The position numbers and the translations under genes were made by a program. Below are positions 1 to 39,174 of a stretch of DNA of 39,174 nt, in pieces. The notes under the pieces are model-generated. The model did not search any database, was not told where the DNA came from, and was given only the letters and a program-made list of their open reading frames with translations. The first letter of the stretch is position 1; each line of letters opens with the position of its first letter. Source of the stretch: Thermoanaerobaculia bacterium. Lineage in GTDB: Bacteria > Acidobacteriota > Thermoanaerobaculia > UBA5066. The DNA lies in assembly GCA_022071945.1 (NCBI GenBank), contig JAJVIN010000059.1, positions 1 through 39,174 on the forward strand, given 5' to 3'.

Positions 1-44
1 GCCCCATTCGCCTTCCTTCGCCTCTCGATGCCCTCACCCATTGG

Positions 45-389
45 GTGATCCTCCTTCGCTCCGTACCCCGTTCTTCTTCAACACTTTACCGTGTTTTCCC
101 CGTCAGCTCTGCGGTTTCTAGGTTCATCAGCGCTGGAGCCCCGAGGAAGTTCCTGTCGACGTTCCCCGGGGCGAGTCCGGTGAACTACGCCCCGCACATC
201 GCGCAGCGAAAGCTCGTCATCAACGGCCGCTACGACGAAACCTTCCCGCTCGAAACCGATCTGAGGCCCCTCTACGCCCTCATGCCCGAGCCGAAGCGGC
301 TCGAAATCCTCGAGACGGGACATGCCCTTCCCTTGCCGGACCTGGTCCGGGAGCTCAATACCTGGCTCGACGAGAGCCAGAACCGCTGA
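45..389 (+). CDS. C-terminal fragment of an alpha/beta hydrolase (5' end lost)
   Basis: Only the last ~75 residues look like protein of a known family. The stretch from about residue 41 (PVNYAPHI, then LVINGRYDE, then ETGHALP) matches the C-terminal end of dienelactone-hydrolase-like alpha/beta hydrolases. There, the Asp of NGRYD and the His of TGH are the usual acid and base of the catalytic triad. The nucleophile Ser region is absent. The first ~35 residues are Ser/Pro/Arg-rich and unlike the family, and the DNA there is less GC-rich than its surroundings. The frame stays open to base 3, so the GTG at 45 is only a formal start. It is either a rearranged remnant or the product of a junction at the window edge, and is unlikely to be active. 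It ends 6 bases from the convergent transporter gene. Confidence 0.55.
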   Translation: MILLRSVPRSSSTLYRVFPVSSAVSRFISAGAPRKFLSTFPGASPVNYAPHIAQRKLVINGRYDETFPLETDLRPLYALMPEPKRLEILETGHALPLPDLVRELNTWLDESQNR

Positions 390-395
390 GGCGCG

Positions 396-1769
396 CTACG
401 CCTTTTCCTGCTTCTCGAGCCAGCGATTGAAGATCCACATCGCCGCCGCCGAGACCAGGCCGATCGCCATCAGCAAGAGCCAGCCGCGTGTCGCCGCGGC
501 CTGGTCCAGCCGAAGCAGCCCGTTCGGGAGCTTCGTTGCGTCCTTGCACATCACCGCGTTGAAGATCCAGGCTCCCGCCGGACCGCCCACGAGCGAACCG
601 ATCGCCAGGGGGAGATTCGCGTAGCCCAGGAAAAGACCCTCCTGGCCCTTCGGCGCCAGGGCGCCGATGTACTCGTACATGCGGGGCGAGGTGAAGAGCT
701 CGCCGAACGCGATCAGGGCGACCGTGAGAACGATCAAGATCGAACCGATCGGCAGCCAGTCCGCAACGAGCGCGGTCACGCCGCCCTCCCGGTAGATCGG
801 CCAGAGGTTGATCGCCATCGACAGGCCGATCACGAGGGTGCCCACCACGATTGACCGGATCGCCCGCATCTTCCCGAAGAGCCTCGTGATCACGAGCTGG
901 AAGCAGACGATGACGAGCGGGTTGGCCATCGTGTAGATGTCGACGGCCGGGTTCGTCTCGACGACCTTCTTCAGGTAGAGCGGGAGCACGTTGTAGACCT
1001 GGTTGTAGAGGAAGTAGAAGCCGCTCGTGACGAGAAGGAACATCACGAAGCGTCCGCTCTTCAACACGAGAACCATTTCGAGCAGGATCTGCTTGACGGG
1101 CTTTTTCGGCTTGAGTTGGGCCGCCCCCTCGACGGTCTCGGGGTCGCGGTAGACGAAGAGCACCGTCAGGAGAGCCAAGATCGCGCAGCCCGTCGCCACC
1201 GCGAAGATGAAGTCGAGGCTCGAGCGGGTTCTCACGTAGTAGGCGATGCCGCGCCCGAACAGCGACCCGATGTTGACGACCATGTAGAAGATCGCGAATG
1301 CGAGCGTCGCCCGCGCCCCCGCGACCTTCTGGGCCGTGCCCAGGATGACGGGCTTGACAAAGGACCCGCCCACGCCGACGAGGAGGATGCCCGCGAGAAC
1401 GGGAACGAGCACCGAGAGGCCGGCCGTCACCTCGCTCGCGATGACGGGGGAGAGCTTCGCCCCGAGGAACCAGATCGGCGAGCCCAGGAGGACATAGCCC
1501 GTTGCCAGCAGGATGAAGGCAATGATCAGGGCCTTCCTGTAGCCGATCTGGTCGGCGATCGTTCCCGACAGGATCGGCAGGAAGTAGACGATCGTCCAGA
1601 GGAACCCATTGAGGGTGGAAGGCCAGTAGTCCCCGAATCCGAGCTGGCCGAGGTAGATGACCACGAAGCTGGCCATCGAGTAGTAGGCGCCGCGCTCGAA
1701 GAGCTCGGTGAGGTTCGCCGTCCAGAAGACGGTCGGGAACTTCTCGGTTTTTTGTTCGGGTGTTGTCAT
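396..1769 (-). CDS. POT/PTR-family proton-coupled peptide transporter (MFS)
   Basis: A 457-residue, very hydrophobic protein with about 12 membrane segments, placed in the inner membrane. TM1 carries ELFER followed by AYY, matching the ExxER motif of proton-dependent oligopeptide transporters. Next comes the loop GTIADQIGYRK, corresponding to the POT/MFS loop 2-3 motif. FYMVVNIGSLFG near residue 145 fits the second PTR2 signature (FYxxxNxGSL). The family imports di- and tripeptides with protons; the actual substrate here is not visible. The ATG at 1769 is chosen because the longer frame upstream encodes a Pro/Arg-rich tail that overlaps the divergent control region. The gene is divergent from the thioredoxin-like gene at 1949 and has no co-transcribed partner in view. 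Confidence 0.85.
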   Translation of the reverse strand: MTTPEQKTEKFPTVFWTANLTELFERGAYYSMASFVVIYLGQLGFGDYWPSTLNGFLWTIVYFLPILSGTIADQIGYRKALIIAFILLATGYVLLGSPIWFLGAKLSPVIASEVTAGLSVLVPVLAGILLVGVGGSFVKPVILGTAQKVAGARATLAFAIFYMVVNIGSLFGRGIAYYVRTRSSLDFIFAVATGCAILALLTVLFVYRDPETVEGAAQLKPKKPVKQILLEMVLVLKSGRFVMFLLVTSGFYFLYNQVYNVLPLYLKKVVETNPAVDIYTMANPLVIVCFQLVITRLFGKMRAIRSIVVGTLVIGLSMAINLWPIYREGGVTALVADWLPIGSILIVLTVALIAFGELFTSPRMYEYIGALAPKGQEGLFLGYANLPLAIGSLVGGPAGAWIFNAVMCKDATKLPNGLLRLDQAAATRGWLLLMAIGLVSAAAMWIFNRWLEKQEKA

Positions 1770-1785
1770 CTCGACCCCTATCGCG

Positions 1786-1799
1786 GCCCCTCGAGGGGC
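1786..1799. promoter_or_regulatory. 14-bp perfect palindrome in a divergent intergenic region
   Basis: GCCCCTCGAGGGGC is a perfect 14-bp palindrome located 17 bases upstream of the transporter ATG, inside the 179-bp region shared with the divergent thioredoxin-like gene. It could be an operator or simply a GC-rich structure in the transporter leader. No convincing -35/-10 pair is visible around it. Confidence 0.3.
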
Positions 1800-1948
1800 A
1801 ATCGAGGATTCTAAGGGGGATGTTGAAACCCAGAGAACTCGAGCGAGGGCAGTGGGGCATTCAGGAAGCCTCGGAGCCCGAGGGAATGGCACGCTGGCTG
1901 CTCTTTCGTGTACTCGACCGCCGAATCGGCCGTCCCTGGAGGGTCAAG

Positions 1949-2899
1949 ATGAACATCGCCGTGCCGTCGCGCACCGCCTCGCCGCCCGTGTCGCGACTTC
2001 TTCTCGCCATCGTGCTCGCGGCTTTCCTGGCTCCGTCGAATGCCCGCGCGGGTGATCTCGTCCGGGTCGTTCGCGCCAAGCTTTCCGCGGGCGATCTGCT
2101 GAGCGGCGAGGCTGCGGTGGAGGAGTACAAGAAGAAGACGGGCGTCGATCCCGAGTACCTCGACGCCGTCGGCTGGCTCGCCCGGGGAGCAGAGATGCTG
2201 GGCCGCTCCGAAAAGGCCGCTCGCTACGCCACCGAGCTCCGCCAGGCAATCCCCGAAGAAAAACCGGACCTTCTCATCCCGTACGGTGCGGCGATCGAAG
2301 TGGAGGCGAGGTTGAAGCGCGCCGCCGACGGCCGCGGAGCCGCCCTGAGACTCCTGGAGGGTGAACTCCTGAAAGCCAGGGATACGGCCCTGCGATCGCG
2401 CATTCAGAAGAACATCAACCTCATCTCCCTGGAAGGCGAAATGGCTCCCCAGCTCGGCAACGGGGACGATCCCGGGAGTCCGGCGCCGAACCTGACCTCG
2501 CTGCGCGGCCAGCCCGTCCTTCTCTTCTTCTGGGCCCAGTGGTGCGGCGACTGCAAGGCCGAGGCAGCTCCGCTTGCGCGGATCCTGAGGAAATACGAGG
2601 CGGGCGGTCTGACCCTGATCGCCCCGACGCGCCTTTACGGATCCGGCGCCGATGGCAAGCCGGCGACTCCGCGAGAAGAGAAGGACCAGATGCGGAAGGT
2701 CTGGCAAGAGTCCTACCCGGGCCTCGAGAAAGTCTCGACTCCCGTCGACACCGAGACGATGGTGCGCTACGGGGCTTCCGCGACTCCCACCCTCGTCCTC
2801 ATCGATCGAAAAGGGAGGGTTCGCCTGTACACCCCGACCCGGATGAGCGAATCGGAGCTGTCGCGCCGGATAGACGAGGTCATGGCCGAGAAGCCTTGA
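1949..2899 (+). CDS. Secreted TlpA-like thioredoxin-fold protein
   Basis: 316 residues. The ATG at 1949 has GGAGGG five bases upstream and opens a clear signal peptide (basic start, hydrophobic SRLLLAIVLAAFLA, cleavage near NARA-GD at about residue 34), so the product acts outside the cytoplasm. Residues ~40-165 are helical and repeat-like, without a recognised domain. Residues ~170-316 form a TlpA/ResA-like thioredoxin fold: a strand ending FFWAQ, then the redox motif WCGDC (Cys199 and Cys202), and a cis-Pro loop SATPTLVLID. The CGDC motif suggests a thiol reductase or a disulfide relay role, perhaps in cytochrome or envelope-protein maturation; the partner is unknown. The gene is followed 29 bases later by sbcD and may be transcribed with it, though the functions are unrelated. 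Confidence 0.8.
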   Translation: MNIAVPSRTASPPVSRLLLAIVLAAFLAPSNARAGDLVRVVRAKLSAGDLLSGEAAVEEYKKKTGVDPEYLDAVGWLARGAEMLGRSEKAARYATELRQAIPEEKPDLLIPYGAAIEVEARLKRAADGRGAALRLLEGELLKARDTALRSRIQKNINLISLEGEMAPQLGNGDDPGSPAPNLTSLRGQPVLLFFWAQWCGDCKAEAAPLARILRKYEAGGLTLIAPTRLYGSGADGKPATPREEKDQMRKVWQESYPGLEKVSTPVDTETMVRYGASATPTLVLIDRKGRVRLYTPTRMSESELSRRIDEVMAEKP

Positions 2900-2928
2900 C
2901 GGGGTCTCTATGATCGGGCAGGGGACTC

Positions 2929-4143
2929 GTGTTGAAGATCCTGCACACCTCGGACTGGCACCTCGGCGCGAACTTCGAGACGTTCTCGAGAGAGGCCGAT
3001 CACCGGGAGTTCTTTCGCTGGTTGAAAGAGACCATCGAGCGGGAGAGCGTCGACGTACTCGTGGTGGCGGGCGACATCTTCGATCAGGCAGCGCCGTCGG
3101 CCGAGGCGCAGCGGCTCTACTACGGCCTTCTCCACGACTTGGCGGACTCTCCCCTCTCGCAGGTCGTCGTCGTCGGAGGCAATCACGACTCCGCGGCCCG
3201 GCTCGAGGCGCCGCGCGAGCTCCTGAGCCACTTCCGGGTCCACGTGGTGGGAGGCGGCATCTCCTCCGATCCCGCTTCCCTTCTCCCGTGCCTCTGCCCC
3301 ATTCCGGGCAAGAGCGGCGGGATCGACGCGATGATCCTCGCGGTGCCCTACGTGCACGAGTGGAGGCTCGGTTACCGCCTCGACGAGGGCGTGGACCCCG
3401 CTGCCGCGGCCCCCATGAACGACTGCTTCCGGAGGCTGTACTTCGAGCTCGCAAACCTCGGAGAGGCCAAGGGTGACGGCGCGCCCCTGGTTGCCACGGG
3501 GCATCTGGCCGCAACGGGCGGCGAGAAGGGAGATGCGCCCGCCGAGATTCACCGCGTCGGGACACTCGGCGGGCTCTCGCCCGACATCTTCGACCCTCGC
3601 CTCTTCTACGTGGCCCTCGGCCACATCCACCGCCGCTACCGTGTCGGCCGTACTCGAGCCTTCTACAGCGGGTCGCCCATCGCCCTCACCGTGAAGGAGG
3701 GGCTCTCTCCCCGCTCCGTCAACCTCGTCACCCTGGGTGGTGAGGAGCCCGTGGTTTTACGGCGCGAGATCTCGGGCACGCGCCGCGTGCTCGAGATACG
3801 CGGAAACCTCGATGACGTTCGCGACCAGATCGCGTCCCTGGAATGGAACTCGAAACTGCCGCCCCTCGTCACCGTCTTCGTCGAGACGGCCGCCCACGCG
3901 GGGCTCACTCAGGAGATCCTCGATTTCGCCTCCGCTCTCCCGCGGCCCGTGACCGTCGCCTCGGTTGCGAGGTTCACCCCCGGTTCCGCCGTGGAGGAGG
4001 GCGCATCGGACCGAACACGCCCCTGCCTGGCCGACCTGACACCCACGGACGTCTTCCGTCTTCTGTGCGAGAGCCGGCAAGAGGATGCGAGCGAGCTCTT
4101 GCCCGCATTCGAATCGCTCCTGGAAGAGGAGGGCCAGCCGTGA
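2929..4143 (+). CDS. sbcD: Exonuclease SbcCD, nuclease subunit SbcD
   Basis: 404 residues, the usual SbcD/Mre11 size. The calcineurin-like phosphoesterase motifs occur in order: HTSDWHLG near residue 6, GDIFDQ near 47, GGNHDS near 84, TGHLA near 191 and ALGHIHRR near 230. These bind two Mn ions. A capping region follows (~280-404). SbcD is the ATP-gated 3'-5' double-strand exonuclease and hairpin endonuclease partner of SbcC, acting on DNA ends and palindromes in the cytoplasm. The start is GTG at 2929; a TTG follows at once, and the family motif begins five codons in, so a longer start is not needed. It overlaps sbcC by four bases (GTGA at 4140-4143), which implies translational coupling and balanced subunit production. 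Confidence 0.96.
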   Translation: MLKILHTSDWHLGANFETFSREADHREFFRWLKETIERESVDVLVVAGDIFDQAAPSAEAQRLYYGLLHDLADSPLSQVVVVGGNHDSAARLEAPRELLSHFRVHVVGGGISSDPASLLPCLCPIPGKSGGIDAMILAVPYVHEWRLGYRLDEGVDPAAAAPMNDCFRRLYFELANLGEAKGDGAPLVATGHLAATGGEKGDAPAEIHRVGTLGGLSPDIFDPRLFYVALGHIHRRYRVGRTRAFYSGSPIALTVKEGLSPRSVNLVTLGGEEPVVLRREISGTRRVLEIRGNLDDVRDQIASLEWNSKLPPLVTVFVETAAHAGLTQEILDFASALPRPVTVASVARFTPGSAVEEGASDRTRPCLADLTPTDVFRLLCESRQEDASELLPAFESLLEEEGQP

Positions 4144-7100
4144 GACTCAAGAAGCTCGCGATCGAGAATCTCAACGCCCTCTACGATGCGCACACCGTCG
4201 ACTTCGAGAACGACTTCCAGGGGACCTCTCTCTTCCTCGTGATGGGACCGACGGGATCGGGCAAGAGCACCCTGCTCGACGCGATCTCGCTGGCCCTTTT
4301 CGGCGTGACGCCTCGCCTGGGCCGCACGGGAGGAGCCTCGGACGAGACGATCTTCAACGTCGTCTCCCGGGGCACGGCGAAGGCGCTCGCGGAGCTGGTC
4401 TTCACCAAGACGACACAGGCCGGCGAGGTGCGCTACAAGGCTTCCTGGAGCTGCCGGAGAGCACGCGGCAAGGTCACCGGCGAGTTTCAGAAGCCAAAAC
4501 GAAGCCTTGCCATCTGGCGTGGAGAGACTTCTTCGTGGGAGACGGTCGTCGACAGCGATGTCCAGAAGGTGTTCCAGCCTGCTTTCGACGAGGCTCTCGA
4601 GGGGATGGGACCGGCCGACTTCCAGCGCTCCATGCTCTTGGCCCAGGGTGAGTTCGCCGCCTTCCTCGAGGCTTCCGACATCGAGCGGGCCGACATCCTC
4701 GAACGGCTGACCCGCACCCATCACTACCGCGAGATCGGCAGCCGTGCCAGCGCGAGACGGCAGAGGGCCAGGGAAGAGTTCGAGCGTGTGGACGCCGAGC
4801 TGTCGCAGATCCCTTCATTCTCGCCCGCCGATCTCTTGGAGCTCCAATCGAACCTCGCGCGGACGGAGGAAGACGCACGCCAGCTCCAGCGCCGTCAGGA
4901 CGAGCTGCGCCGCCATCTCCGCTGGCTCGAGGACCTCGAAGCCCTCGGCACGGCCCGTGCCGGGGCCGTGGGCCGGCTGGAGAGGGCGCGGCAGGCGCGG
5001 GAACAGGCACAGCCGGAACTCGCGAGGCTCTCCCTTCATGAGGAGAGCGCCGCGGCCTTCTCGGAGCTCGACGGGAGCGACCAGCTCGGCGGCATGCTGG
5101 AACTGCTGACGCGCGAGATTGAGGATCTCGATCGCCAGGTCGAAGCGGCCGTGAGGGAGACCCAGGCTCTGGCACGGGTTCGAGTCGAGAAAGAGGCGCT
5201 TCTCCAGAAGGCGATCGACGAGCGAGACGCTTCCGAACCCCAGATCATGGAGGCGCGGGTCAGACGACAGGAACGAGACACGGCCACGCGGAGCCTGGAT
5301 GCGCTTCGCGGCCGGCTGAGGCAGGCCGAGGCCGAGGCCCTGCGCCTGGAGGGCGTCGCCAGACCGGCGGCGGAGACGGCTCACAGAGCGCTTCTGGACT
5401 GGGAAGCGGCGGTTGGGGACCTCACTGCCTTGGAGGGCGACGCGGGGTTGCCGGATTCGATTGCGGTTCTCGGGCAACGCCTTCTCTCGCTCGAGGCGGT
5501 TCTCGTCGAGCTCGAAAACGAGACGGCGGCCCTGGCTCGTCTCGAGAGGACGGTGGAGGAGACGGAATCGGCGCGCGTCGACGCAGAGCGGCTGCTTCAG
5601 GAACACGCCCGGAAGGCCCACGAGATCCAGGCGGAACTCTCGCGCGCCTCGGATGCCCTGCAAGCACTTTGCGGCGAGGCAACGAGCGTCGAGGGGGCAC
5701 GATCCGCCTGGACGGAGAGCCGGATGCGGCTCGCCTCCGCGGGGCCGCGCCTGGAGGCCCTGGCGGCCTCCCGGCGGAACCTGGAGCGAGAGCTCGCGCT
5801 CCTGGCGGCGAGACGTCTCGAGCTCGTGGAAGTCGAGTCCCTCGTCGAGGCCGGGCAGCAGCATCTCGGGGGCGTCGTCCTGACGCTCACGGCTTCGCGA
5901 GAGCGCGCCAGAAGGCTCGAGGGCGACCTGGAGATCTACCGCTGGGCCCGGAACCTTGCCGAGGAACGAGACCGGCTTCGGGACTCGGAACCCTGCCCCC
6001 TCTGTGGCTCGACCGGGCACCCCGCGGTCGATGACCCCGGACAGTCCAGGAAAGACCAGGAAGTGCGGGAGCGCTGCGAGGCGATCGCTGCAGAACTCGA
6101 CGCCGAGAAGGCGAGCTTGTCGGCCCTGGAAGAAGACCGCCAGGAAACCGAGAGACGCCTTCACGGGAATCGGGAACGGGCCCTCGACATGCGGAAGGGG
6201 ATCGCGTCCCGGGAGTCTTCCGTCTCCCGGGACGAAGAAGAGATGGCTCGGTTGTCGGAGATCGCCGGCCTTCCGCCCGGTCTTGACGTTCTCGACTTCG
6301 AGCGATTGCGCGAGGAAGCACGGAAGGAAGAAGAGGCGCTGGAGGAATCGCTCCGTCTTCTCTCGGCAGCCGAGGCGGCGGAGCGAGCGGCGTCGGATGC
6401 CTGGCGACAGCACCAGGATCAGGCAGCGCGGTTGCGAGAAGAAGCCGTGAGGCAGCAGGAGACCGTGAGGGTTCTGACCCTTCAGAGGGCAGAGGCCAGG
6501 GAGAAGCTCGCCCGTCGGAAGGACGGCGCGCGCCAGGGGCGAGAGCTCCTCGCCGCGGCGCTTTTGGCCTCGGGTCTGCTCCTCCCGGGGGACCGAATTG
6601 AAGAGCTCAGGGCGGCCGTGGCGGCCGGCAACGAGCGAGCGGAGAGGTTTCGTGCCGCCTCGGAAAGACGGCAGAAGGCGGAGGGGCGGCGCGACCGCAC
6701 TGCCTCGGAAGCGGAACGGGCCGCCCTTCTTGCACGCTCGGCTCGCGAGAGCCACGCCCAGCTGTTCCTTCAGCTCGAGGAGGCCGAGAAAGAGTGGCGG
6801 ATCCTCGACGCCGCGGCACGGGCCGTGCTGTCGGGGCAGGACCCCGACACCCTCTGGGAGCGTCTCAAGGGCGCCGTGGAGGAGGCCCGGCGATCCCTCG
6901 ACGGCGTTTCCAGAAGAGAGGCCGCCCTCCTGCGGGATCTCGCTTCGCTGATGGGTTCCCGTTCCGAAAAGGCCGCGCGGCTCGAAGCTCTCACGGCGGA
7001 AAGGCAGGAGGTCCTCGGACGTCTGCAGGAGGCGCTGATGCTGCTGGAGCTCGACTCGAAAGAGGCGCTTGCGGCGCGGCGGTTGACGCCCGCGGACGTG

Positions 7101-7907
7101 GCGATCCTCACGGACCGGCGAGCGGGCATCGCCGCGGAAGAGTCGGCCGCCGAGACGCTTTCCCAGGTCTCGGAAGAGAACCTCTCCCGGCACGTGAGAA
7201 GCCGTCCCCTCGAGCTGGCGGAAGGGGTGGGAGCCGGCGAGGTGCGCGCGGGGCTCGAGGAGACGGACGGGCGCCTCGGCGAGGCCCTTCGGGCCGCCGG
7301 ACAGCTGAGGGAGCGGGTGAACCAGAATCTCGAAAACGCCTCCCTGCGTTCCAAAAAGCAGGCAGAGAAGGAAGCCGCCCGCAAGGCACTCGACCTCTGG
7401 AGCCGTGTGAACAAGCTCATCGGAGAGAACGACGGGAGGGCGTTCCAGAGATTCGCCCAGATCCTGAATCTGAGAGATCTCCTGCAGAGGGCGAACGCGC
7501 GCCTCGTGAAGCTCCGGCCGCGGTACCGGTTGGTTCCGGCAACGGGGGCCGCTGGCGTGGAGCGTCTGGCGTTCGCGGTGCGGGATGCGGCACACGGCGG
7601 CGAGGAACGGCCGGTGAACACCCTCTCGGGCGGAGAGACGTTTCTCGTCTCGCTGGCCTTGGCGCTGGCCCTGGCCGACTACCGGACCGTCCAGATGCGG
7701 ATCGAGACGCTCTTGCTCGACGAGGGGTTCGGGACCCTCGATCCGAAAACACTTGACGAAGTCATGGGAACGCTGGAGGGCCTCACCGCTCCGGGCACGC
7801 AGATTGGCGTGATCAGCCACCTGGAGGCTCTCGTGCCCCGCATCCAGCCCAAGATCGTGGTGGAGCCCATTGCGCCGGGCCGCTCGAGGCTGAGAGTCGA
7901 CGTCTGA
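4140..7907 (+). CDS. sbcC: Exonuclease SbcCD, ATPase subunit SbcC (zinc-hook SMC-like)
   Basis: 1255 residues from the GTG at 4140, somewhat longer than E. coli SbcC. The N-terminal ABC half has the Walker A motif GPTGSGKS (residues 36-43). Long Glu/Arg/Ala-rich coiled coils (~190-590 and ~640-1080) flank the zinc hook CPLC at residues 619-622. The C-terminal ABC half has the signature LSGGE and the Walker B motif LLLDEGFGTLD. Two SbcC chains dimerise through a zinc ion held by the hooks and drive SbcD nuclease action on DNA ends and hairpins. The frame is open another 99 codons upstream, but that stretch lies over sbcD and is not family-like, so the GTG that overlaps the sbcD stop is used. 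Confidence 0.96.
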   Translation: MRLKKLAIENLNALYDAHTVDFENDFQGTSLFLVMGPTGSGKSTLLDAISLALFGVTPRLGRTGGASDETIFNVVSRGTAKALAELVFTKTTQAGEVRYKASWSCRRARGKVTGEFQKPKRSLAIWRGETSSWETVVDSDVQKVFQPAFDEALEGMGPADFQRSMLLAQGEFAAFLEASDIERADILERLTRTHHYREIGSRASARRQRAREEFERVDAELSQIPSFSPADLLELQSNLARTEEDARQLQRRQDELRRHLRWLEDLEALGTARAGAVGRLERARQAREQAQPELARLSLHEESAAAFSELDGSDQLGGMLELLTREIEDLDRQVEAAVRETQALARVRVEKEALLQKAIDERDASEPQIMEARVRRQERDTATRSLDALRGRLRQAEAEALRLEGVARPAAETAHRALLDWEAAVGDLTALEGDAGLPDSIAVLGQRLLSLEAVLVELENETAALARLERTVEETESARVDAERLLQEHARKAHEIQAELSRASDALQALCGEATSVEGARSAWTESRMRLASAGPRLEALAASRRNLERELALLAARRLELVEVESLVEAGQQHLGGVVLTLTASRERARRLEGDLEIYRWARNLAEERDRLRDSEPCPLCGSTGHPAVDDPGQSRKDQEVRERCEAIAAELDAEKASLSALEEDRQETERRLHGNRERALDMRKGIASRESSVSRDEEEMARLSEIAGLPPGLDVLDFERLREEARKEEEALEESLRLLSAAEAAERAASDAWRQHQDQAARLREEAVRQQETVRVLTLQRAEAREKLARRKDGARQGRELLAAALLASGLLLPGDRIEELRAAVAAGNERAERFRAASERRQKAEGRRDRTASEAERAALLARSARESHAQLFLQLEEAEKEWRILDAAARAVLSGQDPDTLWERLKGAVEEARRSLDGVSRREAALLRDLASLMGSRSEKAARLEALTAERQEVLGRLQEALMLLELDSKEALAARRLTPADVAILTDRRAGIAAEESAAETLSQVSEENLSRHVRSRPLELAEGVGAGEVRAGLEETDGRLGEALRAAGQLRERVNQNLENASLRSKKQAEKEAARKALDLWSRVNKLIGENDGRAFQRFAQILNLRDLLQRANARLVKLRPRYRLVPATGAAGVERLAFAVRDAAHGGEERPVNTLSGGETFLVSLALALALADYRTVQMRIETLLLDEGFGTLDPKTLDEVMGTLEGLTAPGTQIGVISHLEALVPRIQPKIVVEPIAPGRSRLRVDV

Positions 7908-7926
7908 CCATCGGCGCCCCGCCGCT

Positions 7927-7948
7927 GGCCCGCGGGGGCCGGCGGGCC
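7927..7948 (+). terminator. GC-rich hairpin downstream of sbcC
   Basis: GGCCCGC and GCGGGCC form a perfect 7-bp stem with an 8-base loop, starting 19 bases after the sbcC stop in a convergent intergenic region. There is no T tract, so it is a factor-assisted or weak terminator at best. Confidence 0.4.
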
Positions 7949-7963
7949 GGGCTCATTCGCGCC

Positions 7964-7991
7964 CTGAAGCCCGCCGTCCGCGGGGTTTCAG
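7964..7991 (-). terminator. Hairpin at the 3' end of the methyltransferase gene
   Basis: CTGAAGCCCGC pairs with GCGGGGTTTCAG (one bulge, one wobble) around a 5-base loop. It overlaps the minus-strand stop codon of the methyltransferase at 7988-7990 and lies between two convergent genes. No T run follows. Confidence 0.4.
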
Positions 7992-8692
7992 GGGGTGGCG
8001 GTAGAAGCGCCGGCCCGGGCGAATACGACGTACTGAGCGCCGAGCGGGATCCTCTCGAGCCCCCTCTCGATCGATCGGAGCCTGGCCAGCACTCTTGGGA
8101 ACACGAACAGGAAGCGAGGGGGATGAACCTCCTCGAATCCCGCCGCCTTCAACTCCCGGCACAGGGAGTGCGGCCACACCATCACCGCATCCCTGTCGAA
8201 TGGGATCCGGTACATCACGAGCCTCGCCGCGGGGCTCCAGGGGTTGTTGTCGAAGACCGCACACGCTCCCCCCGGCGTGAGAAGGCGCCGCAGGGTTCTC
8301 AGGAGTTGCCGCCGTTCCCGAGGAGGAACGTGGTGCATCACCCCGTTGAGATAGCAGAGGTCGAAGGGCGGAAGACCGTCGAGCTCCTTCGTCTCGACGA
8401 GCGTGATCGATGGGCTCGGGAGTCTCTTCCTGCCCCAGTCGAGCGCGGCTCTGGACGAATCGGCTCGGACGATCCGCGCGTCTGGGAACATTCCCGAAAG
8501 GACATGGCAGGCCTCTCCTGTCCCGCATCCGAAATCGAGGATCCGCCGGGGCTTGGCATCCGGCCCCAGAAGGCGCGCAACGGTTCGCAGCCGGCCCTCG
8601 ATGAAGAAGGATCTGCCTTCGCCCGAGAGCTGGATTCCCTGCCCGAGCATCCGCTCGTAGTCGGCCGGGCTGTCGAACGTTCCTTCACTCAC
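7988..8692 (-). CDS. Class I SAM-dependent methyltransferase
   Basis: 234 residues. The SAM-binding core is plain: motif I ILDFGCGTGEA near residue 50, an acidic residue at the end of the next strand (VRADSS), then DLCYLNGVMHHV and LLTPGGACAVFDNN, typical of UbiE/type-11 methyltransferases. The substrate cannot be read from the sequence. The start chosen is the GTG at 8692, preceded by an AAGGA-like ribosome site and overlapping the stop of the upstream glycosyltransferase by 8 bases; a longer start would sit deep inside that gene. Translational coupling to a membrane glycosyltransferase suggests action on the same lipid-linked or envelope substrate. This is inference. Confidence 0.85.
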   Translation of the reverse strand: MSEGTFDSPADYERMLGQGIQLSGEGRSFFIEGRLRTVARLLGPDAKPRRILDFGCGTGEACHVLSGMFPDARIVRADSSRAALDWGRKRLPSPSITLVETKELDGLPPFDLCYLNGVMHHVPPRERRQLLRTLRRLLTPGGACAVFDNNPWSPAARLVMYRIPFDRDAVMVWPHSLCRELKAAGFEEVHPPRFLFVFPRVLARLRSIERGLERIPLGAQYVVFARAGASTATP

Positions 8693-9890
8693 GCCGGTCC
8701 TTCGTTCCCTTGCCACGATATTCGACCTCGGCATCGAGAAGGTCGAGGACACCCCGGGCGTACCGGCCGCCGAGAAGGATCGCGACGACGAGGCCGAGGA
8801 ACGCCGCGGTGATGAAGCGAGACCAGTGAGCGAGCGTGTGCCCCGTCGTGAGGAGATCGACGGCCGCCGGGTAGACGAGGAGGGTGGCCAGCGTGGCGGC
8901 GAGAGCGCTCAGGACGAGGCCTGACGGACGCCGGAAGAGCCAGTCGCCGAGCCGCAGGGCGTGGCTCGGAGGCCTTTCGGGATAGAGGGAGAGCCGGATG
9001 ACCCTGGCCGCGACGTAAGCGCCCAGGACGCCGACGAGCCCGATGCAGCCGAGCATGTTCGACACGATGAAGCGGTAGACCATCCACTCCTCGAGAGAAG
9101 CTGTCCCCGCGTAGCGAAGGACCGGCCTCATCATCAGCGCCGCGGCCAAGGCAAGACACAGTCCGCTCGCCGCCAGGAGCAGCCGGTCGCCCCGGTACAG
9201 AAGCGCCGCTTCCAGGATGCTGTGCAGAAACCGGACCCCGTCCTTGAGGACTCGCAGCTTCGACTTTCCGGCCCGCTCGCTGTAGGGCATCGGGACCTCG
9301 ACCAGCTTATGACGTCCGCCGAGAAGGGCTCGCGAGCTCATCGCGGGGGTGAAGCTCATGCCCGTGGGGAGCGGCAGGAGACCGGTGAGCCCGCTTCGCC
9401 GCACGACACGCATTCCGCTGGCCGTGTCCCCGACGTGCGTCAGGCTCAAGGCTGTCACGAGCGCCGCGAATCCGACGTTTCCGACCCTGCGAATGAAGGG
9501 CATCTGGCTTCCGGGCCCCATCCGGCTGCCCAAAACGATGTCGGCCTTCTCGCGGATGAGAACCGCGCACATCTTTGCGAACTGGGCCGGGTCACACGTC
9601 CCGTCCGCGTCCAGAAAGGCGAGCAGGTCCGCATCCGAGCTCGCCCACGCTTCCTGGATCGCCGTGCCGTAGCCGCGGTTCTCCCGAAACTCGATCACGC
9701 GGACATCCGGCTCGAATCCCCTTGCGATCTCGAGCGTGCGGTCGGTCGAGCCGTCGCTGACGACGACGATCTCCACATCCGTGACTCCGCCTTCCGCCAC
9801 GATTCCGTCGCGAGCCTTCAGGCAGGCGGAGATCGTCTGGCCGATGCTCTCTTCCTCGTTGAGAGCGGGGATGGCGATGGCGAGCTTCAT
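8685..9890 (-). CDS. Family 2 glycosyltransferase with C-terminal membrane segments
   Basis: 401 residues. The N-terminal ~230 residues are a GT-A fold of the DPM1/GtrB type: IAIPALNEEESI at the start, VVSDGSTDRT near 48, the NRGYGTAI element and the metal-binding FLDADGT near 92. The C-terminal part has about four hydrophobic helices (roughly 238-256, 277-296, 325-345, 358-375), so the enzyme is membrane-anchored and probably moves a sugar onto polyprenyl phosphate. The ATG at 9890 has AAAAGGAA just upstream. The gene lies 84 bases downstream of the HyfI-like gene on the same strand, so read-through from the Ehr operon is possible. The methyltransferase gene overlaps its end. Confidence 0.87.
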   Translation of the reverse strand: MKLAIAIPALNEEESIGQTISACLKARDGIVAEGGVTDVEIVVVSDGSTDRTLEIARGFEPDVRVIEFRENRGYGTAIQEAWASSDADLLAFLDADGTCDPAQFAKMCAVLIREKADIVLGSRMGPGSQMPFIRRVGNVGFAALVTALSLTHVGDTASGMRVVRRSGLTGLLPLPTGMSFTPAMSSRALLGGRHKLVEVPMPYSERAGKSKLRVLKDGVRFLHSILEAALLYRGDRLLLAASGLCLALAAALMMRPVLRYAGTASLEEWMVYRFIVSNMLGCIGLVGVLGAYVAARVIRLSLYPERPPSHALRLGDWLFRRPSGLVLSALAATLATLLVYPAAVDLLTTGHTLAHWSRFITAAFLGLVVAILLGGRYARGVLDLLDAEVEYRGKGTKDRRE

Positions 9891-9974
9891 GGCGTTCCTT
9901 TTCAGGCGAACCCGGTCCTGGGAGAGGTGAGTATGCGGGAGAAGTTCCGCCGGGGATGCGGGGGCCGTCGAGGC

Positions 9975-10751
9975 CTACAGCCGGCCCTCGGTCTCGAGGC
10001 GGCCGATCAGGCGGAGGAGTCCGTCGAGGATCGTGATCGGGTGCGGGGGACAGCCGGGGATGAAGAGGTCGACCGGAACGGTCGAGGCGGCGCCGCCATG
10101 CTGCTCCGTGCACTCGAAAAACGGTCCACCGCTGATGGCGCACGCTCCCGTCGCGATCACGATCTTCGGCGCGGGAACCGCCGCGTACGTCTTCTCGAGC
10201 GCGAGCCTCATGTTTTCCGTCACCGGTCCCGTGACGATGAGGCCGTCCGCGTGGCGCGGAGACGCGACGATCTGGATTCCGAAGCGGCCCAGATCCCACC
10301 CGACTGTGCCGAGAACATTGATGTCGGCCTCGCAGGCGTTGCAGCCCCCGGCGCTGACCTGACGCAGCTTCAGCGAGCGCCCGAAGAGCCGCTTGAGCTT
10401 CTCGTCGAGCGCTCCGGCGAGAGCGAGCGGGTGGACACCCACGCGGAGTCCCTCTCGTGTCCGTGAGGCGAGCCGGTAGTCGTGAGAGAAGCGAATCGCG
10501 CCTTCTGGACAGGCCCGCTCGCACTCGGGACAGAAGAGGCAGGCCCCGAGATCGACCTCGACTCCGGCCGCCGTCGTCTGGATGGCGCCCGTCGGACAGA
10601 CGGCGGCGCATTCCTGGCAGCCGCTCGGGCAGCGGCCCGCCTCGATCGTGGGCAGGCCCCGGAAGCGCGCCGGCAAGGCAGGCGCTGGCCCGTCGGGCCA
10701 CGTCATCGTCCGGTGCCCCTGCCGGATCCGCTCGAGGATCGTCTTGATCAC
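9975..10751 (-). CDS. HyfI/HycG/NuoB-like iron-sulfur subunit with fused ferredoxin domain
   Basis: 258 residues made of two parts. Residues ~35-90 form a two-[4Fe-4S] ferredoxin: Cys41, 45, 48 and 52 followed by Pro (first spacing C-x3-C, one longer than usual), then Cys71, 74, 77 and 81 with canonical CxxCxxCxxxCP spacing. Residues ~125-258 match the small subunit of group 4 hydrogenases and NuoB, with the proximal-cluster ligands Cys137, Cys140 (GGCNAC), Cys204 (TGAC) and Cys234 (IPGCPPHP). In formate hydrogenlyase the ferredoxin (HycF/HyfH) and small subunit (HycG/HyfI) are separate proteins; here they form a built-in three-cluster wire. It is cytoplasmic and attached to the membrane arm through HyfC. 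It is the last subunit gene of the operon, 10 bases after the HyfG-like gene. Confidence 0.9.
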   Translation of the reverse strand: MIKTILERIRQGHRTMTWPDGPAPALPARFRGLPTIEAGRCPSGCQECAAVCPTGAIQTTAAGVEVDLGACLFCPECERACPEGAIRFSHDYRLASRTREGLRVGVHPLALAGALDEKLKRLFGRSLKLRQVSAGGCNACEADINVLGTVGWDLGRFGIQIVASPRHADGLIVTGPVTENMRLALEKTYAAVPAPKIVIATGACAISGGPFFECTEQHGGAASTVPVDLFIPGCPPHPITILDGLLRLIGRLETEGRL

Positions 10752-10761
10752 GCGCGCGCCC

Positions 10762-12282
10762 TCACAGGTCGTGTCCGCAATAGGAGAGGTTGAAGCTCTT
10801 GTTGCACAGCGGGAAGTCCGAGATTTCCTGGCCGCGAAGCGCGAGCGCGAGTGCGAACCAGTTGTGGAACGAGGGATCGACGATCTTGTAGCGGGCGATC
10901 CGTCCGTCTGCGTCCGTCAGGGCGGCGTGGCAGATCTCGCCGCGCCACCCCTCGGTCAGAGAGACCGCGATGCGGTCCGGCAGGAGCGGACCCGGTTTCG
11001 TCAGGACGGCTCCCTGGGGCAGGGCCCCGAGCTGCTCGGTGACGTAGGTGATCGACTGCTGGGCCTCGAGCCACCTCACGAGAGCCCTCGAGTTGACGTC
11101 CCCGTAGAACGAGGTCGCCACCGGGATGTGAGCGAACTGGTAGATGCCGCTCGGGTGGTCTTGCCGGACGTCGATCTCCACGCCGCAGGCTCGAGCGGCC
11201 ACGCCGACAAAGCCGAGGCTTCTCGCGTCCTCGCGCGAGACGGCTCCCGTGTTCTCGAAACGGGCGACGACGCTAGGGGTCGCCCAGAGAAGCTCCACGG
11301 CTCCTCTGAGGTCCCTCGCCACGGCGGTCAGTTTCTCGAGGAGCTCTTCCTTCTCCCTGCCGTCGAGATCGAATCCGGTCCCGCCCGGCCGGACGAGGCC
11401 GCGGCCGAACCGGCTCCCGCACAGGCTGGCCGTCAAGTTGAGAAAGTCCCCCCGAATCCGCCCGCAAAAAGACAGGGTGGGGAGATAGCCGACATCCCCG
11501 GCGAGCGCGCCGAGATCGCCCGTGTGATTCGCGAGCCGCTCGAGCTCGAGCGCGATCCCCCTCAGGAACTGGGCCCGCGCGGGGGGCTTCGTCCCCGACA
11601 GGGCCTCGATGGTTTGGCAGTAGGCGAGCGCGTGACCGATGGTCGTGTCGCCCGCGATGGTCTCCATCTGCGAAAGCGTGGACCTGTGAGGGCCGCCACA
11701 CAGCGCCCGCTCGATTCCCCGGTGCTGGTACCCGAGCGAGATCTCGAGGTGATAGACCTCTTCTCCGTGACACTGGAACCGGAAGTGCCCGGGCTCGATC
11801 ACCCCGGCGTGCACGGGTCCGACCGCGACCTCGTGAACCTCCTCGCCCTCGACCTGGAAGAAGTCCGTGACCCCCACGACCGGCGGGCCGCCATCCGGTC
11901 CGGACCAGACGCGGGAGCCCTCCCGCCAGCTGTCGTGGAACCGGATCGGCTTCAACCATGGGTGCCCGGCGGGGGTGACACCGTACTGCTCCGCGAGCTC
12001 GCGCTCGAACCAGTGCGCCTGCGGGCAATCCGGAGTCAACGATGGGTAAGAGCTCTCGGCGAGGCAGGTGCGGGCAACGTCGAGGGTCGATTCCTGGTCC
12101 TCGGCCAGGATCGCGTAGAGGGCGAGGCCGTCGCTTTCCTCGGATCCGAAGAACGCCGCCAGACGGGCTCCGGCGGCGATGCGGGTTCGCAGCGCCGCGC
12201 GGAACTCCGCGAGCTCGACCGTCGCGACACGGCTTCTCGGGATCGCGAGACCGTTTCTCGTACTCGTGAAGACGTCTCTCAC
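10762..12282 (-). CDS. HyfG/HycE-like large subunit lacking the NiFe cysteines (Ehr type)
   Basis: 506 residues from the GTG at 12282, which overlaps the upstream stop by four bases. Residues ~20-115 are a NuoC-like 30-kDa domain (WFERELAEQYGV, HPWLKPIRF). Residues ~150-506 are the NuoD/HycE-like large subunit (EVAVGPVHAG, EPGHF, GYQHRGIER, LELERLANH). A NiFe hydrogenase needs CxxC near residue 210 and another CxxC at the C-terminus. Here the first is IAGDTTIGH (Ala210 and Thr213 in place of Cys, His217 kept). The C-terminus reads SFNLSYCGHDL and stops, with Ser500 and Gly503 at the ligand positions and no cleavable tail. It should not bind Ni-Fe. It belongs with the Ehr (energy-converting hydrogenase-related) large subunits; its substrate may be a quinone or another carrier, which is unproven. 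Confidence 0.9.
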   Translation of the reverse strand: MRDVFTSTRNGLAIPRSRVATVELAEFRAALRTRIAAGARLAAFFGSEESDGLALYAILAEDQESTLDVARTCLAESSYPSLTPDCPQAHWFERELAEQYGVTPAGHPWLKPIRFHDSWREGSRVWSGPDGGPPVVGVTDFFQVEGEEVHEVAVGPVHAGVIEPGHFRFQCHGEEVYHLEISLGYQHRGIERALCGGPHRSTLSQMETIAGDTTIGHALAYCQTIEALSGTKPPARAQFLRGIALELERLANHTGDLGALAGDVGYLPTLSFCGRIRGDFLNLTASLCGSRFGRGLVRPGGTGFDLDGREKEELLEKLTAVARDLRGAVELLWATPSVVARFENTGAVSREDARSLGFVGVAARACGVEIDVRQDHPSGIYQFAHIPVATSFYGDVNSRALVRWLEAQQSITYVTEQLGALPQGAVLTKPGPLLPDRIAVSLTEGWRGEICHAALTDADGRIARYKIVDPSFHNWFALALALRGQEISDFPLCNKSFNLSYCGHDL

Positions 12283-13715
12283 GGACGGGCCCCCAGCATG
12301 GCGGAGGCTTCCTCCAGGAGAGTCCGGAGCGGGGCCGGAATCCACAATCCGAGCATCAGGACCAAGCCCAGAGAGACGAAGATCGGAAGGGTCTTGCGGA
12401 GCCGGTCCTTGTACGTGTGCCGCAACGACTCTTCGGAGGGGCGGCCCTGGACGACGGCGAAAACGGTGGTCCCCATGCCGATGAAAATCACACAGAGAGC
12501 CGCCAGGAAGACCGCGGCGAGGCCCCAGCGATCCGACCTGATGGCGGCCGACAGGATCGTGAACTCGCTGACGAAGGGGCCGAAAGGCGGGGACCCGGTC
12601 ACCGCGAAGAAACCCGCGAGAAACAGCGGCCCCGACATCGGGAGACGCCGGATCGCGCCCGACACCTCCGTCACGTTCTTGCTCCCGTAGGCCCTGTGGA
12701 TGTTCCCGGCCGCCAGGAACATGACGCCCTTCGTCAGCGCGTTGTTCACCGTGTGGAGAAGGGCGCCGAAGATGCCGAGCCCGCCGAGACCGATCCCGAG
12801 AACGAGAATGCCCATCTGTTCGACGCTCGAGTAGGCGAGCAGACGCTTGATGTCCTTCTGGCGGACCATGAAGGCGGCCGCGACGAGGAGCGAGAGAACG
12901 CCCAGGGTGACGAGGAGCTCGCGAGCGAAGGCTCCCTCTCCTCCAGCCTCGATGATGGCGTAGCCGCGCAGGAGGGCGAGGAAGGCACACGTCGTCATGC
13001 CGCCGGCCAGAAGAGCTCCGACGAGACCCGGGGCCTCGCCGTAGGCGTCGGGCTTCCAGGAATGGAGGGGCGCCAGGCCCATCTTCGTTCCGTATCCGAC
13101 GAGGAGAAAGACGAACCCGCCCCGAAGCCACGGGCGCGAAAAGCCCGCGGCGTTCTCGTGAAGGGTCCGGAAAAAGAGCGAGACCTCGCTTCCCGAGAGG
13201 TGGGCCGCGTAAGCGATGAAGAGGGACCCGAGAAGCGCGATGGCGATCCCCACCGACCCGATCATCAGGTACTTCCACGCCGCCTCGAGCGAACGGCTGC
13301 TGCGGTTGAAGTAGAGGAGCGGGGCCGTGGCCAGCGTCGTCGTCTCGATGGCGACCCAGAGGAGCCCCAGGTGCTGCGAGAGCGCCACGGCGGAAGTCAT
13401 GCCGAGAAAGATGAAGAGGCAGCTCGTGAAGAGGCGGCTGTCCCTGTCGAGCCGGACGAGGAGGTAGCCCGGGGCATAGAACGAGCAGATGGCGAAGAGA
13501 GTGCTGACGATGAGGAGGACGAGCCCGCCGAGCGCGTCGATCGCGAGCCATTCGCCCCCCCGGCCCGACCCGCGTGAGGAGACGGCAGCCAGGGACAGGA
13601 CGAGATGCGCGGTGCCTCCGGCGGGGAGGATCATCAACCGGACCCTGTTCGAGGGGACCACATACGCGACGGCGGCGATGGCGAGGGGCAATAGGATCAA
13701 GAGCATCGCGGGCAT
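12279..13715 (-). CDS. HyfF-like antiporter-type membrane subunit (NuoN/M/L family)
   Basis: 478 residues with about 14 membrane helices. The ion-channel residues of Mrp/NuoLMN subunits are present: Glu124 in WVAIETTTL (TM5), Lys211 in GYGTKMGLAPLHSWKPDA (TM7), then the broken-helix segment QKDIKRLLAYSS (Lys287 and Lys290) and HTVNNALTKG (His321 and Lys329). This is the second proton- or sodium-pumping subunit of the complex. It sits between the HyfE-like gene (4-base gap) and the HyfG-like gene (4-base overlap). Length and residue set look complete, so pumping should be intact even though the catalytic module has changed. Confidence 0.9.
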   Translation of the reverse strand: MPAMLLILLPLAIAAVAYVVPSNRVRLMILPAGGTAHLVLSLAAVSSRGSGRGGEWLAIDALGGLVLLIVSTLFAICSFYAPGYLLVRLDRDSRLFTSCLFIFLGMTSAVALSQHLGLLWVAIETTTLATAPLLYFNRSSRSLEAAWKYLMIGSVGIAIALLGSLFIAYAAHLSGSEVSLFFRTLHENAAGFSRPWLRGGFVFLLVGYGTKMGLAPLHSWKPDAYGEAPGLVGALLAGGMTTCAFLALLRGYAIIEAGGEGAFARELLVTLGVLSLLVAAAFMVRQKDIKRLLAYSSVEQMGILVLGIGLGGLGIFGALLHTVNNALTKGVMFLAAGNIHRAYGSKNVTEVSGAIRRLPMSGPLFLAGFFAVTGSPPFGPFVSEFTILSAAIRSDRWGLAAVFLAALCVIFIGMGTTVFAVVQGRPSEESLRHTYKDRLRKTLPIFVSLGLVLMLGLWIPAPLRTLLEEASAMLGARP

Positions 13716-13719
13716 GGCG

Positions 13720-14361
13720 TCAGTCCCGAAGCTCCGCCAAGTGCTCGGTGTCCAGCGAGGCGAACTCCTCCCGGATCCGGTTCATGATGATGCCCATGAC
13801 GAAGATCCCGACGAACAGGTCGAGAAGAACCCCGATCTCGACCATGAAGGGCATCGCGTCGATCAGGAGCAGGCCGAAGATGAAGATCCCGTTCTCGAGG
13901 ACGAGGTAGCCCACCACCTGGGAGATCGCCTTGCGGCGCGTGACGAGAATCAGGAACCCCGTGAAGACCGTCGAGAGCGCCGCCGGCACGAGAAGGCCTC
14001 CGGCATGTTCCGGAGCGAGCGGCAACTTGCTCGAGAACAGAATCGCCATCCCCGATCCTCCCGCCCCGATGAAGAGCGATGCGAGGAACCCCACGTACGG
14101 CTCCACCTCGTGCCGGATCTGAACGTCCCGCATCGCCTTCTGCAGGAGTCCCGGGATCACGAGCCCCTTCAGGGTCGCGGCACCGGCCGCCATGACGAGG
14201 ATGTGCCAGCGGACCTCCTGCTGGACGAGGAGGGGCAAGACGGCGAGGATCGCCCCCTGAGCCGCCGATGCCCGGATCGTCGCCCTCATGCGGCTCGTGC
14301 CGAGAACGACGAAGTTCACGAGCATCACCAGGACGAGGACGGGGTCGGCAAAAAGCGTCAT
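13720..14361 (-). CDS. HyfE-like membrane subunit (NuoK-related)
   Basis: 213 residues, about six to seven membrane helices. It matches HyfE of hydrogenase-4 and Ehr clusters in size and layout. The C-terminal half resembles NuoK/MnhC, with a buried acidic residue in VVGYLVLENGIF and another in MPFMVEIGVLLDLFVG, as expected for a link in the proton path. The chain ends with a charged cytoplasmic tail (RIREEFASLDTEHLAELRD). Formate hydrogenlyase-1 lacks this subunit, so its presence places the operon with the Hyf/Ehr type. Gaps of four bases on each side indicate one transcript. Confidence 0.87.
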   Translation of the reverse strand: MTLFADPVLVLVMLVNFVVLGTSRMRATIRASAAQGAILAVLPLLVQQEVRWHILVMAAGAATLKGLVIPGLLQKAMRDVQIRHEVEPYVGFLASLFIGAGGSGMAILFSSKLPLAPEHAGGLLVPAALSTVFTGFLILVTRRKAISQVVGYLVLENGIFIFGLLLIDAMPFMVEIGVLLDLFVGIFVMGIIMNRIREEFASLDTEHLAELRD

Positions 14362-14365
14362 CGGG

Positions 14366-15286
14366 TCACCGCACCACGAGGAGCATCCCGAAGGCGCTGA
14401 GAACAGAGGCCGTGACGAGGAGCTGCGGCACTCGCGAAAGGCGCAGTCGTGCCGTGATCGACTCGACGACCCCGACCGAGATCGCGAGGAACACCATTCC
14501 GGCCACGAAACCGATCCAGTCGAGGCCCGGATCGAGTTGCCCGAACGGGAAGAGAAGGTGCAAGAGAAGCGCCCCGAGGACGAAGAGCTTGACCGAGGCC
14601 CCGTACAGGATGACGCCGAACGCGGGCCCGCTGTGATCGAGCACCATCACTTCGTGGATCATCGTCAGCTCGAGGTGCGTGTTGGGGTCATCGAAGGGAA
14701 TACGGCAGTTTTCCGCCAGAAGGACGATGGCCCAGCTGGCGGCCACGAGGACGAGGGACGCGCCCCGCGTCAGCCAGCCCGCGCTCCACGGATCGTGAAG
14801 CATCGGTCCGAGCGAAAGGGAGCCGGAAAGCCGCGCCAGGACCAGGAGGCCGAGGATCAGCGCCGGCTCCGCCAGGCTGCCGAAGCTCACCTCGCGAGCG
14901 GCTCCCATCCCCTCGAAGGCCGAGCCCGTGTCGAGGGCGGCGGTGGCGGTGAAGAAACGCGCGAGCCCGAAGAGGTAGACGAAGAGAAAGAGGTCTCCCT
15001 CGAACGAAACCGGGGCCGGGTGCCGGCCGAGGGGGACGAACTGGGCGGCCAGAAGGCCCGAGGCGAGCCCGATGGCCGGAGCCGCCCGGAACACCCACGT
15101 CGTCGTCGAGCTGAAGACGGAGCCCTTCCTGAAAAGCCGCGCCAGATCGTAGTAGGGCTGCAGGAGAGGCGGACCGGTCCTCCCGGCAAAGACGGCCTTC
15201 GTCTTGTTGATCACGCCCAGAAGCAGCGGCGGCATGAACAACAGGAGGATCTCGTGAATCGCGATGCTGGCGAGATAGGTCCCCAC
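14366..15286 (-). CDS. HyfC/HycD/NuoH-like membrane anchor subunit
   Basis: 306 residues, about eight helices. The family landmarks are GRTGPPLLQPYYDLARLFRK near residue 34 and the acidic loop NCRIPFDDPNTHLELTMIHE near 190, followed by DHSGPAF. This subunit binds the peripheral arm (HyfG/HyfI) and, in complex I, forms the entrance of the quinone cavity; the conserved acidic loop is intact. The start ATG at 15286 is separated by one base from the stop of the HyfB-like gene. Confidence 0.92.
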   Translation of the reverse strand: MGTYLASIAIHEILLLFMPPLLLGVINKTKAVFAGRTGPPLLQPYYDLARLFRKGSVFSSTTTWVFRAAPAIGLASGLLAAQFVPLGRHPAPVSFEGDLFLFVYLFGLARFFTATAALDTGSAFEGMGAAREVSFGSLAEPALILGLLVLARLSGSLSLGPMLHDPWSAGWLTRGASLVLVAASWAIVLLAENCRIPFDDPNTHLELTMIHEVMVLDHSGPAFGVILYGASVKLFVLGALLLHLLFPFGQLDPGLDWIGFVAGMVFLAISVGVVESITARLRLSRVPQLLVTASVLSAFGMLLVVR

Positions 15287-15287
15287 G

Positions 15288-17255
15288 TCACACCCGCCAC
15301 AGGAGAACGAGCAAGATGATGACGACGTAGAGAAGGTACAGCTGCATCTGACCTCGCTGGATCACTCTCGCCCGGCTCAGAAGCCACCCGCCTCGCCTGA
15401 AAGCGGGAACGAGGATCCTGTCGAGAACCGCGTCGGGAACGTGGCTTTCGTAGTGCCCCTTCGCCGGAAAGGGATGCGGGAAGCGGGGCTTCTCTTCACG
15501 GGGCGAGAGGGCCCACCGGAAGAGGTCGACACTCCAGGAGGCGAAGGAAGAGGACGTGTACTGCATCCGGCTGGTGCCCGCGGCGTAGCCGCAGTCCCAC
15601 GTGGGGAGGGGCTGCCTTCTCGCGACGTCGTCGCGCAGGCGGCGGGCCAGAAGCCAGGAGACCCCGAGGAGCACCGCGGCGATGGCGATCTGGACGAGCG
15701 AGAGGGTTGCGAGGGGAGCCGCCCTCGAGACATCCGCGGGAAGACCTGCCCCCAGACACGCGCGGTTGAGCAGAGGCGCGGTGGCGAAGGGGAAGAGACC
15801 AACGAAGACACAGAGTCCGGAGAGGATCAGAAGAGGCAGAGTCATCGCGCTCGCCTCGTGCGCGCGAAAGGTCGCGGGATCTCGCGGGGTGCCGAGGAAG
15901 ACCGTGCCGAAGGCCTTCACGAAGCAGGAAAGGGCGAGGCCCCCGATCAGGGCGAGCGCCGCAGCCGCACCCGCGGCCCCGATCGCGACCGGCCCCGGGG
16001 ACGTGGCCGGACGCAAGAGCCCGAGGTAGATCAGGAACTCGCTGACGAACCCGTTGAGAGGAGGCAGCCCGCAGATCGCGACGGCTCCGACGAGAAACGT
16101 GCTCGAGGTTCTCGGGAGCCTTCCGAGGAGTCCGCCCATCCGGTCCATCTCGCGGGTACCCGTCGCGTGAATCACCGATCCCGCTCCGAGAAATAGGAGG
16201 GCCTTGAAGAAAGCGTGGTTGACGACGTGCAAGAGCCCGCCGGCCAGGCCGAGGACGGCCCAGACGGGCTCCCCGAGGGACCGGCCCCCGAGCCAGAGGC
16301 CGAGCCCCATCGTGATGATGCCGATGTTCTCGATCGAGTGGTAAGCCAGGAGCTTCTTCAGGTCGTGCTGCCCGAGGGCGTAGGCGACGCCCAGAACTCC
16401 GGAGACGGCTCCGAACGCGAGCAAGACCCCGCCCCAGAGGAGTGGAGGATCGGGGAAGAGCGAGAGGATCCTCACCAGGCCGTAGATTCCCGTCTTGATC
16501 AGAACGCCCGACATCAGCGCCGAGACATGGCTCGGAGTCGCGGCGTGGGCGCCCGGAAGCCAGATGTGCATCGGCATGATCCCCGCCTTCAGCCCGAAGC
16601 CGAAGAGGGCGAGCCAGAAGACCGCCATTCCGGCGGGAGAAGAGGCGAGGCCCGCCCGCAAGAGCCCGAGATGGAAGGAGCCCTCGTTGAGAGAGGCGAC
16701 GATGGCGAACAACGCGAAGAGGGCGAGAGTTCCGGTGTGAGTGGCCGTGATGTAGATCCAGCCGGCCTGCCTCACGTCACGCCGCCGCCCCTCGGTCAGA
16801 ACCATCAGGAAAGCCCCGAGCGCCATCACTTCCCACGCCATCAGGAAGAGGATCGAGTTTCTCGCAACGAAGACGATGGCGATGGCCGACGTCGTCACGC
16901 CATAGAAGAGCCTCAAGAGCGGGGCCGTCCTGGGGTGGCGAAGCGGGGGCCAGTAACTCGTCGCGTAGACGGCGCCGAGACCCGAGATGACGAAAAGGGG
17001 CAGCAGGAAGAGAGCGGAGAGCCCGTCGACCGCGATCTCGAGCAACGCCCCCGGCAGGTGCCACTCGAGCCGTAGCGGCGGGCCGCCCACCCCGGCGACG
17101 GCCGTCCCCACGGCCGCGAGCCCCACGAGGGAGCCGGTCACGAGGAGGGCCGCCGAAAAGAGATCCGCCCCGCGGGAGTGCTTGCGGGCAAGCAGGGGCG
17201 GGAGTCCGCTCACGGCCGAAAGGGCCGCCGCGATGACGACGAGAAGGGCGCTCAC
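15288..17255 (-). CDS. HyfB-like large antiporter subunit (NuoL/M family)
   Basis: 655 residues, about 16 membrane helices, the usual HyfB length. It has Glu142 in WEVMALGAF (TM5), Lys223 in GFGLKAGIMPMHIWLPGAH (TM7), Lys254 in VLIKTGIYG, and the GQHDLKKLLAYHSIENIG broken helix. The C-terminal ~100 residues after the last antiporter helix contain the Hyf-type tail (TWDCGYA, then RMQYTSSSF). It is the first structural gene of the complex, 31 bases after the HTH-EIIA gene, and starts with the ATG at 17255. Together with the HyfF-like protein it makes two pump modules. Confidence 0.92.
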   Translation of the reverse strand: MSALLVVIAAALSAVSGLPPLLARKHSRGADLFSAALLVTGSLVGLAAVGTAVAGVGGPPLRLEWHLPGALLEIAVDGLSALFLLPLFVISGLGAVYATSYWPPLRHPRTAPLLRLFYGVTTSAIAIVFVARNSILFLMAWEVMALGAFLMVLTEGRRRDVRQAGWIYITATHTGTLALFALFAIVASLNEGSFHLGLLRAGLASSPAGMAVFWLALFGFGLKAGIMPMHIWLPGAHAATPSHVSALMSGVLIKTGIYGLVRILSLFPDPPLLWGGVLLAFGAVSGVLGVAYALGQHDLKKLLAYHSIENIGIITMGLGLWLGGRSLGEPVWAVLGLAGGLLHVVNHAFFKALLFLGAGSVIHATGTREMDRMGGLLGRLPRTSSTFLVGAVAICGLPPLNGFVSEFLIYLGLLRPATSPGPVAIGAAGAAAALALIGGLALSCFVKAFGTVFLGTPRDPATFRAHEASAMTLPLLILSGLCVFVGLFPFATAPLLNRACLGAGLPADVSRAAPLATLSLVQIAIAAVLLGVSWLLARRLRDDVARRQPLPTWDCGYAAGTSRMQYTSSSFASWSVDLFRWALSPREEKPRFPHPFPAKGHYESHVPDAVLDRILVPAFRRGGWLLSRARVIQRGQMQLYLLYVVIILLVLLWRV

Positions 17256-17286
17256 ACGGCCCTCGCCGGCGGCGCCAGCTCACCCC

Positions 17287-17988
17287 TCACGACCCGCCTC
17301 CCTGGGCCCCCCGCAAGACCGAGCTTTCGAGATCGCGCGCCAACCGCAGGAGGACCTCGGGGGACGTCTTCGCCATCACCGCGTCGTGGAAACCTGAATT
17401 CCTCAGAAGCAGCGCGAGGCGGGCCAGGAGGTGCAGATGGGTGCGCACCGTCGGGGTCACGAGGGTGAAGATCGTGTGCACGGGCTTGCCGTCGAGGGCA
17501 CCGAAGTCCACTGCCTTTTCGAGATAGCAGAGCGAGACGAGAGGCTCCTCGACGTGGAGGACGATGGGGCTCCTGACGTGGGGGAGGGCGATTCCGTCCC
17601 CGATTCCGGTCGAACCGACGGCCTCGCGGGCGACCAGGATGTCGTAGAGGAACTCCTGGTCGACCTCGTCGGGCAGCGGCAGGCGGGAGACCACGGCCCT
17701 GAGGGCGGATTCCCTCGTCTCTCCGGGCACTGCGAAGTACACGCCGCCACGTGCGAGGCCCTCCGCGATCCGGGGAAGCGAGCCTCTGGCGGAGGCTTCG
17801 TGCTCCCTCAGAAGCGCCGGGGAAAGAGAGAGCCCCTGGGCCGTTCCCCACTCGAGGAGCTCCGAGCGGCTGAAACGATGCTGATCCCTGAGCTTGTAGA
17901 CCGGGATGCTTCCCTCCTCGATCCACCGGTAGACGGTTCCTTCGGGGACTCCGAACATCTCGGCGGCGTCGCGGACCGTCAGCTTCAT
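17287..17988 (-). CDS. HTH (excisionase/MerR-like) - PTS EIIA fusion regulator
   Basis: 233 residues. Residues 1-50 form a small winged helix of the excisionase/HTH_17 type (LTVRDAAEMFGV, TVYRWIEEGSIPVYK, HRFSRSELLEW). Residues ~78-225 form a PTS EIIA type-2 (fructose/mannitol/Ntr) domain, with the phosphorylatable histidine His137 in GIGDGIALPHVRSP. No EIIB or EIIC domain and no sugar permease is near, so this is a regulatory EIIA like PtsN rather than a transporter part. It probably binds DNA in a phosphorylation-dependent way. It is the first gene of the Hyf-like operon, and an inverted repeat lies about 50 bases upstream of its start. It may therefore control the complex in response to the PEP/pyruvate or nitrogen-PTS state; this is inference. 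Confidence 0.87.
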   Translation of the reverse strand: MKLTVRDAAEMFGVPEGTVYRWIEEGSIPVYKLRDQHRFSRSELLEWGTAQGLSLSPALLREHEASARGSLPRIAEGLARGGVYFAVPGETRESALRAVVSRLPLPDEVDQEFLYDILVAREAVGSTGIGDGIALPHVRSPIVLHVEEPLVSLCYLEKAVDFGALDGKPVHTIFTLVTPTVRTHLHLLARLALLLRNSGFHDAVMAKTSPEVLLRLARDLESSVLRGAQGGGS

Positions 17989-18040
17989 CGGACCGCTCGC
18001 CTCACCTGTTCGCCCGGGGATCGAGAGTTCTGAGCATCCT

Positions 18041-18072
18041 CTTTCGATGATGCAACTTCAAACGATCGAAAG
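18041..18072. promoter_or_regulatory. Inverted repeat CTTTCGAT-N16-ATCGAAAG upstream of the HTH-EIIA/Ehr operon
   Basis: A perfect 8-bp inverted repeat with a 16-base spacer in the 143-bp gap before the HTH-EIIA start (17988). The local sequence is less GC-rich than its surroundings. Read on the minus strand, TTGAAG lies inside the spacer and a poor -10-like GATGCT lies 17 bases on, so the repeat could flank a -35 box. Centre-to-centre spacing of about 24 bp suits a dimeric HTH protein, possibly the adjacent HTH-EIIA regulator itself. Confidence 0.45.
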
Positions 18073-18131
18073 TAAAGGCGAGGACTGGAGAGGGCCTCTC
18101 CTGGCCTTGGTCGCGGAGGGACGGTGCGCAA

Positions 18132-18893
18132 TCACTCGGCCGGGTTCTTCTCCCAGGTGCCGTAGATCGGGTTGGGGAGGGCGAAGTACCGGACCCCGAA
18201 GTCATCGAAAGCCTGTTCAGGCTTGTCGCGGAGTTCCTGGCTTCGGTCCGGGAAGTCCTGGATGTTGTCTCCGACGAAGACGAGGATCTCCAGGGGAGCG
18301 GCTCCGGGCCGGGCGGTCCCCTCGGCGATCGCCTTCCAGCGGGCTTCCTTCCGATCTCCGCCGGCGTCGGGCCGGCAGAGCACGAGGTCGTGCGGAAGGC
18401 CGAGCGAATCGAGGTTCGCCACGACGTCCTGGCAAAGTGATTCCGCTGTGTTCGTCACGACGGCGACTCTTCCCCCGAGCTTCCTGACGCCCTCGAGGAA
18501 GGTCCTGGCTCCGGGAGTCGCCGTTCGTTCTCTTCTCTTGACCCATTCGCCCCACTTCGCCATGTCGACCGGTCCCCCTCCCTTGAGCTGACGCTCCTTG
18601 TCGAACAGGGAGTTGTCGATGATCGTCTCGTCGGCGTCGACGGAGACCGCCCATGTTCCAGGGGCCTTTCCGGCGCTGAGCCGCTCCGCGGCGGCGAGGG
18701 CAGCCCGGTAAGTCTGGATCGTGATGGCCCGGTACTCGGCGGAAGTCCTGAGCCACCTGAGGCTCGAGGAGAACGTAGGAGGTGGAGCTGGCTGGGCCGT
18801 CACCGGCTGGGCAGGCACGGTCCTGGGAGCGGGCGACTGCTGCGAGCAGCCAGAGACGAGGACCAGCGAAAGGAGGGTCGCGGTTCGGCGCAT
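18132..18893 (-). CDS. Acid phosphatase lipoprotein, class C / e(P4)-like HAD family
   Basis: 253 residues. The signal sequence ends in a lipobox LVSG-Cys16, followed by a Pro/Gln-rich linker, so the protein is probably anchored to the outer membrane or periplasmic face. The HAD motifs are motif I VDADET (nucleophile Asp86, acid Asp88), motif II VVTNT and motif IV FVGDNIQDF. The order and the small size match class C nonspecific acid phosphatases such as the 5'-nucleotidase lipoprotein e(P4), which strips phosphate from nucleotides outside the cytoplasm. The second ATG (18893) is preferred because AAGGGA lies just upstream; the first ATG (18905) has no spaced ribosome site. It stands alone between the lyase and HTH-EIIA genes. 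Confidence 0.85.
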   Translation of the reverse strand: MRRTATLLSLVLVSGCSQQSPAPRTVPAQPVTAQPAPPPTFSSSLRWLRTSAEYRAITIQTYRAALAAAERLSAGKAPGTWAVSVDADETIIDNSLFDKERQLKGGGPVDMAKWGEWVKRRERTATPGARTFLEGVRKLGGRVAVVTNTAESLCQDVVANLDSLGLPHDLVLCRPDAGGDRKEARWKAIAEGTARPGAAPLEILVFVGDNIQDFPDRSQELRDKPEQAFDDFGVRYFALPNPIYGTWEKNPAE

Positions 18894-18918
18894 GTGTCCC
18901 TTCATCCTGGAAAGAGTA

Positions 18919-18951
18919 CGCCCCCGGGCCGCATCCGCGGACCCGGGGGCG
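18919..18951 (-). terminator. Strong GC hairpin downstream of the lyase gene
   Basis: CGCCCCCGGG and CCCGGGGGCG form a perfect 10-bp stem with a 13-base loop, starting 9 bases after the lyase stop on the minus strand and ahead of the lipoprotein start. There is no long T tract. It probably separates the two transcription units or acts as a structured leader for the downstream gene. Confidence 0.5.
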
Positions 18952-18959
18952 ACAGGGAG

Positions 18960-21629
18960 TCAGATGATCGGTTCGAAACGGCCCTGGAAGAAGCGGAGGG
19001 CGGGGGGTTCGTAGACGAACTTCAGGCCCTTGATCTCGTTGCGTCTCTCGTAGAGTCGCTTGATGCCGTCGGCGACGGCCTTCATGTGGTCGTTCGTGTA
19101 GACGCGGCGCGGGATCGTGAGGCGGACGAGCTCGAGGGCGGGGCGGTAGTTCTTCCCGTTCGCGTCGCGGCCCTTCGAGACGTTTCCACGCTCCATGACC
19201 CTCACGCCGGTCTCGAGGTAGATCTCGGCGGCGAGGCGCTGTGCGGGGTACTCGTCCTGGTCGACGTGCGGCAGGAACCGCTTGACGTCGATGAAGACGG
19301 CGTGGCTGCCTGTCGGGGCGACGACGGGAACCCCCGCCTCGGTGAGGCGGTTGGCCAGCCACGCGGCCTGTTCCACGCGGGTGCGGATGTAGCGGTCGTC
19401 GAGCATCTCCTCGACGCCGCGGGCCATGGCGGCCAGATCCGCCGCGGGGAGGCCTCCGTCACGCACGCCGCCCTCGTAGATCCGGAGCTTCTCCTCGGCG
19501 GCCCGGGCCCACTCCGCGTTGTCCTTGAAGGCCAGAAGGCCGCCGATGTTGATGAGGAAGTCCTTCTTGCCCGAGACCGTGCAGCCGTCGCCGTGGGCCA
19601 TCATCTCCCTGACGATGTCCCGGATGTGCGTCCGGTGATAGCGCGGGTCGCGCTTCTGGATCATGTAGGCGTTCTCGACGGCGCGGGTCGCGTCGAAGAG
19701 GACGGGGATGCCGCGCGGACGGCAGTAGGCGTAAACGTCTCTGAGGTTGTCCATGCTGACCGGCTGTCCGCCCGCCATGTTCACGGAGAACTCGAACGAG
19801 ATGTACGAGATCTGCCGCGCGCCGTGCTTCGATACGAGCGCGTCGAGCTTTGCGAGGTCGATGTTGCCCTTCCAGGGGAACTCGCTGACGGGGTCGTGCG
19901 CCTCGTCGACGATGATGTCGACGAAGATCCCGCCCGCGAGCTCCTGGTGGAGCTTCGTCGTCGTGAAGTACATGTTGCCCGGGACGAACTGACCGGGCTT
20001 GATCAACACCTCGCTCTGGATCTGCTCGGCGGCCCGCCCCTGGTGAGTGGGCAGGATGTACTCGTAGCCGTAGATCTCCTTCATCGCGGAAACGAAGCGG
20101 TGGTAGGCCTCGCTCGTCGCCGGTGTGGAGGAGGCGCCGTCGTACGCCGCCCACTGGTCGGTGCTCATCGCGGTCGTTCCCGAGTCGGTCAGAAGGTCGA
20201 TGGCGACGTCGGCCGACCGGAGGAGAAACGTGTTGAAGCCCGCCTCGCGAACCGCCTTCTCGCGCTCCTCGCGCGTCGTTCTGGCTATCGGCTCGATCGT
20301 GTGGATGAGGAACGGATAGCAGTCGAACTCGTGATTCTCGAGCCCGGCGAAGATGGAGCGGAACTTCAGCTGGTCGTTCCAGTCGCCGTCCACCTCGATG
20401 TCGAGCGGGGCGATGTGGTCCCTCTGGGAGAACAGCGAGATGAGGGCGTCCGCCACCTGATCGAGCTGCAGCGTCGTCATCGCCAGGCGCGGGATCTGGA
20501 CAGGGACGAGGTGATCTCGCCGGGCGTGACCGGGAACGACGGCACGCACGCCGGACATCTGGTAGAGAGCCGCACAAAGCGCGTGCTCGGGGAACTGCTT
20601 GATCGAGGGGAGGAACTCGTCCGCCTTGATGTAGGCCCCGTCGCACCCTCTCTCGAGCGGGATTCCGGCGGCGCGCAGGCGCTCGGTGAAGTGCTCGGTC
20701 TGGTACATGACCCACTGGACTTCCGCCTCGTCGCACATCTCGTCGATACCGCGCGCCAGGACTTCCATCGTGCGCCCGGCCATGCCGCCGTAAGTGTGGA
20801 GCCCCTCGTAGACGACGACCTGGTTGATGAAGTGCTCGTGGTCGCCCGGGTTGTCGGTCGCCAGAAGCCCGCCCGTGTTGCACTTGGGATCCTGCGCCCC
20901 GTCGATCAGGACGATGTGGGCCGTCTTCGCGATCTGCTTGACGAGGTCGGCGATCGTACGGTCGCTCTGGCCGGGTTCGTGCCGCTGGATGTACCAGGCG
21001 TTCTCGATGACGCGCGAGACGTCGAGGACGAGGCGGAGACCGAAGCGGTCGGCGACCTTGCGGACCTCGCGGAGGTTCGCGAGGCTGGCGGGGTGCTGCC
21101 CGTCCGCGAAGCACTGCATGCCGATGATGGCGGCCTTGCGCTCTAGAAGGGCCGTCTCGAGCCGGGCCAGGTCGAAATTGCCGGTGAAGACCTTCTCGGC
21201 CGCGTCGCGCAGGGGCGTGATGTCGATTCCGCGGGGGGCGTGCACGTCGATCCGGCCCTGTGCATTGCTCGGAATGAACGAGCCCTTCGGGGTCAGGGTC
21301 GCCACGATGAGCTTGATCGCGCCGAGGCTGTTGTGCGTCGGGCAGACGTAGGTGTGCCCCAGAACGCGGTTCACCACCGCCTCGAGAGTCTCGAAGTTGC
21401 GGGCGCCCGCGTAGGCCTCGTCGCCGATGAGCTGGCCGGAGATCTGCTCCTGGCTCATCGCGCTCGTCCCGTACGAGACCATGTCGAAGCTGATCTGCGA
21501 CGGCGTCAGGTTGAAGACGTTGAAGTGCGCCCTGAGGAGATTCCGTTTCCGCTCTTCCGGAGTCGGAAACGAGATCGATCGGACGGTCTTGATCTTGTGG
21601 GGCTCGTGAATCGGGGGGAGTGGGGCCAC
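18960..21629 (-). CDS. Tandem-fused tyrosine phenol-lyase-like PLP protein (one degenerate half)
   Basis: 889 residues, twice the family length (~450). Two fold-type-I PLP lyase domains are joined head to tail (about 1-440 and 441-889). The C half keeps the PLP phosphate loop THQGR (528-532), FTTT (555-558), FDATR (Asp646 and Arg649), the Schiff-base region SGKKD (Lys688/689), the MERG Arg814 and the LRFF end. The last features favour tyrosine phenol-lyase (Arg and Phe) over tryptophanase (Ile and His). The N half reads THNSL, DGAQD (Ala/Gln for the lysines) and PGHARR at these sites, but it alone keeps DEAYAG (70-75) and YEGLHTYGG (274-282), which the C half has lost. It would split tyrosine to phenol, pyruvate and ammonia. 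The start is a GTG with AGGAGGA 7 bases upstream. Confidence 0.9.
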   Translation of the reverse strand: MAPLPPIHEPHKIKTVRSISFPTPEERKRNLLRAHFNVFNLTPSQISFDMVSYGTSAMSQEQISGQLIGDEAYAGARNFETLEAVVNRVLGHTYVCPTHNSLGAIKLIVATLTPKGSFIPSNAQGRIDVHAPRGIDITPLRDAAEKVFTGNFDLARLETALLERKAAIIGMQCFADGQHPASLANLREVRKVADRFGLRLVLDVSRVIENAWYIQRHEPGQSDRTIADLVKQIAKTAHIVLIDGAQDPKCNTGGLLATDNPGDHEHFINQVVVYEGLHTYGGMAGRTMEVLARGIDEMCDEAEVQWVMYQTEHFTERLRAAGIPLERGCDGAYIKADEFLPSIKQFPEHALCAALYQMSGVRAVVPGHARRDHLVPVQIPRLAMTTLQLDQVADALISLFSQRDHIAPLDIEVDGDWNDQLKFRSIFAGLENHEFDCYPFLIHTIEPIARTTREEREKAVREAGFNTFLLRSADVAIDLLTDSGTTAMSTDQWAAYDGASSTPATSEAYHRFVSAMKEIYGYEYILPTHQGRAAEQIQSEVLIKPGQFVPGNMYFTTTKLHQELAGGIFVDIIVDEAHDPVSEFPWKGNIDLAKLDALVSKHGARQISYISFEFSVNMAGGQPVSMDNLRDVYAYCRPRGIPVLFDATRAVENAYMIQKRDPRYHRTHIRDIVREMMAHGDGCTVSGKKDFLINIGGLLAFKDNAEWARAAEEKLRIYEGGVRDGGLPAADLAAMARGVEEMLDDRYIRTRVEQAAWLANRLTEAGVPVVAPTGSHAVFIDVKRFLPHVDQDEYPAQRLAAEIYLETGVRVMERGNVSKGRDANGKNYRPALELVRLTIPRRVYTNDHMKAVADGIKRLYERRNEIKGLKFVYEPPALRFFQGRFEPII

Positions 21630-21741
21630 GGCGAGTCCTCCTGAAGTGGTGGAAAAATCTTAGGGACCGCGGCCCCGGACGGGAATATCGGCTGTTAGCA
21701 CGTTGTGGATTTCTCCTAACGATTCAGAGCAGAATGTCGTC
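21630..21741. promoter_or_regulatory. Divergent control region between the lyase and Lrp genes
   Basis: This 112-bp region must hold both divergent promoters. It contains GTTAG (21694-21698) and CTAAC (21716-21720) as inverted 5-bp arms 17 bases apart, in a locally AT-rich stretch. This is a plausible but weak site for the adjacent Lrp/AsnC protein. The lyase ribosome site AGGAGGA lies at its left edge. Confidence 0.4.
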
Positions 21742-22254
21742 ATGCACTTTCAGAAAGAAAAGTACCTGGATCAGAAGGGGTGGGGGATCCTGAAGGAGCT
21801 CCAGACCGACGCCCGGCTGAGCATGGCGGAGCTCGGCCGCAGGGTCGGGCTCTCGACGCCGGCGGTGGCGGAGAGAGTGAGGAACCTGGAGGCTTCTGGG
21901 ATCCTGGCGGGTTACCGGGCGGAGATCGACCTCGTGAAGGTGGGGCTGCCGATCCGGGCCGTGGTGCGGGTCAGCGTCGTGGGTGACGTGCTGGCGCGGA
22001 TCACCGCTCTCGTCCGTTCCATGCCCGAGGTTCTGGAGTGCCACCGGGGAACGGGGGCGGACTCTTTCATCATGAAGGTCGCCGTTTCCTCGGTGGAGCA
22101 TCTCGAGGCCCTCATCGATCGGTTGACGCCGTTCGGAACGACCTCGACCTCGATCATCCTCTCGTCTCCCGTCGAGAGGCGAGTGATCGAGAAGCCCGGG
22201 CCGGAGCACGCCCGGTCGGCCAGGGGTGCCCGGCCGGGCCGAACGCCCGGGTGA
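21742..22254 (+). CDS. Lrp/AsnC-family transcriptional regulator
   Basis: 170 residues. Residues ~8-60 are the AsnC-type winged helix (DQKGWGILKELQTDAR, then LSMAELGRRVGLSTPAVAERV, then LEASGILAGYRAEID). Residues ~68-145 are the RAM ligand-binding and oligomerisation domain (AVVRVSV, MPEVLECHRGTGADSFIMKV). The last ~20 residues are an Arg/Gly/Pro-rich tail. Such proteins form octamers that sense amino acids. Divergent placement from the tyrosine phenol-lyase-like gene makes that gene the likely target and an aromatic amino acid the likely ligand; this is inference. An upstream in-frame ATG (21703) would extend the protein by 13 residues into the promoter region, so the ATG at 21742 is used. 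Confidence 0.9.
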   Translation: MHFQKEKYLDQKGWGILKELQTDARLSMAELGRRVGLSTPAVAERVRNLEASGILAGYRAEIDLVKVGLPIRAVVRVSVVGDVLARITALVRSMPEVLECHRGTGADSFIMKVAVSSVEHLEALIDRLTPFGTTSTSIILSSPVERRVIEKPGPEHARSARGARPGRTPG

Positions 22255-22263
22255 CGGGGACCG

Positions 22264-23307
22264 TCAGGGAGCCGAAGCGGTGGGGGAGTGGTGGGAGAGC
22301 GCGTGGCGGAAGAACAGGGCCGCAACGAGGGAGGACCGGCTGTCGACGTCGACCTTCGCGAAGATCGACTTCAGGTGATCTTGCACCGTCCAGGCTCCGA
22401 TTCCCAGGGCTCTCGATATCTCCTTCGTCGGGAGGCCTCGGGCCACGAGGGCGACGATATCTCGTTCGCGCGGAGTCAGGCCGTAAGCCCTGAGAACCAG
22501 CTCGGAGAGGTGGTGGGCGGCCGCGGGCTCGACGACGACGGCGAGTTGCGAACCAGTGGTGACGGCCCGCAGGAGGAGCCAGTCCCCCTTTCGCGAGCGG
22601 AGCACGGCCCGGGCGGACTCGCCGCCTCGGGCGCTGGCCGAGAGCGCCTGCACCGCTGCGGGTAAGAGTCCGTCCGGGCCCCTCAGCCACCTCTCCGCTT
22701 CCGAGGACATCTCGAGGAGGCGGCCGTCGTGGTCGATGAGCACCAGGCCGGGAGGGAGTGGACTCTGCGGGGCAAGCAGCGCGTCGCCCGAGAGCACGGC
22801 GGTCCGCAGCGCCCGACCGAGCCGCCGGCTCAGTTTCGCGACCGCCTCGATCTCTTCCTGCGTGAAGGTCCCGCGGCTCCTGTAGAAGACGGCCGCGCCC
22901 CACGCGGACTCACCATCGGAGAGAGCCACTCGCAACTCGTCCGTCACCCCCATCACCGGCTCGAGGATCTCGCGAAAGCGGGGGCTGGCGCCGGGCCGTC
23001 CTTGAGTCTCGCAGGAGAGGCTCCCAGCGAGCCCGGCCCGGGCGAGGTCGCGGATCTTCAAGACGTCGTCCTGCCCGTACTCGTTGTGGAAGATGGCTGA
23101 TTCGAGGTGCGGGTCCCGGCAGAAGCCGTCGAGGATGCAGTCCGTCCAGAGGACCGTCGAGGGGTCGAGTGTCGCCCAGACGGCGAAGTCGAAGCCGAGA
23201 TACCGGCGGAGCAAGGCACTCGCCTCTCGCCTGAGCCGGGTGGAGTCCGGCTGTGAGCGCTCGAGGCGGTCCAGTCCGCCCAGGATGCGGGCCGTGTGCT
23301 CCTTCAT
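22264..23307 (-). CDS. LuxR-type regulator with N-terminal GAF/PAS-like sensor
   Basis: 347 residues. The C-terminal ~65 residues are a LuxR/GerE helix-turn-helix: LTPRERDIVALVARGLPTKEI, then IGAWTVQDHLKSIFAKV. The N-terminal ~190 residues resemble a GAF-type sensor (FDFAVWATLDP, then VALSDGESAWGAAVFYRS). Residues ~195-270 look PAS-like (GLVLIDHDGRLLEMSSEAERWL). No REC domain is visible, so it probably responds to a bound small molecule rather than phosphorylation. It is divergent from a cupin gene, and the 18-bp inverted repeat between them is a candidate binding site. Confidence 0.85.
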   Translation of the reverse strand: MKEHTARILGGLDRLERSQPDSTRLRREASALLRRYLGFDFAVWATLDPSTVLWTDCILDGFCRDPHLESAIFHNEYGQDDVLKIRDLARAGLAGSLSCETQGRPGASPRFREILEPVMGVTDELRVALSDGESAWGAAVFYRSRGTFTQEEIEAVAKLSRRLGRALRTAVLSGDALLAPQSPLPPGLVLIDHDGRLLEMSSEAERWLRGPDGLLPAAVQALSASARGGESARAVLRSRKGDWLLLRAVTTGSQLAVVVEPAAAHHLSELVLRAYGLTPRERDIVALVARGLPTKEISRALGIGAWTVQDHLKSIFAKVDVDSRSSLVAALFFRHALSHHSPTASAP

Positions 23308-23322
23308 CGGGTCCGGCGCAGT

Positions 23323-23340
23323 ATCCCAGATTCGTGGGAT
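23323..23340. promoter_or_regulatory. 18-bp dyad ATCCCA-N6-TGGGAT between the LuxR-type and cupin genes
   Basis: Perfect 6-bp arms with a 6-base spacer, 16 bases upstream of the LuxR-type start and 75 bases upstream of the cupin start. The size and symmetry fit a LuxR-family dimer site. It could let the regulator control both itself and the cupin gene. Confidence 0.45.
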
Positions 23341-23414
23341 GGCCCCGGAGGCACGCTGGCCGTAGCTTTTCCCCGGGTCGCGGAGAGAGCGGCCCGGGAG
23401 AAAGGAGAAGAACC

Positions 23415-23849
23415 ATGAACACCATGACGAACGAGCTGAAGGCCGGTCCTGCGAACCAGAGTCGACCGATCCGGATGATGGGGGTGGAGATCTTTGTCAG
23501 GATCTCGGGGGAGGACTCCGGCGGTGCCTACACGCTCCTGGAACAAAGAGTCTCCCCTGGTGCGGGCTCGCCACCGCACTCGATCCCGCAGGACAAGTCA
23601 TTTCTCGTCCTCGAGGGAGAGGTGGACGTTCTGCTCGGGTCCGAGACGGTTCGACTGACGGCGGGGGGCAGCGCGTTCGCACCGAGGGGGACGCGTCACT
23701 GCTTCCGGAATCCCAGCGAGATGCCCGCCAGGATCATCGTGGTGACCTCTCCGGGAGGACACGAGGCTTTTCTGTCTGGCCTTGCTCTGGCCGCCGCGGA
23801 GGGCCGAGACCTCAAGGAAGCTGCCGCGTCCTTCGGAGTCGCGCTGTAG
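23415..23849 (+). CDS. Small cupin-domain protein
   Basis: 144 residues, ATG at 23415 with AAAGGAG eight bases upstream. It is a single cupin barrel. Motif 1 is reduced: the usual GxxxxxHxH lies around GAGSPPHSIPQDKSFLVLEGE, with one His (PPHS) and the closing Glu. Motif 2 is GGSAFAPRGTRHCFRNPS, with the His of TRH present. Two metal ligands and the Glu may suffice, but one canonical His seems to be replaced. The function is unknown; relatives include small dioxygenase-like and sugar- or quercetin-binding proteins. It is probably the target of the divergent LuxR-type regulator. Confidence 0.85.
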   Translation: MNTMTNELKAGPANQSRPIRMMGVEIFVRISGEDSGGAYTLLEQRVSPGAGSPPHSIPQDKSFLVLEGEVDVLLGSETVRLTAGGSAFAPRGTRHCFRNPSEMPARIIVVTSPGGHEAFLSGLALAAAEGRDLKEAAASFGVAL

Positions 23850-23865
23850 CCAGGAGGCCCCTGGC
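23849..23865. terminator. Short bidirectional hairpin between convergent genes
   Basis: GCCAGG-AGGCC-CCTGGC forms a 6-bp stem with a 5-base loop. It fits exactly between the cupin stop (23847-23849) and the 3' end of the membrane glycosyltransferase gene (23867). No T tract is seen. Confidence 0.4.
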
Positions 23866-23866
23866 A

Positions 23867-25720
23867 TCAGGGAGGGTTCACGGGCTTTCGAGGGTGCACC
23901 GTGGGTTTGGGGGCCGGTTCCGGCACGAGCTCGAGCACGTCTACCTGATCAATCGTGGCGATCTTTCTGAGCTGCCTCTTCAGGGCCACGATGAGGGGGA
24001 CCTTGGCGGGCTCGGGGGCGAACGGAATCATCGAAATCGCGGTGCCGCCTCCGAAGCCCGGAGTGACGAGGATGTACCGGATCCCTTCCTGCCGTAAACG
24101 AGAGAGGAGCTCTCCGGCGGAGGAGGACTCCCGTGCCCAGGAGGTCAGAGGGGACTCATTTATGAAGCCCTCGCACAGCCAGGGGCGATCGAAGTAGACG
24201 GGTCCCGGGAAGTCGCTCGCGAGGACCTTCCCCGGAGGAAGGGAGTTGACGAAGACCGCGGCGCGGTAGCCGGGGACGACGGCGGCAAGGACCTCGGATC
24301 TCGACATCTCGCCTCTGAAGTAGCGGAGGGCCTGAAAGGACCGGGCGTTTCTTTCCCAGGCCCAGAGTGCGCCTGGCAAGACGAGGGGCAGGATGAGCCA
24401 GACGCCGCGGCCTCGCATCAGCGGACTGATGACGCGAGCCCCGATGAAAGAGAGCGCGAAGAATCCGGGGAGCAAGTAGCGTCCCGGGGGGCTCGCGAGG
24501 GAGGCATGCAGGAGAGATGGGAGGGCGAAAGCGGCGGCCAGCCGGATCGACGGCATGCGCAGGGCAAGGGGGAGCAGACAGACAGCCGCCAGATGGTGGA
24601 TGCCGGCGCACTCGTCGATGTCGCCGTCCTCCCGGGGTTGCCAGACGATTCCGAGAAAGCCTGAGCGATGCTGGTTGAACTCGGCGAGGAACGTGAAGAG
24701 TCCGGCCGAGAATCCAGGCGTGGGCCGCCCCAGGGCCCGGTATCCGAGCGGGTAGAAGGGATCGTTGAAATAGAGCGTGTTCCGGATCGCGAACGGAGCG
24801 AGAACCGCTGCCGCAAAGCCCGCCGTCAGGAGGAGAGTGCGGGCCTTTTCCCCGCGGCGCGCGACCCAGATCGCGGCGAGTCCGAGCGCGGCCGCCGGGG
24901 GCCCGACCGTCAGCTTGGTGGAGATCGCGGCTCCGAGAGACACCCCGGTCAGCGCCGGGTGACCCCGGTGCTGGATCTGGAGGAACGCCGTGGCGGCGAA
25001 AAAGACCACGATCTGGTCGATGAAACCGGCGGACGCCACGATGGGGGTCAGGGGTGTTGCCCAGAACAGGATGGGGCCCGCGAGAGCCGCTGTTCTGAGA
25101 GCGCGCCCCCTGTGCAGGGCGATCGCCAGGACGCCCGTTGCGGCCAGGAGAAACCCGGCGTGAAGGAATTTGGCCGTGTCCTCGGATCCAACGGCGAGGG
25201 CCATGAGGTAAAGGGCGTTCCCGAGCTGGGGATACGAGCCCGTCACATCCCACGTATAGGGGAAGATCCGTCCCGTCATCAGGAAGAGCTTCGGCTGCGC
25301 CACGTGGTAGCGGATCCCGTCGTTGTCCAGGAGCGGAAGACAGAGCTGAAGGAGGATGGAGCCCCCCACCACCAGGAAGGCCACGCTGAGGGCGAGGGAC
25401 GAACGGAGAAGTCTCATGAGCCGGCCCGCGAAACCACGGAGCGCACCGAGCCATGGGCGGAAACCTCTCGTGGAAAAGGCCAGAAGACCGAGCCAGAGAA
25501 TGGGCAGGACCCGCGTTCCCAACGTGTGACCCGTGATCCACGTCAGCCAGCCTGCCAGTGCGGACCCGCAAGCCAGGAAGACGGGGAACGCGACGACGCC
25601 CTTTTTCGGCCTGTGGACCCGGGGAATGCAGGCCGCGCCCAGGAGGGAGAACAGCGCCAGCAACAGCGCCGCGATCAGCGCGTTCTTCGCTGCCGCCAGA
25701 AGGACGAGAAGCGTTCCCAC
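23867..25720 (-). CDS. GT39/ArnT-like integral membrane glycosyltransferase (putative)
   Basis: 617 residues from the GTG at 25720. About 12 hydrophobic helices occupy residues 1-480, followed by a ~130-residue extracytoplasmic C-terminal domain and a Pro-rich tail. An acidic first loop (CLPLLDNDGIRYHVAQPKLF) and the following TGRIFPY/YPQLGN segments resemble PMT/ArnT (GT-C fold) enzymes, which use polyprenyl-phosphate sugars and carry Asp/Glu in that loop. The frame extends upstream without an ATG until 25852, overlapping the divergent gene, so the GTG is preferred; the start remains uncertain. It diverges from the DprE1-DprE2-GT2 operon, which would make the kind of lipid-linked sugar such an enzyme uses. 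The acceptor is unknown. Confidence 0.7.
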   Translation of the reverse strand: MGTLLVLLAAAKNALIAALLLALFSLLGAACIPRVHRPKKGVVAFPVFLACGSALAGWLTWITGHTLGTRVLPILWLGLLAFSTRGFRPWLGALRGFAGRLMRLLRSSLALSVAFLVVGGSILLQLCLPLLDNDGIRYHVAQPKLFLMTGRIFPYTWDVTGSYPQLGNALYLMALAVGSEDTAKFLHAGFLLAATGVLAIALHRGRALRTAALAGPILFWATPLTPIVASAGFIDQIVVFFAATAFLQIQHRGHPALTGVSLGAAISTKLTVGPPAAALGLAAIWVARRGEKARTLLLTAGFAAAVLAPFAIRNTLYFNDPFYPLGYRALGRPTPGFSAGLFTFLAEFNQHRSGFLGIVWQPREDGDIDECAGIHHLAAVCLLPLALRMPSIRLAAAFALPSLLHASLASPPGRYLLPGFFALSFIGARVISPLMRGRGVWLILPLVLPGALWAWERNARSFQALRYFRGEMSRSEVLAAVVPGYRAAVFVNSLPPGKVLASDFPGPVYFDRPWLCEGFINESPLTSWARESSSAGELLSRLRQEGIRYILVTPGFGGGTAISMIPFAPEPAKVPLIVALKRQLRKIATIDQVDVLELVPEPAPKPTVHPRKPVNPP

Positions 25721-25821
25721 TCGGGCGTGCAGTATAGGTGCTGTCCGAGGTTCACCCGCCTTCTGTGCCGAAGCCGCTCCGGGGCGCTCGCGGTGCGGGC
25801 CCTGAGTGAGAATACGAACCG
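25721..25821. promoter_or_regulatory. Divergent promoter region of the polyprenyl-sugar cassette
   Basis: A 101-bp gap between the divergent membrane glycosyltransferase and DprE1-like genes, which must carry both promoters. No convincing -35/-10 hexamers or repeats stand out to the eye. Confidence 0.3.
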
Positions 25822-27195
25822 ATGACGGGAGGCAAAAACTCTCCCACCCCACCGGTCGCCGAGAAGAGGATCGTCAGCTTCGATGGCGGATCCGCCTCGG
25901 AGGCGCGGGTGGTGAGACCCGACCGTTACCGGGAGATCCGGATGCCCGCGAGTCTCGGACCCAGAATCTGTCTCGGGGCTGGCTACTCGTACGCCCCTCT
26001 CGGATTCGGCTCTGGGGGATGGACGGTCGACACCTCGCGCTTCAACCGGCTCCTCGGCTTCGATTCGAGGACGGGAGACGTCGAATGCGAGGCCGGGACG
26101 ACCCTCGGGGCCCTCCATCGCTTTCTGGCTCCCCGGGGGTTCTTCCTCGCCATCCAGCCCGGCTATCCCGGAATCACGATCGGGGGCTGCGTTGCCGCCG
26201 ATGTCCACGGAAAGAACCAGTTCCGAGACGGGAACTTCCGTTCCCAGGTGGTCTCCCTGAGGCTCTTTCATCCCCGGCACGGTGATATCGACCTGTCGCT
26301 CTCTCGCGAGCCCGCTGTCTTCGAACTGACCTGCGGGGGTCTCGGCCTGACGGGAACCATACTGACGGTCAGGCTGAAGGCGGTTCGGCTGCCGGCGGCC
26401 TCGGTCTGGATGGTGCGGCAACCCCTTGCTTCTTTCGACGGAGTCCTGGACGCCCTCACCGAGATCGCTCCGGCCTCTGATTTCCTCTACACGTGGCACG
26501 ACTTCACGCGCAACGGACCGGCCTTCGGGAAGGGATTCGTGGTCCGGGGATCTTTTGCGTCCGGGGAAGAGGACCTCGCGAGCTCCAGCGGGGGAGGACC
26601 ATGTGAATCCGAGGCCATGGCCTTGCCTTTTCGCCGGGGGCGGTTCTTTCCACCCCTTCTCAACCGGCACACCGCGAAGCCCTTCAACTCTCTTTACGGT
26701 CTCCTCCAGAGGATTGGGCCTCGCAGGAGGCGAGTCTCCATCTTCGACTTCCTGTTCCCGGTGGCGCGCAAGATGTTCTATTTCGATCTCTTCGGCGAAA
26801 GCGGCTTTCACGAGGTGCAGTGGATCGTTCCGAGAGGGGCTGTCCCGGCGCTTTCGCGAGAGCTTGCCCGTCTCCTGCGCCGGTTCCAGACTCGGCCGAC
26901 GCTGGCGTCTTGCAAGATCTTCGAGGGCACACCGGCCCTTCTGAGGTTCGATGGGAGCGGACTGTGTCTCGCCTTGGACTTCCCGCGGGGGTCGGATTCG
27001 GAAGCCCTCCTGGCGGCGCTGGACGGTCTGGGAAGGGACTTGGGCGTCATCCCGAATGTCGCGAAGGACTCGAGGCTCCCGGCCGCAGCCGCCCGGGCCG
27101 GCCTGCCGGGTTTCTCGGACTTCCGAACTCGTCTCCTCGGATGGGACCCAGACCGGCTTTACCGGTCGGAGACGTCGGAGCGCCTCGGACTGTGA
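25822..27195 (+). CDS. DprE1-like FAD-dependent oxidoreductase
   Basis: 457 residues. The N-terminal FAD_binding_4 (VAO/PCMH) fold has GAGYSYAPLGFG near residue 53, GTTLGALHRFL near 92, the PGYPGITIGGCVAADVHGKN stretch near 113-132 and CGGLGLTGTI near 170. The C-terminal substrate domain has FHEVQWIVPRGAV and the late AKDSR and WDPDRLY motifs. The HGKN, GLTG, AKDSR and DP-R sequences match mycobacterial DprE1, which oxidises decaprenylphosphoryl-ribose at C2. With the next gene it would form a polyprenyl-phosphate-sugar 2-epimerase. The sugar here may differ from ribose. A 4-base overlap couples it to the DprE2-like gene. Confidence 0.85.
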   Translation: MTGGKNSPTPPVAEKRIVSFDGGSASEARVVRPDRYREIRMPASLGPRICLGAGYSYAPLGFGSGGWTVDTSRFNRLLGFDSRTGDVECEAGTTLGALHRFLAPRGFFLAIQPGYPGITIGGCVAADVHGKNQFRDGNFRSQVVSLRLFHPRHGDIDLSLSREPAVFELTCGGLGLTGTILTVRLKAVRLPAASVWMVRQPLASFDGVLDALTEIAPASDFLYTWHDFTRNGPAFGKGFVVRGSFASGEEDLASSSGGGPCESEAMALPFRRGRFFPPLLNRHTAKPFNSLYGLLQRIGPRRRRVSIFDFLFPVARKMFYFDLFGESGFHEVQWIVPRGAVPALSRELARLLRRFQTRPTLASCKIFEGTPALLRFDGSGLCLALDFPRGSDSEALLAALDGLGRDLGVIPNVAKDSRLPAAAARAGLPGFSDFRTRLLGWDPDRLYRSETSERLGL

Positions 27196-27926
27196 CGTGG
27201 ATCGTCGTGGGCGCCTCCGCGGGGGTCGGCAGAGAAATCGCCGGGCAACTGGCGAGCCTCGGCCGCTCGCTGCTTCTCGTCGCTCGCGGACGGGAGGATC
27301 TCGAGGCCGTGGCTCTCGATCTCGGGTTGAGATTCGGAGGGGAGGTCCGGACCGTGGAGGCGGACGCCACGAGACCCGAGAGCTTTGCAGGAGCGGTCCT
27401 CGCCGCCGTGCGACCAGACGAGAGGATCGAGGGCCTCCTGTTGCCGCTCGGCACGATCGACGAGGAGGATTCTCCAGAGCTGCCGAGGGAAAGAGCCGAG
27501 AGCCTCGTGAACGTGAATTTCCTCTCCCCGGCAGCGTTGATCTCTTCGTTTCTTCCTCTCCTTCGCGGCCAGGAAGGGGCGTCGATCGTGGGTCTCGGCT
27601 CCATCGCCGACGCGCGAGGCCGGAGGCGGAACCTCCACTACGGGGCCGCCAAGCGAGCCCTCCGCTTCTTCTTCGAGGGGTTGCTGCACGCGGAGACGGG
27701 GCGGGGTCTGTGCGTTCAGTTCTGGGTGCTGGGGTACCACGACACCGGTCTCGCCTTCGGGAAGAAGCTCCCCCTGCCTCCCGAAAGCCCGGCCGCAACG
27801 GCCCGCAGGATCGTGAGGAATCTCGGGAAGCGCTCAGGGGTCTTTTACACGCCGCGTTACTGGCGTGCCGTGGCGGCGGTTCTGCGTGCCCTTCCTCTCG
27901 GTCTCTATCGTAAGCTCGACCTGTGA
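27192..27926 (+). CDS. DprE2-like short-chain dehydrogenase/reductase
   Basis: 244 residues from the GTG at 27192, overlapping the previous stop as GTGA. It is an SDR with NAD(P)-binding GASAGVGREIA near residue 8, an NVNF segment, and a catalytic Ser in GLGSIAD followed by Tyr-x3-Lys in HYGAAK. The C-terminal end (VFYTPRYWRAVAAVLRALPLGLYRKL) closely resembles the characteristic tail of DprE2, which reduces the 2-keto intermediate made by DprE1 to the arabino product. Position and coupling support this pairing. The coenzyme preference is not evident. Confidence 0.85.
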   Translation: MTWIVVGASAGVGREIAGQLASLGRSLLLVARGREDLEAVALDLGLRFGGEVRTVEADATRPESFAGAVLAAVRPDERIEGLLLPLGTIDEEDSPELPRERAESLVNVNFLSPAALISSFLPLLRGQEGASIVGLGSIADARGRRRNLHYGAAKRALRFFFEGLLHAETGRGLCVQFWVLGYHDTGLAFGKKLPLPPESPAATARRIVRNLGKRSGVFYTPRYWRAVAAVLRALPLGLYRKLDL

Positions 27927-28651
27927 TCCGGCCCGAGGAGCGCATCAGTCTGTTCTTCCCTGTCTACAGGGATGAGATGACGGTCTCGAGGGTCGCGAAC
28001 AAGGCGCTGCGAGTCCTTTCAGAGCTTGCGTCTGACTACGAAGTGATCATCGTGGATGACGGATCACCGGACCGGGCCGGAGAGATCGCCGATACCCTGG
28101 CGGGGGAGAACGTGCGTGTCCGGGTGATCCACCACGGCCAGAATCTCGGGTATGGGGCCGCCCTCAGGACGGGACTGAAGTCCGCCCGGCACGAGTGGAT
28201 CGCGTTCACGGATGGAGATGACGAGTACGAGGTCGAAGACCTCCGGAAGCTCTGGCGGCTGCGGGATCGCTACGACCTGATCATCACGTTTCGCTACGCG
28301 AAGCGGTACGGCAGCGCCCGGATCTTCATCTCCTGGGTCTACAACAGCCTTCTGCGAAGGGTGTTTCGAACGCGCTATCGCGACATCAGCTGTGGACTCC
28401 GGTTGATTCGCAAGGAAGTGGCGGACGAGCTCGATCTGATTTCCGTCAGCCCCTTCATCGGCGCCGAGATCGCCATCAAGACCATGCTGAAGGGGTTCCG
28501 TGTGGGAGAGGTGGGAATCCAGACCTTTCCCAGGGAGTTCGGGATGGGTTCCTCGACGTCGCCCAGGAACATCCTGGCCACCTTGCGCGACCTGAAGAAG
28601 GTGTACGGAGAGGTCTTCTCCCCGAGGTACGACAGGCCCATGAACCGGTGA
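27923..28651 (+). CDS. Family 2 glycosyltransferase (polyprenyl-phosphate type)
   Basis: 242 residues from the GTG at 27923, overlapping the DprE2-like stop by four bases. The GT-A motifs are SLFFPVYRDE at the start, IIVDDGSPDRA near 43, HGQNLGYGAALRTG and FTDGDDEYEVED (the DxD-type metal site). It lacks C-terminal membrane helices, unlike the GT2 at 8685-9890, and ends with an Arg/Lys-rich segment that may contact the membrane. Relatives include dolichol-phosphate mannosyltransferase-like enzymes that load a sugar on polyprenyl phosphate. Here it may make the substrate of DprE1/DprE2 or extend their product. Confidence 0.85.
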   Translation: MIRPEERISLFFPVYRDEMTVSRVANKALRVLSELASDYEVIIVDDGSPDRAGEIADTLAGENVRVRVIHHGQNLGYGAALRTGLKSARHEWIAFTDGDDEYEVEDLRKLWRLRDRYDLIITFRYAKRYGSARIFISWVYNSLLRRVFRTRYRDISCGLRLIRKEVADELDLISVSPFIGAEIAIKTMLKGFRVGEVGIQTFPREFGMGSSTSPRNILATLRDLKKVYGEVFSPRYDRPMNR

Positions 28652-28680
28652 AGACCTGAATTGCTGTTTCCCGGTCTTCA
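28649..28680. terminator. Bidirectional hairpin between convergent genes
   Basis: TGAAGACC (28649-28656) and GGTCTTCA (28673-28680) form a perfect 8-bp stem with a 16-base loop. The stem begins with the GT2 stop codon and lies four bases before the 3' end of the kinase gene. T-rich bases (TTTC) are in the loop, not after the stem. Confidence 0.5.
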
Positions 28681-28683
28681 GTT

Positions 28684-31323
28684 TCAGAAGGGAACACCCC
28701 GGACGTCTCCGATCCGCTCAGCGGTTTGAAGGAGTGTCTGGCGGAGCTCCTTCGACTGGGCCGGCGCCGGGCCCAACCAGCGCTCCTCGACCGGGTCGAA
28801 AAGCCGCCGGCCCTGGGAGGCGAGGACCTGGTCGCACTCGAAGAGGAGCTTCTTCGCTTCCCGCATGTCGCCTCTGTTTCGAGCGGTCTTGGAGGCCAGG
28901 AGAAGCTCGAGAGGGCGAAGGTAGGGGCGTGCGGTCACGCCTCCGTTCTCGGCGGCGGCTTTCAAGAAGGGTCCGGCCACGGCGGGGTCCCCGCGCTTGA
29001 GAGCGATGGCCGAAAGGAGCAGACGGAGCTCGGCCATTCCGGGGGCGTCCTTGCCCCCAGCCAGGAGGCGCTGGGACTCGAGGGCGGCGAGGTCCAGGCG
29101 CCGGGCCTCGGTGGGGTCGACGAGGGCGATCCAGGCACTCGCGCTCTCTCGAAATGAGGCGAGGGACCGGTCGTCACGCGGGACGGACTGAAGAAGGAAC
29201 TGGAAGTCCTTCGCGGCCTGGAGGCGGTCGCCCGAGGCGAACGCGATGATGCCGCGCTGCTGGACCACCTCGAAGTAGTAGCGTGTTTCGGCGGCGTAGA
29301 GGGCCTTTCGACCCGCGAGGGCGTACTCGGAAAAACGCCGGGCAAGGTCGGTGTCTCCGAGGTCGTAGGCTGTCCAGCCCAGCCACATGCTGTCGGTCAG
29401 GAGGCCGGGGTGCCTGGGAGAGACGGCCTTGATGGTTCGATCGGTCAGGCGAACGAACATCCGGGTGGAATCCGCGGTACGGCCCAGGTCCCTGAGGACT
29501 CTTCCGGCCAGGTAGTCGGTGAAGACCGCCTCGTAGTCGCCCTCGAGTCCCGCGCGGCGTGCGTACTCGTGGGTGTCCTCGATCTCGTTCTGGGCCACCC
29601 GGGCGTCGCCCCGGGCCATCGTGACCTCGATGAGGTCGTTCCGGATGGCGAGGCACGTCACGGGCTTGAGGCTGGCGTTCCCCGAACAGAGGGCAAGCTG
29701 GCGTTCCGCCAGCTGCCGGGCCCGCCCGAGATCCCGCTTGATCCGGTAGAGATCGACGAGCCTGCCCCGCGTCTCGACGAGAGTGGGATTCGTGTCGGGA
29801 ACCCGTCCCGAGAGGAGGGACTCGGCGCGTTCCAGCGCCTCCTGCGCGGCCTGGGTCCTCTCCAGAGACACGAGGCTCCGCCCGAATTGCTGGAGGAGCT
29901 GCGCTTCCATTTCGGGGTCCTTCGGAAACCGGCCCGCGAGAGACCTCGCCGCGGCCTCGAACAGGACGTCGACCCGGCGTGCGGGGTTGGGCGCCTGGTA
30001 AGGGTTGGCGCTCTGGACGACTCCCAGCAGGAAGTCGCGCGCCGCCACGGCGCGGTCTCTCTCCTCTCGGGCCAGCTGGGCCTGGCGCCGTGCGTAGTCA
30101 CGCTCGGACCTGAGGCCGAACGTGAAGAGGGCGCCCGAGAAAAGGAGCGTTGCGACGGCCGCCATGATGGCGATGGAGGTCACGAGGTGGCGCTGGACGA
30201 GCTTCTTGAGCCTGTAGACGGAACTGGGCGGACTTGCCTCGAGGGGCTCGTTTCCCTCGAGCCGTCTCAGGTCGGCGGCCAGGGCGGCGGGGGTCTGGTA
30301 CCGCCGCCCCGGCTCCTTCTCCAGGGCCCTGAGGACGATCCAGTCGAGCTCACCCTCGACAGCCTTTATCAGCGCACCGGGCGAGGTGCTTCGCATCTCC
30401 GCCAGAGAGTCAAGATTCGGGGCGTTCCTCAGCAACCGGCTGGGAGCGGGCGGCTCGTCCTCCCGGACGACTCTCTGGATCTCGCCCCAGCCGACCCGGC
30501 GGCCCCGGAAGACAAACGGAGGCTTTCCGGTCGTCAGCTCGTTGAGAACGACCCCGAGCGAGTAGACGTCGGCACGCGAGTCGACGTCCATTTCTGAGGT
30601 GCCCAGCTGTTCCGGACTGGCGTACTCGGGAGTGCCGATGATGGCGCCCGCCTGGGTGGCGTGCGTCGTGTCGAGGGCGCCCTCGGTGGCTTTCGCGATC
30701 CCGAAGTCGATGATCTTCGGTATGGGCCTCTCGCCGTCCTGGGTGACCAGGATGTTGGAGGGCTTCAGGTCCCGGTGAATGATCCCGCGCTGGTGGGCGT
30801 GCTGAACGGCGTGGCAGACCTCCTGGAGGAGCTGGAGCCGGTCTCTGAGCGAAAGCCTCAGCGCATCGCAGTATTCGTTGAGGGCCGTTCCCGGCACGTA
30901 CTCCATCACGAAGTATGGCCGCCCGTCTTCCGTCTGGCCCGCATCGAGGATCTGCGCGATGTTCGGGTGGCTCATCAGGGCCAGGGTCCGCCGCTCGGCT
31001 TCGAAGCGAGCGATGACCTCGCGAGAGTCCATGCCGAATCGGATGACCTTGATCGCCACGCGCCTCTTGATCGGGGCAGTCTGGTCGGCGAGGTAGACGG
31101 TGCCCATGCCGCCCTGGCCCAGCCTGTCGACGAGTCTGTAGGGGCCGATCGACTTCCTTCCCTCGCCGGGTGAGGGACCACCTGGAGGCGGCGTCAGGCG
31201 AGCACCAGGAGCTGAATCCTCTGGTTGGGCGTGCGCGAGAGTGGGCAGGGATGTGTCGCTTGCGGGCTCCTTTTGGAGCGCTTGCGCCAGAGTCCTGTCT
31301 CTATCCCTGTCCTTCTCCGTCAT
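28684..31323 (-). CDS. Transmembrane Ser/Thr protein kinase with a C-terminal TPR-like domain
   Basis: 879 residues. After a charged, Pro-rich 55-residue N-terminus comes a complete Hanks-type kinase domain (~60-340): GQGGMG glycine loop at 69-74, Lys92 in VAIKV, HRDLKPSN with catalytic Asp185, and DFG at 206-208. One membrane helix (~380-405, TSIAIMAAVATLLFSGALF) leads to a ~470-residue Ala/Leu/Arg-rich helical region resembling degenerate TPR units, probably extracytoplasmic. This layout (kinase-TM-helical repeats) is common in Acidobacteriota and relatives. Substrates are unknown. It is transcribed in the same direction as the outer-membrane gene, 178 bases downstream of it; that gap is GC-rich and may hold its promoter. 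Confidence 0.9.
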   Translation of the reverse strand: MTEKDRDRDRTLAQALQKEPASDTSLPTLAHAQPEDSAPGARLTPPPGGPSPGEGRKSIGPYRLVDRLGQGGMGTVYLADQTAPIKRRVAIKVIRFGMDSREVIARFEAERRTLALMSHPNIAQILDAGQTEDGRPYFVMEYVPGTALNEYCDALRLSLRDRLQLLQEVCHAVQHAHQRGIIHRDLKPSNILVTQDGERPIPKIIDFGIAKATEGALDTTHATQAGAIIGTPEYASPEQLGTSEMDVDSRADVYSLGVVLNELTTGKPPFVFRGRRVGWGEIQRVVREDEPPAPSRLLRNAPNLDSLAEMRSTSPGALIKAVEGELDWIVLRALEKEPGRRYQTPAALAADLRRLEGNEPLEASPPSSVYRLKKLVQRHLVTSIAIMAAVATLLFSGALFTFGLRSERDYARRQAQLAREERDRAVAARDFLLGVVQSANPYQAPNPARRVDVLFEAAARSLAGRFPKDPEMEAQLLQQFGRSLVSLERTQAAQEALERAESLLSGRVPDTNPTLVETRGRLVDLYRIKRDLGRARQLAERQLALCSGNASLKPVTCLAIRNDLIEVTMARGDARVAQNEIEDTHEYARRAGLEGDYEAVFTDYLAGRVLRDLGRTADSTRMFVRLTDRTIKAVSPRHPGLLTDSMWLGWTAYDLGDTDLARRFSEYALAGRKALYAAETRYYFEVVQQRGIIAFASGDRLQAAKDFQFLLQSVPRDDRSLASFRESASAWIALVDPTEARRLDLAALESQRLLAGGKDAPGMAELRLLLSAIALKRGDPAVAGPFLKAAAENGGVTARPYLRPLELLLASKTARNRGDMREAKKLLFECDQVLASQGRRLFDPVEERWLGPAPAQSKELRQTLLQTAERIGDVRGVPF

Positions 31324-31501
31324 GGGGTTCCACTGGTGCGTGCGAACGTGGCGCGATCATACGATCCGGGATTCCCGGCGGAGATGGATGGGCCGGGCCG
31401 GTGGCTCCGCGAGGGCCCTGTTCCTCACCCGGGTGCGGCCCGGGCGAGGCGCCATCCCCCCGAGACAGAGCCAGGCGGGACGGCGCGGAGAACGAGGAGC
31501 T

Positions 31502-32941
31502 TCAGAACCGCAGGAAGGCCGAGGCGACGAAGTTCCTCGCCTCGGTTCCCTGTTCGTAGGCGAGGTCGATCGAGAGGTTCCTCCCGATGTTGGCACCGAG
31601 GCCGGCGGAGAAACGGTGCTCCGGTTCGCCCCCCTCGAAGGCGATCTCGAGAGCCCGGGAGTAGGGCTGAGCATTCACCGGAACGGCCGAGTCGGGCAGG
31701 CGGTCGGAGTTCGCATCCGGGAAGAGGACGATCCTCGTGGCGTGCGCGGGGGTGTGGTAGTAGCCAGCCCTGAATGAGATGTTGAAGTTCCGCTTCACGA
31801 TCCACGTGTACTCGGCCCCGATCCGCGGGATCCACACGTCGTCCGATTCGCCCCGGGCGACCGCCTCGACCTCGTTGCCCGTCTGGTCGAGGCCGATCCA
31901 GGAGAAGGCGGGGACGAAGGCATCATTGAGCTGGGAGTACAAGACCCGCTGCATCTCCAGGGAGACGGCGAGCCGCTGGAGCGGCCAAATGGACGCGCCG
32001 AGCGAGAAGTCGTCGGGAACCTTGAAACGTCCGCAGGCGCTGCGGCCGTATGCGGACCCGTCGTTGCAGCTCAGGGTGGCGGCGGGTTCACCTGGCCGCA
32101 GAGTTCGGAGTGTGTACGAGACGTCAAAGCTGGGCGAGCGGCGGTACGAGGCTCCGAAAGCCAGACGGAGCGGCTCGTATGCCTCCCACTTCAGTCCCAC
32201 GACCGCTCCGGCCCGGGCCTTCGAGGTGACTTCCGTTTTGACCTCGCGAGTGAAGGGATCGTCGCTGCCCACGTAGTCATTCACCTTGATGGCGTAGCGA
32301 ACGCCTCCCGCCGCCCCGTCGAAGTCGAATCTCAGGGAGCTCAGGGTGATTCCGGCGCCGATGGAGAGCCGGCCGAGGGAGTAGCCGGCGGAGAGGCCGA
32401 CCAGCTCGTTTCTGACGTCGACGGCTCCCTGCTCGTCGATCGTCGTCCGGTAGCCATCCTCCAGGACATTGATCGACCGGTAGTTCCCGGCTGGCCGTCC
32501 GGTCGTGTCCAGGCGGTACCGCATGTTCACGGCGTAGTAGAGGGCCACTGAAAGCTCGGGTGTCAGGGGAGCAACGAACGAGGCGAACTCGAGGCCGCCG
32601 GTGCTGTCCGAGAACGGGAACGTTCCCTGTGCGACGAGCTTCTCCTGGTTGTTGCGAAAGTCGATGTCGCTCGTTCCGAGCTCGGGGGTGAAATGGAACG
32701 ACTTCGCCGACACGCCAGCCTGGAACTTGCGGATCTGGGTGATGCCGGCCGGGTTTGCGAGGGCGGCGGTGGCGTCGTCGGCGAGGGCCACGAACGCGCC
32801 TCCCATGGCGAGCGACTTGCCGCCGGGATTCACGAGATTCAGCTGGATCTTCGAGAGGATCTGGGACTCGAACTGCGCCCGGGCCTGCGGGGCGCAGAGT
32901 GAAAAGAGCAGCAGAAGTCCGGTTCGCCTCAGTCGCGTCAC
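31502..32941 (-). CDS. OmpP1/FadL-like outer-membrane beta-barrel protein
   Basis: 479 residues from the GTG at 32941, overlapping the stop of the upstream gene as GTGA. The signal peptide (LRRTGLLLLFSLCAPQARAQ) is followed by the FadL/OmpP1-type N-terminus: NPGGKSLAMGGAFVALADDATAALANPAGI. The rest is a run of amphipathic beta strands with alternating aromatic residues, and the chain ends in a terminal Phe after Leu-Arg, the C-terminal signal for outer-membrane insertion. FadL-family barrels let hydrophobic compounds enter. The tight coupling to the large secreted protein suggests that the two act together at the cell surface. Confidence 0.85.
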   Translation of the reverse strand: MTRLRRTGLLLLFSLCAPQARAQFESQILSKIQLNLVNPGGKSLAMGGAFVALADDATAALANPAGITQIRKFQAGVSAKSFHFTPELGTSDIDFRNNQEKLVAQGTFPFSDSTGGLEFASFVAPLTPELSVALYYAVNMRYRLDTTGRPAGNYRSINVLEDGYRTTIDEQGAVDVRNELVGLSAGYSLGRLSIGAGITLSSLRFDFDGAAGGVRYAIKVNDYVGSDDPFTREVKTEVTSKARAGAVVGLKWEAYEPLRLAFGASYRRSPSFDVSYTLRTLRPGEPAATLSCNDGSAYGRSACGRFKVPDDFSLGASIWPLQRLAVSLEMQRVLYSQLNDAFVPAFSWIGLDQTGNEVEAVARGESDDVWIPRIGAEYTWIVKRNFNISFRAGYYHTPAHATRIVLFPDANSDRLPDSAVPVNAQPYSRALEIAFEGGEPEHRFSAGLGANIGRNLSIDLAYEQGTEARNFVASAFLRF

Positions 32942-35901
32942 CGGGCTCCTCGTCTCTTGGGCGGAGACAGGACGAGAACTTCGGGTTGCTTGGAGAGGTT
33001 GTCGTTGAGGGTGGCGAAGGCCAGGACGCGGCCATCGCCCTCGAGAACCTTCATCAGAATCGTCAGCCCGTCCCAGGCCCGGTCTCCGAGGTCGAGGCCC
33101 GGGGCCGGTGACGAGAAGATCTTCGTCATCTGAAAGTACTGGTTGGGCGCGATGTCGTACTCCCGTGGAGTTCCGACGACGTCGCCGTTCTTGTCGACGG
33201 CCCTGACCTGCACACGGCAAGTCTTGCCGGCAACCTCCACGACGTGGAAGTTGGTCCGGCGTTCCACGGTCTCCTCGAGCCCCGGGAGCTGCCGTTCCCC
33301 GTCGGTATTGCTCTTGTCGGTCCACTCGGGGGCCCCCGACTCGAGCGCGGCCACGCGGGTCTGCTTCTCGCCCTTCGATGGGTCGGCCGGATCGACGAGC
33401 GCCGAGATCAGGGCTTCGGCCGCCATCTGCGGCAAGGCAGATTCGGCCCCGGGGAGGGTGCGAATGCTGATCCACCCGTAAGTCGGTGTCTCGGCCGTCA
33501 TTCCGAAGGCCTCGCCGATGACGTCCGTGTAGGTCTTGATGGCGCGTGGAGCGATCTCTTCCTCGGCGGAGTCCGCAACCCTGGCTTCACCCGTTGTGGT
33601 GTCGACGTAGTGATAGGTGAGCGTGACCTTTCCGGAAGTGAGTTCCGAGGTGTTCTCGATCGTGAGCTTGGTCGAAAAGAGCGTGTCCTGTCCGGGGCTC
33701 TTGACGGCCGCGGGGAGGACGAGGAGGCTCTCGGCGGCGGCCGGGGACATCGGGTTCTTCCCGCCGGTGCTACTGATGGGAGCGACGCGTCTCGCGCTGA
33801 ACGAGGCGAAGCTGTTGGTGACGTTGTCGAGGAGCTGGCCGCGTGCGACGACCTTGCCCTCTCCCTGGGTGACCCGGATCTCGGCGAAGCCGTTGTCGAG
33901 CACTCTGCCCGGCTCCGCGCGGTCGACGATTCCCGTCAGCGCCGTGACGGACAGCGGGGCCACGGTGAAGGGGATGGACTGTCCGACCTTCTTCCCGGAC
34001 TGGTCGAACACCTCGACAAGGCCTTGGGCGGCGGCTCCGGCCGTTTCGCTGACCTGCACGTTGTAGCGCTTGGATTCGGAGGACTGAACCCAGGACAGAC
34101 GCAACCGCCCGTCGCCGGCTCCCACTCCCTCGCCGCCGGTGACGGGTTCCATGGCGCCCGAAAAGCGGAGAGTGTTGTCCTCGCCGAGCGTCGACTGAAC
34201 AGAGGAACGGATGATCAGGGAATCGAGGCTCGAGGATCGGATCTCGACGAGTCCCGTTCCCTCGGAGAGCCCGAATGCCGACTGGACCATGTCCGAGAGC
34301 TGAAGTGTCTGACCCGCCGGAATCAGGAGTCCGGCGGTTTTCAGGACGCGGTCGTCCTTGCGCCCGTCTGCCTCCAGGGGGGTCCAGTAGAGATCGATCG
34401 TGACATCGGCGGCGCCGATGTTGCGGATCCAGCCGTCGGTCATATAAAGGGCTCCCCGCAGACCTGGGGACCTGACGACGACGGGGAGGATCAGGGAGTC
34501 CGTTCCGGCCGGACGTCCTCCCCCGGCACTGCCGGCGGGATTCGGGGTCTCGATGTCGAGGACCTCCACGACGGCCGCGTCCGAGGATGAGATCCGGCCG
34601 CCCGCGATGGAAACCTTGAGGAAGGTCCGCAGGGGAGGAAGGCCGTCCTCCCGGGTGCGCTTCGACCGGTCGACCGAGAGGTTCAGTGTGACTTCGCCCG
34701 AAGGCGGGACCGGGTTCGCGAAGGCAGCCGGGTCGAGGACCAGCCATGTGCCGCCCGGCCCGATGCTGGGGGAAAGGTAGACGGTCCCGCCGGACGGAAG
34801 AGGCCCGATGCGAAGCTTGACCGTCTGGGGTGGCGGGTTGGCTCCCTTCGGCGCCGAGAATGTGAGGCGCTTGGCCGAAGCACTGATGCCCACCCCGGAG
34901 ACGTCCCCTGATCCGCCCGTGACCTGGAGAGTCACTGGGGTGGCGATCCGGCTGTTGCCTGAGAGCCCCTCGAGAGTGCCGGAACTGAAACCGGGCACGG
35001 CGACGGCGGCGGGCGTGGCGCGGAGGGTGAGCTCTCCGTCCTCCCCCGGGCGAAGGGTGAGCGAGGAGGGAGAAACCGTGAAGAATCCGCCCGTGGCGGT
35101 GAAGGAGATCAGGGCGGCCTCCTGGCCCAGATTGCGCACCTTCACTTCCGCCTCGGGGGGGGTACCTCCGCGCTCGACGACCCAGCTGGGACCGGGCCTC
35201 GTGAAAGAGAATCTCCCGGTGGAGGGAGATGGAGGAGCCTGAACGAGGAGGACGAGCGGACCCGAGTTCTGACCGGCCGTCCCGCACGGTTGCACCGCCC
35301 GGACGCGAACGTAGAGCTTGGATTCCGAGAGGACCTGGGGAATGGTGTAGATGTACGAAGTCCCGGAGACGGTGACCGTTTGCTCGAGAGGAACAAAGGC
35401 GTTCGTCTTGGAGATCTCGAGGATGTAGGTCCCTCCGTTCTGGAGGGCTTCGGCCTTGGACCAGTTGATGGTGTACCTCTGCCCGATGACGACCGTGGCG
35501 CTGTCGGGGTCGATCTCCGGCCGTCCGGGGGGCGAGCAGGGAGACGTGATGATGATCCTGCCGTTTCGCGTGCAGGTTTCGGTTCCCTCGGAGACCCGGA
35601 CGCTCCAGTCAAACGATCCAGCGCGCGTGTATTGGTGACGAGGCTTGTTCGTTCCCTCCGAAAACTGCCCATCTCCGAAAGCCCACAGGAACTGACGCTG
35701 TCCCGTGCAGTCACGACTCTCGGTCTCGACTTCGAACTCGACAGCCTCTTCGGTCGTCCCGGTCAGCGGGGCCGTCTTCACCGAGCAGGCGAGGACGCAG
35801 GTGGCCTGCAATGGAGTGGAGAGGCCGAGAGGGCTGGAGAGGATGCCTGCCAGAATCAGCGAGGCAAGGGGAGAGGAGATCGACGAACCGGGACGATGCA
35901 T
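32938..35901 (-). CDS. Large secreted multi-domain (PKD/FnIII/Ig-like) protein
   Basis: 987 residues with an N-terminal signal peptide (hydrophobic ASLILAGILSSPLGL, cleavage near residue 33). Four segments follow. Residues ~40-110 are a PKD-like domain (FLWAFGDGQFSEG, HQYTRAGSFDWSVRV). Residues ~125-215 are fibronectin-III-like. Two Ig/BACON-like domains occupy about 220-430 (SWVVERGG, then SSLTLRPGEDGELTL). Residues ~460-987 form a long beta-rich region with two similar segments (LPVVVRSPG near 475, LPAAVKSPG near 735), suggesting an internal duplication. No catalytic motif, sortase signal or Por-type tail was recognised. It is probably a cell-surface or extracellular scaffold. Its stop overlaps the start of the FadL-like gene. 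Confidence 0.8.
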   Translation of the reverse strand: MHRPGSSISSPLASLILAGILSSPLGLSTPLQATCVLACSVKTAPLTGTTEEAVEFEVETESRDCTGQRQFLWAFGDGQFSEGTNKPRHQYTRAGSFDWSVRVSEGTETCTRNGRIIITSPCSPPGRPEIDPDSATVVIGQRYTINWSKAEALQNGGTYILEISKTNAFVPLEQTVTVSGTSYIYTIPQVLSESKLYVRVRAVQPCGTAGQNSGPLVLLVQAPPSPSTGRFSFTRPGPSWVVERGGTPPEAEVKVRNLGQEAALISFTATGGFFTVSPSSLTLRPGEDGELTLRATPAAVAVPGFSSGTLEGLSGNSRIATPVTLQVTGGSGDVSGVGISASAKRLTFSAPKGANPPPQTVKLRIGPLPSGGTVYLSPSIGPGGTWLVLDPAAFANPVPPSGEVTLNLSVDRSKRTREDGLPPLRTFLKVSIAGGRISSSDAAVVEVLDIETPNPAGSAGGGRPAGTDSLILPVVVRSPGLRGALYMTDGWIRNIGAADVTIDLYWTPLEADGRKDDRVLKTAGLLIPAGQTLQLSDMVQSAFGLSEGTGLVEIRSSSLDSLIIRSSVQSTLGEDNTLRFSGAMEPVTGGEGVGAGDGRLRLSWVQSSESKRYNVQVSETAGAAAQGLVEVFDQSGKKVGQSIPFTVAPLSVTALTGIVDRAEPGRVLDNGFAEIRVTQGEGKVVARGQLLDNVTNSFASFSARRVAPISSTGGKNPMSPAAAESLLVLPAAVKSPGQDTLFSTKLTIENTSELTSGKVTLTYHYVDTTTGEARVADSAEEEIAPRAIKTYTDVIGEAFGMTAETPTYGWISIRTLPGAESALPQMAAEALISALVDPADPSKGEKQTRVAALESGAPEWTDKSNTDGERQLPGLEETVERRTNFHVVEVAGKTCRVQVRAVDKNGDVVGTPREYDIAPNQYFQMTKIFSSPAPGLDLGDRAWDGLTILMKVLEGDGRVLAFATLNDNLSKQPEVLVLSPPKRRGAR

Positions 35902-36008
35902 GTTTTCCTCGGTGGCTGTGTCTGGCGAGCAGACGGGTCTTGGATCTGGCTGCGGAACGGTCCGCCGGGCTTTCCCTGGGGGAATCTGTTCGGGGACTGG
36001 GGTCTGGG

Positions 36009-36029
36009 CGTTTCGTGTGGACCGAAACG
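36009..36029. promoter_or_regulatory. Inverted repeat CGTTTCG-N7-CGAAACG upstream of the secreted-protein operon
   Basis: Perfect 7-bp arms with a 7-base spacer in the 189-bp gap between the histidine kinase 3' end and the start of the 987-residue protein (35901), about 108 bases upstream of that start. It could be an operator near the operon promoter or a terminator-like hairpin for the kinase gene; no T tract follows. Confidence 0.4.
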
Positions 36030-36090
36030 GGGAGCCCCGGGCACCCCGGTCATCATGGCACGGGGAGCGAAGGAAACGTGGTGACCTCCA

Positions 36091-38472
<2,382 letters not shown>

Positions 38473-38605
38473 GGGGCCCTCCGGCTTCAGCGCTTCGATG
38501 TGCGTTGTGTCGTCTTGCCGAAATGATAATCCCCCCTCCCGTGCCTCCAGCTGATAGCTATTCAAGGGACAGGCAATTTCTTTGGGATCAGGGTAGGATA
38601 AGGGG

Positions 38606-39109
38606 GTGAGGCGGGCGAGGGCGTTTCTGGAGGAGGGGTCGCAGGCGGGGTTCTTCCACTGCCTGTCGCGGGTGGTCGACCGGAGGTTCATCCTCGGCGA
38701 TCCCGAAAAGGAGACCTTCCGCAGGATCCTCCGCCAGTGCGAGATCTTCTACGGCGTCAGGGTCTTGACTTACTGCCTCATGTCCAACCACTTCCACATC
38801 CTCGTCGAGGTCCCCGAACCTCAGGTCCTGACCGAGGAGGAAGTGCTGCGGCGGGTTTCCGCCCTCTACCCCCAGAAGTTCGTCACCGGACTCCGGAACG
38901 ACCTCGACACCTTCCGGAAGGCCGGCCTCGACTCTTTCGCCCAGGATCTCCTCGACTCCTTCACCCGGAGGATGTGGAGCCTTTCCAACTTCATGAAGTC
39001 GCTCAAACAGCGCTTCTCGAGCTTCTACAACAGGAACCACGAGCGCACGGCTTCAACGCTCGCCAGAAGTGATCCACATGTGCTCGTGAGAAGTGATCCA
39101 CCCGTGTAG
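38606..39109 (+). pseudogene. Truncated REP-associated (Y1/HUH) transposase
   Basis: The 167-residue frame from the GTG at 38606 begins like RAYT-type transposases: [40 protein letters not shown] with the HUH pair (HFH), then a helical insert and SLSNFMKSLKQRFSSFYNRNHERT. In relatives the next part is Gly-rich (like GTLWEERFKS) and the protein runs on for 100 or more residues. Here, after HERT at about base 39055, it changes to an unrelated 19-residue tail encoded by direct repeats and stops. It is therefore most likely broken by an inserted element whose end is at the right edge. RAYT proteins act on REP hairpins; none were found next to it. Confidence 0.7.
39065..39101. repeat. Direct repeats AGAAGTGATCCAC (24-base period)
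   Basis: The 13-mer AGAAGTGATCCAC occurs at 39065-39077 and 39089-39101, start to start 24 bases, both followed two bases later by GTG. Short repeats of this look, placed at the edge of a broken gene, resemble the repeated terminal sites of IS21-family elements. The element itself would lie beyond 39174, so its identity is unconfirmed. Confidence 0.5.
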
Positions 39110-39174
39110 AGAGGGTTCTGATCAGCATCATCCGCCGAAGGCGCCTGAGGCGGGTCGACAGGACGGCCATGGAA

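Follow-up and report, generated by a model that had tools for sequence, protein, structure and literature searches.

A fused double tyrosine phenol-lyase-like protein whose two halves very probably share the active-site labour of an ancestral homodimer

Each active site of the fold-type-I PLP enzymes is built from two subunits. In E. coli tryptophanase (TnaA, EC 4.1.99.1), the hydroxyls of Tyr74 and Tyr307 of one subunit form hydrogen bonds with the phosphate of the PLP bound by the other subunit of the catalytic dimer (PMC2770544). Tyr72* from the other chain donates a proton to the leaving ring in P. vulgaris TIL (PMC11301627), and Tyr71 is the proton donor in tyrosine phenol-lyase (TPL, EC 4.1.99.2) (PMC9262865). 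The alignment places Tyr74 and Tyr307 of E. coli TnaA at Y71 and Y291 of TPL, respectively.

Asymmetric pairs of PLP domains have precedents by analogy in the GLDC P-protein, which is fused, and in serine palmitoyltransferase, which is not; in both, the asymmetry is ancient and comparison with a symmetric ancestor is difficult. In the GLDC P-protein, Lys754 of the C-terminal half is the PLP lysine, and its counterpart in the N-terminal fold is Gln (PMC7259800). In serine palmitoyltransferase (LCB1/LCB2), one subunit carries the PLP lysine, and the other, which lacks it, is believed to contribute residues to one common active site (PMC3794620).

The window, i.e. the whole stretch of 39,174 nucleotides that was analysed, encodes on its minus strand (18960..21629) a fused double TPL-like protein of 889 aa (P0001) with a GTG start, and an AGGAGG ribosome-binding site was read from the sequence 7 nt 5' of this GTG (21637..21642, minus strand). 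GC by codon position in the 889-aa ORF is 0.65/0.41/0.92, the typical pattern of a high-GC3 gene; the ORF is a real gene. The N half comprises aa 1-436 (20322..21629, minus strand) and the C half aa 437-889 plus the stop (18960..20321, minus strand). Identity to Citrobacter TPL is 30% for the N half and 52% for the C half, the two halves being 27% identical to each other, and the C half (435-886) matches TPL 1c7g with an E value of 1.1e-156. TIGR02618 matches the protein in two separate stretches, its score of 874 bits against a cut-off of 720.7 being the sum over both, and the TIGR02617 score lies below its own cut-off.

Residue-by-residue reading bore out the preliminary description of two lyase domains in one chain with the named motifs at their places, and also its claim of complementary motif sets. 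In TPL numbering, Tyr71, Tyr291 and Glu69 are found in the N half, and the C half has the PLP lysine together with the phosphate loop, Arg381, Arg404 and Phe448. The N half thus combines a degenerate PLP pocket with the putative donor residues in trans. Its DEAYAG motif (aa 70-75; 21405..21422, minus strand) contains E71 (TPL E69) and Y73 (TPL Y71, the proton donor in trans), and its YEGLHTYGG motif (aa 274-282; 20784..20810, minus strand) contains Y280, equivalent to TPL Y291 and E. coli TnaA Tyr307. DGAQD (aa 243-247; 20889..20903, minus strand) stands where SGKKD is expected, Gln replacing the PLP lysine. N100, L102, D243, A245, Q246, P366 and P376 occupy the positions of TPL Q98, R100, S254, K256, K257, R381 and R404, respectively, and the N half has no F448 equivalent.

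The C half presents a complete PLP and substrate site lacking the trans residues. SGKKD is retained (aa 686-690; 19560..19574, minus strand) with K689 as the PLP lysine (TPL K257), SSTPAT (aa 500-505; 20115..20132, minus strand) stands at the DEAYAG site, and YEGGVRDGG (aa 718-726; 19452..19478, minus strand) brings D724 to the position of TPL Y291; S501, P503 and G721 are found at TPL E69, Y71 and M288. K689, Q530 and R532 supply the PLP lysine and phosphate loop of TPL (Lys257, Gln98, Arg100) that are missing in the N half, and T556, D646, R649, S686, K688, R814, R836 and F880 are held as well. The tyrosine-specific Arg381, Thr124, Phe448 and Met379 (TPL numbering) are present in the C half and kept in all readable C halves of the family described below, and the tryptophanase-type Ile/Val381 and His448 are not found in the C half, which has R814 and F880 instead.

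The C half carries all cis active-site residues of TPL (C. freundii 2ez1, E. herbicola 1c7g), including Arg381, Thr124 and Phe448. However, the chain has 889 aa and two lyase domains as compared to the single domain of about 456 aa in TPL, neither half has a complete set, and the two trans tyrosines, which homo-oligomeric TPL carries on the domain of the PLP lysine, occur in the N half only. Judged by its sequence, the fused protein is a TPL derivative which does not fit the definition of TPL as a self-sufficient homo-oligomeric domain. It has a fold in common with TnaA, in which Tyr74 and Tyr307 also act in trans (PMC2770544), but TnaA is a stand-alone homotetramer with Ile/Val at 381 and His at 448, where the C half has Arg and Phe. 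In its architecture alone, and not by sequence membership, the protein resembles the GLDC P-protein: a fused fold-type-I pair with the PLP lysine in the C-terminal half and an N-terminal half lacking it, with Gln at that place in most N halves. The GLDC P-protein belongs to another family with other chemistry, and here the split can be traced residue by residue against living stand-alone relatives. Serine palmitoyltransferase likewise pairs a PLP-lysine partner with a lysine-less one around a single active site; it is, however, encoded by two separate genes and is a eukaryotic membrane enzyme of different chemistry.

When 61 related genomes were searched with the whole protein, seven double-length proteins were obtained, one from the window itself and six others at 69-83% identity; a further search, of 396 genomes from the phylum with the N half as query, raised the number of Acidobacteriota genomes with such a protein to 14. 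A scan of GTDB contigs revealed doubles in Acidobacteriota, Gemmatimonadota, Myxococcota, Planctomycetota, Lysobacterales, Desulfobacterales, Chloroflexi and Bacteroidota; its seeds were the GDEAYAG and EGLHTYG patterns, and it therefore favours N halves in which one or both survive. The unseeded sets are the 14 Acidobacteriota genomes and the C-half-only queries on Bacteroidota and Gemmatimonadota genomes, and in the latter each strong match was again a double ORF. After the removal of copies, about 50 distinct fused proteins remained, with a gap of 12-30 aa between the two domain matches and an identity among N halves as low as 31% (∼69% divergence). Doubles occur on single-contig chromosomes (CP070722, CP070815 and CP070670) and in one isolate, Plebeiobacterium marinum D04 of the Bacteroidota (L074, NZ_JAPDPI010000035.1). 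A frameshift or assembly joint, named in the preliminary description as a possible undoing of its reading, is excluded by these about 50 distinct double ORFs, the single-contig chromosomes and the isolate. Unfused N- or C-half genes as intermediates were not seen across the homologue searches (Acidobacteriota, GTDB contigs, Bacteroidota and Gemmatimonadota), the one lone N half (L070) having a sequence that runs past its contig end, and no published account of such a double TPL was found in the open-access literature, which was incompletely covered. In a Myxococcota relative (L104:1414-4164), a long open alanine-rich extension of AAAAAIPA-like repeats lies upstream of the fused lyase ORF; it is probably merely open frame ahead of the true start.

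Both motif sets, the conservation of which in double-length homologues the preliminary description had put up for checking, were found on alignment of both halves of the about 50 relatives to show no free variation. Every readable N half (TPL numbering throughout) has Tyr71, Tyr291 and Glu69, and all of them show Asn in place of Gln98, have lost Ser51, Arg404 and Arg381, and have no Phe448 equivalent. Position 257 of the N half is Gln, being His or Arg only in three Gemmatimonadota (L153, L154 and L155). Lys256/257, Gln98, Arg100, Ser254, Arg381, Arg404 and Phe448 are present in all C halves where the sequence extends there, L066 being left out of the C-half counts on account of an apparent frameshift near its C end. 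The C halves all lack Tyr71 and Tyr291, with P, A, T, S, C, I, Q or N at 71 and D, N, S or T at 291; in L083, positions 69-71 read 'TPY' by HMM alignment and D-T-P by MAFFT, the Tyr lying one place on. Glu69 is lost from the C halves of Acidobacteriota and Gemmatimonadota, and several other clades have Glu or Asp there. In the 86 stand-alone homologues examined, Tyr71, Tyr291, the two lysines and the phosphate loop are present without exception.

When the 187 positions invariant in 43 stand-alone TPLs were followed, both halves had kept 29, the N half alone 16, the C half alone 77 and neither half 10, with the remainder intermediate. The N-only positions fall mostly in the segments 67-80 and 282-300, which hold Tyr71 and Tyr291, and the C-only positions include Ser51, Gln98, Arg100, Thr124, Asn185, Ser254, Lys256/257, Arg381, Arg404 and Phe448. 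The random-draw probability that Tyr71 and Tyr291 are both N-only is 0.007, and the conservation among homologues is a stronger argument than this figure: the motif split also holds in all readable doubles from queries not centred on the motifs, and is therefore not due to chance.

As read from the residues, the N-half set is the published trans pair and the C-half set the cis set, which matches the division described for tryptophanase and TPL (PMC2770544, PMC11301627). Retention of the trans tyrosines by one half and of the cis set by the other suggests a shared composite site, and it is very probable that the protein is a duplicated and fused TPL, the halves of which share the labour of the ancestral homodimer through a site made of the C-half PLP and the N-half tyrosines. 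The C half would bind PLP through K689 and hold the residues recognising the substrate carboxylate and the phenol, and the N half, no longer able to bind PLP as a Schiff base, would lend the partner-type residues. Tyr73 (TPL Tyr71) would act as the general acid protonating the leaving aromatic ring, Tyr280 (TPL Tyr291) would reach the PLP phosphate, and Glu71 (Glu69) would also be lent by the N half. The split of residues between the halves suggests that only this composite site is complete and that the reciprocal one has lost both contributions, leaving one site per chain. The predicted reaction is the cleavage of L-tyrosine, or of a closely similar compound, by β-elimination to phenol, pyruvate and ammonia, or its reverse. 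Some activity on other substrates persists when Tyr71 of TPL is altered (PMC3870968), which suggests that, where the leaving group is a good one, the C half could manage without the N half.

The location of the composite site was approached through a structural model. AF2 on a 53-row alignment gave a pLDDT of 92.5 and a pTM of 0.91, as compared to a pLDDT of only 38 in a single-sequence run, so the relative placing of the halves in the model is a confident one. The C half of the model superposes on TPL 2ycn with an rmsd of 1.2 Å over 453 aligned residues; GLDC is not among the best 50 Foldseek matches listed, and the Foldseek matches cover the C half only. DSSP of the model shows eight-residue arm strands at aa 11-18 (21576..21599, minus strand) and aa 440-447 (20289..20312, minus strand), and short strands at 58-59 and 488-489. 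By residue counts, the N-half arm is positive (K14, R17) and the C-half arm negative or neutral (H443, E446). The non-catalytic interface of tryptophanase is a four-stranded sheet of residues 12-17 and 58-60 (PMC2770544), and the four modelled strands appear to match its elements.

The arms show a second complementarity. Stand-alone enzymes carry Lys11 and Glu14 (TPL numbering). Of these two residues, the N halves retain only Lys11, with Arg or Lys at position 14, and the C halves retain only Glu14, Lys11 being replaced mostly by His, but also by Ala, Thr, Ser, Gln or Tyr. Residues 11 and 14 map into the tryptophanase-type non-catalytic interface, where these charges would favour N:C over N:N or C:C pairing, and the arm residues 11 and 14 of the two halves would presumably be in direct contact.

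The modelled strands, read with the tryptophanase sheet (PMC2770544), suggest that the N and C halves of one chain pair through the non-catalytic interface. On balance, it is thus slightly favoured that the active sites form between chains (N1:C2 and C1:N2), as in the TPL tetramer, with two active sites, and the charge-complementary arms are consistent with it; the strand partners are, however, read from a model, and the arm charges indicate only an N:C non-catalytic contact, not that this contact is intrachain. The likely assembly would be a dimer of fused chains that imitates the TPL tetramer and in which both types of interface bring an N half against a C half. The preliminary description had proposed a pseudo-dimer in which the two halves of one chain share a single site. 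Its division of residues agrees with the published cis/trans division, but for its in-chain location the hints from the model point rather to sites between chains. A catalytic (A:B) pair formed by the two halves of a single chain is a possibility of lower probability: it accords with the complementary motif sets, the short gap between the domain matches of the fused chain and the fixed domain arrangement suggested by the pTM, but the modelled strands resemble the non-catalytic sheet of tryptophanase, and the eight-residue arm strands, having no other obvious partner in the DSSP assignment, suggest intrachain pairing there. A more elaborate proposal, that an obligate asymmetric tetramer has arisen from a symmetric one, with both interfaces N:C-specific, sites between two chains and the N-half pocket (THN, DGxQD) turned into an effector site, is unlikely.

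A regulatory role of the N half, the alternative named in the preliminary description, would be compatible with the composite site; with a ligand of its own bound in the emptied pocket, it appears rather improbable. The high conservation of the N-specific residues (TPL98 Q to N, 254 S to D, 257 K to Q and 317 A to W) speaks for it, but the pocket positions 214 (D/N) and 217 (R/Y/Q/H/C and others) vary, and 257 is not Gln in the three Gemmatimonadota. Regulation also leaves unexplained why Tyr71, Tyr291, Glu69 and their segments have been retained in the N half and why both tyrosines have been lost from the C half.

The evolutionary history of the composite enzyme was followed in a quick IQ-TREE phylogeny under a mixture model, in which the N halves form one clade and the C halves another, each with an SH-aLRT of 100. 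The C halves are placed among TPL-type stand-alone enzymes, and the N halves lie on a long branch of unsure placement, for which the tree warns of long branches meeting. The major splits recur in both halves (Desulfobacterales/Myxococcota, two Bacteroidales sets and an Acidobacteriota-Gemmatimonadota set), as expected after one fusion. pN/pS is 0.31-0.49 for the N half and 0.18-0.33 for the C half; both halves are under purifying selection, which is weaker on the N half. A decaying N half, an accidental fusion or an assembly error, in favour of which only the faster evolution of the N half can be cited, is rejected in view of the about 50 distinct open double ORFs, the congruent clades, the purifying selection on both halves and the invariant trans residues, and the earlier remark that simple decay does not fit is thereby upheld.

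With its Arg381, Thr124, Met379 and Phe448, the C half would be expected to use tyrosine or one of its close analogues, and not tryptophan, as the substrate; the same genome has a separate tryptophanase-type paralogue (L132) with Ile381 and His448. An Lrp/AsnC-family regulator gene (21703..22254, plus strand) lies divergent from the fused lyase gene, about 70 bp away, and also adjoins it in L051, L054, L055 and L062 of the Acidobacteriota and Lysobacterales (60-76% identity), and more distantly and weakly in two Bacteroidota loci, L074 and L075. The fused lyase is possibly controlled by this divergent regulator, and such a neighbour fits amino-acid-responsive catabolism. No operon is common to all fused loci, the Lrp/AsnC gene being the only recurrent neighbour. 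In the Bacteroidales locus L072, the neighbours encode a VorB-like 2-oxoacid oxidoreductase subunit, an ADP-forming acyl-CoA ligase-like protein and an aminotransferase, and related neighbours are found in L073, L076 and L063.

The occurrence of about 50 fused sequences inside a family rich in stand-alone symmetric members makes the division of labour readable site by site. Database labels such as tyrosine phenol-lyase and tryptophanase can mask a different architecture. TPL is used for L-DOPA production, and N:C-specific pairing would offer a natural handle for its engineering.

Other genes of the window were also recorded. Directly downstream of the fused lyase gene lies a HAD acid phosphatase gene (Acid_phosphat_B; 18132-18905, minus strand), and 17287-17988 (minus strand) encodes an HTH_17 DNA-binding domain fused to PTS EIIA_2, an unusual setting beside complex-I-like genes. 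A run of complex-I/hydrogenase-4-like membrane genes occupies 9975-17255 (minus strand) and comprises Oxidored_q6 with a ferredoxin domain, a 49kDa/30kDa large subunit, two Proton_antipo_M, NADHdh and an Oxidored_q2-like protein. No CxxC pair was seen near the RGIERALCGGPH motif of the large subunit (10762-12282), so a NiFe site may be missing from it, as it is from hydrogenase-related complexes. An SbcD-like phosphoesterase and an SbcC-like SMC ATPase are encoded as a pair at 2929-7907 (plus strand).
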